A stretch of DNA of 59,392 bases, taken from NCBI GenBank assembly GCA_903907925.1, contig CAIVQB010000062.1, positions 1-59,392 on the forward strand, written 5' to 3'. Made by a program: the position numbers and the translations under genes. Under the pieces are notes generated by a model. That model was not told the origin of the DNA and did no database searches. It worked only from the letters and a program-made list of their open reading frames with translations. Each line of letters opens with the position of its first letter. The first letter of the stretch is position 1. Origin of the DNA: an uncultured Verrucomicrobiota bacterium (GTDB lineage: Bacteria > Verrucomicrobiota > Verrucomicrobiia > Limisphaerales > UBA9464). Of this stretch, positions 1 through 59,392 are shown in pieces.

Positions 1-148
1 ATGCACCAGGGAAGAACCGGTCATAGCTTGCCGAGGGTGCCCCACACCCCTCACGTAGCAACGCCCCTAACCCAACGCCAGTTTCTTTCTCCATTAGCCT
101 CCTCACAGGAGGTGTGGGCTGCTTTCATGCTTTCCAAATTATCCACAT

Positions 149-856
149 CTACCCGCTGACGCTCGCCAGGATCGCCTGCGCCGCGGCCGCGGGATCCGGC
201 GCGGCGTAGATGGGGCGTCCGATGACCAGGTAGGTTGAACCCGCCTCCATCGCTTCGCGCGGTGACAGGGTGCGCTTTTGGTCGTCGGCCTTTTCAGCGC
301 CGGTGCGGATGCCGGGGGTGACGAACTGCATTCCGGCGGGCAACAGCGGTTTCAGGCGTTGCAATTCCAAGGGGGAACACACCAGCCCGGTCAGGCCGGA
401 CTCGGCTGCCAACTTTGCCAATCGTTCGACCTGAATCTCCACCCGGGTTTCGCCGCCCAGTTCCGCGAGAGCCGCACTGTCCATGCTGGTGAGCACGGTG
501 ACACCCAGGATCAACGGCGCGGGGCGACCCATTTCGGCGGCTGTTTCATTGGCCGACCGCAGCGCCGCCGTCATCATCGCACTGCCGCCGCTGCAATGGA
601 CGGTCAGGATCTGGACATCGAGCCGGGTGGCCGCCGCCACCGCCTTGGCCACCGTGTTGGGAATGTCGTGGAACTTGAGATCGAGAAACACGCTGGCGCC
701 AGTGGCCCGCAGGGTTCGGACGATGTCCGGTCCGGCGCTGACAAACAGTTCCTTGCCGACCTTGAACGCGCCGACGAACGGGGCGACCTGACGGGCGAGC
801 GCGACTGCCTCCGAGGCGGTGGGAACGTCGAGTGCGACAATGATGGGATTCGGCAC
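149..856 (-). CDS. pyrF: Orotidine 5'-phosphate decarboxylase
   Basis: Converts OMP to UMP, the last step of de novo pyrimidine synthesis, in the cytosol. The 235-residue product has the family's usual length. The catalytic Asp-Lys-Asp cluster is visible as D59, K61 and D64 in the DLKFHDIPNTV stretch. K32 lies in FKVGKELF, and the phosphate-binding end TPGIR is followed by a late YLVIGRPI segment. The frame stays open upstream to 1099, but the extra 81 residues are low-complexity, run into the divergent gene at 1077 and do not look like protein. I therefore start at GTG 856, which leaves VPNPIIVALD as the N-terminus. The 220 bp between this start and the divergent aldolase gene must hold both promoters. 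No partner pyr gene is adjacent. Confidence 0.93.
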   Translation of the reverse strand: MPNPIIVALDVPTASEAVALARQVAPFVGAFKVGKELFVSAGPDIVRTLRATGASVFLDLKFHDIPNTVAKAVAAATRLDVQILTVHCSGGSAMMTAALRSANETAAEMGRPAPLILGVTVLTSMDSAALAELGGETRVEIQVERLAKLAAESGLTGLVCSPLELQRLKPLLPAGMQFVTPGIRTGAEKADDQKRTLSPREAMEAGSTYLVIGRPIYAAPDPAAAAQAILASVSG

Positions 857-1076
857 GCCCGACTTTCCCTGTGGAGCCGCAATGCTGGCAATGGCGAAAC
901 TTCCCGACGTCGTGGAGCGCCGGGGATGGACATTCCACTTCAAAGCGAAAACACTCGTGGCGTCTCCACGATCCTGAAGTGCAGTCCCGCCGCCGGTCGG
1001 CGGGCCTTCGGGGTGTGAGGGATTCCGGCGTTTGTTGAAACGACGAGCCCGGCGGTCGACGGCTTCCATCTGATCC

Positions 1077-1973
1077 ATGCACGCACTTTCCGGAATCATC
1101 AGCGCACTGTGGACCCCGACCGACGGGGAGGGAGTGGTGGACGATGGCCTCCTTCAAAAGCAGGTGGCCTTCGTTCTCCGCGGCGGTGTTTCGGGGATTC
1201 TCGCCCTGGGGAGCACCGGAGAATTCCCGCACCTCGATGTCAGCGTTCGCGAGGGATTGCTGCATCGGGTGACCGAACTGGCCGCGGGACAGCCCGTGCT
1301 GGCGAATGTCAGCGATGTGAATCCACGCAACGTCCGCCGGCTCGTCCGCGCGGCAACGGCGGCTGGCTGCGCTGGAATCGCTATTCTTCCACCGTGGTAT
1401 TTTGCCCTGTCACAAGACGATTTGACCGCCTTTTTCCTCGATGCAGCCGGAGCCTCCACGTTGCCGGTGTATCTCTACAATTTTCCCGAACGGGTCGGAA
1501 ACCGGATCAGCCTGGAGACCGTCGCCGCAGTCGCCCGAGAGACCCGCGTCGCCGGTGTGAAACAGAGCGGCGCCGAATGGAGTTATCATCAGGAGCTCAT
1601 CACGCTCGGACGTGAACTCGGATTCTCGGTGTTGACCGGCAGCGATACCCGACTGGATGAAGCCCTCGCCATGGGTTGCACCGGCTGCATTTCCGGGCTC
1701 TCGAATCTCTGTCCGGAATTGCTGGTGGAGGTTTGCTCGGCGCAGCCCGGCGGCAATTTCGCGCGCGTGGCGCAATTGATGAGCTGGTTGAAGCGCATCG
1801 GATCGGCCTGTGGCGCAGTGCAATTCCCGATGGATGTAGCCGCGGGAATGCGGGCGCGCGAACTCGATCCCGGCGCGCCCAAACAGATCGTCTCGCAGGC
1901 CACCCACAACGGCATGGCGGCAGTGACGGCGGCGTTGACACCATTGCTGCGGGAGGCCGGGTTGATTCCGTGA
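1077..1973 (+). CDS. Dihydrodipicolinate synthase / N-acetylneuraminate lyase family aldolase
   Basis: A 298-residue (beta/alpha)8 class I aldolase. GSTGEF is at residues 45-50, the catalytic Tyr is in YNFP (Y134), and the Schiff-base Lys is K162 in VAGVKQS. The family spans DapA, sialic-acid lyase, and keto-deoxy sugar-acid aldolases or dehydratases, all acting on pyruvate-type substrates. The Arg that marks true DapA after the YN(V/F)P block is not obvious. The gene overlaps a major-facilitator transporter by 4 nt. The coupling suggests a catabolic uptake-plus-cleavage pair for an acidic sugar rather than lysine synthesis. The ATG at 1077 is preferred because it matches the usual family N-terminus. 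Substrate is not determined. Confidence 0.85.
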   Translation: MHALSGIISALWTPTDGEGVVDDGLLQKQVAFVLRGGVSGILALGSTGEFPHLDVSVREGLLHRVTELAAGQPVLANVSDVNPRNVRRLVRAATAAGCAGIAILPPWYFALSQDDLTAFFLDAAGASTLPVYLYNFPERVGNRISLETVAAVARETRVAGVKQSGAEWSYHQELITLGRELGFSVLTGSDTRLDEALAMGCTGCISGLSNLCPELLVEVCSAQPGGNFARVAQLMSWLKRIGSACGAVQFPMDVAAGMRARELDPGAPKQIVSQATHNGMAAVTAALTPLLREAGLIP

Positions 1974-3271
1974 CCGACGCGCCTTCCATCGAGGCGCCGA
2001 GGTCGGCCAGCCGGTTTTACGCGTGGTCGGTCGTCGGCATGCTGTGGTTCGTGTGCTGTTTCAACTACGCCGACCGTCAGGCGATCTCGGTGGTGTTTCC
2101 GGCATTGAAATCGGAGTTCGGGTTCAACAAGGAACAACTGGGGCTGATTGGATCAGCTTTCATGTGGGTCTACGCCGGCGCTGCCCCGCTGGCCGGCTGG
2201 GCTGGTGACCGATTCCAGCGACGACACCTGGTGCTCGGCGGCTGCCTGTTCTGGAGCTTCGTGACCTTGACCACCGCCTGGTGCAGCAAGCTGTGGCAGT
2301 TCGTCACCGTCCGTGCGCTCGAGGGGTTTGGTGAGACGTTCTATTTCCCGTCCTCGATGTCGCTGGTGAGTGCGTATCACGGAGTCCGGACCCGATCGCG
2401 CGCCATGGCGCTGCATCAGTCGAGCGTTTATGTCGGAACCATCGGTGGCAGTTGGATCGGAGCGGTGCTGGCTCAGGAATACGGTTGGCGAACCGGGTTC
2501 TATGGCTTCGGCGCATTGGGAATCCTGCTCGCCGGTGTGTTGTACCTGTTCCTGCGCGAACCGGCACCTGTCCGGAGTGGCGTCGAAGGAAACCCGAAGA
2601 CGACCGCGACGCCATCCCCGGCGCCCTTTTGGGAAACGCTGCGATTCATTGCGACCCATCGATCGGCGCGATTGCTGGCGTTGGCCTTTGTTTGCGCGAA
2701 TTTTGTCGCCGGCCTGTTTCTCGTTTGGACCCCGACCTTTCTGATGGAGAAATTCGGATTCAAGCTGGGTGCTGCTGGATTGACCGCGACGTTGTTCATT
2801 CATGCGGCGAGCGCCTTGAGCGCACCGATGGCCGGCTGGCTGGCGGACTATGGAAGTCGTCGGCATCCGGGCGCACGGATGTATGTCCAGGCGGTGGGAC
2901 TGCTGGCCGGGGCAGGGTGTGTGGCGATGGTGGGATGGACGAAGGACCGTTCGACATTGATCGTGGCGATGGTGGCCTTCGGTGCCTGCAAGGGGTTCTA
3001 CGATTCCGGCATCTTCGCCTCAATGTTCGACGTCGTGCCCGCCCAGTCTCGAGCAACTGCGGCCGGCATTCTGAACACCGTGGGCTGGGCGGGTGGCGCG
3101 CTCGGACCGTGGTACGCCGGACGCATGGCGGTGCACGCGGGACGGGGCAGCGAAATGGACAACATGAGTTTCGCGGTCTCGCTCTGCGGCATTGTCTATC
3201 TGGTGGGCGGTTTCCTGCTGTGGCGCGCCGGTCGGGCGGCGGGGGCCGGTGGAATTCCTGCGACGACATGA
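1970..3271 (+). CDS. MFS transporter
   Basis: A 433-residue inner-membrane protein with about 12 hydrophobic helices. The first loop carries NYADRQAISVVFP and a GWAGDRFQRR motif between TM2 and TM3, typical of the anion:cation symporter branch (hexuronate, glucarate and sialate carriers) of the major facilitator superfamily. The second half has GWLADYGSRR, the duplicated loop motif. I take the GTG at 1970 as the start. It overlaps the TGA of the aldolase gene (GTGA), and the frame upstream is an antisense-like shadow over the aldolase. Translational coupling to the aldolase suggests that it imports the aldolase's substrate or its precursor. The exact ligand cannot be read from the sequence. 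Confidence 0.85.
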   Translation: MTDAPSIEAPRSASRFYAWSVVGMLWFVCCFNYADRQAISVVFPALKSEFGFNKEQLGLIGSAFMWVYAGAAPLAGWAGDRFQRRHLVLGGCLFWSFVTLTTAWCSKLWQFVTVRALEGFGETFYFPSSMSLVSAYHGVRTRSRAMALHQSSVYVGTIGGSWIGAVLAQEYGWRTGFYGFGALGILLAGVLYLFLREPAPVRSGVEGNPKTTATPSPAPFWETLRFIATHRSARLLALAFVCANFVAGLFLVWTPTFLMEKFGFKLGAAGLTATLFIHAASALSAPMAGWLADYGSRRHPGARMYVQAVGLLAGAGCVAMVGWTKDRSTLIVAMVAFGACKGFYDSGIFASMFDVVPAQSRATAAGILNTVGWAGGALGPWYAGRMAVHAGRGSEMDNMSFAVSLCGIVYLVGGFLLWRAGRAAGAGGIPATT

Positions 3272-3316
3272 TTCGCAGTTGACGGCGGTCGGAACTGAAT
3301 CCTTTTTGGACCTGTC

Positions 3317-4018
3317 GTGAAACTGCCGCTGGAAGACACCTTCATCAGTTGGTCGATCGCCCCGTCGCGAATGGACGAATTATGGGCGGCCGGATGGTGG
3401 TATCTCGGGCCGGTCTTTTTCCGGCGGGCGTTCATCGAATGGGGCGGACGGTTGGCACCGCTCCAGCACCTGCGCGTGGATCTTGCCCGATACCGCCCGT
3501 CCCCGAGCCAGCGGCGGATCGTGCGACGTAACCAGGATTTACGGGTCGAAATCCAGACTCCGGAAATCGATTCCGTCCGGCGTGCCCTGTTTGAACGGCA
3601 CAAGCGGCGGTTTCTGGAAGGGATTCCGCGGGATCTCGAGGATTTTCTCGGTCCAACGCCCGCCACCGGACCGGTTCCTGCCCGCGAATTCGCAGTCTAC
3701 GCTGGCGACCAATTGGTGGCGGTCAGTTACCTGGCGGTGGGCGGAGATTCGGTTGCGAGTCTGTACTGCTCCTTCGAACCGACGGAGAGCCGGCGAAGTT
3801 TGGGAATCTTCACGCTGCTGATGGAATTGGATTGGGCACGGGCGAACGGTCGCAAGTTCCACTACCCCGGTTACGCACTCCTCCAACCGTCCCCGATGGA
3901 CTACAAGAAAACTCTGGAGGGTCTCGAAGAATATGACTGGGGCCGCGGCTGGAAACGTTTTGCCCGGGTAAAGCCGGCACCGGCTTCAGGACACCTCGAG
4001 ACTCCGGACAGGATTTGA
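3317..4018 (+). CDS. ATE-like arginyl/leucyl-tRNA-protein transferase homologue
   Basis: A 233-residue protein resembling bacterial Bpt/ATE N-end-rule transferases, which move an amino acid from charged tRNA to a protein N-terminus. Supporting blocks are the SPSQRRIVRRNQDL stretch near residue 62, AREFAVYAGDQLVAVSYLA in the middle, LYCSFEP followed by LGIFTLLMELDWA, and the C-terminal YPGYALLQPSPMDYKK signature. The N-terminal half normally carries paired cysteines (C-x2-C then CxYL-like) that bind an Fe-S cluster or metal. Here that region reads GWWYLGPVFFRR and has no Cys at all. The transfer activity or its redox control may therefore differ. It stands alone, 45 bp after the transporter gene. 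Confidence 0.7.
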   Translation: MKLPLEDTFISWSIAPSRMDELWAAGWWYLGPVFFRRAFIEWGGRLAPLQHLRVDLARYRPSPSQRRIVRRNQDLRVEIQTPEIDSVRRALFERHKRRFLEGIPRDLEDFLGPTPATGPVPAREFAVYAGDQLVAVSYLAVGGDSVASLYCSFEPTESRRSLGIFTLLMELDWARANGRKFHYPGYALLQPSPMDYKKTLEGLEEYDWGRGWKRFARVKPAPASGHLETPDRI

Positions 4019-4043
4019 GCCGAATTGAGGCATCAGAGAGAGG

Positions 4044-4247
4044 GATTTTGACAGAATGAACGGAATCCGATCGGCACTACAGGAATCCAGATTCATTCTC
4101 GCTCAATCCGGGATCATCCGTGCAATCAGTATCGTTTTCCCCATTCCAAACCGGTGATAGGACGAGACGCGAGACTCATTGGCAGAATGTACCCATTTCT
4201 TAAGGCCCCGATCGGATTCGGTTCATTCCGTCCATTCTGTCCAAATC
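4044..4247. repeat. MITE-like element with long imperfect terminal inverted repeats
   Basis: Positions 4044-4074 and 4208-4247 are inverted copies. The left arm's reverse complement begins CCGATCGGATTCCGTTCATT and ends TGTCAAAATC. The right arm matches it with two substitutions and a 9-nt internal duplication (ATTCCGTCC). About 130 bp lie between the arms, with no open reading frame of note. The element fills most of the 265-bp gap between a plus-strand gene end (4018) and a minus-strand gene end (4285), so it could also act as a bidirectional transcription stop. No transposase is nearby. The name MITE-like is descriptive only. Confidence 0.6.
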
Positions 4248-4284
4248 GGTCTCCCGCTGTCGTTTCCCCTCAAGCACCCCCAAC

Positions 4285-5382
4285 TCAGATCGCGCTGAGG
4301 ATTTTGTCGAGCCGGACGTGCTTGGCGATCAGGTCCTGGACCAGGCGGATTTTTTCCACGTCATCGGGTCGAATCTTGACGGTAAGATCGTGGACGCGGC
4401 TGGCTACCTGATAACTGTCGGCCCGCGAAACGAGGACCGGACACGAAAGATTTCGGGATTGTTTCAGCACCGAATTGGACGGGGGAATGTCGTCGGAAAG
4501 AACGATGCCGGCCAGGCTGCCGCCGCCATTCAGGTAGTCGGCCGCCGCGGTCAGAATATCATCGCGATCGGCGGGTGTAATGAGCAGCACGCCCTTTTGA
4601 AACAGCTTGGCGGCGCGGGGCGCACCCATGGCTCCGATAACGATCCGGGACACCATGTTGTTGTGGAGTTCTGAACCGGGATTCAGCACCTGGGCGTCCA
4701 ATTCCTCACGGATCAATTCGAGGGTGGGACGGGACAGGATGGGCAGATGGGGAATGACACCGAGAAGCTTGAGCCCTTTGCGACGAAGTCCCTTTTCGGC
4801 GAACTCGGTGATGTAGTCCATTTTTTCGGGCAGGACCTTGTTGAGGATGACCCCGATGACTTCGACGCCTTCTTTTTGGAACAGGGCGGTGTTCAGGGCG
4901 ACCTCGTCGATCGGGAGTCCGATGCCACCCCGCGTGACGATGACCACCTTGGAGCCGAGGAGCCGGGCGACGGTGGCGTTGCTGAGGTCGAAGACGCTGC
5001 CCACGCCGGCATGACCGGTGCCCTCGCAAAGGACGAATTCCTTTTCCCAGGCGACGCGGTCGAAGGCTTTGTGGATGCGTTTGACCAGCGCGTCAAAGTT
5101 GGCGGACTGGAGGTAGCGCTTGGTGAAATCCGGTTCCACCGCGATCGGTGACATGTCGACCAGCGGGCAGTTCAACCGGAAGACCTTGTCCATCAGGACC
5201 GAATCTTCGTCGATCTTTTCGGCGTCCACTTCCACGAAACGCTGGCCCACCGGTTTGATGTAGCCGACCCGGCCGAACCGTTTTTGCAGGGCGGCGAGAA
5301 GACCGAGCGAATTGGTGGTCTTCCCGTCGTTCTGGCGGGTGGCGGCGATGAAGACCCGCGGCGTGGTGCTGTTGAGGAGCAT
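4285..5382 (-). CDS. P-loop/DRTGG-domain protein, N-terminal half of a split phosphotransacetylase
   Basis: 365 residues. It starts with a dethiobiotin-synthetase-like P-loop fold: a GxxxxGKT-type Walker A as ATRQNDGKTT at residues 14-23, then LCEGTGHAGVGSVFDLSNA and VVIVTRGGIGLPIDE. About residue 225 onward, a DRTGG-like regulatory domain follows (NNMVSRIVIGAMG through ITPADRDDIL). This is the arrangement found at the N-terminus of long type II Pta enzymes. Here it is a free-standing gene 30 bp downstream of the Pta catalytic gene. Role inferred: allosteric or nucleotide-sensing partner of the neighbouring Pta. The DRTGG letters themselves are not strictly conserved. Confidence 0.8.
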   Translation of the reverse strand: MLLNSTTPRVFIAATRQNDGKTTNSLGLLAALQKRFGRVGYIKPVGQRFVEVDAEKIDEDSVLMDKVFRLNCPLVDMSPIAVEPDFTKRYLQSANFDALVKRIHKAFDRVAWEKEFVLCEGTGHAGVGSVFDLSNATVARLLGSKVVIVTRGGIGLPIDEVALNTALFQKEGVEVIGVILNKVLPEKMDYITEFAEKGLRRKGLKLLGVIPHLPILSRPTLELIREELDAQVLNPGSELHNNMVSRIVIGAMGAPRAAKLFQKGVLLITPADRDDILTAAADYLNGGGSLAGIVLSDDIPPSNSVLKQSRNLSCPVLVSRADSYQVASRVHDLTVKIRPDDVEKIRLVQDLIAKHVRLDKILSAI

Positions 5383-5412
5383 GGTTGAAGAGGACGGTGG
5401 CAGCCGTTCGGA

Positions 5413-6468
5413 TCAGAGGTCGCCGGGCAGATGTTCTCCGGCACCCGGATAGAGCTTTTGATATTCGATGCTTTGGAGACCGACGATGGCGGCGACGCCG
5501 AGGATGTCATGGGCATTGCTGCCGCGTGAGACATCGGCGGCCGGCCGGTCCAGTCCGAGCAGGATTTGGCCGTAGGCATTCGCCCGGGCGACGTGCTGGA
5601 TCAACTTGCTGGCGATGTTGCCGGAGTTGAGGTCCGGGAAGATGAGGACGTTGGCCTGACCGGCGACCTTGCTCTCCGGTAGTTTTCGCATGGCGATTTC
5701 CGGAATCAACGCGGCATCCACCTGAAGTTCACCGTCGAATTCGGCATCAAGGAAATCCTCGGCTGCCTTCTGCTGGGCGAGCGCGGTCGCGGCCTTCACC
5801 TTGAGAACGCTGGGATGGGTGGCGCTGCCCTTGGTGGAATAGCTGAGGAGGGCAACGCGCGGCTTCACACCGAGAATCTGGCGGGCCAGCCGGGCGGTGG
5901 ATACGGCGATGTCCGCGAGTTGATCGACATCCGGATCCGGAATGACGCCGCAATCGCCCATGAACAGAACGCCCTTCTCACCGAAGCGGGTGTCCTCGAC
6001 TTCCATCACCATGCACGACGATGCCGTGGTGGTCTTGGGGGCGACCTTGATGATCTGGAACAGCGGACGCAGGACGCCGCCGGTGATCTCGTTGGTGCCG
6101 GAAACCAGGCCGTCTGCCTGACGCATGGCCACCATCATCGCTCCGAAGTAGTTCACCTTGGTCATCGCGTCACGGGCCTCCCGTTCCTGGATGCCCTTGC
6201 TCCGGCGCAACAATTCAAACCGGCGGACGAAGCTGTCGAGATCCGGGGTTTCCTCGGGGTTGATGATGCGGATGCCCTCGAGCGAGACGTTGAGCGCAGC
6301 GGCCGCCTCCTTCACCTTGGCGCGGTCGCCGAGCAGGATGGGAACGCCGAGGCGCAGCGAGTGAAACTGGCGCGCGGCCTGCAACACCCGGGGCTCGGTG
6401 CCCTCCGGGAAAACGATGCGCTTGGGGTGGCGCTGGAGCTTCTCGATAATGCTGCCGATGAACCTCAT
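5413..6468 (-). CDS. pta: Phosphate acetyltransferase
   Basis: A 351-residue PTA_PTB-type enzyme interconverting acetyl-CoA and acetyl phosphate. Recognisable blocks are RIVFPEGTEPRVLQAA near the N-terminus, DGLVSGTNEITGGVLRP in the middle (normally TADV-type, CoA/phosphate site), FMGDCGVIPDPD, LLSYSTKGSA, LIFPDLNSGNIASKL, and a C-terminal HDILGVAA. The length equals the short type I enzyme, and the regulatory half is supplied by the next gene. No acetate kinase gene is seen in the window. It is transcribed divergently from the rhodanese gene, with only 71 bp between the start codons. Confidence 0.92.
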   Translation of the reverse strand: MRFIGSIIEKLQRHPKRIVFPEGTEPRVLQAARQFHSLRLGVPILLGDRAKVKEAAAALNVSLEGIRIINPEETPDLDSFVRRFELLRRSKGIQEREARDAMTKVNYFGAMMVAMRQADGLVSGTNEITGGVLRPLFQIIKVAPKTTTASSCMVMEVEDTRFGEKGVLFMGDCGVIPDPDVDQLADIAVSTARLARQILGVKPRVALLSYSTKGSATHPSVLKVKAATALAQQKAAEDFLDAEFDGELQVDAALIPEIAMRKLPESKVAGQANVLIFPDLNSGNIASKLIQHVARANAYGQILLGLDRPAADVSRGSNAHDILGVAAIVGLQSIEYQKLYPGAGEHLPGDL

Positions 6469-6539
6469 GCACCCGTCTTAGTGGAGGGCGGTCGAAACTG
6501 CAATTGCCATCAGCTCGACGGCAGGGTGTCCTAGTCCCC

Positions 6540-7037
6540 ATGAAAGCGATTTCCTTGTTCATCGCACTAGCGTGCCTGGCTCCGGTCCTGGCCGAAGACA
6601 CCGCCCCAAAGAAGGCGGCTGCTGAACCGGCTCCAGCGGTCGACTTCTCATTCCCGGAACGCCCGGCGTACTACAACTTCAAGCCCGACCGATTCGATCT
6701 GCTCCGGACTCGAAATCCCAACTCGGTGGTGCTGGACGTAAGAACCCCCGCGGAATTCGCCCAGGGCCACATTCCGGGCGCGGCGCTGATTGATTTCAAA
6801 GCGCCAGATTTCAAGGCCCAGGTGGCCAAGCTGGATCGGAGCAAAATTTATCTGGTCCACTGCGCCGTTGGCGGACGTTCGGCCAAGGCGGTCGAGGTGA
6901 TGCACGAGCTCGGATTCGAACGCCTGTTCAATCTCGAAGGCGGGATGAAGGCGTGGGAAGCGGCGGGAAAACCGGTTGAAAAAACCGGAGCACCCCGTCC
7001 GGCACCGCTCGCGCCAGCCCCTGAAGCCGCGAAGTAG
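6540..7037 (+). CDS. Exported rhodanese-domain protein
   Basis: 165 residues. A short signal peptide (MKAISLFIALACLAPVLAED) precedes a single rhodanese domain. The domain shows VVLDVRTPAEFAQGHIPGA and the active-site loop HCAVGGRS, whose Cys would carry a persulfide. The tail is Pro/Ala-rich. I chose ATG 6540 over an earlier in-frame start because it gives a clean signal peptide. It probably acts in the periplasm as a sulfurtransferase or persulfide carrier. No sulfur-metabolism genes flank it. A strong hairpin follows the stop codon. Confidence 0.85.
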   Translation: MKAISLFIALACLAPVLAEDTAPKKAAAEPAPAVDFSFPERPAYYNFKPDRFDLLRTRNPNSVVLDVRTPAEFAQGHIPGAALIDFKAPDFKAQVAKLDRSKIYLVHCAVGGRSAKAVEVMHELGFERLFNLEGGMKAWEAAGKPVEKTGAPRPAPLAPAPEAAK

Positions 7038-7088
7038 CCTGTTGCCGGCCCGATCGCCAGCGGGCTCCGATGCTTGATGGGAAAAGTA

Positions 7089-7124
7089 AACGCGCCGGGG
7101 AAAACCATGAAACCCCGGCGCGTT
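7089..7124. terminator. Bidirectional hairpin terminator
   Basis: A perfect 12-bp stem, AACGCGCCGGGG (7089-7100) pairing with CCCCGGCGCGTT (7113-7124), closes a 12-nt A-rich loop. It lies between the convergent rhodanese and DegP-type genes. A TTCGTTTG tail follows on the plus strand and TTTAC on the minus strand, so it can stop both transcripts. Confidence 0.8.
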
Positions 7125-7153
7125 CGTTTGTGTCCAACTCTCTCCGAGACCCT

Positions 7154-8596
7154 TTACTCGGAGCGATTGTCGTAGAACACCAGGGTCCGTGCTCCATCCC
7201 TGTGGAGACTGACCCGGGCGCGTTTGGTTTTTGAAAGCTTCAGGGCGCGTCGAAAATCGCGCGGCGTGGCGACCGCCTTGCCGTTCACCGCGGTGATGAC
7301 GTCGCCCTTCACGAATCCCATCGCCTCGGCGGGACTTTTCTTGGCCACGTCGGTGACCAGCACGCCGGTGGACATGCCGTTCACTTCGAACTCTTGAGCG
7401 AGCTCCGGTGTGAGTTGTTTCAGCGTCGCGCCATCGGATGCGGGCGCGGCGTCAGCGTCATGGGGCTGACTGGCGCGGGCCATGGTCAAGCCCTCGGGCA
7501 TGGGTTCCGGCTTGAGCCGGATTGTCAGGGCCTGTTCATCCCTCAACACTTCCAACTGGATCTCGCGGCCCGGCACTTTTCGGGCGACTTCGGCGACCAA
7601 TTGACCGGACGACCGCACCGATTTGCCGTCGACGGCGGTGATGATGTCGCCGGGTTCGAGGGTGGAGCGGCTGGCGGGTCCGTCGGGTTGGATGGCCTTC
7701 ACCATCACCCCGGCGGCCAAGCCGGGTAGATCGGCCTTGAGCCGTTGAAGATCGAAAGGACTCGGCATGGCGATTCCGAGCCAGGACCGGGTGAAGCTGC
7801 CTTCGGCGATGATGCGATCGCTGATTTCACGGACGTGGTTGGCCGGGATGGCGAATCCGATGCCGGTGCCGACGCCGCGGATCATCGAATTGATCCCGAT
7901 CACTTCGCCCTCCAGATTCACCAACGGGCCGCCGCTGTTGCCGAAATTGATGCTGGCGTCGGTCTGGATGAAGTCCTGCTCCAACGGGCCGCCGTAGAGA
8001 TTGCCCCGTCCCTTGGCGCTGACGTGGCCAAAGGTGACGCTGTAATCGAGTTCGTAGGGTGCGCCGACCGCGATGGCGAATTCGCCCACCCGGATTTTTT
8101 CTGAATCACCGAACCGCGCGGCGGGAAGATTGGTGCTGGCACCCTTGATGTGCAGCACGGCGAGGTCGGCCTCCTTGTGTGAGCCACGGACTGTGGCGTC
8201 ATACTCGCGACCATCCTGCAAACGGACGCGAATGCGCTCCGCACCACTGACGACATGGTAGTTGGTGACGATGTAGCCCTCCGGCCGGATGATCACGCCG
8301 GAACCCTGTCCCTGGACCGGCTCGGGTTCCTCTTCCGGTGCGCCGGGCGGAAGCAGGCGGCGAAAGCTCCGCATCTGTTCCACTTCCTCGGGATCGGGCT
8401 TCTGGGTGACTGTGATGACGACGACCGACGGGGAAACCGCCTCGGTGACTTCGATGAAGGCCCGGTTCAACAGGCGGGCCACCTGGAGGGCATCGCTGTC
8501 CCGTGCGGGCACCGGAATTTGAGTCGTCGCGGCGGCGCCGGCGATGGCGAAACCGGTGACTGCAATTGCGGACAGAATGTTCCGGGAGGATTTCAT
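7154..8596 (-). CDS. degP: DegP/HtrA-type periplasmic serine protease with two PDZ domains
   Basis: 480 residues with an N-terminal signal peptide (about residues 1-24). The trypsin-like domain has the complete triad: H114 in TNYHVVS, D144 in EADLAVL and S221 in NFGNSGGPL. Two PDZ domains follow at about residues 260-350 and 385-475, each with a GDVI/GDII-type carboxylate-binding region. The length and two PDZ domains match the DegP/DegQ group of envelope quality-control proteases rather than DegS. I selected ATG 8596 because it starts the signal peptide. The open frame extends to a GTG at 8623, adding nine unlikely residues. It is convergent with the rhodanese gene and has its own upstream gap of about 130 bp. 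Confidence 0.92.
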   Translation of the reverse strand: MKSSRNILSAIAVTGFAIAGAAATTQIPVPARDSDALQVARLLNRAFIEVTEAVSPSVVVITVTQKPDPEEVEQMRSFRRLLPPGAPEEEPEPVQGQGSGVIIRPEGYIVTNYHVVSGAERIRVRLQDGREYDATVRGSHKEADLAVLHIKGASTNLPAARFGDSEKIRVGEFAIAVGAPYELDYSVTFGHVSAKGRGNLYGGPLEQDFIQTDASINFGNSGGPLVNLEGEVIGINSMIRGVGTGIGFAIPANHVREISDRIIAEGSFTRSWLGIAMPSPFDLQRLKADLPGLAAGVMVKAIQPDGPASRSTLEPGDIITAVDGKSVRSSGQLVAEVARKVPGREIQLEVLRDEQALTIRLKPEPMPEGLTMARASQPHDADAAPASDGATLKQLTPELAQEFEVNGMSTGVLVTDVAKKSPAEAMGFVKGDVITAVNGKAVATPRDFRRALKLSKTKRARVSLHRDGARTLVFYDNRSE

Positions 8597-8730
8597 GTCG
8601 GGCAGCCTAGTCCGGCCGCCCACCTTGGCAACTGAGAGGGTTGAGTGTGGAAAGTGTTCAATCTTTTTGCGGATTGGATCGGGCTTGCTCGTTGACCGTT
8701 CCGCTGCGGCCCCGATAGCGTCCTCACAAC

Positions 8731-9468
8731 ATGCTTCCCGTGATCGAACAGTTGCTCATCCTTCAGGATCGCGACCGCCGCCTTCTCCGATTGCGCGCCG
8801 AGCTGGGTGAAGTTCCCGTGCAACGCAAGCGCCTGCAAGACAAGGCAGCCCAGGCGCACGCCGGCCATGAGACGGCCAAGATCCGGTCCCGCCAGATCGA
8901 AAGCGATCGCAAGAAGCTGGAGCTGGAGGTGGAAACCAAGCGGGAGTTCATCCGGAAGTGCGAGACCCTTCAGGGCCAGACCAAGAGCAACGACGAGTAC
9001 AAACGGTACACGCATCAGATCGACACGACGCGGAGCGAAATCACCGCCCTCGAAGACCAGGAGCTGGTGTTCATGGAGCAGGCGGAAACGGCCGCCCGGG
9101 AACTGGCGGCCGCCGCCAAAGCCGCCGCCGAGCTCAAGGCGGAAAGCGATCGGCACCTTTCCGATCTGGCGGCGCGTGAAGAGAATCTGACCCGGGAAGT
9201 GGCCTCGGTCGCCGTCGAACGCGAATCCGCCGCGGCCGTGATCGAAACCGCGACCCTGGCCCGCTACGACCGCATCCTCAAAACCCGCGGCGAAAATATC
9301 CTGGTGGGCGTCCACAACGTCACCTGCGGCGGCTGCCACATGAAGCTTCCTCAACAGCTTTTCCTGGCGGCCAAGGCTCAGACGGAAGTCGTGGGCTGCA
9401 CCAATTGCGGCCGGATGTTGTACTACACCCGCGACATGGAGCCGGAAAAGCCGGACCACCGGGATTGA
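8731..9468 (+). CDS. Coiled-coil C4 zinc-ribbon protein (CdsZ-like)
   Basis: 245 residues. Roughly residues 5-175 are heptad-rich, charged coiled coil. The C-terminus carries a zinc ribbon with C199-x2-C202 (TCGGCHMKL) and C223-x2-C226 (CTNCGRMLYY). This layout matches the zf-RING_7/CdsZ family described from chlamydiae and widespread in bacteria, often near RNase H-like or nif3-like genes. Its molecular role is not firmly established; binding to secretion or nucleic-acid components has been suggested. No such neighbour occurs here. Confidence 0.8.
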   Translation: MLPVIEQLLILQDRDRRLLRLRAELGEVPVQRKRLQDKAAQAHAGHETAKIRSRQIESDRKKLELEVETKREFIRKCETLQGQTKSNDEYKRYTHQIDTTRSEITALEDQELVFMEQAETAARELAAAAKAAAELKAESDRHLSDLAAREENLTREVASVAVERESAAAVIETATLARYDRILKTRGENILVGVHNVTCGGCHMKLPQQLFLAAKAQTEVVGCTNCGRMLYYTRDMEPEKPDHRD

Positions 9469-9519
9469 CGCGAGGACTCTGCCGGAATTCCAAACGTCCG
9501 GTGGAACCGGTGCGGAGTG

Positions 9520-9969
9520 TCAGGTCGGCGGGATGCCTTCGCTGACCGCCACCTCAATGCGGTCCGCCAGTTCTGCCGGAAACGGCACCGCCTGCATGGT
9601 TCCGTCCGCACGTTTCGCGACGCAGACCACGGTAAGGCGACCGACCGCCACCTCTTCTACTGGACCGGGTTCCAGCCGGCGAAATCGGATCTCGTAGCTC
9701 AGGGTTCGGGCCCGTTTTTCCGTGACCCGCAACCGGAGTTCCACCAGATCCTCGAACCGCAGCGGTTTGCGGAAATCGCAGGAGGCATGAACCCGGGGCA
9801 GGCCCAGCGGTGGATCGAATTGAGGCATCACCACCGACCCTCCTAGCGACCGCCAGAACGCGTGCTCCACCGTCTCCATGTATTTGAAGAAATTGGAGAA
9901 ATGGACGATGCCGGCGAGATCGGTGTCGCTGAACTCGACCCGGCGGGTGGCTGTGAATTCGGAAGGCAC
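9520..9969 (-). CDS. YbgC/4HBT-type acyl-CoA thioesterase
   Basis: 149 residues of the hot-dog fold. The catalytic block VEFSDTDLAGIVHFSNFF (residues 11-28) contains the DTD-x-x-G motif with the active Asp. The rest follows the acyl-CoA thioesterase pattern (YEIRF then VGRLTVVCV). I start at GTG 9969, one base after the stop of the glycosyltransferase gene (TGACGTG), because the family usually begins a few residues before the RRVEF block. GTG 9990 would add seven residues. Last gene of the minus-strand run that begins at 17556. It could release an aromatic or fatty acyl group from CoA or a carrier protein. Confidence 0.82.
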   Translation of the reverse strand: MPSEFTATRRVEFSDTDLAGIVHFSNFFKYMETVEHAFWRSLGGSVVMPQFDPPLGLPRVHASCDFRKPLRFEDLVELRLRVTEKRARTLSYEIRFRRLEPGPVEEVAVGRLTVVCVAKRADGTMQAVPFPAELADRIEVAVSEGIPPT

Positions 9970-9970
9970 G

Positions 9971-11347
9971 TCAGGGATGAGTTTGCACACCGGCCGCGGA
10001 GGAGGCAATCGGGTCAGTGCGGTCGCGGTGCGTGTCCCCGGGCTGGCGTCCGAGGATGTGTTCGAGGGCGATGAGCGTCTTTCGAGCCATGGCGTCATCG
10101 GTGAACTCCCGGAACACGGCAGCGCGGCCCGTTCGCCCGAGTTTGCGAAGGTGCCGGGGATCCTGCAGAAGTCTGTCCAGCGTGGTGGCGAGCGCGTCGG
10201 CGGTGTTCGGACCGTACGTTACGCCTCCGCCTGTGGCTGACAGAAGTTCCGGAAAAGCCCCGGACGCTGGTTGAACCACCGGAGTGCCCGCGGCAAGCGA
10301 CTCGATCACGTACAATCCGAAGGCTTCCTCGGTGCGGGCCGGCACTGAGACCACGTCGCAACTCGCGTAAAAGGCCACCTTTTCGGCGCGGGAAACATTG
10401 CGATGAAGGCTGGCCTGCGAGGCCAGCCCCGCTGCGTCGAGCTGCTGCAGTTGGCGTTGAACAAAGGGCTCGTCGCCGGGACCGCAGCCGCCGGCGATTT
10501 TGAGCCGGAGTGCGGGATTTCTTCCGCCCTTCCGCAGCGCGATGAAGGCGTCGACCAGGGTATCCAGTCCTTTTTCGGGGCAAAGTCGGGCAAAAAAACC
10601 AAGAGTGAGGGGCTGGTCGGGCAACGGATCCGGCCGCTCGGGAAGGGTGTCGTAGCCATCCAGGCTGATGCCATTGTGAACGACCTGAACGGATCCGGTG
10701 GGCAGGCCCAGTCGATCCGTCATCCGGTCGGCAAAAAAGCGGCTGGGTGCGATCCAGCCGTCCATTGCTGCACTGCGCTCCCTCAATTCCTGCCAGCCCT
10801 GGGTGCGCCACGGCTCCGGCATCGAATCCAGAAATGCCTCTTCGCTCTGCAGAAAACAAACAACCGGGGTTTGCAGCTTCTGCTTCAACTCATGAGTGAA
10901 GCCGGCGAGAAGCGCATTGGAGAGAAGAACAGCATCGGGCCGCGGCAATCGGCCAAGCCATTCCGTCAGTTCCGAAAGGTCCCGTGACTGGTTGCCGTGC
11001 TCGCCCTGCAGCATCGACACCGTCAGTTCACCAACGTCGTCCGGCCGGGTGCTGGCCGCCTTGCCCGCGGCCCAGCGCAGGAGGGGAAGGGCATCAAACA
11101 GCCGGCGAAACCACGCGGGGGCATGACGGTGGAGCCAGGATTTCTGATCGAGGTAGACGTTGATGCCGCCGAAGAAGGTCGGGATTCCCGCGGCGGCATC
11201 GGGCTCGTCCAAAGTCATCGGCAGGTACAACGGCACCATGACGGTGTCGTGTCCGGCGCGGCGGAGCGCGGAGACCAGTGCGTTGTCGCGGAAACAGTTT
11301 CCGCAATACATGCCACCGGCACCCGGGGTGATCTGGACCAAGTTCAC
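9971..11347 (-). CDS. GT4-family glycosyltransferase
   Basis: 458 residues with two Rossmann-like halves. The N-terminus is VNLVQITPGAGGMYCGNCF, a Gly-rich acceptor-side loop. The C-terminal donor domain has LGFFARLCPEKGLDTLVDAF and the retaining GT4 E-x7-E motif in EEAFGLYVIESLAAGTPVV. The start is GTG 11347; the 66 upstream in-frame residues are Arg/Pro-rich shadow. There is a 68-bp gap to the halogenase-like gene upstream, and the thioesterase gene follows after one base. Donor and acceptor are unknown. Position suggests it may glycosylate the product of the neighbouring aromatic-acid genes. Confidence 0.85.
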   Translation of the reverse strand: MNLVQITPGAGGMYCGNCFRDNALVSALRRAGHDTVMVPLYLPMTLDEPDAAAGIPTFFGGINVYLDQKSWLHRHAPAWFRRLFDALPLLRWAAGKAASTRPDDVGELTVSMLQGEHGNQSRDLSELTEWLGRLPRPDAVLLSNALLAGFTHELKQKLQTPVVCFLQSEEAFLDSMPEPWRTQGWQELRERSAAMDGWIAPSRFFADRMTDRLGLPTGSVQVVHNGISLDGYDTLPERPDPLPDQPLTLGFFARLCPEKGLDTLVDAFIALRKGGRNPALRLKIAGGCGPGDEPFVQRQLQQLDAAGLASQASLHRNVSRAEKVAFYASCDVVSVPARTEEAFGLYVIESLAAGTPVVQPASGAFPELLSATGGGVTYGPNTADALATTLDRLLQDPRHLRKLGRTGRAAVFREFTDDAMARKTLIALEHILGRQPGDTHRDRTDPIASSAAGVQTHP

Positions 11348-11415
11348 GCGGCGGGACGGTAGACGGGTTGATGAAAAACGCCAGCGGACGCGGGCGAATC
11401 TAGGAGGACGTGCTC

Positions 11416-12711
11416 TCAGGCCGCAATCATTGAGGATCGGCCCGGTGCCGGGAGGCCGAAGGGAAGGTCTTCGGGAATCTCGGTGTATTTGCGGAATGCA
11501 TCGAACAGGACCGTGAAATCCTTGCTGACGTCGCCGGACAGGCAATCGGTCAGGAGGCCGTGGACCTCAGGGCTCTCGTTGGTGACCGTTCGGAAGCTCA
11601 CTTTCGGATCGTAGAAGGCGTAAACCAGCTTGCGCATGTTCTCGATGCCCTCCTGGATCGCCGCACCGTAGGCTGCGAATTTTGCGGAACTGAAATCACC
11701 GTCCAGCAGGGCCTGGTGAACCGCATCCCCCGCAGCCACGCCGCTCTTCAAAGCGAGCATCACCCCGCTCGAAAACACCGGGTCCAGGAATCCATAGGCG
11801 TCACCGACCAGGACCAGTCCGTCGTCGGAGCAAAACTCGGACCGGTAGGTGTATTCCCCGGTGATCCAGTATTCGCCGCACGGGGTTCCATCCTTCACGT
11901 GGTCCTCGATCCACTTGTTTTCCGGGACTTCACGATGGAAGATCGTCTTGGGATCCTTGATGCCGTCCCGGGTCAGGTATTTCCCGTCAGCGACCACGCC
12001 GACGCTGATGCGATTGTTGTGCTGGGGAATGTACCAGAACCAGCCCTTGTCCGGGACGAATGCCACGGTCGTGGCCCCCTCGTCGATTCCGGGATCACGC
12101 CGGGCGCCGGTGTAGTAGGTCCAGACGGCCACCTTGTTGAGTTTCGGATCCCCGCGACGCCAGGCGTTGCGGGTGGCGGCGAGAGCTTCCCGGCCGGAAG
12201 CATCGATGGTCACCGGAGCGTGGATTTCGAATTCCGAACCGTCGGCACGGCGGACACGGACGCCGATATGCCGGCCGTTCTGCTTCAACAGTTCGACCAC
12301 CGTGTGTTCCTCGCGGACGTCGACGCCGTGTTCCCGGGCATTGTCCATCATCATCTGATCGAACTCGGACCGGAGGACCTGCCAGGTCTGCGCCACCGAT
12401 TCCCGGTCGTAGCGGTTGAAGAAATAGAACGGCTGACTCGCGCGGCCGGAGGGAGACACGAACTGAACGGAATACTTCTTGGGGAAGGCCGAAGCGCGGA
12501 GCTTGGGCAGCATGCCGATCCGTTCCAGCGCCGGGTAGGTGAAGGGGATCAGGGATTCGCCGATGTGATAGCGGGGGAACTTTGCCCGTTCGAGAATGAT
12601 GACCTTTCGGCCGTGGTCGGCGAGCACCGTGGCGGCCGTGCAACCGGAGGGGCCGCCGCCGATGACGACGCAATCGCACTGTTCAGGACCGGTGGAAGGA
12701 GAGGATTTCAT
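11416..12711 (-). CDS. FAD-dependent halogenase-like / oxidoreductase protein
   Basis: 431 residues of the flavin-dependent halogenase and geranylgeranyl-reductase superfamily. The FAD site is GGGPSG (18-23), followed by the family hallmark ERAKFPRYHIGESL (41-54). The halogenase-associated W-x-W-x-I-P motif is intact as WFWYIP (224-229). A Lys pair in FPKKYSVQF (78-79) is placed where carrier-bound-substrate halogenases have their catalytic Lys. The second FAD block is LVLVGDAYGFLDPVFSSG. ATG 12711 overlaps the stop of the chorismate-lyase-like gene (ATGA). A halogenase or a related flavin monooxygenase acting on a tethered aromatic substrate is plausible; hydride-transfer reductase chemistry cannot be ruled out. 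Confidence 0.8.
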   Translation of the reverse strand: MKSSPSTGPEQCDCVVIGGGPSGCTAATVLADHGRKVIILERAKFPRYHIGESLIPFTYPALERIGMLPKLRASAFPKKYSVQFVSPSGRASQPFYFFNRYDRESVAQTWQVLRSEFDQMMMDNAREHGVDVREEHTVVELLKQNGRHIGVRVRRADGSEFEIHAPVTIDASGREALAATRNAWRRGDPKLNKVAVWTYYTGARRDPGIDEGATTVAFVPDKGWFWYIPQHNNRISVGVVADGKYLTRDGIKDPKTIFHREVPENKWIEDHVKDGTPCGEYWITGEYTYRSEFCSDDGLVLVGDAYGFLDPVFSSGVMLALKSGVAAGDAVHQALLDGDFSSAKFAAYGAAIQEGIENMRKLVYAFYDPKVSFRTVTNESPEVHGLLTDCLSGDVSKDFTVLFDAFRKYTEIPEDLPFGLPAPGRSSMIAA

Positions 12712-13289
12712 GGAAGAACGCCGTGGGCAGGTGGGATGATTTCTATGATTTCAGCCAGAATGTTTCCCTGCAGATCCCGCAGCGCATTCTGACGCCCCGA
12801 CGCTACAACCGATTCAGATAAATGCAACGCACACGTAATAAATGGATCCGGGTTGAATCGGAGGTAGGCGGTGGGGCGGCTGGTGTAGAGCAGGCCGCTG
12901 GCGTTGAGGATTCCGCCCAGCGGACGGTGTTCTTCGAGAATCTGGCTCCGCCACGGTTCGGCAAACCGCGAGAGGTCGATCCGGATGGCCCCAAATTCGA
13001 CCGGCCGGTTGGATCCGTCCAGTTCGAGCACCGATTCCCGCCAATAGCTGTCGCCGTCCCGCCGCCGCCCGACGACCCGCAGGTGCAGCGTACCGCCGTG
13101 AAATTGCTCGAGCGTCCGGGTCATGTCGCGCTCATGCACCAGCAGCGAACGGTCGGGTTCCGGCAGGGAATCCGGCGCGACGACCTCATACCCCAGCAGT
13201 GGACGGCCGTGCCAGCGGTACAAGTCATCAAGCGGATGAACCGCGCTGCGAACCGCAGGTGCGGAGGTTGGGGAGGGAATGGACGTCAT
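12708..13289 (-). CDS. Chorismate lyase-like protein (UbiC/DUF98-related)
   Basis: 193 residues. The conserved blocks LLVHERDMTRTLEQFHG (49-65), RRRDGDSYWRESV, RPVEFGAIRIDL (95-106) and HRPLGGIL (121-128) match the chorismate pyruvate-lyase-like family, whose characterised members convert chorismate to 4-hydroxybenzoate plus pyruvate. The family's conserved Arg and Glu positions are present (R84, E85, R103, E120). Starts at ATG 13289 and overlaps both neighbours by ATGA. There is no ubiquinone gene next to it. Pairing with a halogenase-like flavoprotein suggests that the hydroxybenzoate is a precursor of a specialised metabolite. The function is inferred from the family. Confidence 0.72.
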   Translation of the reverse strand: MTSIPSPTSAPAVRSAVHPLDDLYRWHGRPLLGYEVVAPDSLPEPDRSLLVHERDMTRTLEQFHGGTLHLRVVGRRRDGDSYWRESVLELDGSNRPVEFGAIRIDLSRFAEPWRSQILEEHRPLGGILNASGLLYTSRPTAYLRFNPDPFITCALHLSESVVASGRQNALRDLQGNILAEIIEIIPPAHGVLP

Positions 13290-15448
13290 GGGGAACTCAC
13301 GTGCGTCAGTCGCGCCAATCGGCGGCGTTCCGGCGATGGCCGGGGTCCGATCTGATCGAAGGCAATCTTTGAAAAACCCAGTTGGGCGAGTCGCGAGCCG
13401 GGGCCGGGGCGGAAATCCCCGTGGGTACGATCCCGGAACGGAACATCGATTCCGACCCAGTTGTCCCGGATCTCGACGGCCGCTTCGGACGCCCGCCACT
13501 CAAGAGCCAGCCATTTTCCGACGACGACGTTGTGGGCGATCCGATTGTTGGCCGCTGGGATTCCGTGGAAGTTCGTCCCTTGAATGGCGGGTCCGCCCGG
13601 CGCGCCGAAATAGGCGTCCAGAGTGGTGATCGCGGGATAGCGTGTCCGATAGAGCGTCGCAGGCATCGCGGCCAGGCTCTTGCGCATCGTCTGGTCGACC
13701 ATGTCCCGCCACACCGGCGACGGATCCAGTCCACGTCCATCGACGCGAATTGCCGGGTCGCAGTCGACGAAGAGATTGTTTTCCACCCGATGATCGCGTC
13801 CACCGCCGATGAACATGGCCCAGTGAACCTTCCAGAAGACATTGCCGCTGACCTCGGTCCCGCTCACGCAATCGTCCATATAGACGCCCATTGACCCCAT
13901 CCCAACGCCGCCGGTTTCGTGGATGAAATTGGAACGGATCCGATTTCCACGGAAGCTGTAATCGCGTCCGGTATAGATGGCTCCGACGTCCCCGGTTTCC
14001 AGTGCGACATGATGGATATCGTTGAACTCAATCAGGTGATCATTGCCCCAAAACAGAATGGCGCAGTGGGGATGGTCCTGGATCCGGTTGTGCGCGGCCC
14101 GCAATCCGACGCCGTCCAATTGAATGGCCGGCACGTAACACTTGGTCCAGCGGCCCTGGCGCTTGAACTCGCAGTCGTCCACAAAATGACGTCCGGGCTC
14201 CAGGGTTTGCCTATTTCCGCCGCTGACTCTCACGCCGCCATCGCCCGTGTCGGCGATATCGCAACGCAGCACTCCATTGTCGGATCCGCCTTCGATCTCC
14301 ACCCCCCAGGTTCCGATGTTGCGGATCAGACATCCGTCGATCCGGTTTCCCGCGCCGTTGAGGATCCGGACGGCCATTCCCCGCGCTGCTTCCATCACCA
14401 GGCCACGGAATTCAAGGTGGGAGGCACCGTTGAGGAACAGCAGGGGCTCTTCGAGCATCGACAGTAACGCTTCACGGTTTGTCACGCCGGACGGATCTCC
14501 GGGTGGCCAGAAGTAGAGAACGCCGGATTGGGTATCGATCGACCATTCGCCAGGTTCATCCAGTTCTTCGAGGATGTTGAGAAACTGGAATCGCTGGCCG
14601 GCGCGGAACCCGTAGACCGCATGCGGTGGTGCCGTACGGATGAAGTGCCGTGCCAGATCAAACTCCGCGACCCGCTCGTAGGAATTGGCCCAATCCCAGG
14701 CCCAGTATCCGTGGACCCACACATTGCTCCGATCCTTCCAGCGGCTCGGACGATCGCCGGCGTAGAGGAATCCGCGTTCCGGTTCCCCGATTTCGCCGCC
14801 ATGGCCGTCGGACCCTCCGCTCGCCGGTGGCAGACCCGCGATTTTCTCAAAACGGCCTTCGTTGGGCCAGCGCGCCAGGGTCATCGGCCGACCGTCGAAG
14901 AACAGTTCGCCGTGCGCGGGAGTGGTGGGCCGCGAGAACCCACGTGATGAAAGTTTTCCCGACTCCCGGATCCCGTTGGCGCGAAGATCCAACTGCAGCA
15001 CGTGACCGCGGGCGGCGGGGTCCAGTCGTGACACCACCGCGGGATCCGTGACCGGTTGGAACCCGGTGAGACGGCGCCCACCCAACCAGCGGACCCGTTC
15101 GTCGCCAAACGCCCGCCACAGGATGGGGTTACGGGCGGTGCCGGAATCAGCGGTGGTCAACTCCAGGGTATTGGTGCGGAGATAGTCACCGCCATGCAGC
15201 CAGACGGTGAATCCACCCGAAGGCAACGGTCCGGCACGTTTCAGCGCGCGGACGGCCTCCCGTGCGCGCTCGGGCGTCGCGAAGGGTCCTGCGCGGGTCC
15301 CCGGATTGGCGTCCGATCCGTTTGGCGATACATGAACATCGCCGCGGCTGATCGGTGGGGCGAAAACGGACAACAGCACCACAAACCACGCCCAGCGCGA
15401 TCTCAGGCAGGCTTCCGCACCGCAGATTCCAGATGCGCTCTCAGGCAT
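13286..15448 (-). CDS. Secreted right-handed parallel beta-helix protein
   Basis: 720 residues. An N-terminal hydrophobic segment at about 17-34 acts as a signal. The mature start is DVHVSPNGSDANPGT then PFATPERAREAVRAL, the standard entry of pectate-lyase-like/DUF1565 beta-helix proteins (including GH141-type enzymes). Middle residues about 330-600 contain repeated coils with N-R-I/N-x-I ladders (GNRIDGCLIRNIG, AHNRIQDH, RGNRIRSNFIHE, VENNLFVDC). This fits polysaccharide binding or cleavage outside the cell. The start overlaps the upstream radical SAM gene by 8 nt and the end overlaps the chorismate-lyase-like gene by 4 nt, an odd place for a carbohydrate enzyme. Substrate is unknown. Confidence 0.8.
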   Translation of the reverse strand: MPESASGICGAEACLRSRWAWFVVLLSVFAPPISRGDVHVSPNGSDANPGTRAGPFATPERAREAVRALKRAGPLPSGGFTVWLHGGDYLRTNTLELTTADSGTARNPILWRAFGDERVRWLGGRRLTGFQPVTDPAVVSRLDPAARGHVLQLDLRANGIRESGKLSSRGFSRPTTPAHGELFFDGRPMTLARWPNEGRFEKIAGLPPASGGSDGHGGEIGEPERGFLYAGDRPSRWKDRSNVWVHGYWAWDWANSYERVAEFDLARHFIRTAPPHAVYGFRAGQRFQFLNILEELDEPGEWSIDTQSGVLYFWPPGDPSGVTNREALLSMLEEPLLFLNGASHLEFRGLVMEAARGMAVRILNGAGNRIDGCLIRNIGTWGVEIEGGSDNGVLRCDIADTGDGGVRVSGGNRQTLEPGRHFVDDCEFKRQGRWTKCYVPAIQLDGVGLRAAHNRIQDHPHCAILFWGNDHLIEFNDIHHVALETGDVGAIYTGRDYSFRGNRIRSNFIHETGGVGMGSMGVYMDDCVSGTEVSGNVFWKVHWAMFIGGGRDHRVENNLFVDCDPAIRVDGRGLDPSPVWRDMVDQTMRKSLAAMPATLYRTRYPAITTLDAYFGAPGGPAIQGTNFHGIPAANNRIAHNVVVGKWLALEWRASEAAVEIRDNWVGIDVPFRDRTHGDFRPGPGSRLAQLGFSKIAFDQIGPRPSPERRRLARLTHVSSP

Positions 15449-16790
15449 ACCGTCCGGTCTGATGTTCGGGTTTGAAGAAGCCCTGAAGCAGACGATCGAC
15501 CTGGAGCAGCGCGTCCCGGGTCAATCCGATCCGATCCCCCTCGTTGAACAGGTGACCCTGTTGCCGCAGAACTTCGAGCGGCGCGGCAAATTGCTCGCGC
15601 GGGTCGCGCCCAAACTTCTTCGTGAACGCCGCCGCGCTGACGCTCCCCAGTTTGAGCTGTAACATGAACTCGCGGAGATAACGTTCATCGTCGGGAACCA
15701 CATAGGCCCGGTGGGTGGGAAGCTGTCCGGCTTGAATCGCGTCGATGTACGGCTGGAAATCGTGGTGGTTCTGGTAGTGAACCCCGTTGAGATGACCAAA
15801 GCTGGCCACGCCGATGGACAGGATGTCGGCGCCAGAGAAAAGGCCTTCGCGATAGATGAAACGGGCCTTCGCCGGATCACGCACCACCGTGGTTGTGCTG
15901 GTGACGGTGTAGCCGATTTTCTCAAACTCACGGAACGCGTAGTCCACCCAGCGGCGCTTGGTTTCCCAATCGGCCACCGGTGCCACCAGTTTTCCTTCGG
16001 CCTTCATCTGGCGATAGATGCCGGTGTTGTAGGGCACCTCCATTTGATAAATCGTCACCGAATCGGGCTTGAGTGCCACCGCCCGTTCGACGGCCATCCG
16101 CCACTTCTCCTCAGTCTCCTCCACCATGCCGGCGATCAGATCGATGTTGATCTGCGGAAAACCAATCTCCCGGGCGAAGGCGTAGGCGCGCTCGACTTCC
16201 TTCGATCGATGGGCGCGTCCGTTCACTTCCAGGATGTGATCGTCGAAATGTTCGATGCCCAGGCTCAGTCGGGTGACTCCCAGATCGCGAATCGCCCGCA
16301 GCTTGAGATCGTTCAACGTACCCGGTTCGCCTTCAAAGGTGACCTCTTCCGCCTCGTCCCACGGCAACAGGCGTTTCATCCCGTCGCCGAGGAATTTCAA
16401 TTGGTCCGGCGAGAGATAGCTCGGGGTTCCGCCGCCGAAATAGATGAACTTGGGTTTTCGCCCTCCGATCACAGGCCGGGCGGCGTAGATGGAGAGTTCC
16501 TGCAGCAAGGCATCCAGATAGCCCCGGATTTCGCCGGCGTCCTTGTCGGTATAAACCCGGAAATAACAGAAGTGACAGCGCTTCCGGCAAAAGGGGATGT
16601 GGGTGTACAGACCGAGCGGGACGCCGGGCTGGGGTGGCCGGTCGAGGGCGGCTTGGAAATCGGCGATGGCCTCCTGCTTCCAGAACGCGAACGGCGGATA
16701 GTTGGCGACGAAATAGTTTCCGGCCGTCGTCTCTTTCTGAAGGGGCGGGCCGGCGGTCTTCGGCGGAGGGGCAATGGTGATCGAGCTCAT
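15441..16790 (-). CDS. HemN/HemW-like radical SAM protein
   Basis: 449 residues. The radical SAM cluster motif C-x3-C-x2-C is at C68, C72 and C75 in PFCRKRCHFCYF. It is followed by KFIYFGGGTPSYLS and GVTRLSLGIEHFDDHIL, characteristic of the coproporphyrinogen III oxidase family, and a HemN_C-like tail ending with a winged-helix-type segment. The start MSSITIAPPPK at 16790 overlaps the upstream stop by ATGA; the longer frame is Arg-rich shadow. It could be a heme chaperone (HemW), or a radical SAM enzyme recruited to this pathway. The N-terminal extension before the cluster (about 60 residues) is longer than in plain HemW. Confidence 0.82.
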   Translation of the reverse strand: MSSITIAPPPKTAGPPLQKETTAGNYFVANYPPFAFWKQEAIADFQAALDRPPQPGVPLGLYTHIPFCRKRCHFCYFRVYTDKDAGEIRGYLDALLQELSIYAARPVIGGRKPKFIYFGGGTPSYLSPDQLKFLGDGMKRLLPWDEAEEVTFEGEPGTLNDLKLRAIRDLGVTRLSLGIEHFDDHILEVNGRAHRSKEVERAYAFAREIGFPQINIDLIAGMVEETEEKWRMAVERAVALKPDSVTIYQMEVPYNTGIYRQMKAEGKLVAPVADWETKRRWVDYAFREFEKIGYTVTSTTTVVRDPAKARFIYREGLFSGADILSIGVASFGHLNGVHYQNHHDFQPYIDAIQAGQLPTHRAYVVPDDERYLREFMLQLKLGSVSAAAFTKKFGRDPREQFAAPLEVLRQQGHLFNEGDRIGLTRDALLQVDRLLQGFFKPEHQTGRYA

Positions 16791-17356
16791 GTCGTCTTCG
16801 GCTTCAGTTTTCCGTCGAGGATTTTTCGCAAGGTTTCTGTTACCCCGAGTTGGACGGCCCATGCGTTGAGATAGTTCAGATCCAGTTCGCCCTTTTGGAC
16901 GGCGACCACGCCGGCAGCGTCCAGTCGCTGACGATCGGACGGTGTAAGGCGATCCCAAAAGAGTTTATGGAGGATGACGTCCTCCGCTGTGGCAATCCAC
17001 GCGGGTGTGGAGAAAAGGACTATTTTCAGGCGTCGTTGGAACATTTCCCGCTCGAACGCCGATCCGGTCGGAAGCCAGAAATCGACCTTCAATGCGGAAC
17101 GCGTGTCGATCGCGTTGAATTGGTGGGGCGGTTGGAACGCACTCCGGACCGCAGGTTCGTCGATGTGGAAATCTACCGAAAACGCGCTCACCACCCTGTC
17201 GACGGATGACGGCGGTAGCTGCAGCGCAAAATCCAAATCGTGCGTCGTTCTGGGTATTCCCCAGTAGTTGCTCGCCATGGACCCGGTGACCATATACGCG
17301 AGGTTGAGCTCGTTCAGGAGCCTCAAGCAGTCCGCCAGAAGTTCGCGTTCGGTCAT
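16787..17356 (-). CDS. Nucleotidyltransferase-fold protein (DUF6036/AbiEii-like)
   Basis: 189 residues. A minimal nucleotidyltransferase core is visible: YMVTGSMASNYWG (the GS motif, residues 21-33) followed by THDLDFAL with D40 and D42 as metal ligands, and LKVDFWLP with a third Asp. This type is common as the enzymatic half of AbiEii/MNT toxin-antitoxin-like pairs. ATG 17356 overlaps the stop of the preceding 66-aa gene in a TGATG arrangement and its own stop overlaps the radical SAM start. A toxin-like or substrate-modifying role is inferred. Confidence 0.75.
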   Translation of the reverse strand: MTERELLADCLRLLNELNLAYMVTGSMASNYWGIPRTTHDLDFALQLPPSSVDRVVSAFSVDFHIDEPAVRSAFQPPHQFNAIDTRSALKVDFWLPTGSAFEREMFQRRLKIVLFSTPAWIATAEDVILHKLFWDRLTPSDRQRLDAAGVVAVQKGELDLNYLNAWAVQLGVTETLRKILDGKLKPKTT

Positions 17357-17556
17357 CACGTGTAGGCAAGGCTCAGTCGCTCGCGAAGTCGGCGATCAAC
17401 CTCTTGCGCATTCGCCTCGGGCCACCGGTCCCGGATGCTTTGGCGCGCAATGTCACAGGAGAACTCATGAAGTTCACACGCCAGAGCGACCCTCTGTTCT
17501 CCGGTCATCTGCCGGTACTTTTCCAGTTGATGTTGAAGGGCGTCGGAGGGCGTCAT
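17356..17556 (-). CDS. Small helical protein resembling Rv0078B-type antitoxins
   Basis: 66 residues, all helical and strongly charged. The central MTGEQRVALACELHEFSCDI and the C-terminal RWPEANAQEVDRRLRERL resemble the Rv0078B-related antitoxin family, often encoded just before a nucleotidyltransferase-fold protein. It is first in the minus-strand gene run. It has one of the few good Shine-Dalgarno sequences in the window (AAGGAGT, six bases before ATG 17556). The pairing with the next gene supports an antitoxin- or adaptor-type role. The family assignment is from memory of its pattern. Confidence 0.65.
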   Translation of the reverse strand: MTPSDALQHQLEKYRQMTGEQRVALACELHEFSCDIARQSIRDRWPEANAQEVDRRLRERLSLAYT

Positions 17557-17644
17557 CGAAGACTCCTTGAATCAACCCGGTCGCCGGTGAGCCTGGGTTT
17601 GGATGATTTGGTTTGCGTCCGCCGGTTCATGGAGATCCTCCGAT

Positions 17645-18811
17645 TCATTTGGCGCCAAAGCAGTACACGAAGCCGTCCTCTGACCCGACGACGACGTACC
17701 CATCCACGACCGCGGGCGAGCTCTGCACGGGCTGGCCGATCTCGTAGTTCCAGAGCTCTTTTCCTTCCGCCAGTGAAACCAGGTACAGCCGGCCGTCATC
17801 GGACCCGACGATGACTTTGCCATCCGCCACCACCGGCGAGCTGTCCACTTTTCCACGGGTTTGGAAGGTCCAGACTCCCGTGCCGTCGGACCGCCGAATG
17901 CAATGGATCCGCTTGTCCCGGCTGCCGACGACCACGAACTCCGGCGTCACCGCCGGCGAGGAAAAATACGGGAACGCCCGATCCTTGTAGGTCCAGGCAA
18001 TCTTGCCTTCTTTCAGATCCACGCAGAGAAACGCGTTCTCATAGTGGCCGACATACAGTTTGCCATCCACCAACGCCCCCGATGCTGCGATGTAGGCGCC
18101 GGCTTCGATTTCCTTGATCTTCTCGCCCTTCGCCAAACCGAGTACGTGGATGATCGCGTCGCAGCCGCCGAATGCTGTCATACCGCCACCCACCGCCGGC
18201 GAGCCGTTGATGTAATTGCCGGTTTCGAAGACCCAGTTGGTCTTTCCCGAAACGGCATCGAAGCTGTAGAGCTTGAAATCGTAGGCGCCGACCAGAATGG
18301 CCCGGGTTTCCGGTCCTCCGGGTTGCACCCAATTGGCGCTGGAAAGGATCTTGTCCTCGACCCCGTGTCGCCATACTTCACGGCCGGTCGCGGCATCGAC
18401 GGCAAAGAAATTCGTGTTGTCGGTCCCGAAATACACCCGGCCGTCGAGCACCAGCGGTGATGATTCGATCATCCCATCGGACGGAAAATTCCAGACCTTG
18501 GTGCCGTCAGCGAGACGGATGCAGAAGAGGTTCGAATCGCCGGAGCCGAAGTAGACCTTGCCGCCGACAATGGCTGGGGAGGATTTGACCGGTCCGCCGG
18601 CCTTGAAGCGCCACTTGAGGACCAGAGACGACGGCAACTTGGCTTCGCTCACCCCGGCGAGCGAAGGCTGCCCGCGAAACATCGGCCAGTCAGCGGCAAG
18701 GGCGGAGTCGGCAGAGGCGGCGACGCACCAGACCAGCAAGAGTGCCGCGATTCGGGACACGAATCCGCGGAAGGCGGCGACGCAGGAGAGGGGCGAAGAC
18801 GACTTCAACAT
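17645..18811 (-). CDS. Exported PQQ-like beta-propeller protein
   Basis: 388 residues with a signal peptide cleaved near ADSALA-ADWP. DWPMFRGQPSLAGVS is the usual beginning of outer PQQ-like propellers. At least seven blades follow, each with an SSPAxxxGxxYFGS-type strand and a DGxxxW turn; the blades end with VQSSPAVVDGYVVVGSEDG near the C-terminus. The fold resembles BamB and PQQ dehydrogenases, but there is no visible dehydrogenase active-site Asp/Glu signature, so it is probably a binding scaffold. It is 88 bp upstream of the 66-aa gene on the same strand and may or may not share its transcript. Confidence 0.85.
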   Translation of the reverse strand: MLKSSSPLSCVAAFRGFVSRIAALLLVWCVAASADSALAADWPMFRGQPSLAGVSEAKLPSSLVLKWRFKAGGPVKSSPAIVGGKVYFGSGDSNLFCIRLADGTKVWNFPSDGMIESSPLVLDGRVYFGTDNTNFFAVDAATGREVWRHGVEDKILSSANWVQPGGPETRAILVGAYDFKLYSFDAVSGKTNWVFETGNYINGSPAVGGGMTAFGGCDAIIHVLGLAKGEKIKEIEAGAYIAASGALVDGKLYVGHYENAFLCVDLKEGKIAWTYKDRAFPYFSSPAVTPEFVVVGSRDKRIHCIRRSDGTGVWTFQTRGKVDSSPVVADGKVIVGSDDGRLYLVSLAEGKELWNYEIGQPVQSSPAVVDGYVVVGSEDGFVYCFGAK

Positions 18812-18899
18812 TCGAGAGGAACATTTCCCAACCTGCGCCCGATGGCAAACGATTTGCTACGGGTACGTATTATTTGACATCGGGCGATGCCGGATGTCG

Positions 18900-20243
18900 T
18901 CAGTCGCCGTCGGGCACGGGCTTCACCGGCCGGGAAGTGCCAACGGCAGCCGGCGGGATGCAGGCGGGCGGACTTGCCGCGGAATCTCCGAGGCTCGGCC
19001 GGAGGATGATCCGTGCCCCACGCTTGTAGGTGAGGTAGCTGTAAAACCATTGCCAGAGCACGGCTACTTTGTTGCGGAATCCCACCAGGAAAAGGAGGTG
19101 CACGACGAGCCAGGCCATCCAGGCGAGGAATCCGGTGATGTGGAGCGGCCCCATCTTGGCCACCGCCGCCGACCGTCCAATCGTCGCCATGCTGCCCTTG
19201 TCCCAATAATCGAACGGAGGCCGGACTGGGTGGCCGGCCAGTTCGTCCTCGATGATGCGGGCGACGTGTTTCGCTTCCTGCATTGCCGCCGGCGACACTC
19301 CCGGAACGACCTGTCCGTCCTTGTCGACGATGAAGCAGGCATCGCCCACCACGAACACTTCCGGGTGTCCCGGGAGACTGAGATCAGGCAGCACCAACAC
19401 CCGGCCCGCCCGATCCACTGGTGCACCGAGTTTTGCCGTGAGGGGTGAGGCCGCCACGCCGGCCGCCCACAGGATGTTCTCGGCTTCGATGCACGAGCCG
19501 TCCGGCAATTCCACCCGGCCGCGGCTGATGTTCTTCACGTGGGTGTTTGTGCGAATTTCCACCCCCATTCGTTCCAACGTCTCGCGGGCGTTCTCGCTGA
19601 GATCCTCGGGAAATTGTCCGAGCAGACGCGGGCTTCCCTCGATCAGGATCACGCGGGCCTGCGCCGGATTGATTCGCCGGAAATCCCGGAGCAACACCTG
19701 CCGCGTCAATTCGCTGAACGCTCCGGCCAATTCCACACCGGTCGGTCCGCCGCCGACCACCACGACGGTCATCAAGCGTCGCCGTTCGTCGAGATCATCG
19801 GTGTTCTCGGCGCGTTCGAAAGCGAAAAGGACTTCCCGGCGGATCCGCTGCGCGTCCTCCAACGATTTCAATCCGGGCGCGAACGGTTCCCATTCGGGAT
19901 GTCCAAAATACGAAGTCCGCCCACCGAGGCCGAAGACCAGATAGTCGTAGTCCTCCGCGCGGCCATCGACGATCACCTGTCGCGTATCCGTCCGGATATC
20001 GGTGATTTCGCCGAGCCGCACCTGGATCTCCGGTCGGTCGTGGAGGATGGCGCGGATCGGTTGGGCGATCTCCGGCGCCGATAACCCGGCCGTGGCCACC
20101 TGATAGAGCAACGGCTGGAACAAATGATGATTCTGGCGGTCGATCAGGAGGATTTGCGCGCCGGGATGGTGAAAGGACTGGCAGAAGGTGAGACCACCGA
20201 AACCGGCTCCGAGAACCACAATGCGAGGGGCGCGTTGTTCCAT
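18900..20243 (-). CDS. ndh: Type II NADH:quinone oxidoreductase
   Basis: 447 residues. Two dinucleotide sites are clear: GAGFGG for FAD near residue 13, and VVVVGGGPTGVELAGA for NADH in the middle. FVVGDACFIVDKDG and SPAAMQEAKHVA form the second FAD/quinone region. Hydrophobic segments near the C-terminus (FLAWMAWLVVHLLFLVGF and beyond) anchor the protein to the inner membrane. It would oxidise NADH and reduce quinone without pumping protons. The about 35 residues after the membrane segment are Pro-rich and probably a lineage tail. It stands alone; the repeat-bearing gap at 20244-20592 lies before its start. Confidence 0.9.
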   Translation of the reverse strand: MEQRAPRIVVLGAGFGGLTFCQSFHHPGAQILLIDRQNHHLFQPLLYQVATAGLSAPEIAQPIRAILHDRPEIQVRLGEITDIRTDTRQVIVDGRAEDYDYLVFGLGGRTSYFGHPEWEPFAPGLKSLEDAQRIRREVLFAFERAENTDDLDERRRLMTVVVVGGGPTGVELAGAFSELTRQVLLRDFRRINPAQARVILIEGSPRLLGQFPEDLSENARETLERMGVEIRTNTHVKNISRGRVELPDGSCIEAENILWAAGVAASPLTAKLGAPVDRAGRVLVLPDLSLPGHPEVFVVGDACFIVDKDGQVVPGVSPAAMQEAKHVARIIEDELAGHPVRPPFDYWDKGSMATIGRSAAVAKMGPLHITGFLAWMAWLVVHLLFLVGFRNKVAVLWQWFYSYLTYKRGARIILRPSLGDSAASPPACIPPAAVGTSRPVKPVPDGD

Positions 20244-20288
20244 GTCTTGGAACGCTCGCTGGTTGGCCGCGGGGCCGCAATGGCGAGT

Positions 20289-20485
20289 TTACCGGAGGTG
20301 AATTCGGAAATGGGACGGCGGGCGGGATTGAAAACGGGAAGACGAGTGGACGGGAAAACGAGTGAGCGAATGGGCGAGTGACGCAGCCATTCCGAGGGCC
20401 AAGGGCCCGCCCCATACCAGCCTTGGGCATCGCCCAAGGTTAGAGTTCCGCCGCCTCGCTCGGAGTCCCGCGTTTACGCGGTCCG
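20289..20485 (+). repeat. Intergenic repeat copy R1
   Basis: Fills most of the 349-bp gap 20244-20592, which holds no gene. The left part is purine-rich (GAAAACGGGAAGACGAG...). The core is a CCGAGGGCC..GGGCCCG block and the perfect palindrome CCTTGGGC-ATC-GCCCAAGG at 20421-20439. It ends with GGAGTCCCGCGTTTACGCGG near 20461-20480. The same parts occur in the same order in R2 (21397-21608), and most in inverted R3 (22270-22500). Confidence 0.75.
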
Positions 20486-20592
20486 GGAGCACGCCACCGC
20501 TCGCGCCGGCGAATGGAGTCCCCGATTCGACCCGGCACCCGAAACCGGTGAATTCCATTGTCCGTTCTCAGCCCTCTTCCTAGCGTCGCCGC

Positions 20593-21357
20593 ATGTCCAC
20601 TTCCACACGCCTCCAGGGCCGAACGGCGCTGGTCACCGGTGCCAGCCGCGGTCTCGGCCGCGCCATCGCTGAAGCTCTCGCCGATGCCGGCGCTGCGGTC
20701 GCACTGGTGGCCCGTGATGCCGAACGACTGGCCACCGTGGCCGAAGGGATCCGTGCCCGCGGAGGTCGAGCCGAAGTCTTCATCGCAAACGTTTCCGACG
20801 AGGCGTCGGTGAAGGGGCTCGCCCGGGAGGTGCAGTCGCGCTTCGGCGATCGGTTGGACATCCTGGTCAACAATGCCGGCATCAACCTCCGCAAGCCGCT
20901 GGTCGACTTCTCCCTCACCGAATGGCGCAGCGTGCTCGACACCAATCTGACCAGCGTGTTCCTCATGTGTCGGGAGTTCGTTCCGCGCATGACCGGGCGG
21001 GGCTACGGACGGATCCTCAACCTGACCTCAATGCTGTCGCACGTCTCGCTCCCGGGTCGGACCGCCTATTCGTCGAGCAAGACCGCGCTGCTGGGATTGA
21101 ATCGCGCGTTGGCTTTGGAACTGGCGCCCGAGGGCATTACGGTGGTGGGGATCAGTCCCGGGGTCTGCGACACCGAAATCAATGCCCCGTTGATGCAGAA
21201 TCCCGAACTGCGGGAACAGTTCCGATCACGGATCCCCGTGGGCCGATTCGGTCAACCGTCGGAGATCGCCGCGCTCGCGGTGCATCTCTGCCTGGAAGAA
21301 TCCGGTTTCATCACCGGGACGGATATCGTCATCGACGGCGGGTGGACGGCGCAGTGA
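20593..21357 (+). CDS. SDR-family oxidoreductase
   Basis: 254 residues, classical short-chain dehydrogenase. NADP-binding TGASRGLG is at 15-22, NNAG at 93-96, and the catalytic Ser-Tyr-Lys are S146, Y159 and K163 (YSSSK). The C-terminus GFITGTDIVIDGGW is standard for FabG-like and sugar-alcohol/gluconate 5-dehydrogenase-like members. The R at position 41 after the second strand suggests preference for NADPH. No fatty-acid synthesis or sugar genes are adjacent, so the substrate is open. It is an isolated gene between two repeat copies. Confidence 0.85.
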   Translation: MSTSTRLQGRTALVTGASRGLGRAIAEALADAGAAVALVARDAERLATVAEGIRARGGRAEVFIANVSDEASVKGLAREVQSRFGDRLDILVNNAGINLRKPLVDFSLTEWRSVLDTNLTSVFLMCREFVPRMTGRGYGRILNLTSMLSHVSLPGRTAYSSSKTALLGLNRALALELAPEGITVVGISPGVCDTEINAPLMQNPELREQFRSRIPVGRFGQPSEIAALAVHLCLEESGFITGTDIVIDGGWTAQ

Positions 21358-21370
21358 GGCGGGTAAGCAA

Positions 21371-21410
21371 GTGGGCAAGTGGGCGAGTGGGCAAGTGGGC
21401 GAGTGGGTCG
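21371..21410 (+). repeat. Five 8-bp tandem units
   Basis: Units alternate GTGGGCAA / GTGGGCGA four times and end with GTGGGTCG, directly after the SDR stop and leading into repeat R2. Similar GTGGGCGAGTG wording occurs in R1 and R3, so these units appear to be the variable edge of the repeat family. Confidence 0.75.
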
Positions 21411-21608
21411 GTTTTTGAGGTGCAATGACGAGTCGCATAGGTCGTTCTGGAAAACGGGAAGATGGGAAAACGGGTGGGAGTTGACCCATAAACACGGTAA
21501 GTTCATCGACCGCTCCGAGGGCCAGAGGCCCGCACCATACCAGCCTTGGGCATCGCCCAAGGTTCGGGTTCCCTCGCCCCGTCCGGAGTCCCACGTTCAC
21601 GCGGTCCG
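21397..21608 (+). repeat. Intergenic repeat copy R2
   Basis: Same order of parts as R1: GGGCGAGTG edge, TGCAATGACGAGTC, GAAAACGGGAAGATGGGAAA, CTCCGAGGGCCAGAGGCCCG, CCATACCAG, the palindrome CCTTGGGC-ATC-GCCCAAGG (21544-21562), and GGAGTCCCACGTTCACGCGG near 21580-21599. It is in inverted orientation to R3, so the pair brackets about 650 bp. Confidence 0.8.
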
Positions 21609-21762
21609 TGAGCCCGCCGACCCTCGCGAATCCGGGAAGATATTCGGGCCAGTCGGCGAGCAATCCCGAACGCCGAAAATCGGATTCGTGCCCAACCTTC
21701 CGAGTCGGACGGCTTCGGTTCCACCCGAGCCCCATCTTCGTCTTTGTTGGGGGCGAAAATAG

Positions 21763-21889
21763 CCCAGGCGTTCACGCCTGGGTCGGATGCACATCGGTGA
21801 ATTCAAGTCCCGCCAGGGACGGCAGAGTCTGTCGTCCCTGACGGGACTTGCGCCGTTTTGCTCGCCAAACCCCGGTCTGAAGCCCGGGG
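21763..21889. repeat. Array of three hairpins in non-coding DNA
   Basis: Three stem-loops follow one another: CCCAGGCG/CGCCTGGG at 21763-21782; a long stem of about 20 bp at 21805-21849 (AAGTCCCGCCAGGGACG pairing with CGTCCCTGACGGGACTT, two non-Watson-Crick positions); and CCCCGG/CCGGGG at 21870-21889. The rest of 21609-21995 has no convincing gene. The array looks like a second class of palindromic intergenic repeat, possibly transcribed. Confidence 0.65.
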
Positions 21890-21995
21890 CTATTGTCTCA
21901 AATGCAACGGATCGTACGGTTGCACTTTGATAGCCCTTTTGGTAGTGAGCGCCCGTCGCGAAAAACATGTAGTCGCCCCTTCCATTCGCACCGAA

Positions 21996-22262
21996 GTGAA
22001 GCGCTTGCCCGTCATTCTCGCAGTTTGTGTCCCGTTGGTTATCGCAGTCGCGGTCTTGCGTTTCCTGTTTGGCGAGGTGTTTTCCGTTGCAACCCGCGCT
22101 CAGTTGTCACGGGGCATGACTACAAACGAAGTTCTGGGGGGTCTCGGACCACCGAACGAGGTTTCCGGCGACCATTGGGTCTATACGAAGACGTTGATGT
22201 ACAACGTTGGAATTGTCTCTTTCGACCCATCCGGCCATTTGACCTCCGCGGTCAATGACTGA
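21996..22262 (+). CDS. Small membrane-anchored protein, BamE/SmpA-like
   Basis: 88 residues from GTG 21996. A transmembrane helix (about residues 4-25, LPVILAVCVPLVIAVAVLRF) is followed by a domain with LSRGMTTNEVLGGLGPPNEV, the pattern of BamE/SmpA-fold lipoproteins and related inhibitor-like domains (a helix, then a G-x-P-turn and W-x-Y strand: DHWVYTK). The frame is open back to ATG 21858, but that would translate through a hairpin repeat. Starts GTG 21945 and ATG 21858 are therefore considered less likely. The inverted repeats R2 and R3 bracket the gene. Function is unknown. Confidence 0.5.
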   Translation: MKRLPVILAVCVPLVIAVAVLRFLFGEVFSVATRAQLSRGMTTNEVLGGLGPPNEVSGDHWVYTKTLMYNVGIVSFDPSGHLTSAVND

Positions 22263-22269
22263 AGGAATG

Positions 22270-22500
22270 GCTCGCCCCTTCAGGGCTTGAGACATCGAGA
22301 TCACGAACCTTGGGCGATGCCCAAGGCTGGTATGGGACGGACCTTTGGCCCTCGGAGCAGGCGTTGAACTGACTTGGGTTCGCCGGTCCACTCCCGTCCC
22401 ACCCGTTTTCTCGTCCTCCCGTCTTCCAGGACGACCCAGGTGATTCGTCATCGCAGCCCAAAAATACCAACGGACTCACTCACTCGCCCACTCCCCCTAA
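22270..22500 (-). repeat. Intergenic repeat copy R3 (inverted)
   Basis: Read on the minus strand it has the same parts as R2: GGGCGAGTG edge, CTGCGATGACGAATC, GTCGTCCTGGAAGACGGGAG, CTCCGAGGGCCAAAGGTCCG, and the palindrome at 22308-22326. It then continues into AGCCCTGAAGGGGCGAGCC, absent from R1 and R2. It fills the gap between the small membrane-protein gene and the convergent dehydrogenase-subunit gene and probably terminates transcription. Confidence 0.75.
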
Positions 22501-23198
22501 ACCAAACCCAACTTCTCCAACACCTCCCTCGGCGGATCAGGGAACCGCGTCAGGGGCATGTTGCCGATGAAGCCGATGTCTTTCATCCCGGCCGGAGTGG
22601 TGTAGAAACCGGTCAGGGTCAGGTCGCGGAAGGTGGTGAAGAAACTCGCGGGTTTGGCAGCCTCGGTCTTGTCTTTTTCCGCGGAGGCGAGGGTGTCGAC
22701 GAGGGTTGTTTTCTGCGCGGCTTCCAGTCCGGCGAAGGATCCGTTGAAACGTTTCTTGGAATCGGCGTCGAGCGAGGCGAGGCCGTTGAGAATGATCTCC
22801 CGATCCCGGAGCTGATTCGGATAGGGCGCGCTGATCCATTCGTCGATGAAGTCGGGCACACCGACACTGCTCGCGGACGGCGAACGATCGTCGGCCGGGA
22901 GAACAACATCACACAAGGCACTCACCGTCAGACGTTGATCCGCACTGAGCGTCAGCGGCCAGAGATCGCCGGGTTTGTAGGTGTGATTGAGCAGGGGATC
23001 GGTCCCGTACGGTTTGGCAGTGACGGGCGCGGCACTGTCGGCGGCGGAGAGCGAGTTGGGCATCAGGGCGAGCGTGGCGCTGGCGGTCATCACCCATTGA
23101 AGCGCCTCGCGACGGCTGATCCGTGGAATTTCGGCCGAAACAGCGGGAGGAGTGGAAGTGGGAGTCATGGCGGGAATGGCGTGCGGTTCGGTGTTCAC
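22497..23198 (-). CDS. Gluconate 2-dehydrogenase subunit 3-like Tat-exported protein
   Basis: 233 residues. A twin-arginine signal is present: SRREALQW at residues 28-35 followed by the hydrophobic stretch VMTASATLALMP. The mature part (LSADQRLTVSALCDVVLPADD, VPDFIDEW, GFYTTPAGMKDIGF) matches the small subunit of membrane-associated GMC dehydrogenases, which helps fold and export the flavin subunit. The start overlaps the GMC gene stop by ATGA, so it is made together with that partner. No cytochrome c subunit follows. Confidence 0.85.
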   Translation of the reverse strand: MNTEPHAIPAMTPTSTPPAVSAEIPRISRREALQWVMTASATLALMPNSLSAADSAAPVTAKPYGTDPLLNHTYKPGDLWPLTLSADQRLTVSALCDVVLPADDRSPSASSVGVPDFIDEWISAPYPNQLRDREIILNGLASLDADSKKRFNGSFAGLEAAQKTTLVDTLASAEKDKTEAAKPASFFTTFRDLTLTGFYTTPAGMKDIGFIGNMPLTRFPDPPREVLEKLGLV

Positions 23199-25048
23199 AG
23201 GTTGCCTCGTTTCATTTCGGCCAGGACGTGATCACACGTGCGCCAGGCCAGGGCCATGATGGAGAGGGTCGGGTTCTTGTCGGCGTTGCTGACGAACGGA
23301 CCGCCGTCGGTCACGAACAGGTTCTTCACGTCCCAGGCCCGGCAATACGGATTCAACACCGTTGTCTTGGCATCCGCACCCATGCAGGTGGTGCCGACCT
23401 CGTGGATGATGCCGCCGCCGGGATAAATCGCCTTGTTGCCGTCGGTCTGCGGCGTGCCCAACACCCGGCCGCCCATCGCGGAAATGATGTCCTTGAAGGT
23501 CTGATGCATGTGGGCGGCCTGTTTGACCTCGTGTTCGCTCCACTGGAAACGGAAGCGCAGCACCGGGATGCCCCAGGCGTCCTTGCGTTCGGGGTCCACC
23601 TCGCAATAGCTGTTGTCATTCGGAATCATTTCACCGCGACCCGCGAGGTGAATGGTCGATCCGTAGTAGCGGCGCGCGTCGGCCTTCAGTTGACGCCCAT
23701 AGCTGCCGGGTGCCACTGAATCCATGAAGGTGAAACTGCCGGCACCGGGCATTTGGCGGCCGGCACCGATCTCGATGTGATAACCGCGGGCGAAGCCGAG
23801 CTTCCCGGCGAGCTGTTCCTTGTAGAGCCACCAGGGGACGTAGCTGTGCATCGATCCACCGGCACCTTCGTCATTGAACACCGGAAGGTTTTCCAACGCC
23901 GGAATCTGGCCGTTCAAACCGGCACCGACGGTGTCCATCAGGTAGCGGCCCACCTTGCCGGATGAGTTCGCGATGCCGTTGGGGAAGCGTTCGGTCTTCG
24001 AATTCAGAAGAATGCGGGCTGATTCGCATCCGCTGGCCGCGAGAATGATCACCCGGGCCTTCACGTGGACGTCCTGACGGGTCTTTTTGTCCACGTAATG
24101 GACACCGGTCGCCTTTCCGTTTTCATCCACGCTCACCGCGCGGACCATGGCATCGGTCACGACGTCGAGATTGCCGCTGGCGAGCGCCGGGGGCAGGTGA
24201 ACGGTGGTGGATTGGTAATTCGCCTTGATGTTGCATCCGCGTCCGCACGGGGTGGACCAGAAGCAGGCCTGCCGCTTGTTCATTTCCTCGGCCGAAATCC
24301 GCTGCGCCTCCGGATGATCTGGATGCAGGTTCGCCGCGACCTTTCTCGCATTGAGCCGGCGCGAAAGGATCGCCATGTGGGAGGGAATGACCGGAACGCC
24401 GAGCTTGGCGGCGTGTTTCTTGATCAGCAGTTCCGGAACCCGTGCCCGCGGCGGGGTGAGCAGGGTGCCGTTCGGCGAATTCGGGGTGTTTTCGAGACCT
24501 TCATTGGTACCCCAGACACCGATCAACGATTCCACCTTGTCGTAATAGGGTGCCAACTCCTCGTATTGGAAGGGCCAGTCGAGTCCGAGACCATCGCGAC
24601 TCTTGGGTTTGAAATCGTAGGGCCCCATGCGCAGAGCGATGCGTCCCCAATGATTGGTGCGACCGCCGAGCATGCGTGGGCGCCACCAGATCCATTCCTG
24701 TTTCGTGCCGAAGGCGACGTAATCCTTTGCCTCATGAAACGTGTCGGCGGGCTTGTCACTGCGCCGGGTCATGTAGGGTTCGCCGGGATTGGTCCATCCG
24801 CCGTCGACCGTGGCATCGTGGAATCCAAAATGTTTGTCGGGGGTGGAAGCGGCGCGGAGCGGGGCCTGGGCCGGCGTTTGGAACATGGCCGGTTCCTTGA
24901 TCGGGTCGTAATTCCGACCGGCTTCCAGCATCAGCACCTTCACACCGGCGAGGGCCAGGACGTAGGCGCTGGTTCCGCCGCCGGCACCGGATCCGACGAT
25001 GATGACGTCGTACTGGGTCTGGGTTTTGGAGCTGGTGACGAAGGGCAT
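23195..25048 (-). CDS. GMC-family oxidoreductase (sugar/alcohol dehydrogenase flavin subunit)
   Basis: 617 residues. FAD site GSGAGGG at 19-25 and LEAG at 41-44. The N-terminal GMC block is LGGRTNHWGRIALR; the C-terminal substrate domain ends with GTTCMGADAKTTVLNP, LFVTDGGPFVSNADKNPTLSIMALA, which carries the His/Asn-equivalent catalytic region of this branch. The branch acts on sugars such as gluconate, sorbitol or glucoside 3-OH and passes electrons to the respiratory chain. ATG 25048 was chosen; the upstream 40 residues lack family similarity. It probably crosses the membrane folded, with the Tat-bearing small subunit. Divergent from the dienelactone hydrolase gene, with about 90 bp between starts. 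Confidence 0.87.
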   Translation of the reverse strand: MPFVTSSKTQTQYDVIIVGSGAGGGTSAYVLALAGVKVLMLEAGRNYDPIKEPAMFQTPAQAPLRAASTPDKHFGFHDATVDGGWTNPGEPYMTRRSDKPADTFHEAKDYVAFGTKQEWIWWRPRMLGGRTNHWGRIALRMGPYDFKPKSRDGLGLDWPFQYEELAPYYDKVESLIGVWGTNEGLENTPNSPNGTLLTPPRARVPELLIKKHAAKLGVPVIPSHMAILSRRLNARKVAANLHPDHPEAQRISAEEMNKRQACFWSTPCGRGCNIKANYQSTTVHLPPALASGNLDVVTDAMVRAVSVDENGKATGVHYVDKKTRQDVHVKARVIILAASGCESARILLNSKTERFPNGIANSSGKVGRYLMDTVGAGLNGQIPALENLPVFNDEGAGGSMHSYVPWWLYKEQLAGKLGFARGYHIEIGAGRQMPGAGSFTFMDSVAPGSYGRQLKADARRYYGSTIHLAGRGEMIPNDNSYCEVDPERKDAWGIPVLRFRFQWSEHEVKQAAHMHQTFKDIISAMGGRVLGTPQTDGNKAIYPGGGIIHEVGTTCMGADAKTTVLNPYCRAWDVKNLFVTDGGPFVSNADKNPTLSIMALAWRTCDHVLAEMKRGNL

Positions 25049-25137
25049 GTCGAAACCATGAACAGGGGTGGGCCACAGTTCAAGCCGTCGTCCGTCCGGG
25101 CATTGCAGGTTGAGGTTTTGGGTGTAGCGTCGCCGCC

Positions 25138-25923
25138 ATGAACCTTCGTCTCCTCCGCGTTTTCTCATGGATCGTCGGTACGGTTGTTCTAGCTGGCACC
25201 GCTTCGGCTGCGGTGAAGACCGAGGTGATTGAGTACCGCGAGGGTGACACCGTGCTGGAAGGCTATCTCGCTTATGATTCGGCCGCCGGGGTGCGGCCGG
25301 GAGTTCTGGTGGTCCACCAATGGATGGGGTTGGGCGACTACGAAAAGAAGCGCTGCGAAATGCTGGCCGAATTAGGCTACACCGCCTTTGCCGTGGACAT
25401 TTACGGGAAGGGCGTTCGGCCCAGCACGCCGGCCGATGCCGGAAAGCTCGCCGGTCAATACAAGGGCGACCGGGCGTTGTTCCGTCGCCGACTGGCCGCC
25501 GGTCTGGCCCGGTTTCGCCAGGTGACTTCCGCCGATGCCTCGAAAACGGCCGCGATCGGGTATTGCTTCGGCGGAACCGGCGTTTTGGAACTGGCCCGCA
25601 GTGGCGCGAACCTTCGCGGAGTGGTCAGCTTCCACGGCGGACTCAGTTCACCGACCCCGGCGGATGCCAGCCAGATCAAGGCGCGGGTGCTGGCCTGTCA
25701 TGGCGCGGATGATCCGTTCGTGCCGGCCGAGGAAGTTGCCGGATTTGAGAAGGAAATGCGCGAAGCCAACGTCGACTGGCAATTGATCGCCTACGGTGGT
25801 GCGGTTCACAGCTTCACCGACTGGCGGGCGACTGGGGCGATGAAGGGCGCGCAGTACAACGAGAAGGCGGACAAACGTTCCTGGGCGGCGATGCAAACCT
25901 TCCTCGGCGACGTGTTTCGCTGA
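25138..25923 (+). CDS. Exported dienelactone hydrolase-family protein
   Basis: 261 residues with a signal peptide (cleavage near TASA-AVK). The alpha/beta-hydrolase triad is complete in the dienelactone type: nucleophile C143 in GYCFGG, Asp D192 in HGADDPFV and H224 in GGAVHSF. VVHQWMGLGDYEKKR corresponds to the oxyanion region. Known members open lactone rings in aromatic breakdown, but many exported homologues have unknown ester substrates. No aromatic-degradation genes are near. A hairpin follows the stop. Confidence 0.87.
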   Translation: MNLRLLRVFSWIVGTVVLAGTASAAVKTEVIEYREGDTVLEGYLAYDSAAGVRPGVLVVHQWMGLGDYEKKRCEMLAELGYTAFAVDIYGKGVRPSTPADAGKLAGQYKGDRALFRRRLAAGLARFRQVTSADASKTAAIGYCFGGTGVLELARSGANLRGVVSFHGGLSSPTPADASQIKARVLACHGADDPFVPAEEVAGFEKEMREANVDWQLIAYGGAVHSFTDWRATGAMKGAQYNEKADKRSWAAMQTFLGDVFR

Positions 25924-25960
25924 CTGCGCCGGCGTTTGGCAGCGAACGAGGGGGATTCAT

Positions 25961-25987
25961 TCACCGATTCACCCCCGGAATCGGTGA
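25961..25987 (+). terminator. Hairpin terminator after the dienelactone hydrolase gene
   Basis: A perfect 10-bp stem TCACCGATTC (25961-25970) / GAATCGGTGA (25978-25987) with a 7-nt loop, 38 bp after the stop codon and before the next operon. The tail TATTCCTGCCTTT is only partly T-rich. Confidence 0.6.
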
Positions 25988-26108
25988 TATTCCTGCCTTT
26001 CCGGTGGCCGGAGTTGAAACCCCGTAACCGTTGGCACCCGGGGGCGTCACCCTTTTCGGTAAACCCCGTCTTGAGAAGTCGCCCCGACTCCCCTGACAGT
26101 CACCCTAC

Positions 26109-28814
26109 ATGGCCGCCGCTCCATCCAGTCCCCGGCGACACTCGGACCGAAGCCTCACCGGGTTCGGCCGGAGCCGGTGCAGTCATGCCTGGATCGCCGC
26201 GGGGATCGTGTTCGCGGTGCTGCTGCTGGCCGGACGGGTCGGCGCGGTGGAGGTTAGCGAAGGCGAAGACAAACTCCGGACGGGCGATTACGCCGGGGTC
26301 ATCGCCCTAGCGGAAAAAGCACTCCGGGAAAAAGATTCGTCCGAGGAATGGCCACTGTTGCAGGGGCGCGCCTTGTTGACGGTCGGACGTTATCCCGAAG
26401 CACGATCTGCCCTGACCAACGCCCTGACGCGGTTTTCCCGGAGCGTTCGCATTCACTGGCTGGCCCGCGAGGCGTTCCTGGCCTCCGGTCATCCGGACGA
26501 AGCCTCCGACGCCCTGGATCAGATCAAGGATTTCATTACCGGACGTTCCCCGGCGTTCCGGGATCCTCCCAGCATGGTGGTCTTTGCCCGGGTCGCACTG
26601 TCGCTTGGTGCAGATCCGAAGGTGGTTCTGGAACGACTGCTGGACCCGGTTCGAAAGGCTGATCCACGACTGACCGACGCCTCACTGGCCCGCGGGGAAC
26701 TCGCGCTAGACAAGCACGATTTCGCCCTCGCCGCCAAGGCGTTCGAGGACGGGCTTCAACATCATCCCGACGAGCCGGATCTCTTGTACGGAATGGCCCG
26801 AGCAGTAGGCGAAACGTCGCGCAGTGCCCTGGCGGAGAAATTGGAAGCGGCGCTGAAGATCAATCCACGTCACATCCCCAGCCTGCTCCTGGTGATCGAT
26901 CACCGAATTGACGCCGAAGATTATTCCGGTGCACGGAAGGGATTGGATGAAGTGTTGGCGATCAATCCCTGGAATCCGGAGGCCTGGGCCTATCGAGCAG
27001 TCATTGAACATCTGCGAAATGACACAGCGGCGGAACGCACCGCGCGCGAGTCGGCCCTCAAATTCTGGCCGGACAATCCGCGGGTGGATCATTTGATCGG
27101 GCTCAAGTTGTCCCAGAAATACCGGTTTGCCGAAGGCGCGTCGCATCAGCGGCAGGCCCTCAAGTTCGATGAGTCCCATCTGCCCGCCCGGGCTCAACTC
27201 GCCAGCGATCTGCTCCGTCTGGGTGACGAATCCGAGGGCTGGCGGCAGGCGACCGCCGTTCATGAGAAGGACGGCTACGACGTGGCGGCGTTCAATCTGG
27301 TGACATTGCACGACACCATGGCCCGGTTCACCACCCTGACCAATGCCCGGTTTGCGGTCCGGATGGCTTCCAATGAGGCCGGTCTCTACGGCGGACGCGT
27401 GCTGGCGTTGCTCGACCGAGCCCAGGCGAAGTTGGTCGCCAAATATGGCCTGGAACCGGTGGCTCCGACGCTGGTGGAGATTTTTGCGGATCAAAAGGAT
27501 TTCGGCGTCCGGACCTTCGGCATGCCGGAGAACCCGGGTTATCTCGGGGTCTGTTTTGGGCGGGTGGTGACCGCCAACAGCCCCGCCGCCACGCGCAGTC
27601 ATCCTGTCAATTGGGAGGCCGTCCTGTGGCACGAGTTCACCCACGTCATCACGCTTCAAATGACCGCCAACAAAATGCCGCGTTGGTTGAGCGAGGGCAT
27701 TTCGGTTCATGAAGAGCTTCAGGAAAACCCGTCCTGGGGTCAGCACATGACTCCGCGCTACCGGTCGATGATCCTGGCCGGCGAGCTGACTCCGGTCTCC
27801 CGGTTGAGCGGTGCGTTCATGGCCCCCAAGACGCCATTCCATCTTCAGTTCGCCTATTTTGAATCTGCGATGGTGGTGGATTTCATTGTCGAACGATTCG
27901 GACCGGAATCCATCCGCAGCATCCTGATCGATTTGAAGGAAGGGGTGGAAATCAACGAAGCCATTCGGAGACACACCCGGGCGATGCCTGAACTGGAGAA
28001 GGAATTTACCGCCTACGCCCGCGACCGGGCGCAACGGCTCGGTCCCGGACTCGATTGGGAACCCCCCGGTGGAGGTGGCGATGGCTCCGCACCGTCCGTC
28101 CCCAAGGTGCCGACTCCGGGAGAGTTATTGCGCGGCACCCTCGGCGCGAAACTCGCCGCCGCTCCGGTGGACATGGCGCCGTGGGCCAAGGCGCATCCGA
28201 CCAATTATTGGGCGATTCAGTACCGGGCGAAGGAGGCGATGACCGCCCACAAATGGACCGAAGCCCTTGCGGAACTCGATACCCTGGTGGCGCTCTCTCC
28301 CAATCAGGTGGGGGGAGACAGCCCCTGGCGCTCGATCGCCAAGGTCTGTCGCGAACTGGGCAACACCGACCGCGAGCAGGCGGCGTGGATGCGGCTCGCG
28401 GCGTTGGATGATGAGGCGACCGATGCTTATGAGCGGCTGATGGAACTGGGTGCCGCTGCCGGAAATGGGCCGCTGGTTTTGGAAAACGCACGCCGGTATC
28501 TCGCGGTGAACCCACTGGTGGCGCTGCCGTATCGCCGACTGGCCGACGCCGGCGAAGCGTCCGGAGACACGGCAGGCGCGATTGACGCGTGCCGGGCGCT
28601 GTTGCAACTCGATCCGGCCAATCCTCCCGACATCCATTTCCAACTCGCCCGGCTGCTGCAATCCGATCAACCCGCCGCCGCCCGCCGACATTTATTGCAG
28701 ACTTTGGAGGAAGCCCCACGGCATCGAGGCGCGCTGCAACTGCTGGCCCGCCTTGGTCCTTCGCCCGAACCGGCTCCGCAAAAGCCCGAACCCACGGACA
28801 GCCCGCGCCCATGA
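26109..28814 (+). CDS. TPR protein with peptidase MA-like metallohydrolase domain
   Basis: 901 residues. One transmembrane/signal helix lies at about residues 37-52. Tetratricopeptide-like helices fill about 55-400 and again 690-880. Between them sits a gluzincin-like domain: H508-E509-x-x-H512 (WHEFTHVITLQ) with E529 in WLSEGISVHEE as the third metal ligand. Such peptidase-MA domains in long TPR proteins are typical of the PVC group and occur near envelope operons. Its stop overlaps the next start by ATGA, which makes it the first gene of an eight-gene block. A periplasmic, membrane-tethered zinc protease is the best reading. Substrate is unknown. Confidence 0.85.
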   Translation: MAAAPSSPRRHSDRSLTGFGRSRCSHAWIAAGIVFAVLLLAGRVGAVEVSEGEDKLRTGDYAGVIALAEKALREKDSSEEWPLLQGRALLTVGRYPEARSALTNALTRFSRSVRIHWLAREAFLASGHPDEASDALDQIKDFITGRSPAFRDPPSMVVFARVALSLGADPKVVLERLLDPVRKADPRLTDASLARGELALDKHDFALAAKAFEDGLQHHPDEPDLLYGMARAVGETSRSALAEKLEAALKINPRHIPSLLLVIDHRIDAEDYSGARKGLDEVLAINPWNPEAWAYRAVIEHLRNDTAAERTARESALKFWPDNPRVDHLIGLKLSQKYRFAEGASHQRQALKFDESHLPARAQLASDLLRLGDESEGWRQATAVHEKDGYDVAAFNLVTLHDTMARFTTLTNARFAVRMASNEAGLYGGRVLALLDRAQAKLVAKYGLEPVAPTLVEIFADQKDFGVRTFGMPENPGYLGVCFGRVVTANSPAATRSHPVNWEAVLWHEFTHVITLQMTANKMPRWLSEGISVHEELQENPSWGQHMTPRYRSMILAGELTPVSRLSGAFMAPKTPFHLQFAYFESAMVVDFIVERFGPESIRSILIDLKEGVEINEAIRRHTRAMPELEKEFTAYARDRAQRLGPGLDWEPPGGGGDGSAPSVPKVPTPGELLRGTLGAKLAAAPVDMAPWAKAHPTNYWAIQYRAKEAMTAHKWTEALAELDTLVALSPNQVGGDSPWRSIAKVCRELGNTDREQAAWMRLAALDDEATDAYERLMELGAAAGNGPLVLENARRYLAVNPLVALPYRRLADAGEASGDTAGAIDACRALLQLDPANPPDIHFQLARLLQSDQPAAARRHLLQTLEEAPRHRGALQLLARLGPSPEPAPQKPEPTDSPRP

Positions 28815-29686
28815 AACGCCGCGGGATCATGGCCTTTGTGTTTTTGGTCGGAGCAGCCGGACTGCTGGCCCAATGGGGTGGCGGCGGTCGGGGCAGGGGT
28901 GGCGGCTGGGGCGAAAGCTGGATTTCGGAGGACGCACGCACCGCGCGGGAGGTTCACAGTCACAGCACGGGAACGCCGAATTGGACGAATCCGAAGGGCT
29001 TCGAAAAGGACGTGTTCACCTTCGCCCGCATCCGGCGGGATCGGAATCCTCGCAGCACTGGTGGTTCCTGGTCCACCGATGCGCCGGACAGCGATCTCAA
29101 TCTGTCGTATCGCCTGCAGCAGATGACCTCGCTGCGGGTTGATCCGAACGGCCGTTTCCTTCGGCTCACCGATCCTGATCTCAAGGACTATCCGTTCATC
29201 TACATGGTCGAACCGGGAAGTCTCTACCTCAGTCCGCCCGAAATCGCGGCGCTGCGGGCCTATCTCTTGAACGGTGGTTTTTTGATGCTCGATGATTTTT
29301 GGGGTGAACGCGAGTGGGCCAACGCCGAGGCGGTATTAAACGAGGTCCTGCCCGGCCAGTCGTTTCAGGAACTACCGTTGAGTCATCCGATCTATCACTG
29401 CGTGTTTGAGATTTCCGCCAAGGGCCAGGTTCCCAATGTTCACCTGGGCATTCAGAGCGAGTTTGATCCCGAACATCGCACCTGGGAACGCGGAGATGCC
29501 CGCGAGGTGCATCACCGCGCCTGGCTCGACGAACACGGCCGGATCATGGTCATCGCGACGCACAACACCGACAACGGCGACGGTTGGGAGCGCGAAGGTG
29601 AGAGTGACTTTTACTTCCACAACTTTTCCGAAAAAATCGCCTATCCCCTCGGCATCAACATCATTTTCTACGCATTAACTCACTGA
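28811..29686 (+). CDS. DUF4159-domain exported protein
   Basis: 291 residues from ATG 28811 (overlaps the previous stop). A signal helix is followed by a short Gly/Arg-rich stretch. The DUF4159 core shows VFTFARIRRDR, NLSYRLQQMTSLRVDP, LSPPEIAALRAYLLNGGFLMLDDFWGE and HPIYHCVFEI. The fold resembles a glutamine-amidotransferase-like (flavodoxin) sheet without obvious catalytic residues. DUF4159 proteins are usually encoded beside MoxR/DUF58/BatA genes, as here. Role unknown; a periplasmic component of the MoxR machine. Confidence 0.85.
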   Translation: MKRRGIMAFVFLVGAAGLLAQWGGGGRGRGGGWGESWISEDARTAREVHSHSTGTPNWTNPKGFEKDVFTFARIRRDRNPRSTGGSWSTDAPDSDLNLSYRLQQMTSLRVDPNGRFLRLTDPDLKDYPFIYMVEPGSLYLSPPEIAALRAYLLNGGFLMLDDFWGEREWANAEAVLNEVLPGQSFQELPLSHPIYHCVFEISAKGQVPNVHLGIQSEFDPEHRTWERGDAREVHHRAWLDEHGRIMVIATHNTDNGDGWEREGESDFYFHNFSEKIAYPLGINIIFYALTH

Positions 29687-30724
29687 ATGAATGCCACCCC
29701 TGATTCCGAATCGATGCCGGTTCCGCCGGTTCTGCCCTCCGACAGCGAGACCTTTCAACGGCTGGCCGCCGGCCGGGAACGGATCGGGACCGAATTGGGC
29801 CGCGTCATCGTCGGCCAGCGCGAGGTGATCGACCAGATCCTGATCGCGCTCTTCGCCGGCGGGCATTGCCTGATCACCGGCGCGCCGGGACTGGCCAAGA
29901 CGCTGCTCGTCAAATCGATCGCCTCGATCTTTGACCTGCGCTTCCAGCGGATCCAGTTCACTCCGGATCTGATGCCGGCGGACATCACCGGTACTGAAAT
30001 CCTCCAGACCGTTGGCGACGAACGACGGCTGCATTTCATTCGCGGCCCGGTGTTCGCCCAAATTCTGCTCGCCGACGAAATCAACCGGACTCCGCCCAAA
30101 ACTCAGGCGGCCCTCCTTGAGGCGATGCAGGAACATCAGGTGACCGCGGCCGGTGTCCGTTATCCGCTCGAGGAACCGTTTTTCGTCCTCGCCACGCAGA
30201 ACCCCATTGAAATGGAAGGAACCTATCCGCTGCCGGAAGCGCAGTTGGATCGGTTTATGTTCAACGTGGTCATTGATTATCTCCCCGCCGCAGACGAGGC
30301 GGAAGTGGTTGCGCGCACCACCAGTGGATCTGCCCCGGCGCTGCAGGCGCTGTATTCAGGTGCCGATGTCCTGCGCTTCCATGAGTTCGTGCGGAAGGTT
30401 CCCATCGATGCCGCCCTGGTGCGTTATGCGGTCGATCTCGCCGCGGCGTCGCGTCCGCGTCAGCCGGGGACACCGGACTTTGTGAATGAGACAGTGTCGT
30501 GGGGCGCCGGCACTCGCGCCGCGCAGTTCCTGGTGCTCGGAGCCAAGGCCCGCGCCCTGCTGGCTGGCCGGACCCATGTCACGATCGACGACCTGAAAAT
30601 CCTGGCGCTGCCGGTCCTGCGTCACCGGATTCTTCTCAACTACCGAGCCGATGCCCAGGGATTGAAGGTGGACGATATTGTTCGCCGCCTTCTGGAAGCC
30701 GTTCGTTCACCCGTTGCCGGATGA
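29687..30724 (+). CDS. MoxR-family AAA+ ATPase
   Basis: 345 residues. Walker A GAPGLAKT at 65-72, Walker B ILLADEINR with D130-E131, then the sensor 1 block VLATQNPIEMEGTYPLPEAQLDRF, standard for MoxR. The C-terminal lid is also present. MoxR ATPases act as chaperones that remodel or load metal into VWA-domain partners. Starts immediately after the TGA of the DUF4159 gene and overlaps the DUF58 gene by ATGA. It is the likely motor of the block. Confidence 0.95.
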   Translation: MNATPDSESMPVPPVLPSDSETFQRLAAGRERIGTELGRVIVGQREVIDQILIALFAGGHCLITGAPGLAKTLLVKSIASIFDLRFQRIQFTPDLMPADITGTEILQTVGDERRLHFIRGPVFAQILLADEINRTPPKTQAALLEAMQEHQVTAAGVRYPLEEPFFVLATQNPIEMEGTYPLPEAQLDRFMFNVVIDYLPAADEAEVVARTTSGSAPALQALYSGADVLRFHEFVRKVPIDAALVRYAVDLAAASRPRQPGTPDFVNETVSWGAGTRAAQFLVLGAKARALLAGRTHVTIDDLKILALPVLRHRILLNYRADAQGLKVDDIVRRLLEAVRSPVAG

Positions 30725-31695
30725 AGTCCCCCGGTTCCAGCGGAGCGCAGCAGTCCGGTGATCTCATCGATCCCCGGGCATTGATGGCGCTTGGAAACCT
30801 GGAACTCCGGGCACGGGCGGTGGTCCGCGGCTTTGCCACCGGCCTGCATCGCAGCCCGCGTCACGGGTTTTCCGTGGAGTTCACCGAATACCGTCAATAC
30901 ACGCCCGGCGACGACTTGCGGCATCTGGACTGGCGGGTGTTCGGTCGCACGGATCGCTACTATCTCAAGCGATTCGAGGAAGAGACCAATCTCCGCTGCC
31001 ACCTGGTCGTCGATCAGAGCCGTTCGATGGAATTTGCCAGTGGCGGGATTACCAAGGCGGTGTATGCCGCCACCCTGGCCGCGACGCTGGCCTGTTTTCT
31101 GCAACTTCAGGGCGATGCGGTTGGGCTGCTGACGCTGGATGAAGAACTCCGTGATTTCATTCCTGCCCGATACCGCACCGGCCATTTGCGACAATTGATG
31201 CTCGCGCTCGAACGCGCGCCGGCGGGTCGGGCGACGGACCTCGGATTGGCGCTGGAACGTCTGGCGGACCTCATTCCGCACCGCGGGTTGGTCGTCGTCG
31301 TCTCGGATTTTCTGGTTCCAGTCGAAAGCCTGATGTCGCGGTTGCGGCGCCTGACCGCTTGCGGGCATGAGGTCGTTTTGTTTCAGGTGCTCGATCCGGC
31401 GGAGATTGTCTTCGGATTTGATCAGCCGACTCGTTTTCGTGATTTGGAAACCGGCCAGTTGATGGAAGTCGATCCCGGCGCAGCGCGGGCTGGTTATCGG
31501 ACGCGCTTTGATGCCCATCAGGCCCGGCTTCGCGATGGATGCGTGGGGCTGGGCATCGCCTTTCACCGCGTGGAGACGTCGCAGCCGCTGGAACTGGCGC
31601 TGCTGGCGTTCCTTGAACAACGCGAGCGACGGGTTGGAGGTCGCAGCCCGCAGTTCGCCGCCCCGGCCGATGTGACGTTGGAGGCAACGCGATGA
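30721..31695 (+). CDS. DUF58-domain protein (VWA-like)
   Basis: 324 residues from ATG 30721. The signature YTPGDDLRHLDWRVFGRTDRYYLKRF spans residues 60-85. The VWA metal site is DQSRSM (98-103), followed by VVVVSDFLVP for the second loop. No membrane helix is visible, so it is probably a cytoplasmic partner of MoxR. ATGA overlaps link it to MoxR upstream and to the BatA-like gene downstream. Confidence 0.92.
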   Translation: MKSPGSSGAQQSGDLIDPRALMALGNLELRARAVVRGFATGLHRSPRHGFSVEFTEYRQYTPGDDLRHLDWRVFGRTDRYYLKRFEEETNLRCHLVVDQSRSMEFASGGITKAVYAATLAATLACFLQLQGDAVGLLTLDEELRDFIPARYRTGHLRQLMLALERAPAGRATDLGLALERLADLIPHRGLVVVVSDFLVPVESLMSRLRRLTACGHEVVLFQVLDPAEIVFGFDQPTRFRDLETGQLMEVDPGAARAGYRTRFDAHQARLRDGCVGLGIAFHRVETSQPLELALLAFLEQRERRVGGRSPQFAAPADVTLEATR

Positions 31696-33824
31696 ACTTC
31701 CTCGCGCCCCTCTTTCTGGCGGGAATCGCCGCCGTGGCCCTGCCGGTTATCTTCCATCTCATCCGGCGCAAGACCAGTGAACAAACCCCGTTCAGTTCGC
31801 TGTTGTTCCTCCGCGTTTCACCGCCGCGCCTCACCAAAAGAAGCCGGCTTGAGGATCTCCTGCTGCTCTTCCTGCGCTGTGTGGCCCTGGCGTTGATCGC
31901 TGCCGCGTTTGCGCGCCCGTTTCTACGTCGACCGGTGGATCCCGCCGTCGGAACACAGGGCGCGCGAAAATGGATCCTGCTGGTCGACACCAGTGCCTCC
32001 ATGCGGCGCGCCGGGCTCTGGGACGCCGCGCGCGAGCGGGTGAAGAAGGTTTTGGACACTACCCAGGCCGGCGATGCGGTTGCGGTTTACACCTTCGATC
32101 GACGCATCACTCCGGTCGTCAGCTTCGAACAGTGGAGGGCCCAGCCTGCCGGGGATCGGGTCGGCTTTGTTCGTGGACGCCTCGCGTCGGTCTCACCCGG
32201 TTGGGCTTCGACCGATCTCGGGACCGCCCTGGTACGAGCCGCGGAGGAGATTGCGGATCCCGGATCCGGAGGGCAGGCCAACACCGGGCCGCTGCAGGTG
32301 ATTCTGATTGGTGACCTCCAGGAAGGGGCTCATCTGCAGGCGCTCTCAACCTATGAATGGCCGAAATCGGTCAAGCTGGTGGTGGAATCAGTCGCCGCGA
32401 AAAGCGCCGGCAACGCGGGAATCCAGTGGGTCGGCGGCGCTGCGGAATCGGCCGGGGATCCGGGTGCCGGAGTCCGGGTGCGCGTCAGCAACTCGGCCGA
32501 TGCCCGCCGTGAACAGTTCGAGGTGGTGTGGGTTCGACCGGGCACGGATGAGATTCTCTCCAGCCCGATCCCGGCCTACGTGCCGCCGGGCCAGAGTCGG
32601 GTGGTGTCGTTGTCGGTCACCAATTCCACGGGCGAACCGCGAACGGTGCTGCTTCGAGGTGATGATGAATCCTTCGACAATCGGGTCGCAGTCCTGCCGC
32701 CCGAACCTGCCCGCATCGAAATTCTCTATCAGGGATCCGATGACGGCACCGATGCCCGGCAACCTTTGTTCTTCCTTCGACGCGCCCTCGAAGGAAACCC
32801 ACGTCAACGGGTTCATTTTACCGTGCGGCATCCGGATGCGGCAGTGGCACCCGCCGAGGATGCGGTGGCTGATCTGATTTTTGTGACGACGCCGCTGACG
32901 GATCGGCGGACCGCTGCGTTGCGCGAACAAATGACCGCGGGCCGGACCGTCGTGTTGGTGCCGCCTGCCGGTGATACCTCGGGGACCCTCGCCGGGCTTT
33001 CCGGTCAGGCGGGGATGACCTTCGAAGAATCGGTGATCAAACGTGACGCCCTGCTGGGGGAGATCGATTTCCGGCATCCCTTTTTTCTGCCATTTGCCGA
33101 CCCGCGTTTCAGCGATTTCACCCGGATCCATTTTTGGAAATATCGGAAGATTGATGCCGGCCGGCTTCCGAATGCGCGGGTTCCCGCGCGGTTTGATTCA
33201 GGTGATCCAGCGGTTCTCGAACTGCCGGTCGGACGCGGTCGATTGGTGATTCTCACCTCGGGCTGGCAGCCGTCAGACAGTCAGTTGGCGGTCTCGTCGA
33301 AGTTCATCCCGTTGATCCAATCGCTTTTGGAATCCACCGGAGTGGGCGCCGCGCCACCGGCACAATTCTTCGTCGGAGATCCAGTTTCGTTGGAGGCCGA
33401 TTCGAACGGTGGGCGCGTGGTGCGAACCCCGGGTGGACGAATGGTGACGGTTGAAAAGGGCGCGACGACGTTCGCCGAGACATGGGAGCCTGGAGTTTAT
33501 TCCGTTGAGGCGACGGAAGCTCCCGGCCGGGTGGTGCGACGGTTCGCGGTCAATGTGGATCCGCAGGAAAGCCGGACGGTTCCGATGCCTGCGGAAACGC
33601 TGGAACGATTCGGCGCTCCGCTGGCGACTGCTCCGCTTGCGGCGAATCCACCGCCGGACCGGGCGGCGTTGCTCGCCGGTGCGGAAGCCGAGGCGCATCA
33701 GAAGCTTTGGAAATGGGTGCTGGCGGGAGCCCTGGGATTTCTGCTGCTGGAAACGGCCCTCGCGGCTGCCACCGGACAGCGGTCCGCGGCATCAATGGAA
33801 GTTCAACCGGAAGGCATGGCATGA
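31692..33824 (+). CDS. BatA-like membrane VWA protein
   Basis: 710 residues. The N-terminal BatA domain has one helix (residues 4-23), the cytosolic link HLIRRKTSEQTPFSSLLFL and a second helix (55-76). The VWA domain starts at WILLVDTSASM (94-104), with an intact DxSxS site. The middle contains Ig-like and amidotransferase-like segments (RIEILYQGSDD; VADLIFVTTPLTD). A C-terminal helix lies at about 672-692. Most of it faces the periplasm. This is the central VWA partner of MoxR in Bat operons. Confidence 0.88.
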   Translation: MNFLAPLFLAGIAAVALPVIFHLIRRKTSEQTPFSSLLFLRVSPPRLTKRSRLEDLLLLFLRCVALALIAAAFARPFLRRPVDPAVGTQGARKWILLVDTSASMRRAGLWDAARERVKKVLDTTQAGDAVAVYTFDRRITPVVSFEQWRAQPAGDRVGFVRGRLASVSPGWASTDLGTALVRAAEEIADPGSGGQANTGPLQVILIGDLQEGAHLQALSTYEWPKSVKLVVESVAAKSAGNAGIQWVGGAAESAGDPGAGVRVRVSNSADARREQFEVVWVRPGTDEILSSPIPAYVPPGQSRVVSLSVTNSTGEPRTVLLRGDDESFDNRVAVLPPEPARIEILYQGSDDGTDARQPLFFLRRALEGNPRQRVHFTVRHPDAAVAPAEDAVADLIFVTTPLTDRRTAALREQMTAGRTVVLVPPAGDTSGTLAGLSGQAGMTFEESVIKRDALLGEIDFRHPFFLPFADPRFSDFTRIHFWKYRKIDAGRLPNARVPARFDSGDPAVLELPVGRGRLVILTSGWQPSDSQLAVSSKFIPLIQSLLESTGVGAAPPAQFFVGDPVSLEADSNGGRVVRTPGGRMVTVEKGATTFAETWEPGVYSVEATEAPGRVVRRFAVNVDPQESRTVPMPAETLERFGAPLATAPLAANPPPDRAALLAGAEAEAHQKLWKWVLAGALGFLLLETALAAATGQRSAASMEVQPEGMA

Positions 33825-36800
33825 TGTCACCTTTGCTCCAATTGCGACTTCGGCCGGTGATCCGCCGGTGCCGGACACTCCGTTGGTTCCGCGACCTCGC
33901 CCTGGTGTGGACCATCGCCGCCGCTGCGTCGGGCCTGGTGTGGCTCGCTCAACGCCATTGGGGCGTCCTGCCGGTGGTGTGGAGCGGATTGATCCCGCTC
34001 GGGGCGGTGGCAGCCGCGATATGGCGGACAGTCGTCGTGCTTCGAACTCCTCCCGATTCGGGCGAAGCGGCGCGAAGAGTGGAACAACGGCATCCTGAAT
34101 TACAGGGACTCCTGACCACCGCAGTGCAGCAGAAGCCCGATGCCACCGGTCGCTATCACTTTCTCCAACAACATCTGATCGAAGAGGCCATCGGCCACAG
34201 TGTTCGCAATCGCTGGCCGCGGGTGGTGCCATTCTCCCGCGTTCTGATGGGCTTTGCCGTGCAGACGGCTGCCTTCCTGGCTCTGGTGCTCATCTGTACT
34301 CATTCGGTGGATCCGAAGGCCCGGGTTGCTGCGGCGCGGCGCGTGGCAGCGGCCTCGGGCATTGAGATCACGCCGGGCGATGCGGTCATCGAACGGGGAT
34401 CCAGCCTGGTGGTGCTGGCCCGGTTCGGAACACCACCGGCCGCGGGTGCGGAATTGGTGCTGACTACCACTACGAATGAACCATCGCGCCGGATCAGCCT
34501 CGTCCGGAGCCTCGCCGATCCAGTGTTCGGCGGACGTGTTCCGGAGGTTTCGCGCGATCTGGTCTATCATGTGGAGTACGCCAACAGCCGGAGCCGTGAC
34601 TATACGGTGACGGTGTTCGATCGGCCCCGGTTGGATCACGCCGACGTTCAGCTCACCTTTCCGGGCTACACCGCCCTTCCGCCGAAAGAGATCAAGGACA
34701 CGCATCGGGTCAGTGCCGTGGAAGGGACGAAGATGTCGTGGCAATTCCACCTGAACAAACCGGTTCGACTGGCAGTCCTCACGGCCCGGAACGGTGCCTC
34801 GAACCGGATCGATCTTCCCATCGAGCCCGGAAACTCCACCGTCGCCTGGACCAATGTGCCGTTGCAGTTCAGCACGACGTATGAGTTGCACCTGACCGAT
34901 GCGGAAGGCCGGACCAACAAGGCTCCGGCACTGTTCGTATTTGAAGCCCTGTCCAACCGCGCACCGGAATTGAAGCTGGCCTCACCGCGTGGGGATCTCC
35001 GGCCGTCCGCGCTGGAGGAGGTTTCATTCGACGGCACGGTCTGGGATGATTTTGGTGTTGCGGCGTTCGGCATCGCGCTCACCCGGCCCGGATCGGAAAC
35101 GCAGTTCATCGAACTCGGTCACGCCGTGGCCGGCCGGGAGAAACGCAGCTTCCATCATGTGGTGAAGCTGGAGGAATTGGGGGTCAAGCCGGACCAATTG
35201 GTGGCCTGGTTCACCTGGGCTGATGACACCGGACCCGATGGCGAAGTCCGCCGGACCACCGGTGATTTATATTTCGCCGAGGTTCGGCCGTTCGATGAGA
35301 TCTTTCGCGAGGGGCAGGGTGGTGAGGAAGGCGGCGACAATGCGGAGGCGGGTGGCGCCGGCGGTGCGGGTGGGGGCGATCCCGGCGCAAAACTCGCCGA
35401 GCTCCAAAAACAGGTCATCAACGCGACCTGGAAATTGCAGCGCCTGCAAGGGAACCGGCCTCGGAACGGCAGTGGCGGGACAGGTCATTCGGCACCCGCC
35501 CAGATCGGGAATCCGCCCACGTCCATGATGCCGACGAAGGCACCCGCGGCTGGGTTCGTCGGAGATCGATCTGAAGTCCGCCTCGATTGGATCGGAAGTG
35601 CCGCCGGCGTGTTTGGTCAGGTCGCGCCGCAATCGGCTGATGGGCCGGCACCGCGTCGGATCGATCGTCGCGCCGCTTCAGCGGGATCGACCAATTATCC
35701 TGCGACACGGCTCGCTTCGTCTCCCGCTGATGGGAAACGGAGTTCCGGAAGTTTCGAGGACGATTTGCAGGCGGTCCGTGAGGGGGCGCAACAGGCGTTG
35801 GACCAGGCGCAGGAATCGATGGAACAGGCCCAGAATCCGGAAAGCCGCCGGCTGTGGCAGGCGGCGATCGCAGCAATGGAACGATCGTTGGATCAACTGG
35901 GCAAATCGCTCAAATCCACTCAGGCGCTGGCCGAGGCCCTGGTCGAAGAACAGGCCGCCTATCAGACACTGTTGCAATTGCGGGCCAGGGAAACCGAGGT
36001 CACCCGTTCGCGGAACCGTTCATCTGGTCAGGGCCAGGGAGGTGCCGCCAACCAGCGCCAGATGAATCAACTCGATCTCACCCAGGCCGAGAATCATTAC
36101 GAAACCCAGCGATCCGCCCAGGCCCCGCAGACCGCGGAACGCCGTGGACAATTGCAGGTGCTCAGCCGTCTGCAGGAGCTCGCCCGGCGTCAGCAGGACG
36201 TCAACGACCGTCTCCGCGAACTGCAGACCGCGCTGCAGGAGGCGCGGAATGCCGAGGAACGCACCGAGATTCAACGGCGGCTCAAACGCCTGCAGGAAGA
36301 GCAGCAGCAGATGCTCTCGGACGTGGACGAGGTTCAGCAGCGGATGAACCGGGCGGAAAACCAATCGCAGATGTCCGAGCAGCGGCAGCAGATGGAACAA
36401 ACGCGCGAGGACCTTCAGAAGGCCGCCCAAGCGACCGGCGATGGCCGGGTGTCGCAGGCGCTGGCTTCCGGTAGCCGCGCCCAGAACCGTCTGCAACAGA
36501 TGCGCGACGATTTGCGAAAGGACAGTTCCAACGCCTTCTCCGATGAATTGCGGCAGTTGCGGTCCGAGGCGCGTGAGGTTCAGCGCCGGGAAACGGACAT
36601 CGCCCAACAGCTTCGAAGCCTCGGGGCGAACCGTCAAAAGCGCCTGACCGATTCGAATGATTCGAACGATTCCGGAAATCTCGTGCAGCAATTGGCCGAT
36701 CAGAAGAAGGCGATCACCAACCTGGTCGAGCGCGCCACCCAGGTCTCGCAACAGTCCGAAACCTCGGAACCGCTGCTATCGCGACAGCTCTACGACACGC

Positions 36801-37981
36801 TCCGCACGTTTCAGCAGGAGGATCCGGGAGCAGTGAGCCGCCTTCAGGATAGTTTGGTTCAAAGCGGCGAAATGAACCGTAGTTTGAACGACAAGCTTCA
36901 GGAGATTGGAACCCACGAATCCGGACGCGCGGTCGAGGCCACGGCAGAGTTGCTCCGACAGGGGTTGGGTTCGGCTGCCGGCCAGGCGGAACGGGAAGCG
37001 CGAAAAGGAATCGACACCCTGAAGAATGGCATCGAACGCGCCGCTGAACGGATCCTGGGCGACGACAGTGAAGCGCTTCGGCTCGCCGGTGACGAAATCG
37101 ATTCGCTCTCCCGGCAGTTGGAACAGGAAATCGCCAAGAACGGCGGGTCCAGCAACGGAACCGATCCAGGCAAGGGATCGGCGGGACGACAACCAACTGA
37201 ACCCGGTGGCACAACGCCGAACGGCCGTCCTGGAGGGTCGGGGAATGCTCCAGGACAACCCGGTGATCCGTCGCCGTCGGATTCAGCAGGATCGAGTTCG
37301 CGTGGTTCTCAACCGGCTTCTACGTCAAACGCCGGACAACCCGGGGCCGAGTCAGCATCCGGGACGGAGCCTGGAGCCGAATCGCAAGCGGCGCAGGGTG
37401 GATCGGGCGCATCCGGAAGTGGTCGGCCAACTCCTGGTTCACAACGCCAAAACGCCTCGACCGATCCAGCAAATCGTTCCGGACAACGCGGTCAACAAGG
37501 TCAACCGGGTCAGGGCGGACAGCAGGCCCAAGACGGACAGCCCGGACAAGGCGGCGGCGGGGATTTGGGTGGCACCGATCTGGGCGGAATTCTTGGCGGA
37601 GACGATGGCGGCACTTCGGGCCGTGGTGGTGGCGGACGGGGAGGACCGATCACCGGTTCGGATTTTGGGCCGTGGTCGGATCGGCTTCGCGATGCAGAGG
37701 ACATGGTGGACCTGCCCGAATTGCGCAGCGGCATTGCAGCGGCCCGGGAGCGGGCCCGACTCGCCCGGTTGGAATATCGGCGCGATGGAAAGAAACCGGA
37801 TTGGGCGGTCGTGGAGTTGCAGGTGTTGAAACCGCTGGTGGAGGTGCGCCAGCAAATCCGCGACGAACTCGCGCGCCGCACGCCGCAGGATGCATTGTCG
37901 CCGATTGATCGCGACGCCGTTCCGTTGCGGTTTACCGAACAGGTGCGGCATTACTACGAGACCCTGGGCAAGGATAAATGA
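33821..37981 (+). CDS. Large DUF4175-like membrane/coiled-coil protein
   Basis: 1386 residues from ATG 33821 (ATGA overlap). Two helices lie at about 27-45 and 49-68 and a third near 138-157. Beta-rich, Ig-like segments run to about 520 (for example VQLTFPGYTALPPKEI, the DUF4175 hallmark region). Then come a Gly-rich linker and a coiled coil of about 450 residues (roughly 650-1100) that is very rich in Gln and Arg. A low-complexity tail of Gly, Gln, Ser and Pro (about 1106-1280) precedes a charged C-terminal domain with DMVDLPELRSGIAAARERARLAR. It looks like a periplasmic strut or fibre anchored in the inner membrane. The family name is a moderate-confidence call. Confidence 0.65.
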   Translation: MMSPLLQLRLRPVIRRCRTLRWFRDLALVWTIAAAASGLVWLAQRHWGVLPVVWSGLIPLGAVAAAIWRTVVVLRTPPDSGEAARRVEQRHPELQGLLTTAVQQKPDATGRYHFLQQHLIEEAIGHSVRNRWPRVVPFSRVLMGFAVQTAAFLALVLICTHSVDPKARVAAARRVAAASGIEITPGDAVIERGSSLVVLARFGTPPAAGAELVLTTTTNEPSRRISLVRSLADPVFGGRVPEVSRDLVYHVEYANSRSRDYTVTVFDRPRLDHADVQLTFPGYTALPPKEIKDTHRVSAVEGTKMSWQFHLNKPVRLAVLTARNGASNRIDLPIEPGNSTVAWTNVPLQFSTTYELHLTDAEGRTNKAPALFVFEALSNRAPELKLASPRGDLRPSALEEVSFDGTVWDDFGVAAFGIALTRPGSETQFIELGHAVAGREKRSFHHVVKLEELGVKPDQLVAWFTWADDTGPDGEVRRTTGDLYFAEVRPFDEIFREGQGGEEGGDNAEAGGAGGAGGGDPGAKLAELQKQVINATWKLQRLQGNRPRNGSGGTGHSAPAQIGNPPTSMMPTKAPAAGFVGDRSEVRLDWIGSAAGVFGQVAPQSADGPAPRRIDRRAASAGSTNYPATRLASSPADGKRSSGSFEDDLQAVREGAQQALDQAQESMEQAQNPESRRLWQAAIAAMERSLDQLGKSLKSTQALAEALVEEQAAYQTLLQLRARETEVTRSRNRSSGQGQGGAANQRQMNQLDLTQAENHYETQRSAQAPQTAERRGQLQVLSRLQELARRQQDVNDRLRELQTALQEARNAEERTEIQRRLKRLQEEQQQMLSDVDEVQQRMNRAENQSQMSEQRQQMEQTREDLQKAAQATGDGRVSQALASGSRAQNRLQQMRDDLRKDSSNAFSDELRQLRSEAREVQRRETDIAQQLRSLGANRQKRLTDSNDSNDSGNLVQQLADQKKAITNLVERATQVSQQSETSEPLLSRQLYDTLRTFQQEDPGAVSRLQDSLVQSGEMNRSLNDKLQEIGTHESGRAVEATAELLRQGLGSAAGQAEREARKGIDTLKNGIERAAERILGDDSEALRLAGDEIDSLSRQLEQEIAKNGGSSNGTDPGKGSAGRQPTEPGGTTPNGRPGGSGNAPGQPGDPSPSDSAGSSSRGSQPASTSNAGQPGAESASGTEPGAESQAAQGGSGASGSGRPTPGSQRQNASTDPANRSGQRGQQGQPGQGGQQAQDGQPGQGGGGDLGGTDLGGILGGDDGGTSGRGGGGRGGPITGSDFGPWSDRLRDAEDMVDLPELRSGIAAARERARLARLEYRRDGKKPDWAVVELQVLKPLVEVRQQIRDELARRTPQDALSPIDRDAVPLRFTEQVRHYYETLGKDK

Positions 37982-37982
37982 C

Positions 37983-40367
37983 GTGACATCCGGGTTTCCG
38001 ATTACCTTTTCCGGCGCGAGTTGGCTGTGGCCGCTCGTCGGTGTGGTGCTGACGGCGCTTGTGCTGTTGGTCTGGGGATTGCGTGCTTCCCCGGCCGGTG
38101 CAGCGGGCCGCTGGAGCGTTCTGCTCAAGATCGTGGCGCTGATCGCCCTGGCGTTGTGCTTGCTGGAACCGCTTTGGAACGGCAGCCACGCGGTTCCGGG
38201 AGCCAATCTGTTCGCCGTCGTGGTGGACAACAGCCAGGGGCTTCAAATCCATGACGCTGGCAGCCAGCGGAGTCGTGGCGAGCAGCTCCAGGCTTTGTTG
38301 GAATCAGGGCGTTCCACGTGGTTGAGCCGATTGGCGGAGACCTTTGATGTCCGGCGTTATCTCTTCGATGCGCGGTTGCAGGGATCGCGCGATTTTTCCG
38401 ACCTCGATTTCCAGGGTCGTTCCTCGGCAATCGTGGGAGCGCTGCAGGGCGTTGGTGAACGTCATCGCGGCCGGCCGCTGGCCGGCATCCTGTTGTTGAC
38501 CGACGGCAATGCGACCGATGTCCACGGCGGTCTGCCCCAACTCGCCGGACTGCCGCCGGTGTATCCGGTGGTTCTCGGCGACGGCGGTGCGTTGAAGGAT
38601 GTCTCCTTGAAACAGGTGACGACGGAACGCAGTGCGTTCGAGGACGCGCCGGTCGTGGTTCAAGCCCAGGTGGAAACCTACGGATTTCGCGGCGAATCGA
38701 TCATTGCCCGGGTGACCGATCGCGCCAGCAAGGTGGTGCAGGAGCAGACCGTGTCGGCTCCCGGAAACGGCGGCACCGTGCCGCTGCGTTTCCAACTCAA
38801 GCCCGCCGGGTCTGGTGTTTCATTCTATCAGGTGGGAGTTCGGACAGCCGGCGAGTCGGCGGGGGGTGCCTTCCACACCAACAGCGCCGAGGCGACGCTC
38901 GCGAACAACACCCGGATCGTGGTGGCAGATCGCGGACGCGGACCGTATCGGATTCTGTATGTCGCCGGACGGCCCAACTGGGAGTTCAAGTTCCTCAACC
39001 GCGCTCTGCAGGAGGATGATCAGCTCCAGATGGTGGGCCTGATCCGAGTGGCCAAGCGCGAGCCAAAGTTCGATTTTCGCGGGCGGGCGGGTGAAACCGG
39101 CAATCCGTTGTTTCGCGGATTCGGCGATCAAACGCGCGAGGCGGCGGAGCGTTATGATCAACCGGTCCTCAGTCGGATCAATCCGAAGGACGCGCTCGAA
39201 CTGCGCAGCGGTTTTCCCAAAACGCCTGAGGAGTTGTACGCCTATTCCGCGGTGATTGTGGACGATCTGGAGGCGGAATTCTTTTCGGCCGACCAGGCGG
39301 CGTTGTTGCAGAAGTTTGTCTCCGAGCGCGGCGGCGGCTTCCTGATGCTGGGCGGAATGGAATCGTTTCAACAGGGACAATACCGGCGGAATCCCGTCGG
39401 CGACATGCTCCCGGTCTATCTCGACAAAGCCGAGGAAGCGAGGTCCTCGGGTCCGATGCGATTCGCGCTGGCCCGCGAAGGCTGGCTTCAACCGTGGGCT
39501 CGGGTACGCGACAACGAGCTCGATGAAAAGACCCGACTCGAGGGAATGCCCCGGTTCGAGGTCGTCAATCGGGTCGGCGACGCCAAACCTGGGGCCTCGG
39601 TCATCGCCACCGTCGCCGATGAGGCTGGTCAGGAAGTGCCCGCGTTGGTGGTGCAACGGTTTGGTCTGGGCCGGACGGCGGCATTGACGGTCGGCGACGT
39701 GTGGCGATGGGGCATGAAGGATTCAGCAGCCCATGCTGACATGGACAAGAACTGGCGACAGTTGATCCGCTGGCTGGTGGCTGATGTTCCCAACCGGGTG
39801 GATCTTTCCGCGGAGCCGGTCCCCGGAGATCCCAACGGCGCGGTTCGCCTGCAGGTGCGCGCTCGCGATGCCCGCTATCAACCGCTCGACAACGCTTCCG
39901 TGACACTTGAGGTCGAGCCGGTGGTCTTTCACGCGGACGGATCGTCGACCAACCGGGAGCGTACTTTGCGCCTCCAGGCGGATGCGTCGGGCACCGAGCC
40001 CGGGGTATATGAGACGGTCTACGTCCCGCGATTGACCGCCGGTTTCAAGGCCACCGCGGTGGTCACTGATTCCGAGCGCGTCGAAGTCGGACGTTCGGAA
40101 GCGGGATGGAGCACCGACCTGGCCGCCGAGGAATTCGCCTCGCTGGTTCCGAATCGCGCCCTTTTGGAACAGATCGCCAAATCGACGCGGGGCGAGGTGG
40201 TCGACGCGTCCCGACTCGACGCCTTTGTCCGTCAGCTCGCGTCCCGGCCGGTGCCGGTGATGGAGCCGTGGTCGCGGCCGCTCTGGCACACGCCGGTGCT
40301 GTTTGCCATCGCCATCGGATGCCTGCTGGGAGAGTGGGGCCTCCGGCGTTGGAAAGGACTCCCATGA
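37983..40367 (+). CDS. Membrane protein with VWA-like and glutamine amidotransferase-like regions
   Basis: 794 residues from GTG 37983, one base after the previous stop. Helices lie at about 13-33 and 45-62. A VWA-like region starts at LFAVVVDNSQG (76-86), but the metal motif DxSxS is altered to DNSQG. Later parts are PYRILYVAGRPNWEFKFLNRAL, AYSAVIVDDLEAEFFS and GGGFLMLGGMESF, a class I glutamine-amidotransferase-like sheet of the type fused to BatA-like proteins, without a clear nucleophilic Cys. A C-terminal helix (TPVLFAIAIGCLLGEWGL) ends the protein. Likely a periplasmic-facing structural or sensing partner in the MoxR block. Confidence 0.75.
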   Translation: MTSGFPITFSGASWLWPLVGVVLTALVLLVWGLRASPAGAAGRWSVLLKIVALIALALCLLEPLWNGSHAVPGANLFAVVVDNSQGLQIHDAGSQRSRGEQLQALLESGRSTWLSRLAETFDVRRYLFDARLQGSRDFSDLDFQGRSSAIVGALQGVGERHRGRPLAGILLLTDGNATDVHGGLPQLAGLPPVYPVVLGDGGALKDVSLKQVTTERSAFEDAPVVVQAQVETYGFRGESIIARVTDRASKVVQEQTVSAPGNGGTVPLRFQLKPAGSGVSFYQVGVRTAGESAGGAFHTNSAEATLANNTRIVVADRGRGPYRILYVAGRPNWEFKFLNRALQEDDQLQMVGLIRVAKREPKFDFRGRAGETGNPLFRGFGDQTREAAERYDQPVLSRINPKDALELRSGFPKTPEELYAYSAVIVDDLEAEFFSADQAALLQKFVSERGGGFLMLGGMESFQQGQYRRNPVGDMLPVYLDKAEEARSSGPMRFALAREGWLQPWARVRDNELDEKTRLEGMPRFEVVNRVGDAKPGASVIATVADEAGQEVPALVVQRFGLGRTAALTVGDVWRWGMKDSAAHADMDKNWRQLIRWLVADVPNRVDLSAEPVPGDPNGAVRLQVRARDARYQPLDNASVTLEVEPVVFHADGSSTNRERTLRLQADASGTEPGVYETVYVPRLTAGFKATAVVTDSERVEVGRSEAGWSTDLAAEEFASLVPNRALLEQIAKSTRGEVVDASRLDAFVRQLASRPVPVMEPWSRPLWHTPVLFAIAIGCLLGEWGLRRWKGLP

Positions 40368-41362
40368 AGAATCTGCGCCGCTGGCTGGCTGGGTTGTTGC
40401 TGGGCCTGACAGTATCGGCCGATCCGGTTTCGACGGCTGGCACCACGCCGCCCGGCGGTGCCGACGATCTGCCCCGGGTGTGGGTCGTGGTCGGTGCGGA
40501 AGGGGAATCCGAATTCGGCGTCCGGTTCCGTTCCCAAGCCGCGCACTGGACCAACGCCTGTTTCAAGGCCGGTGTGGAATGTCGCGTCCTCGGAGTCGCC
40601 GACCCCGGTGCGGAATCGGACCGGGATCAGTTGCACCGGATGATTCAGGCAGAACCCACCAACGGGATTGTGCCGTTGTGGATTGTGTTGATCGGTCACG
40701 GCACCTGGGATGGTCACGAGGCGAAGTTCAACCTGCGTGGCCCGGACCTCAGCGCGTCGGAGTTGGCGCAATGGTTGAAGCCGAATTCGCGACCCCTCGC
40801 GGTCATCAACACCGCCGCGGCGAGCGCTCCTTGGATTCCCGCACTGACGGGTCCGCGACGGGTGGTGATCACCGCGACCCGCAGCGGCGACGAACAGAAT
40901 GCGACGCGGCTTGGTGATGCGCTGGCCGAAGCGATTGCGGATCCGTCCGGCGACCTCGATCAAGACGGACAAACCTCGTTGCTGGAGGCCTTTCTCAAGG
41001 CGTCGGCACGGACCGCCGAGTGGTATCAGACCGCAGGGCGACTCGCGACCGAGCACGCGTTGATCGATGACAACGGTGACGGAATGGGGACGCCCGCCGC
41101 GTGGTTTCGCGGAACCCGCGCGACGCGGACTGCGGCCGACGGTGCTCGATTGGATGGCTCCGTTGCGCGGCAATTCGTCCTGCTGCGGAGTCCGTTGGAA
41201 CAGAAGATGACTGCGACGCAGCGAACCCGCCGGGACGCCGTGGAACTCGAATTATCGCGATTGCGTGAACGCCGCCCGGCGTCACCCAACGATGCGTATT
41301 ACCGGAAGGTTGAAGCGCTGGCTCTGGAACTGGCCCGACTGCAGCCGCAAGCCAGTCCCTGA
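40364..41362 (+). CDS. Caspase/legumain-like protein, probably inactive, with EF-hand
   Basis: 332 residues, signal peptide at the N-terminus. LWIVLIGHGTWDG (105-117) provides the His of a CD-clan peptidase. The strand that should end with the catalytic Cys reads LAVINTAAASAPW (145-157), with Ala or Ser in its place. RRVVITATRSGDEQNATRLGDALAEA follows as in family relatives. A canonical EF-hand loop is visible from D197 to E208 (DLDQDGQTSLLE), and a second Asp/Asn-rich turn is at 235-240. It is the last gene of the MoxR block (ATGA overlap) and ends 8 bp from a convergent gene. Family placement is by motif pattern only. Confidence 0.6.
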   Translation: MKNLRRWLAGLLLGLTVSADPVSTAGTTPPGGADDLPRVWVVVGAEGESEFGVRFRSQAAHWTNACFKAGVECRVLGVADPGAESDRDQLHRMIQAEPTNGIVPLWIVLIGHGTWDGHEAKFNLRGPDLSASELAQWLKPNSRPLAVINTAAASAPWIPALTGPRRVVITATRSGDEQNATRLGDALAEAIADPSGDLDQDGQTSLLEAFLKASARTAEWYQTAGRLATEHALIDDNGDGMGTPAAWFRGTRATRTAADGARLDGSVARQFVLLRSPLEQKMTATQRTRRDAVELELSRLRERRPASPNDAYYRKVEALALELARLQPQASP

Positions 41363-41370
41363 AACGGAAG

Positions 41371-41967
41371 TCAGCGAGTCCCGGCCCGGAATTTTCGGCA
41401 CCACAGTGCGAGGCCTCCGAGAGCGCCGGCGGTTGCCAGCGTTGTTGAGACCGGCTCCGGCACCGCCGCGGTTAGGAACCCGCGAATCTCACCGCTGGGA
41501 AAGACATTGCTGTTGATGTTCAGGTAGGTTTCCCCCGCCGCCATCGCACTTGTCAGCGCCGCTTCAGCGGATGCAGCCGTTCCGCCGTTCGCAACGACAA
41601 AGGAGGGGTTGTAAGATAACGGCGACGTCAGGTCGAACAGGTGCGAGTAGGTGCCGCTGGTGGTGCCCAACGGAAACCCGACGAAAGTGGGGGTCATGGT
41701 CGCAACCCCGGCAGTTCCCGTCCCGGCCACCGTCGTAGGACCGTGGATATGGGATGCCGTTGTGGTGCCAGCCAGACCGGAGAACGTGATGTCCACCTGG
41801 AGTGTGTGGGCTCCAAGATCATACGCCACGGTAGCGGAGCCGATTCCGGGGGAGACATTGGGCGGGGACTCAGCAGGGCCCGACAGTGTCGCCTCATAAA
41901 CTAACACCTGGCCGTGGGAGTGAATGGCAAAAAGAAGTGCCGTCGCACAGAGAAGTTTTGATTTCAT
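41371..41967 (-). CDS. CHRD-domain protein with PEP-CTERM sorting signal
   Basis: 198 residues. A signal peptide (MKSKLLCATALLFAIHSHGQ) is followed by one CHRD domain: YEATLSGPAESPPNVSPGIGSATVAYD, ASHIHGP, and the ending LNINSNVFPSGEIRGFL. The C-terminus VPEP, a hydrophobic helix, then CRKFRAGTR is a PEP-CTERM signal, which directs proteins to exosortase for processing and display or secretion. The exosortase gene is not in the window. ATG 41967 was chosen for the signal peptide; the track frame continues about 100 residues upstream without support. Confidence 0.88.
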   Translation of the reverse strand: MKSKLLCATALLFAIHSHGQVLVYEATLSGPAESPPNVSPGIGSATVAYDLGAHTLQVDITFSGLAGTTTASHIHGPTTVAGTGTAGVATMTPTFVGFPLGTTSGTYSHLFDLTSPLSYNPSFVVANGGTAASAEAALTSAMAAGETYLNINSNVFPSGEIRGFLTAAVPEPVSTTLATAGALGGLALWCRKFRAGTR

Positions 41968-42146
41968 AGGCAGGGCAGTCACCGATCGACGGGGTTCATG
42001 ACAGTTCATCGTACCGAGTCGTCCGATGCGGGATACTGAAAAACCAGCAAACCGTCGAGGATCGAAGGCGTTGGAATGGCAGTGCAATCGGCATCCACCG
42101 GTTCCAAGGCTTGAACAGGGCCGGCCGGGACCGTCACTCTCTGCGG

Positions 42147-44690
42147 ATGTCACACCGTCGCCGTTTTCTCCCCATGCTGGGAGCGTGTCTTGGGATCCTG
42201 TTGAAATCTGGAACCGCGTGGTCGGCCGTTCAGGACGGGGCCACACCGCCGGAGACGTTGAAGTTGGCACCCGGTTTCAAGGTGGAACTGCTCTACTCCG
42301 TGCCCAAGGAGCAGCAGGGATCGTGGGTTTCAATGTGCGTCGATCCCAAGGGCCGCCTCATCGTCTCCGATCAATATGGCAAGCTGTATCGCGTGACCGT
42401 GCCGCCCGTCGGCAGTGCCGTCGCGCCGAAGATCGAGACGCTCGACGTGGCGGTCGGCAGCGCGCAGGGCTTGTTGTACGCCTTCGACAGCCTGTACGTG
42501 ATGTGCGCCGAAACGAAGTATCAGGGCAGGGGGCTGTACCGACTCCGGGACACCAAGGGCAATGATCAGTTCGATGAAGTGCGCCTGCTGCGGAAGCTGG
42601 ATGGCGGCGGTGAACACGGTCCGCACGCAATCCTCGCCTCGCCGAACGGAAAGACGCTGACCATTCTTGCCGGCAACCAGACGCGCGTGACGGAGATTTC
42701 TTCCTCACGGGTTGCGAAGATCTGGTCGGAAGATCATTTGCTCCCGCGCCTGTGGGATGGCAACGGCTTCATGAAGGGAGTGCTGGCACCGGGTGGTTGG
42801 GTCGCCCGGACCGATCCCGAGGGGCGTGACTGGGAACTCATCGCGAATGGTTTCCGCAACGAATACGACGGCGCGTACAATCGCGACGGGGAGCTCTTCA
42901 CCTTCGACGCCGACATGGAATGGGACATGAACACCCCGTGGTACCGGCCCACTCGGGTCAATCACGTGGTCAGCGGTGCCGAATTCGGATGGCGCAGCGG
43001 CGCGGGCAAGTGGCCGGCGTATTATCCGGACAGCCTGGGCGCGGTGGTCAACGTCGGCCCCGGTTCCCCCACTGGCGTCACCTTTGGTTACGGAGCGCGG
43101 TTTCCGGCGAAGTTTCAGGAAGCGCTGTTCATCAATGACTGGAGCTACGGGAAGCTTTACGCCGTGCATCTTCAACCGTCCGGTGCGGGATACACCGGTC
43201 AATTGGAGGAGTTCGTTTCCGGATCCCCACTGCCGCTCACCGATCTGGTCGTGAACCCCGCCGACGGTGCCCTCTATTTCACCATCGGCGGACGCAAGAC
43301 GCAGTCGGGTTTGTATCGGATCACCTATGCTGGGGCCGAATCCACGGTGCCTTCGAAGGGCATGAAGGGCGGCGAAGCCAAGCGCGCCCAGCGGCGACGG
43401 TTGGAGTCGTTCCATGGTCATGCTGATCCGAAGGCGGTGGGCGAGGCGTGGCCGTTTCTGGGCAATGCGGATCGAAATCTGCGGTTCGCCGCGCGCGTGG
43501 CGCTGGAATGGCAGCCGGTGGACAGTTGGCGCGACCGGGCATTGGCCGAGCGTGATCCCGAGGCGTCGATCCAGGCCTTGATCGCCCTCTGCCGGGTCAG
43601 CAGCCGCGACCGCTTCCATACGCCGCCCAATACCCCTCGGCCGGATCCTGAATTGCAGCGCAGGATTTTCGCCGCACTACATCGGTGTCCGCTGGAAAAG
43701 TTGAGCGAGCGTCAGCAATTGGACTGGTTGCGCGCCGAGGCACTGGTGTTTACCCGGCTCGGACCTCCCGATGAGCTGCTCCGGCGTCGATTGCTGGACC
43801 GCTTGAGCCCGCTCTATCCCGCCCGTTCCCGCGAAGTGAATGCCGAACTCGCGCCGTTCCTGGTTTATCTCGAAGCGCCCGACGCCGCGCCGCGCCTGAT
43901 GGCCGCCCTCAATTCCGCCGCCTCCCAGGAAGAACAACTCGACCTCGCCCGGGCCCTGCGGGTGTTGAAGACGGGTTGGACGCTCGAACTGCGACGCGCC
44001 TATTTCGGTTGGTTTCTCAAGGCGGCGAGTTTCCGTGGCGGCGCGTCACTGGCCGGCTTTCTGCGTGATATGAAGGCGGACGCCGTGGCCACACTTTCAA
44101 ACGCGGAAAAGACACAGTTGGCGGATATTTTGGATGCCAAGCCAGTGGTGAAAAAGCCGTTGGAGAATCTGCTGGCCGGGCGTTCGCAGGTGAAGGATTG
44201 GAAGGTCGCCGACCTCAACCCGTCGCTCGCGACCGGACTTCGTCATCGCAATTTCAAAAAAGGACAGACCCTGTTTGGCGCGGTCGGATGCTACAATTGT
44301 CATCGCTTTGCCGGCGATGGCGGTGCCGTCGGACCCGACCTCACCGGGATCGGCGGGCGGTTCAATCCCAAGGACCTTTTGGAATCGATCATCGAACCGT
44401 CCAAGGAGGTCAGTGATCAATATGCCCCTATCGTCATCACCCGGAAAAACGGCGACACCGTCACTGGCCGCGTTGCCAATCTGAACGACGAGGTGATGAT
44501 GATCATGGAGGACATGTCGGCTCCCGGTGATTTTACCGATGTGCGCCGCAACGACATTCTCAAGATCGAGCCGTCCAAGATCTCGCCCATGCCGGAGGGA
44601 CTTCTCAACACGTTGAAGGAGGATGAGGTTCTCGATCTGATGGCCTTCCTGTTGTCGCGTGGCGATCGCAACGCCGCCGTCTTCAAATGA
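42147..44690 (+). CDS. Heme-binding (PVC-type) protein with C-terminal cytochrome c
   Basis: 847 residues from ATG 42147, with an Arg-rich signal (RRRFLPMLGACLGILL). Residues about 40-400 form a soluble glucose-dehydrogenase-like six-blade propeller (LKLAPGFKVELLYSVP; GFRNEYDGAYNRDGELFTFDADMEWD). A helical repeat region follows. The C-terminus is a class I cytochrome c with C715-x2-C-H (GCYNCHRF) and GPDLTGIGGRF, then a DUF-like strand IVITRKNGDTVTGRV. This arrangement is a hallmark of planctomycetal and verrucomicrobial exported dehydrogenase-like proteins. The substrate is unknown. Translationally coupled to the next hydrolase gene. Confidence 0.88.
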   Translation: MSHRRRFLPMLGACLGILLKSGTAWSAVQDGATPPETLKLAPGFKVELLYSVPKEQQGSWVSMCVDPKGRLIVSDQYGKLYRVTVPPVGSAVAPKIETLDVAVGSAQGLLYAFDSLYVMCAETKYQGRGLYRLRDTKGNDQFDEVRLLRKLDGGGEHGPHAILASPNGKTLTILAGNQTRVTEISSSRVAKIWSEDHLLPRLWDGNGFMKGVLAPGGWVARTDPEGRDWELIANGFRNEYDGAYNRDGELFTFDADMEWDMNTPWYRPTRVNHVVSGAEFGWRSGAGKWPAYYPDSLGAVVNVGPGSPTGVTFGYGARFPAKFQEALFINDWSYGKLYAVHLQPSGAGYTGQLEEFVSGSPLPLTDLVVNPADGALYFTIGGRKTQSGLYRITYAGAESTVPSKGMKGGEAKRAQRRRLESFHGHADPKAVGEAWPFLGNADRNLRFAARVALEWQPVDSWRDRALAERDPEASIQALIALCRVSSRDRFHTPPNTPRPDPELQRRIFAALHRCPLEKLSERQQLDWLRAEALVFTRLGPPDELLRRRLLDRLSPLYPARSREVNAELAPFLVYLEAPDAAPRLMAALNSAASQEEQLDLARALRVLKTGWTLELRRAYFGWFLKAASFRGGASLAGFLRDMKADAVATLSNAEKTQLADILDAKPVVKKPLENLLAGRSQVKDWKVADLNPSLATGLRHRNFKKGQTLFGAVGCYNCHRFAGDGGAVGPDLTGIGGRFNPKDLLESIIEPSKEVSDQYAPIVITRKNGDTVTGRVANLNDEVMMIMEDMSAPGDFTDVRRNDILKIEPSKISPMPEGLLNTLKEDEVLDLMAFLLSRGDRNAAVFK

Positions 44691-45553
44691 TCCGGCAGTT
44701 CATCGGTTGGCGGATGTTTTCGGCGCTGGTGATCGGGTGCGCGTTCCTGGGTGCAAGCCTGGAACGCAGCGACGCGGCGGGACCGTCGATTCCTGCTTCA
44801 CCTGCGAAGGTGCTGCCCTTTCCGGGAACGGTGTTCCAGGTGGGCGGTCACGACGCCTTCCTGATCGCGCCGGAGCGGGCCGCCGGTGGCGGTTCGTCGA
44901 CGGCTCCGAGGGGCGGTCGGGCCTGGGTCTGGTACACGCCGACACTGCCCGGGCTTCCGGGCCCGGAGGAACGGTGGATGTTCCAGCGGTTTCTCGATGC
45001 GGGTATTGCCATTGCCGGCGTGGATGCCGGTGAATCCTACGGCAGTCCGGATGGCAACCGCGTCTTCGACGCCTTCTTCCGCGAAGTCACCGGCCACCGG
45101 GGGTTGACACCGCGTGCGGTGTTTCTTGCCCGAAGCCGTGGAGGATTGATGGCCTTCAGTTGGGCGTCGGAACATCCGCGATCGGTGGCCGGCATTGCTG
45201 GCATTTATCCAGTCTGCAACCTCGCCAGCTATCCTGGCTTGGTGAAGGGGGCTCCCGCCTACCACTTGGAACCGGAAGCCCTTCAACGGCACCTGGCGCG
45301 GTACAATCCGATCGATCGGCTCCGTCCGCTGGCCCGGGCGCGCGTCCCGCTGTTCCTGCTCCACGGGGACATCGACACCCTTGTGCCGCTGGAGGCTAAT
45401 TCCGGCGAACTGGCGTCACGCTACCGTGCGCTGAAGGGTCCGGTGGACCTGCAAATTGCCCACGGACAGGGGCACAACATGTGGACCGGTTTCTTCGAGT
45501 GTGGGCCGCTGGTGGAGTTCGTCATCCGGAACGCCACCGCGGGGGCACGCTGA
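44687..45553 (+). CDS. Exported alpha/beta hydrolase
   Basis: 288 residues, N-terminal signal (to about residue 31). The nucleophile elbow is LARSRGGLM with S150, slightly off the usual GxSxG. The acid and base are in LHGDIDTLVPLEAN and HGQGHNMW. It resembles prolyl-oligopeptidase-like or esterase-type hydrolases that accompany PVC sugar-degrading systems. The start overlaps the heme-binding protein stop (ATGA), and the dCMP deaminase gene follows 13 bp later. Confidence 0.8.
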   Translation: MIRQFIGWRMFSALVIGCAFLGASLERSDAAGPSIPASPAKVLPFPGTVFQVGGHDAFLIAPERAAGGGSSTAPRGGRAWVWYTPTLPGLPGPEERWMFQRFLDAGIAIAGVDAGESYGSPDGNRVFDAFFREVTGHRGLTPRAVFLARSRGGLMAFSWASEHPRSVAGIAGIYPVCNLASYPGLVKGAPAYHLEPEALQRHLARYNPIDRLRPLARARVPLFLLHGDIDTLVPLEANSGELASRYRALKGPVDLQIAHGQGHNMWTGFFECGPLVEFVIRNATAGAR

Positions 45554-45566
45554 AACGAATCGTGCC

Positions 45567-46010
45567 ATGAACTGGGATCATTACTTCATGGAGATCGCCC
45601 GCACGGTGGCGTTGCGATCGAAGGATCCGGCGACACGCGTGGGGGCGGTCATCGTCGAGCCGGTGACCCATGCGGTGAAGGCGACGGGCTACAACGGCAT
45701 GCCGGCGGGCATGATCGAAACACCGGAACTGTGGGAACGGCCCACCAAGTACAAGTTCATCTGCCATGCGGAGGCCAATGCGATTCATTTCGCGGCCCGC
45801 AACGGTGCACCGGTTTCCGGATGCACCCTGTATGTCACCGGCCTGTTCCCGTGCAGCAATTGCGCCAAGGCCATCGTCCAATCCGGTATCAAGCGGGTGG
45901 TGGTTCCGCGCGATCACCTGAACGAACGCTGGCTGGAAGAAATCGCGATCGCCAAACGAATCCTGATCGAGACCGGCGTGGCGTGGGACGAAGTGGACTC
46001 GGTGAAGTGA
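45567..46010 (+). CDS. Deoxycytidylate deaminase
   Basis: 147 residues. The zinc site is complete: H67-A-E69 (ICHAEANAIH) with the catalytic Glu, and C96-x2-C99 (PCSNC). RSKDPATRVGAVIV and GYNGMPAG are typical of the dCMP deaminase (ComEB) family, which makes dUMP for dTMP synthesis. ATG 45567 gives the family's N-terminus MNWDHYFMEIA. It sits 13 bp after the hydrolase gene, probably by chance rather than function. Confidence 0.92.
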   Translation: MNWDHYFMEIARTVALRSKDPATRVGAVIVEPVTHAVKATGYNGMPAGMIETPELWERPTKYKFICHAEANAIHFAARNGAPVSGCTLYVTGLFPCSNCAKAIVQSGIKRVVVPRDHLNERWLEEIAIAKRILIETGVAWDEVDSVK

Positions 46011-46020
46011 CGGGGGACGA

Positions 46021-46040
46021 CACGAATTCACGGATTCGTG
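46021..46040 (+). terminator. Possible hairpin terminator
   Basis: CACGAAT (46021-46027) pairs with ATTCGTG (46034-46040) around a 6-nt loop, 10 bp after the dCMP deaminase stop and before a convergent gene. The stem is short and no T-run follows, so support is weak. Confidence 0.35.
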
Positions 46041-46123
46041 ACAAGGAACGCGCTCGGCCGCATTTCTGCGAGTGAGATCCAACTTCGGGAGGGATTCGAT
46101 GCCGGTGGATTCCAACGACACCC

Positions 46124-47716
46124 TCAGTGGAGCCGCTTGTGATAGACCTCTAGTTGGCAGTCAAAACCGCCGAGATCGACGGTCTCGGTTGATTTCAATT
46201 GCAGGGCAGCCGGCAGTGCCTTGATACGAACGGGATTGGGGAAAACCAGGCGTCCGCCCGGTTTCAACGCTGTTGCCGCGACCGACAACAGGCTTTCAAT
46301 CAGTCCGTGGAGATCGGGAATGGCGATGCGCCGGCCCATCGGGGGATTGGTGAGGATCAGGGTGATGGTGTCCGGTCCAAGGTTTGGAATCCGGGTGAAT
46401 TCGCGGAGGTCACCTTCCGTAAACTGCGCCTCCACCGAAGAGAGATGAGCCGCGTCGAAGTTGCGCCGGCTGATCGCCAGAGCTTCCGCACTGAGGTCGG
46501 TTCCGATCACCCGCCGCACCCCGCCCAACAGGGCACGTTCGATCAATTCGAGACTCGATCCGCAGAAGGGATCCCATACCACTTCGCTCTCCCACGGACC
46601 AGCGAGCCGGGCCATGCACGCCGCCAGAGGGGGATGGGACGCCGCGGGAATATCTCCCAACCGATAATACAGCCGCGGATCCGGCGTGAGTTTCGGCACC
46701 AGTTCGACGGTCGATCCGGATTCCGCAGGATGAATGACGATGGTCCACGGCGCGGCGCTCGGGTCGTTGAGGAGGCGGGGACATACTTCGAAAACCCGAT
46801 CTGCGACACGCCGGACCGCGGCTCGTTGATGACCCTTGTCGGCGAAATCGAGCCGATAGCGAATCGTGCCGCGATTGAGCGCATGCAGGATTCGTTGTGA
46901 CTGCGGCGATGCAATCACTGCCGCCAGTTCCTCGATGGATTGAGCTTCGTCGGTGGCGGTCACCGAGCCGAGCACCAGGCCCACGGTGTCGAAACAACGG
47001 AGCTGCAGGAGATCGGCCAGTGAAAACGGGGCCAATGCCGCCAGGGCAACAAGGCCGTCGCGGACCGCGTCGATGCGAAACCGTCTGCTGGCACCGAACC
47101 GGTCCTGCACCTCCGCGGCAACGATCGACTCCAGTCCGCGCCGCCCGCGAAGATGAATCCGCAATCTGGAGATTTCTGTGACGATTCCATCCAGGTTGAC
47201 GGCACCGGGATTCGCGTCGCGGGCGAGCCGGGCTTTCACCTTCTGTTCCGTCTGGCGCAGGATACCGCCGGCATCCCGAGCGCCAGTCTGCATTTCGTCC
47301 AACGTGGCCGCTCCTCCGATTTTTCCGAGCGCGCGCCCGAGGTATTTTTTCTCCCGATCGGTGGTCGTCGTTCGCAACAAGGTGAGCATCTCGGATTCCT
47401 CTCCCGGACCGGCGCCCAGCTTGGGCAGGGCTTCCATCGCGTAGCGGCGGATTTTTTCGGACGGATCCTGCAGCAGTCGGCGAAGCCACGGGCGGGCCAG
47501 GTCGCGTTGCGCCGGCGTGCCCGATTCGGAAACGACCACGCCGAGGGCTCGAACAACCGCCACCCGTTCGACGCGTTCAGCAGGCGACGCGCGATCGAAC
47601 CGCGGCACTTCCACCCGCCAGAGCTGTTCAAAGGGCAGGGCGCGCAGTTGGCGATAAAGCTCCTTTCCGGGCTTCTTGTCGCTGCGGTTCGACTCTGGAT
47701 CGGCGGGTGACGGCAT
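46124..47716 (-). CDS. HEAT-repeat / THUMP-type N2-guanine or N6-adenine methyltransferase
   Basis: 530 residues from ATG 47716. Residues about 15-150 are helical HEAT-like repeats (EKIRRYAMEALPKLG, REKKYLGRALGKIGG). About 170-270 resembles a THUMP/RNA-binding region (GLESIVAAEVQDRFG). The C-terminal Rossmann domain has VVWDPFCGSSLELIERAL and the catalytic NPPMG (N457-G461), as in Trm14/TrmN/RlmKL-type tRNA or rRNA methyltransferases. The open frame continues to 48802, but that extension is antisense to the prepilin-like gene and lacks similarity. The HEAT fusion is unusual. Confidence 0.8.
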   Translation of the reverse strand: MPSPADPESNRSDKKPGKELYRQLRALPFEQLWRVEVPRFDRASPAERVERVAVVRALGVVVSESGTPAQRDLARPWLRRLLQDPSEKIRRYAMEALPKLGAGPGEESEMLTLLRTTTTDREKKYLGRALGKIGGAATLDEMQTGARDAGGILRQTEQKVKARLARDANPGAVNLDGIVTEISRLRIHLRGRRGLESIVAAEVQDRFGASRRFRIDAVRDGLVALAALAPFSLADLLQLRCFDTVGLVLGSVTATDEAQSIEELAAVIASPQSQRILHALNRGTIRYRLDFADKGHQRAAVRRVADRVFEVCPRLLNDPSAAPWTIVIHPAESGSTVELVPKLTPDPRLYYRLGDIPAASHPPLAACMARLAGPWESEVVWDPFCGSSLELIERALLGGVRRVIGTDLSAEALAISRRNFDAAHLSSVEAQFTEGDLREFTRIPNLGPDTITLILTNPPMGRRIAIPDLHGLIESLLSVAATALKPGGRLVFPNPVRIKALPAALQLKSTETVDLGGFDCQLEVYHKRLH

Positions 47717-48013
47717 GGAGGCAACTTGGAAACACGAAAACCGGATGAGGAAGCCTGTTGAGAACCATCGAAACAGGATGCGAGGCATGCTGCAGCAGCT
47801 TCCCCGGGACAGGCTGCCCGAGGCACTGGCTTCCGGCCATCCCGAACTCACCCGCAGGGGGGCCGCGGGTTCCACGGGCGTCGTGTTTTGGACCGATTCT
47901 GGAAATAAATCCGATCCGCCGCGCAAAAGTCTGTACCTTCCAAGACCAGCCCGTGTTGTGATGTCACCCGCACTGAAGAGATCCGTTGGCCGAAAATAAA
48001 GTCGAAACCCACT
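47717..48013. other. Divergent intergenic region
   Basis: About 297 bp between the methyltransferase start and the prepilin-like gene. It must contain both promoters, and an AT-richer part (TTGGACCGATTCTGGAAATAA) precedes the prepilin gene. I see no repeat, hairpin or convincing -35/-10 pair that I can place with confidence. Confidence 0.4.
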
Positions 48014-48772
48014 ATGAACTCCCTGAATTCCATCCGCCGAAACCGGGCGTTCACGCTCATCGAGCTCCTGGTGGTCATCGCCATCATCGCCATCCTGGCG
48101 GGGATGCTGTTGCCGGCCCTCGCCAAGGCGAAGAGCAAGGCGACCGCCATCGCCTGCCTCAGCAACACCAAGCAACTGGGCCTGGCGTGGATTCTCTACA
48201 GTGGCGACTTTCGTGAGGAACTGGTGCCCAACCACGTGGGTGACAACAACGCCTGGATCCTTGGCGATGTGAACACCCAGCCCGGCGACACCAACGTGTT
48301 GAACATCCAGAACGGGCTGCTCTGGAAGTATAACACTTCCCTCGGGATTTACGTCTGCCCGGCCGACGATTACAAACGGAACAACAAGACCAAGATCAAC
48401 CGAGTCCGCAGCTTTTCGATGTCGGGTCAAATGAACAGCGATGTCCAGTCGGTGAACGCAAGATACCCCATCCGCAAGAAGACCTCCGACATCATCAATC
48501 CCGATCCTTCCGGAGCATTGGTTTTCATCGACGAAAGCAGCAAAACGCTCGAGGACGGATACTTCGCCATCCAGGTGGATGCGCGAGTTTGGCAAAACGA
48601 TCCGTCCGACCGACACAGCCGCGGAGCCAACATCAACTTTGCCGACGGCCATTCCCAGATATTCAAGTGGTTGGAACCCCTGACCGGGAAACACGATTAC
48701 AACGCGCCGGCTCTGAAACCCACGGATCGTGACTTTGACAGGCTGGCCCCGACCATCGCGACCAAGCAGTAG
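48014..48772 (+). CDS. Prepilin-like pseudopilin with H-X9-DG C-terminal motif
   Basis: 252 residues. The prepilin N-terminus is [20 protein letters not shown]: cleavage after A12 (Ala instead of the more common Gly), F13 as the methylated residue and E17 at +5. The hydrophobic helix is followed by [23 protein letters not shown], the usual motif of this PVC/planctomycete family, and it ends with [13 protein letters not shown], the H-x9-DG motif. These proteins are abundant in Verrucomicrobiota, probably assembled in type II secretion/pseudopilus-like fibres. No secretion genes adjoin. Confidence 0.93.
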
Positions 48773-48940
48773 ACGGTAAATCGCTCCTTGCGCTTTCGTC
48801 ATTCCGACTCGTTTCGGCCTCGCTCCAGGCCTTCACCGATGTCGATTGTGACGCGTTGATCCTGTTCGACGACGGAATCCCGGCTGCCCGCGGATGCCGG
48901 GGTACGGGCTTGATCGCAGTCTGAATCCCGCTGGTGCCTG

Positions 48941-50737
48941 CTATTCTCCCGGCGTGTGGCGCAACTCCATCTCAGTGTGCAGGGTGCCGAGGGTCTTGCC
49001 TTCCGACTTGACGGTCAGATCTTCGGAGAAGGTGGCGATGATATCGTCCGCGCCTGGCTGCCATCCAGTGAAGGAGTACGCTGTAATGCCGTCCGAGGTT
49101 TTCAGGTGATCGCCGTACGCGCCGCCGAACAGGAGAATCCACCAAGGTCCGAGCGGTGCCACGGAAATGCCGGAACAAACAAATCGGAATTCTTCGGTGG
49201 GTGATCCGGCGAGGAAGCGCAGGTCCAACCGCTGATGCGGCGGAGCAGGCGGTTGGGGTCGGATGCCACCCTCCAGGTTGATGCCCAGCAGCAGGTCTTC
49301 AACGCTGAGGAAACCGGCCGTGGAGTGAGTGGTGACGGGGCAGTCAATCCCGGTGCTTTCGAGCAGGGTGAACGGCAATTCCCGCTCTCCGTCGAAAACA
49401 CCGGGTTCGTGCAGACCCAGCAGGATCGGCACGTGAGTCTCCACCATCGAGGTGAAGGTCGCCGTGTCGGAGAAGAAAATCGAACGGCTCTTGAACGAGA
49501 GATCGAACGAGGCGCAGGAGCGAATTTTTCCTTCCAGCAGTTCCCGCAACGCCGGGGGAATGGCATCCTGGATGACGGGAAATCCGAAGTACCGTTCCAA
49601 TCGCACGAGGTGTCCGAGCGATTCAAGGTCGTGTCGCGCGCACTGCTTTACCGCGCGGATGACGCCCGCGTTGAAGGCGTCCCGGATCAACTCCTGAATA
49701 TTGTCGATGATCGGGGCGACGTCCGCCGGGACGAGGGAACGATAGGACAAGCTGATGTTCCAATTGAGCACTCGAGCCACGGCGGCCGGAAGGAAATCGT
49801 CGTCCTGTCCGGCGAGTTGCAGCGCGGGCAACACCTCGGCGGTATAGTCAGCGGTGGCCGCGGCGATCGCCTCGTCCCGGGTTAACGGAGCCGGTGCCGG
49901 TCCCGCGGGTTTCGCTGATTTGTTGGACGGACTGCTGGCCGCAGAAGTCAGCACCGACTCCTGCTCGCGCCGCGCGAACAGGGAGGTGGGGGGATGATCT
50001 CCGAAGCCGGTCCGAAGGGTTGCACCTCCATCGAGAAGGGTCGCCGTGCCGGTGGTGATCCAGGTGAACTCTACGGCACCGTTGGTGCGGCGGATGGGTT
50101 GAAGATGAAATTCCGCACCGTCGATCGTGCCGACCGCTCCCAGCGTGGTCGTCGACAACGGTTTCGCCGCCGGCGGCGTGATGCGCAATCGAACCGATGC
50201 ACCAAAACCCACTCCTGCCGGTTCCAAAACAAAGCCGTGAACCAGCTTGCCGTCGCCGGGCAGGCCGCTCACACCGGACAAGGCTGTGAGCGTCATGGCC
50301 ACCGGTTCGGCCAATGCGCCTTCCGGAACATCCAGCAGACACACGGCTCCGTCAGCGTTGGTGAGGATCAATCCGCCGCCACCCCGGCTGATGGTGTCCG
50401 TGACGTGAAGGGCCGCCGACCGTGCCACTGAGACCGAGAGCGGCTGTGGCAGGTTGGTGGAGGCCACCGGCACGGCACGGTAAAAGCGTGCCACGGCTTG
50501 TTGCGCCAGACCGTCATGAAATCCAGCCGTTCCATTGGTCGCAACGGAAGTGTCCAAGCCCAGCCAGGACTGAAGATCGAGGGAGATTTGCAACTGCACC
50601 GCGCTGCCGGGATCGGTCAGGACATTGAACGACGAGATCCCCCGGGTGTCGCGTGGACCCGCCGAAAGCTGCAAGCCCGCGGCGCGAGCCGGGGTGATGC
50701 AAACCAGCGCGAACAACAGAGCGGCTGCAGTTTTCAT
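48941..50737 (-). CDS. Secreted protein of unknown function
   Basis: 598 residues with a signal peptide ending TPARA. Residues about 40-95 look like an Ig/choice-of-anchor strand region (FNVLTDPGSAVQLQISLDLQSWLG), similar to domains that start many Verrucomicrobial secreted proteins. A middle part (residues about 105-210: VARSAALHVTDTISRGGGGLI; VPEGALAEPVAMTLTAL) resembles a ZU5-like beta sandwich. The rest is not recognised. Lies 22 bp after the next gene's stop on the same strand, so the two are probably cotranscribed. Confidence 0.75.
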   Translation of the reverse strand: MKTAAALLFALVCITPARAAGLQLSAGPRDTRGISSFNVLTDPGSAVQLQISLDLQSWLGLDTSVATNGTAGFHDGLAQQAVARFYRAVPVASTNLPQPLSVSVARSAALHVTDTISRGGGGLILTNADGAVCLLDVPEGALAEPVAMTLTALSGVSGLPGDGKLVHGFVLEPAGVGFGASVRLRITPPAAKPLSTTTLGAVGTIDGAEFHLQPIRRTNGAVEFTWITTGTATLLDGGATLRTGFGDHPPTSLFARREQESVLTSAASSPSNKSAKPAGPAPAPLTRDEAIAAATADYTAEVLPALQLAGQDDDFLPAAVARVLNWNISLSYRSLVPADVAPIIDNIQELIRDAFNAGVIRAVKQCARHDLESLGHLVRLERYFGFPVIQDAIPPALRELLEGKIRSCASFDLSFKSRSIFFSDTATFTSMVETHVPILLGLHEPGVFDGERELPFTLLESTGIDCPVTTHSTAGFLSVEDLLLGINLEGGIRPQPPAPPHQRLDLRFLAGSPTEEFRFVCSGISVAPLGPWWILLFGGAYGDHLKTSDGITAYSFTGWQPGADDIIATFSEDLTVKSEGKTLGTLHTEMELRHTPGE

Positions 50738-50759
50738 GGCGAATGGCAGGAGGGACGAT

Positions 50760-52805
50760 TTAGCGGGCCCGGAAAAAGGCGGTGGCGTTGGAATCGAGGT
50801 CGAAACTCGTCGTGAAACTCGGCGGGACCGACGGCAGATTTACCACCGTTTCCCACGGGCCGGCCGGCGTCGGTGCGCGTTCAATGAGCAACGGACGGGT
50901 GACTCCCGATTCCACGGTGAGGAAGACGCCTCCATCGGGTTTTGCCGCGATGACGAGGTGGGGCGGCGGCAACACCGTGTTGGCACCAGCGTGCAGGGAC
51001 AGCCGTGTCTGACGGACGTTCTGGACCAGTCCGTTCAGATCGGTTGTTCCAGCCGGAAACGTAAGCCGCGTGAAGGTCAGGGTCGCCACGTAGTCGTGTC
51101 CGTCCGTAAAAAGACCGGCCGGGAGAAGGATCGAAGTGGCGGTGTTGGTAAGCGTGATTCCGTTGCAAGGATCGGGTGCGGAATAAATTTCATCACCTTC
51201 CGAACCGTCCGCTGCCTGGGTGTGGATGTGCAATTCCAACGTCTGATTGGTCCCGCTGAGTCCGGTGAGCCAGCCCAGGCGAAACGGTTGAGTCGGATCA
51301 ATTGTCAACGCAGCCACCGTGTTGACGAATTGCGGCACCGGCGGTGCGTCGGTCCCGACGGCTAGGTCGAGGGTCTGTGTCACACCGGCCGGCCGGCGAA
51401 CGGTCAGCTTGTAACTGCCCGCCGGATAGGCCGCTTCCAAATCCGCTGCGCTGCTCCGCGAATCCAGTGCGATGAAATAGGTCAGAAGAAAGGCCGAGTT
51501 GGTCAGGCCCAGATTGTGAATGGGGACGCTGGGAATCCGAAGGCTGACGGTGACCGGCGGTGCGTTCGAATCGCCAAGGAAGAACGCTGCGAAAGCCGTT
51601 CCTCCCGCGGGATCCTCGGCAGGTGCCGTGTCGCCCGTCTGGCGATAGCTGGCCTCGCGGGTGAGCAACAGCAGATTGGCATTCAGGTTTGCGGGCAAAC
51701 CGGACGGGTTGCAATCGGTTCCGCCCCCCGAGGTGGCCGGGAGTCCGTTGCTCAATTGGCCGGGGGTCGTGGGTAACTCATGTCCCGCGAGGTCGCGGAA
51801 GTTGCCGGCCGCGCCCGGCGTGGCATTCAGGGTCCAGGTCAGGATCTGGTGGGCGGGAAGTCGTCCACCGACGCCGTCGTAGTAACAAACAAGGACCCGG
51901 TCGGACCAACCGTAGGTGAATTTGGACACATCCAGATTCGTGCTCCAGGTGATCGCGATATTGGTGCGCATCGACTCGCTGAAGACGAACGAAATGGGCA
52001 CGCCGTCGACCACGTTGGTCGAGCCATCGGGTGGGTTGGCGTAGCTGAGGCTGGGTGGTTGAGTGTCCGGGCCCGACGCGTCCGATTTCGTCTTGAGGGT
52101 GAACGTCGTGGTGCTGATGAAACCGGTGGAGAGATCCAGATCGCCCGTGGACCGGTTGGCAACGCGGGTGAAGGACAAGGTGGCCGTGTAGCTCTGACCC
52201 GGCTTCAAGGTGCCGCCGTTGAGGAACGCGGAGGGGAACGGATTATCACCGCTGTAGAAATCCGAGTAGACCTCTTTTCCACCCGTGTCGGTGATCGACA
52301 GCTCCATGTAATCGTCGCCGGTGGCACCCGCCAGGAGGTTCCAGTCCAATTCGAAATCCTGGGTCGAATCAATGGCCTGAGCGTCGGTGAAGTTGGCAAG
52401 CTGCGGCACGGTCGGGAAGTTGTCCGCCGGCATCGTGGCGGTGCCGGTTTCAGTGACTCCGAATGCGACCAACGTGAGGACGTAAACGCCGGAACCATAG
52501 ACCGAGTTGAGTGCGCTGGCGGTGGCCGCGGAATCCGTGAAGACTTTATCCAGATTGCTGGTGGACGGAACCCGGGTCGCCCCAGACGGCAGGGCCAGGG
52601 TCACGGTTGGATTTCCCCCGGCCAGACCTTTTGCCCGAAACTCAAAGTGGAAAGGAAGGCCGCTCTCCAACACCGGTGCTGCCGCACTGGTTTGGGTGAA
52701 GCGCTGCACTTTTGCCGCCAAAGTCCCTTCCTGGGCCGAACTCAGGAAGGGCAGGATTCCAGCGAACCACATCCAACGAAAAATCCACCCCGTTTTCAGC
52801 CGCAT
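50760..52805 (-). CDS. Secreted multi-domain protein with internally repeated beta modules
   Basis: 681 residues from ATG 52805, which opens a signal peptide (RLKTGWIFRWMWFAGILPFLSSA). Two similar modules are visible: QAIDSTQDFELDWNLLAGA...SYTATLSFTRV in the first part and LTIDPTQPFRLGWLTGLSG...DYVATLTFTRL near the end. Between them is a Big-type Ig domain (PPSLSYANPPDGSTNVVDGVPISFVFSE). The C-terminus resembles the start of the downstream protein (IERAPTPAGPWETV, FFRAR). A surface or adhesin-like role is possible. ATG 52820 or 52874 would lengthen the N-terminus. Confidence 0.72.
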   Translation of the reverse strand: MRLKTGWIFRWMWFAGILPFLSSAQEGTLAAKVQRFTQTSAAAPVLESGLPFHFEFRAKGLAGGNPTVTLALPSGATRVPSTSNLDKVFTDSAATASALNSVYGSGVYVLTLVAFGVTETGTATMPADNFPTVPQLANFTDAQAIDSTQDFELDWNLLAGATGDDYMELSITDTGGKEVYSDFYSGDNPFPSAFLNGGTLKPGQSYTATLSFTRVANRSTGDLDLSTGFISTTTFTLKTKSDASGPDTQPPSLSYANPPDGSTNVVDGVPISFVFSESMRTNIAITWSTNLDVSKFTYGWSDRVLVCYYDGVGGRLPAHQILTWTLNATPGAAGNFRDLAGHELPTTPGQLSNGLPATSGGGTDCNPSGLPANLNANLLLLTREASYRQTGDTAPAEDPAGGTAFAAFFLGDSNAPPVTVSLRIPSVPIHNLGLTNSAFLLTYFIALDSRSSAADLEAAYPAGSYKLTVRRPAGVTQTLDLAVGTDAPPVPQFVNTVAALTIDPTQPFRLGWLTGLSGTNQTLELHIHTQAADGSEGDEIYSAPDPCNGITLTNTATSILLPAGLFTDGHDYVATLTFTRLTFPAGTTDLNGLVQNVRQTRLSLHAGANTVLPPPHLVIAAKPDGGVFLTVESGVTRPLLIERAPTPAGPWETVVNLPSVPPSFTTSFDLDSNATAFFRAR

Positions 52806-53032
52806 GATATTCGAAATCATAGAGTTACAGTTCAAAAAATCCTTCCGACCTGCTGCTGCCTTCGGTTCAAACATCGACTGAGTTTCCTGAGACGATTCCG
52901 GCGAATCAGGACATCCGTTATGGTTAACGAAATGTGATTCAGCGGTTCGTTGAGGTGCTGCCCGGGTGCCAAGTTGTCGGGCGCTGAAATGAGGCCACCC
53001 GCCTGTGCCCCAAAGGACTGCACGGATCCAAT

Positions 53033-53791
53033 TTGCAGATCAAGCGGTCATCAATTCTAACCGCACTGGGACGCGTACGCCTCGCCATGGACGCGGCTCT
53101 GAAGCACAGTGACACCGTGAATCTTGTCCAAGAGGCGGTGGCCGGCCTGCGCACCCAGATCGAATCGGCTTTGACCCGCGGAAGTGCCCTGCCTGCCGGT
53201 GTTACGCTCGATGCGGAGATGGTCACGATGTCGCTCGGATTGATCTTCGACGGTCCACTTCGGACCCCGACCACGATCCAATGGCGCTTGAGTGGTGTGG
53301 ACGACCCCGCCCCGCCGGCGCATTCGGTGACCGTTCAATTCCGCGTTCGAAACACTGCGGTTCCATCGGAGTCGTTGAAGCCTCAGGCGCTGGTGTCAGG
53401 TTCGCCACCAGTCCCGGCGGCCCGTTCGGATCGCAAGGAGTGGATCGCCAAGGCCTGTCTGCAGGTTTTGGGCGTGCCGGGATTCGACACCTCCGCCCGT
53501 GCCGAAGTACTCGGAGACTGCCTGTCGAATCTGGTTCCCGCCGACGCCATCCGTGTTCTGGAATGGTGCCACACCGAGACGCGGCCTCCCTCAGACCATC
53601 CGCTCTGGGGAAAGTTGGGTCAGGTGCGAACGGTTCTCGGATATTCACCCCTGGGCGCACCGTCCGCCGCGGGGGTGCTGCTGGAATTGCTCCAGACTGT
53701 TTCGATCGACGAAGTGATCGTGACGCTCGGCGAACGTTGGAAATACGGAACCCACTGGCTGCCGCCCGGGGAAGCTGCGGAGCCTGTTTGA
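53033..53791 (+). CDS. Hypothetical protein
   Basis: 252 residues from TTG 53033. ATG 53087 would give 234 residues and is a real alternative. Not recognised. An N-terminal helical part is followed by a beta-rich section with a Ser/Pro linker near 115-130, and the C-terminal half is helical (WIAKACLQVLGVPGF, VLLELLQTVSIDEVIVTLGERW). No signal or membrane segment is visible, so it is probably cytosolic. Convergent with the sedolisin gene. Confidence 0.6.
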   Translation: MQIKRSSILTALGRVRLAMDAALKHSDTVNLVQEAVAGLRTQIESALTRGSALPAGVTLDAEMVTMSLGLIFDGPLRTPTTIQWRLSGVDDPAPPAHSVTVQFRVRNTAVPSESLKPQALVSGSPPVPAARSDRKEWIAKACLQVLGVPGFDTSARAEVLGDCLSNLVPADAIRVLEWCHTETRPPSDHPLWGKLGQVRTVLGYSPLGAPSAAGVLLELLQTVSIDEVIVTLGERWKYGTHWLPPGEAAEPV

Positions 53792-53816
53792 GACTTCAGC
53801 CAAAACAGGCGGGTGA

Positions 53817-54968
53817 CTACTTGGTGCTGAGCGGTCCGACCAAGGCGTTGACCACCGGTGATCCCAATCCAGTCACGAAATCGTATCCGCCCGATGCTGA
53901 ATACCCGCCGTTGCTTCCCGCTTTGGGGTCGTAGAAATACCGGGCGTTGATGGAGTAGGGGAGAACCGAACTGTTGCGGGCGAGTCCGTAGAGCGCCGTG
54001 TTCGCACTATTGAGGGTGCCGGCAATCCGCAGCGAATTGGACAAAGCCACCACGCCGGTCCAGATCGGCGCGCCGGCACTCGTCCCGCCGACCACGTACC
54101 AAGTCCCGGCATCATAGACCATCAACCCGGTATTGGGATCGGCCACCATGCTGACATCGGGCGATCCGCGGCGTTTGGCGGAGGTCCACCCGTTTTGGTA
54201 ACTCGGCCGATTGATGACGGCGCTCGTTCCCCCACCGCTTCCCGACCAGCCCACTTCCGAGAGACGGTTGGAATTTGCATCCAGGGTCAGACTCGTGCCG
54301 CCGACCGCGAGGACATACGACGAGGTCGCCGGCCATTCAACGCCGGCTCCATCGTCACCCGAAGAGGCGATGAAGGTGACGCCCAATCGGTTGAAGTGAA
54401 TGTCATACAGTGTTTCACGGGAAGACTCGCCGCCGCCCCAGCTCATCGAAACCACCCTGGCCCCGGCATTGACCGCAGCATCCACCGCGGCCAGGAGATC
54501 CGAGGTGGAACTGGACCGGGCCACCGAAAGGACGATGCGGGCTCCGGGCGCTGCGGCGTGGGCCCATTCGACGTCGAGCGCCGTTTCCAATGCCCATCCG
54601 GTATCGGCCGTGGAGGATCCGCCGATGATTTGGACGGTGGTGGAAGGAAGACCCCAGTGCGCGCAGAAGGTATTCAGATCGGCCTGGAGGGTCGGACTGC
54701 CGTAAGCGTCGACGATTGCGATGGTTTGTCCGGTGCCGGTGGTGGCGAGGGCGTCGATGCCATAGGCGTGACGGATCTGGGCCGGTGCATACGAAGTCGA
54801 GGCCGCCGGCGTGAGATTCAGGTGGAGCGGCGGCCGCCCCCGGCCGTCCTGGAGCGGTCCACCCACATGCCAGATATGCGAGTGGGAGTCGGCCCACGCG
54901 GCCCCCGAGGTCGCGGAAATGAGAAGCCCGACCGACAAGAATCGAAAAAACGCCGCAGATTCGCTCAT
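53817..54968 (-). CDS. Secreted sedolisin (S53)-type serine protease
   Basis: 383 residues with a signal peptide (to about residue 26). The S53 catalytic residues are visible: E128 and D132 (WALETALDVEWAHA), the oxyanion Asp at D205/D206 (ASSGDDGAG) and Ser S297 in GGTSAGAP. The Ca-site region near the C-terminus is GGYDFVTGLGSP. Sedolisins are acid endopeptidases made with a propeptide of about 150-200 residues. Here only about 30 residues lie between signal and catalytic domain, so no normal propeptide is present. ATG 54968 was chosen; the frame runs to 55055. Confidence 0.85.
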   Translation of the reverse strand: MSESAAFFRFLSVGLLISATSGAAWADSHSHIWHVGGPLQDGRGRPPLHLNLTPAASTSYAPAQIRHAYGIDALATTGTGQTIAIVDAYGSPTLQADLNTFCAHWGLPSTTVQIIGGSSTADTGWALETALDVEWAHAAAPGARIVLSVARSSSTSDLLAAVDAAVNAGARVVSMSWGGGESSRETLYDIHFNRLGVTFIASSGDDGAGVEWPATSSYVLAVGGTSLTLDANSNRLSEVGWSGSGGGTSAVINRPSYQNGWTSAKRRGSPDVSMVADPNTGLMVYDAGTWYVVGGTSAGAPIWTGVVALSNSLRIAGTLNSANTALYGLARNSSVLPYSINARYFYDPKAGSNGGYSASGGYDFVTGLGSPVVNALVGPLSTK

Positions 54969-55038
54969 GGGCGGAGAAATCAGCAAACTACGGGCCAGCC
55001 CGGTCGCGGACGAAATCCCCCCGCGGTCGCGCCTCATA

Positions 55039-55062
55039 CGGAGTTCCGCGTTCACGCGGTTC
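55039..55062 (+). repeat. Short motif shared with intergenic repeats R1 and R2
   Basis: ACGGAGTTCCGCGTTCACGCGGTT is a near copy of the terminal part of R1 (about 20459-20482) and R2 (about 21578-21601). It contains the small hairpin CCGCG-TTCA-CGCGG at 55046-55059. It lies in the divergent gap between the sedolisin gene and the next plus-strand gene. Nothing else of repeats R1/R2 is present here. Confidence 0.6.
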
Positions 55063-55152
55063 CCCTTTTCACCGACCCCGCCTCAATCCCCTTGCGGATT
55101 CGCCGGTGCCGGGGGACAACCGCGCCCCGCAAATTTCGGTGAACTCCCTCCT

Positions 55153-55839
55153 ATGAAATCAAAAGGCATGAACGAAGCCGACTTTCTCTCGCTGCTGCAG
55201 AAGGTCCTCCCCCAGGCCACGCCGGACCTGAAGCTCTCTTCAGCCATCTACGAACACGTGGCCCGCGAGCTCCGACTGATGAATTCGCTCAAATCATTCG
55301 AGAAGTTCTGCACCGAGGGATCCCTGCCGGATCTCGAACCCGAGACGGTCGCCAACTACGAGGGCCTGCTCGCCACCAATTTCGGTGCGAAGAACGTGAC
55401 CGTCACGCCCTCCGAAAACGGCGACGCGGTGAAAGTGGAGATCGCTCTGCCGGACCGGAAGATCACCAACCGCATCAAGGTCCAGCCGCCCGGTGCCGAG
55501 GAAGAGGAAGAACTCAAGGCCACCTACGTTCCCTTCCCGGTGGCGCTGCCGGCCGATCCCGATCTTTTGTGGGTGTTGGCCCGTCGTGAAGACCTCGGAC
55601 CCGATGAGGCCGCGATGGCGCTGGCCAGCATCGAGGAGGAATTCTGGCAGACCAAGGTGGGTCAGAAACTGTTGCGCGACCGGGTGGAAAAAACCTTCGC
55701 CGAATTCATCGCCCGTGTCCCTGCAGCGGCGCTGGCCGACAGTGGATTGAAGCGCCACTACAAGACCCCCGAGCCGCTCAAGACCCTGCGCCGCCTGGTG
55801 CCGGCCAACCAATCCGACCTCAACGCCCTGACCGCATAG
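55153..55839 (+). CDS. Hypothetical helical protein
   Basis: 228 residues from ATG 55153 (MNEADF at 55168 is an alternative). Not recognised. It begins with MNEADFLSLLQKVLPQATPDLKLSSAIYEHVARE, a helical N-terminus. A strand-rich centre (VTVTPSENGDAVKVEIALPD) and a long helical tail follow. There is no signal or membrane helix. About 160 bp separate it from the Fic gene, on the same strand. Confidence 0.6.
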   Translation: MKSKGMNEADFLSLLQKVLPQATPDLKLSSAIYEHVARELRLMNSLKSFEKFCTEGSLPDLEPETVANYEGLLATNFGAKNVTVTPSENGDAVKVEIALPDRKITNRIKVQPPGAEEEEELKATYVPFPVALPADPDLLWVLARREDLGPDEAAMALASIEEEFWQTKVGQKLLRDRVEKTFAEFIARVPAAALADSGLKRHYKTPEPLKTLRRLVPANQSDLNALTA

Positions 55840-55941
55840 GCGTCCGGCATTGCCACTGGTGGACCCCGCATTCGGGAAGAGCGGAAAACAGGACCGGTTC
55901 TATTTCCCGGACACGGATTGATCGGCCCGTGAGTGGAGTCA

Positions 55942-55974
55942 ACTTGACCAATACTTGACTGATACTTGACCCAA
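55942..55974 (+). promoter_or_regulatory. Three 11-bp-phased direct repeats upstream of the Fic gene
   Basis: ACTTGAC occurs at 55942, 55953 and 55964, exactly 11 bp apart, with ATACTTGAC shared by the last two. The set ends 28 bp before the Fic start. One copy per helical turn on the same DNA face suggests an operator for an autoregulator, or one of the copies as a -35 element (TTGACT/TTGACC). Inferred from spacing only. Confidence 0.55.
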
Positions 55975-56001
55975 AGGCGACGCATTGGCAGGCTCATTTG
56001 A

Positions 56002-57003
56002 ATGAGTTACCAACCGCAATTCACCATCACCGCGGCTCTGCTGTCACGGGTGGAGGGCATTGCCGCGCTCCGGGAGCGAATTCAGGGGGCGGCGGTTCAA
56101 GTGCCCTGGATTCCAGCTCTGCAAAAGGACACCCGCGCACGGAACACCCACAGCTCAACCGCCATTGAGGGCAATCCGCTGACGCTGGAGGAGGTCCGGG
56201 CATTGGAGGAAGGTGCCACCGTGTCGGCTCCGGTGCGGGTGCGGCGTGAAGTGTTGAACTATTTCGCCGCCTTGCGACACGTCGGGAAGCAGGCGGCAAA
56301 GAAGCGATTGACGCACGAGGACATTTTCCGCCTGCACTCCATTATCGCAGGCGAAGTGATGGACCAGGGCGAGCCGGGGCGTTATCGCACCATTCGAGTG
56401 CGGGTGGGAAAGTTCCTGCCGCCGGCACCGGAAGATGTGTCGGGCCTGATGTTCGAGCTTCTGGAGTGGTGGAACAAAGAGGCACCGGCTCTGTCTCCGG
56501 TGTTGAGCTCGGCCATCGTGCATCATCGCTTCGAATCCATTCACCCGTTTGCGGACGGCAACGGACGCACGGGCCGGGCGCTGGCGTTGTGGGAGCTCTA
56601 TCGACGCGGGTTTGATTCCCATCACATTTTCGCCGTCGACGAATTCTATTGGGAAGACCGGCCCCGCTATTATGCGGCTCTGGATGCGGTGACGCGCGCG
56701 GGCGACGACTTGACGTCATGGCTGGAGTATTGCGCCGAAGGATTGCGGCAAACTTTGGAACGCGTGTGGCACCGGATGGGTGAGCTTTCCGTTTCGACCG
56801 CCCGGGAGAAGGTCGTGCTCCGTCCACGTCAGGAGCAGTTGCTGAAACTCCTCGGAAAGCGCGGAGGCATGTCCCCATCCGAACTTTGGGCGGCGCTGAA
56901 GGTGTCCAAGCAGGGCACCCTGGATTTGTTGCGTCCGCTGATGAAAGCCGGACTGGTGAAGCGGGTGGGCACGATGAAGACTGGGCGCTACTTCTTGAAA
57001 TGA
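56002..57003 (+). CDS. Fic-domain AMPylase-type protein, self-inhibited, with C-terminal winged helix
   Basis: 333 residues. The Fic active site HPFADGNGRTGR is complete at 181-192; its His is the general base for transferring AMP (or another nucleotide moiety) to a protein hydroxyl. An N-terminal inhibitory helix is visible as S52-x3-E56-G57 (SSTAIEGN), the class II [S/T]xxxE[G/N] motif, where Glu blocks ATP binding. The C-terminal about 60 residues form a winged-helix (RQEQLLKLLGKRGGMSPSELWAALKVSKQGTLDLL), suggesting DNA binding and autoregulation. It stands alone without an antitoxin gene. Confidence 0.9.
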   Translation: MSYQPQFTITAALLSRVEGIAALRERIQGAAVQVPWIPALQKDTRARNTHSSTAIEGNPLTLEEVRALEEGATVSAPVRVRREVLNYFAALRHVGKQAAKKRLTHEDIFRLHSIIAGEVMDQGEPGRYRTIRVRVGKFLPPAPEDVSGLMFELLEWWNKEAPALSPVLSSAIVHHRFESIHPFADGNGRTGRALALWELYRRGFDSHHIFAVDEFYWEDRPRYYAALDAVTRAGDDLTSWLEYCAEGLRQTLERVWHRMGELSVSTAREKVVLRPRQEQLLKLLGKRGGMSPSELWAALKVSKQGTLDLLRPLMKAGLVKRVGTMKTGRYFLK

Positions 57004-57068
57004 ACACTCCCTGCTCCCTGAGTTGTCCTCGGGATTGACTTGTTCCGCCGAAGGTATCGACTGGTGCC

Positions 57069-58424
57069 ATGCCTTCTGTTTTCCCCCGGACCGCCGGTCG
57101 TTGCCGCGTGAAAAACCTGCCTTGGGTCGCCCGGCTTGGCTTCGCTTCTGTCCTGGCGTTCGGCTTGTCCGCCGGTGCGGACTGGCTCGAGTTCCGCGGA
57201 CCGACTGGCGACGGCCACGTCTCCGCTCCGGGCGTGAGCCAGCCGATCGGACTCCCGTTGCATTGGGATGAAACGAAGAACATCAAATGGAAGACCCCCA
57301 TTCCCTTTCACGGCCAGTCCACGCCGGTGATTCTCGACGGACAAATTTGGCTGACCACTGCCACCGAGGATGGCACCGACCTCTACGCGATCTGTGTCGA
57401 TGCCGAAACGGGCAAGGTCCGCTTCAACGAATTGGTGTTCCACACCGACACGCCGGAACCGCTCGGCAACGGCAAGGGGATGAATTGCTACGCCACGCCC
57501 ACGCCGGTGCTGGAGAAGGGCCGGGTGTACATTCACTTTGGCAGCCCGTTCACCGCCTGCCTCGACACCAGCACGGGCAAGATCCTCTGGAAGCGCGAGG
57601 ATCTGAAATGCCGGCACTACCGCGGTCCGGCCTCCTCAGTGGTCTCGTTTGAAAACATGATCCTCCTGACCTTCGATGGCGCGGATCTCCAATATCTCGT
57701 CGCCCTCGACAAGAAGACCGGAAAAACCATCTGGAACACCAAGCGTTCGGTGGCGTGGAATGATGAAAACGTTCCCGGCCCGATGGCGCGCGACGGCGAC
57801 CTGCGGAAGGCCCACGGCACGCCGTTGATCGTGACCGCGAACGGAAAACCGCTCCTGCTCAGCGCCGGCGCGAAGGCGGCCTACGGCTATGATCCGCGCA
57901 CCGGAGCCGAGCTGTGGATGGTTCGCTACCCCGATTTTTCCACCGCGCCCCGGCCGGTGTTTGACCAGGGAATTGCCTATTTTGTCAGCGGAATGACCAA
58001 GGGCGAAATGCTCGCCGTGAAAACCGACGGGCAGGGGGATGTCACCGACACCGGCATTGTCTGGCGCAACAAGAGTCACATCGGGAAATACGCCTCCCCG
58101 CTGCTGCTCGACGGCCTGATCTACACCGCGGCGGACGAAGCGTTCCTGAGCTGCCTGGATGCCGCGACCGGCCAGGTCGTCTGGTCCGAGCGCGTCGGGG
58201 GCAAGTTCGCCGCCTCGCCCATCCTGGCCGACGGCCGCATCTATTGGTTCGACCGCGCGGGCCTGGCCACCATCATCAAACCCGGCCGTGAGTTGAAAAT
58301 CATCGCCACCAACAAACTGGACGACGGATTCATGGCCTCCCCCGCCGTCTCCGGAAAAGCCCTCTACCTTCGCACCCTGTCCAATCTCTACCGGGTGGAA
58401 TCGGCTGCGCCGGAGATGGAGTGA
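57069..58424 (+). CDS. Exported PQQ-like beta-propeller protein
   Basis: 451 residues with a hydrophobic signal segment at about 18-36 (LGFASVLAFGLSAGA). DWLEFRGPTGDGHVS opens the propeller. Blade repeats with VDAETGK, LDTSTGKILWKRED, LDKKTGKTIWNT and LDAATGQVVWSE follow. The homologous gene at 17645 has similar length and motifs. It lacks a clear dehydrogenase signature. Starts 65 bp after the Fic stop on the same strand. Similar propellers in the phylum accompany sugar degradation, but no such genes are adjacent. Confidence 0.85.
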   Translation: MPSVFPRTAGRCRVKNLPWVARLGFASVLAFGLSAGADWLEFRGPTGDGHVSAPGVSQPIGLPLHWDETKNIKWKTPIPFHGQSTPVILDGQIWLTTATEDGTDLYAICVDAETGKVRFNELVFHTDTPEPLGNGKGMNCYATPTPVLEKGRVYIHFGSPFTACLDTSTGKILWKREDLKCRHYRGPASSVVSFENMILLTFDGADLQYLVALDKKTGKTIWNTKRSVAWNDENVPGPMARDGDLRKAHGTPLIVTANGKPLLLSAGAKAAYGYDPRTGAELWMVRYPDFSTAPRPVFDQGIAYFVSGMTKGEMLAVKTDGQGDVTDTGIVWRNKSHIGKYASPLLLDGLIYTAADEAFLSCLDAATGQVVWSERVGGKFAASPILADGRIYWFDRAGLATIIKPGRELKIIATNKLDDGFMASPAVSGKALYLRTLSNLYRVESAAPEME

Positions 58425-58635
58425 CGTCATTGAGATACGCGATGAATCTCCGTCTGTTCCGGCTTCGGGGCAGGATTGGATAAACAGAACCGAACCAACC
58501 AAGGTTTAGGACCCCCAATACCCACAATCAGTTTCTTTGTTCCGGTGACGTTGTTCGGCCAATGTTTTCGAGAAATGCGTTACGAAAGCAAAAGGATCTA
58601 AACTGGGTTTATTTTTAATATTTCTTTCTGATCCT
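58425..58635. other. Intergenic transition to AT-rich DNA
   Basis: Composition changes near 58,530-58,560 from GC-rich to clearly AT-rich DNA (GGTTTATTTTTAATATTTCT just before the ATPase gene). This stretch probably holds that gene's promoter, but no convincing pair of boxes could be placed. No repeats or RNA genes are seen. Confidence 0.45.
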
Positions 58636-59289
58636 ATGAAAATTACAACAATCAATTTAGATTCCTACACGAAAAATGGATTGAAAAATGTAAAAATGGA
58701 TCACCTAGGACGAGTTGTTTTAGTCGCTGGAAGAAATGGTTCTGGGAAAACTCGGCTTTTGGATTTAATTGGTAAGTGGACACAAGAGACACTCTCCGGT
58801 CTTGGTGGAAATCAGAATCGGCATGAGTTTTGTAGGAATTTTTGGGGCGATCCGGGCATTCAGTACACTGGCGAAATACCGCGGAACGGATGGTGGATGG
58901 ATTCTGAGCGCTTAAAGGATTACTTTAAAGTTCGCATGCAAATGTCGAATGCTAAAGATGCAAAAGCCGTTCGTGATGAGCTCTATCAGATCGAGTTCGA
59001 CGGTCCTGAAAGCCCCGACATAGTTCGGTTTGTGCCGAAAATCACAGAGCTTTCCGATCCGTCCGACATGACCAAAACAGAAAGAAACGAGAACGCGAGG
59101 CAAGTTGAAGTGGTCGGTGTTGCCAGAATCGAAAAGAATGAACTGGCACGAGTGCAAACGATTCAAGATCGCTGGTGGAATGCTACCCACCAAGAAAGCA
59201 AGATTTCCGATAATGAAAAACTGGATGCGATCGCCAACTACGAAGGACTGTGCTCAGTTGTGGATCGCCTTCAGTACTGTCCGGTTTAG
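58636..59289 (+). CDS. N-terminal part of an AAA-family ATPase (truncated)
   Basis: 217 residues. Walker A GRNGSGKT at 32-39 with the preceding strand VVLVAGRNGSG is typical of OLD/ABC-like ATPases found in phage-defence systems. It then stops at 59287, after about a third of the expected length, with no Walker B, signature or other catalytic part. The coding DNA is clearly richer in A and T than the rest of the window, which points to horizontal transfer. GC returns right after the stop. Truncation by deletion or by recombination is the best explanation. Confidence 0.75.
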   Translation: MKITTINLDSYTKNGLKNVKMDHLGRVVLVAGRNGSGKTRLLDLIGKWTQETLSGLGGNQNRHEFCRNFWGDPGIQYTGEIPRNGWWMDSERLKDYFKVRMQMSNAKDAKAVRDELYQIEFDGPESPDIVRFVPKITELSDPSDMTKTERNENARQVEVVGVARIEKNELARVQTIQDRWWNATHQESKISDNEKLDAIANYEGLCSVVDRLQYCPV

Positions 59290-59392
59290 AACCCCGGTAA
59301 ACAGGGCTCATTGTTGACATTGGGGTCGGCCCCGGAAGCGAAATCCTTGGAAATGGCCGATAACAGGGGAGTTTTCTCGAACAGAGTGAGGC
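59290..59392. other. Short GC-rich end without a gene
   Basis: About 100 bp up to the window edge. GC-richer than the ATPase gene before it (GGGGTCGGCCCC). No continuation of the ATPase is seen in any frame. Nothing else is recognisable. Confidence 0.4.

Follow-up and report, generated by a model that had tools for sequence, protein, structure and literature searches.

The last gene of a same-strand run in the window (the whole 59,392-nucleotide stretch analyzed here) raises the question of whether a protein of the caspase/legumain type, devoid of its cysteine nucleophile, has been retained beside the genes of a MoxR system, and in which role. The frame translates into 332 residues with zero internal stops, and translation yields the IGHGTWDG block with His112, the INTAAASAPW stretch, and, at the residues given in the original prediction, the segment DLDQDGQTSLLE (Table 1). 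Column counts are based on an alignment of 72 operon-type rows, 42 verrucomicrobial and 30 planctomycete, with 69 core rows. Duplicates (L010, for which the window protein was used instead, L032, L033, L034, L035, L041, and L059) and paralogues or distant loci (L023 to L031, with L030 being a short frame) were left out; two bacterial C13-like proteins, L009 and L102, served as an outgroup, and 14 further loci (L112 to L125) outside the 72 rows were inspected by eye only. Pairwise dN/dS ratios of the family, determined for 11 pairs over residues 38 to 326, range from 0.03 to 0.30; the open reading frame is therefore a real gene. The catalytic residue being gone, one could suspect a former peptidase that is now drifting, but this suspicion was dismissed on the basis of the dN/dS ratios, and 15 fully invariant columns among the 69 core rows as well as the linkage to the upstream neighbor likewise make gene decay extremely improbable.

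Table 1. Positions in the window of the same-strand gene run and of the elements of its last product; the starts of the frame 33707..37981 and of those upstream of it are mechanical
Feature	Positions	Strand	Basis
TPR / Peptidase_MA_2 protein	26109..28814	+	Pfam
DUF4159 protein	28589..29686	+	Pfam 159.8 bits
MoxR AAA+ ATPase	29687..30724	+	Pfam AAA_3 208.7 bits
DUF58 protein	30499..31695	+	Pfam 178.9 bits
BatA/VWA protein	31692..33824	+	Pfam BatA 61.3 bits, VWA_2 34.2
1424-residue protein	33707..37981	+	no Pfam family over cut-off
GATase1-like protein, upstream neighbor	37890..40367	+	Pfam GATase1_like 43.2 bits
Putative pseudo-legumain (C13-like, clan CD) gene	40364..41362	+	open frame, homologues, purifying selection, fold
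Signal-peptide-like N-terminus MKNLRRWLAGLLLGLTVSADPVSTAG	40364..40441	+	read from sequence by eye
IGHGTWDG block, residues 110-117; His112, catalytic His of clan CD	40691..40714	+	conservation
FNLRGPD motif, residues 122-128, family-specific	40727..40747	+	conservation
INTAAASAPW, residues 148-157, nucleophile strand/loop; Thr150 and Ala152 at Cys place	40805..40834	+	column counts
EF-hand loop DLDQDGQTSLLE, residues 197-208	40952..40987	+	conservation; flanking predicted helices
Second Asp-rich, dockerin-like loop DDNGDGMG, residues 235-242	41066..41089	+	conservation
C-terminal helical hairpin, residues 284-326	41213..41341	+	predicted helices 284-302, 310-326

Structure prediction yielded two models of moderate quality (pLDDT 66 and 70), with most residues past approximately 224 below 50. 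According to these models, the product contains a clan CD caspase-like α/β core: the VIA Z scores of the predicted structure were 14.6 to legumain 4n6o (rmsd 2.8, 173 aligned), 15.3 to SAVED-CHAT, and 13.7 to caspase-6, and each of the 11 Foldseek matches at E ≤ 0.001 was a metacaspase, a caspase, or a CHAT protein. With the first model, just one match reached E 0.001, and PurE/PAICS chains appeared among the caspases just below. The caspase/legumain-like fold that had been anticipated was thus recovered, rather than a different one. At the sequence level, the 31-row family profile A2 matched a bacterial C13-like profile, A4, with a probability of 98.8 and an E value of 6.5e-17 (hhalign), and in the PDB A4 in turn matched metacaspase-4 (2.2e-16) and vacuolar-processing enzyme, a plant legumain (2e-14). 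No solved structure of clan CD was recovered when the 332-residue product or A2 was compared with them directly; the link to this clan runs through A4 and the fold. The Pfam models C13 (PF01650) and Peptidase_C14 (PF00656) did not match the product at E ≤ 1. Among its relatives, L060 gave no C13 match at E ≤ 0.1, L007 remained below the C13 cut-off of 22.8 bits (18.3), and the operon-linked L088 exceeded it (28.2) and was just over the C14 cut-off of 21.4 (21.5). At E ≤ 1, neither of these two Pfam models finds a match in the genome of the window, which therefore offers no obvious active partner, with the proviso that divergent members could be missed, as the product itself escapes both models. 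A PADLOC search at E ≤ 0.01 returned nothing for the product or the GATase1-like protein upstream; weak PADLOC matches were obtained for L088 (to "caspase," 7.3e-6) and for the MoxR protein of the window (to mad8, 8.2e-5).

In clan CD, the His of an HG block is followed by a Cys that ends a later strand. His112 is present in 72/72 operon-type rows and in both outgroup proteins, in agreement with the catalytic His having been predicted as kept, and the Cys is replaced by Ala152 or Thr150, depending on the register. When the sequences are aligned without gaps through S154 as far as residue 157, the C13-type Cys of L102 (NPCHSGGF) and L009 (NPCYSGAV), as well as the Cys of L088 (HSACGSDGF), fall on Ala152; the earlier reading of Ala/Ser at this position was therefore right, with Ala in the window protein and Ser in 60 of the 72 rows (the remainder being 9 Ala, 2 Pro, and 1 Cys). 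The A2-A4 hhalign alignment differs in that it places the C13 Cys on column 150, where the window protein has Thr, via a two-residue gap. Column 150, with its planctomycete INC, was the first candidate for the Cys position; the outgroups and the numbering of the residues favored 152 instead, and hhalign still prefers 150. In either register, the window protein lacks the Cys, and its only cysteines, C66 and C73, are far from the nucleophile site and not conserved. Judged from the aligned sequences, loss of the nucleophile is family-wide and not confined to the window.

The original prediction had named a Cys elsewhere in the sheet of relatives as a finding that would count against it. In part, this applies: Cys150, a feature additional to that prediction that lies two residues upstream of 152 within one strand/loop, is found in 21 of the 72 rows, all of them planctomycete, and Cys153 in L049 (verrucomicrobial) and L075 (planctomycete); among the 42 verrucomicrobial rows, by contrast, none has Cys at 150 or 152. 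This distribution could mean that the nucleophile has moved, so that Cys150 pairs with His112 in an active planctomycete peptidase and the verrucomicrobial copies (that of the window included) and gemmatimonad copies were inactivated later. The hhalign register and the fact that Cys150 and Cys152 never occur together in one of the 72 rows would fit this reading, and activity may persist in the 21 planctomycete proteins. We nevertheless consider it rather unlikely, since 9 of the 30 planctomycete rows lack Cys150 (4 Thr, 3 Ala, 1 Ser, 1 Leu), since column 150 ranks only 140th of 297 in conservation (69 core rows), and since four operon-linked members (L088, L113, L117, and L118) carry Cys152 in a loop of unchanged length, which suggests that the site was originally at 152. 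Four other loci with the upstream neighbor present (L114, L120, L121, and L124) have no Cys at 150 to 152. We would be similarly hesitant about the fuller scheme in which, within a single orthologous gene that stays next to the MoxR-system genes, the canonical Cys152 was lost, the new Cys150 forms a relocated active site in Planctomycetota, and the same MoxR-BatA machine employs the dead copy of Verrucomicrobiota and Gemmatimonadota as a subunit for structure or for sensing. On a quick tree with many open forks, built on residues 38 to 326, at minimum 7 changes are needed for Cys150 and 10 for column 152.

The prevalence of Ser152 alongside the invariant His112 (60/72 and 72/72) might alternatively suggest that the family consists mostly of caspase-fold serine hydrolases and that Ala152 is a local loss in the window protein, whose nearest relatives, L001 and L004, both carry Ser152. 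Against this stand the 11 rows with Ala or Pro, all of which keep E208, the upstream neighbor being kept in the other ten as well as in the window; the tree, moreover, requires at least nine changes between Ser and not-Ser. Ser is also the commonest substitute for Cys in pseudo-metacaspases (43%, according to the accessible part of PMC3501461). Taken together, a Ser152 nucleophile appears quite improbable.

As predicted, residues D197 to E208 form a full, canonical 12-residue EF-hand loop, with acids at positions 1, 3, 5, and 12 (D197, D199, D201, and E208), Gly at position 6 (G202), and modeled helices on either side (residues 178 to 192 and 206 to 223). D197 and E208 are present in 72/72 operon-type rows, D201 in 71 (1 Asn), and D199 in 67 (5 Asn). 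The Pfam EF-hand models did not match the product at E ≤ 1; L102 matched EF-hand_5 at E 0.075. A second Asp-rich loop, which the original prediction did not mention and which is poorly modeled in the window protein, contains D236 in 69/69 core rows and a nearly invariant D239. The Cys-containing C13-like proteins L102 and L009 share both loops, and therefore the EF-hand is not tied to nucleophile loss; the idea that the loop marks the inactive protein in particular was discarded on this ground. The near-invariance of the two loops in the core family and the signal-peptide-like N-terminus would be compatible with a calcium-gated sensor, which would signal to the MoxR machine, through a Ca-dependent conformational change, that extracytoplasmic Ca2+ or a released peptide is present. 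The occurrence of both loops in Cys-containing relatives and the loss of the EF acids in the operon-linked Cys152 members L117 and L118 fit loops that serve the structure and not sensing, and we regard such a sensor as unlikely. Two further regions are conserved. In the FNLRGPD motif, N123, L124, G126, and D128 are invariant in 69/69 core rows, of which L102 keeps L124 only and L009 none, and in the C-terminal hairpin E294 and Y312 are invariant in the 31-row alignment.

The gene lies, as originally stated, beside MoxR-system genes, with Pfam-assigned MoxR, DUF58, and BatA proteins encoded in the same run; the MoxR protein also matched bpMoxR (34.9 bits, cut-off 27). Its start overlaps the stop of the GATase1-like gene (ATGA), whose product is probably membrane-bound, because hydrophobic segments are seen by eye. 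This upstream neighbor is on the same strand at 76/86 loci. Among 288 verrucomicrobial genomes, 13 contain a close homologue of it (E ≤ 1e-80), as do 26 of the 343 genomes from planctomycetes, and every one of these (13/13 and 26/26) also has the pseudo-legumain gene. Among L112 to L125, the upstream neighbor is within the fetched stretch at 7/14 loci (L113, L114, L117, L118, L120, L121, and L124) and just beyond it at L119 and L122. A homologue of the 1424-residue protein was found upstream at >60 bits in seven of the eight loci L001 to L008, the exception being L006. In the gemmatimonad L152, the order is permuted to GATase-like, caspase-like, TPR, DUF4159, MoxR, and DUF58. The pseudo-legumain gene thus goes with the MoxR/DUF58/BatA/GATase1-like run in two phyla and with a permuted set in a third. 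The view that such a protein next to a MoxR system is unusual was not supported in the sense of a peculiarity of this locus: three phyla have the gene in conserved form, and other MoxR-vWA systems with inactive caspase domains have been published (PMC7159879).

Because the Cys is lost, His112 and the calcium-type loop are kept, and the neighbors are of the chaperone type in three phyla, the protein is probably a non-cutting binding subunit. Specifically, we consider it reasonably probable, from sequence features, that it is an exported pseudopeptidase of the legumain branch (C13-like, clan CD) that functions as a non-catalytic binding or scaffold subunit. The N-terminus suggests that the product is probably secreted or exported, and an extracytoplasmic, metal-stabilized protein is most likely. 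It would reside at the cytoplasmic membrane, on its outer side, together with the BatA and GATase1-like proteins; the old substrate cleft, comprising His112, the FNLRGPD motif, and the loop of residues 148 to 157, may have been retained for the binding of peptides or proteins; the two Asp-rich loops would bind Ca2+ and thereby keep the C-terminal half in shape; the C-terminal hairpin could be a docking element; and the pseudo-legumain would belong to an assembly remodeled by the MoxR AAA+ ring.

With the C13 (legumain) family, represented by L102 and L009, the pseudo-legumains share the fold, the His block, and an S-G-type loop after the nucleophile; they differ in lacking the Cys and in having their own FNLRGPD motif, the C-terminal helical hairpin, and a fixed place beside MoxR-system genes. 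Pseudo-orthocaspases, as described in the accessible text of PMC6426788, are likewise clan CD proteins without the His-Cys dyad, with Ser as the usual substitute for Cys and without an active partner in some genomes. They belong, however, to the p20/C14 branch, and as their commonest form is Tyr-Ser, the His is lost as well, whereas it is invariant in the pseudo-legumains, whose sequence link is to C13; that text contains zero occurrences of "planctomycet-" or "verrucomicrob-." In the VMAP MoxR-vWA systems, inactive caspase-superfamily domains similarly work with a MoxR-vWA pair: according to PMC7159879, approximately 70% of vWA-fused caspase domains are given as inactive, peptidase domains occupy the vWA-fused position in approximately 9% of conflict systems, and peptide binding or dominant-negative regulation is proposed for the inactive domains. 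There, the caspase domain is fused to vWA, whereas here it is a separate, probably exported protein encoded with BatA, DUF58, DUF4159, and GATase1-like genes. A precedent for a substrate-binding dead caspase fold may be seen in Raptor of mTORC1, a large complex to which substrates are bound through the inactive caspase-like domain of Raptor (PMC6325617); Raptor is eukaryotic and cytosolic and has only the fold in common with the pseudo-legumains. It was also a weak Foldseek match of our model (E 8.1e-3, rank 50). A description of the pseudo-legumain family was not among the matches listed in the literature searched, which had few subscription journals within reach.

To our knowledge, little is understood of what MoxR-BatA gene sets do. 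The pseudo-legumain, which in planctomycetes and verrucomicrobia accompanies one form of such a set, would offer a new handle on its role. A lost nucleophile combined with a conserved putative cleft in a syntenic gene would furthermore provide a clean case for the transition from a protease to a binding protein, and the difference between Cys150 and Cys152 is open to direct testing.

The caspase-like gene is preceded on the same strand by genes for TPR/Peptidase_MA_2, DUF4159, MoxR, DUF58, and BatA/VWA proteins, a 1424-aa protein, and a GATase1-like protein (the upstream neighbour), with whose stop codon its start overlaps in an ATGA motif; judging from strand and overlaps, the run from the TPR/Peptidase_MA_2 gene to the caspase-like gene presumably forms an operon. 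The N terminus of the encoded protein resembles a signal peptide when judged by eye, and searches against Pfam and NCBIfam returned no family at E ≤ 1.

Caspase-like gene of the window and the gene that follows it
Feature	Position	Strand	Remark
Caspase-like gene, 332 aa	40364-41362	+	open frame
Convergent CHRD-domain gene, next after the caspase-like gene	41371-42270	-	weak PEP-CTERM match, below cut-off

AlphaFold2 was used to model the whole protein (pLDDT 66) and residues 35 to 277 (pLDDT 70, pTM 0.67); model quality is poor in the C-terminal third. For residues 35 to 277, the VIA comparison gave SAVED-CHAT (Z 15.3), legumain (Z 14.6, rmsd 2.8, 173 aligned), GPI transamidase (Z 14.1), caspase-6 (13.7), and metacaspase-4 (13.6), and 11/11 Foldseek matches at E ≤ 0.001 were metacaspase, caspase, or CHAT, in line with the caspase/legumain fold of the original prediction. 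With the whole-protein model, VIA returned the same families (CHAT 14.0, caspase-6 13.6, legumain 13.4); the single Foldseek match at E ≤ 0.001 was the caspase Dronc, and chains of PurE and PAICS ranked just beneath it. In a profile comparison, the family matched a bacterial C13-like profile (98.8, E 6.5e-17), which matched metacaspase-4 (2.2e-16) and plant legumain (2e-14) in the PDB, and the operon-linked relative L088 exceeds the Pfam C13 cut-off. By sequence, the link from the family to C13 is firm, if indirect.

Relatives from MoxR/DUF58/BatA/GATase1-like loci were aligned in 72 rows (42 Verrucomicrobiota and 30 Planctomycetota). His112 is invariant, and column 152, onto which the C13 Cys falls in a gapless alignment, holds Ser in 60 rows, Ala in 9, Pro in 2, and Cys in 1; Cys150 occurs in 21 rows, every one planctomycete, and two rows (L049 and L075) carry Cys at 153. 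The choice between columns 150 and 152 in the nucleophile loop is an alignment-based assignment. The window protein reads Thr150, Ala151, Ala152, and Ala153, and its sole Cys residues, C66 and C73, are not conserved. Because its nearest relatives, L001 and L004, carry Ser152, its Ala152 looks like a recent further step. Four operon-linked members of the planctomycete draw (L088, L113, L117, and L118) have Cys152, pointing to an ordinary His-Cys enzyme as the ancestor of this gene, a direction that we infer and that the tree change counts do not supply. Pairwise dN/dS is 0.03 to 0.30 in 11 pairs (NG86, residues 38 to 326), the ratios being rough for the five pairs with dS > 1.3. In L112, from the planctomycete draw, the HG block is replaced by KGQ, FNLAGPD and both Asp loops are retained, and the upstream neighbour was not seen.

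Two segments are putative calcium loops: the EF-hand loop, in which D197 and E208 are present in 72/72 rows, D201 in 71/72, and D199 in 67/72, and a second loop, DDNGDGMG, of nearly equal conservation. Both also occur in L102 and L009, the Cys-bearing C13-like outgroup; in L117 and L118 the EF acids are gone and His and Cys remain.

The upstream neighbour lies on the same strand at 76 of the 86 loci examined, the other ten being L023 to L031 and also L036, which is cut there by the end of its contig. At cut-offs set after the lists had been inspected, 13 of 288 verrucomicrobial genomes, the window's own included, carry the neighbour (E ≤ 1e-80), and the same 13 carry the caspase-like gene (E ≤ 1e-40); in the phylum of Mariniblastus, the neighbour (E ≤ 1e-80) is found in 26 of 343 genomes, the query's own included, and the caspase-like gene (E ≤ 1e-50) in 26/26 of these. 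A 27th genome there, G650, has the caspase-like gene and a neighbour interrupted by a contig end. Weaker neighbour homologues (E ≤ 1e-20) occur in 9 further verrucomicrobial and 112 further planctomycete-draw genomes, and weaker caspase-like matches (E ≤ 1e-3) in 8 and 13 further genomes, respectively; these sets overlap only partially, as expected if the GATase1-like family extends beyond the operon. In the family to which the window's genome belongs, the caspase-like gene is present in 28 of 50 genomes, and a single genus accounts for 19 of the 22 that lack it. Only one caspase-like gene turned up in the window's genome, which also encodes a second, distant GATase1-like paralogue (G000:C29:9184-11538, 28% identity). 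A 1.1-Mb megaplasmid of the gemmatimonad Gemmatirosa kalamazoonensis (L152, 3198-12240) holds most of the operon's gene set in a permuted order: a GATase-like gene, a Cys-less caspase-like relative, then TPR, DUF4159, MoxR, and DUF58.

Dead clan CD proteins are already known in bacteria, so the family is no new kind of protein: a published survey reports an intact dyad in 84% of metacaspases and 64% in Planctomycetes (PMC3501461), and pseudo-orthocaspases are a described group (PMC6426788). In three proteins of the Verrucomicrobiota draw (L025:1-2223:-, L028:1186-3435:+, and L026:1-2187:-), a caspase/C13-like domain without the Cys stands at the N terminus and is fused to a transglutaminase-type domain, which in L028 scores below the Pfam cut-off; L025 and L028 additionally contain DUF3857. 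L093 and L094 are large open frames drawn from the planctomycete phylum that match C13 and contain both the HG block and the DNGDG loop; they have Asn-Arg-Ser-Gly at the expected Cys site and are possibly another pseudo-C13 group. One genome (G445:C1) has ten C13 matches in very long open frames.

MoxR-vWA pairs have been described as complex-remodelling chaperones, and peptide-binding or dominant-negative parts have been suggested for inactive caspase domains fused to vWA (PMC7159879); the inactive caspase-like domain of Raptor is described as mediating the binding of substrate (PMC6325617). Given its probable export, conserved nucleophile-free cleft, two metal-type loops, helical tail, and MoxR-BatA gene set, the caspase-like protein would best fit the role of a structural or substrate-binding subunit.
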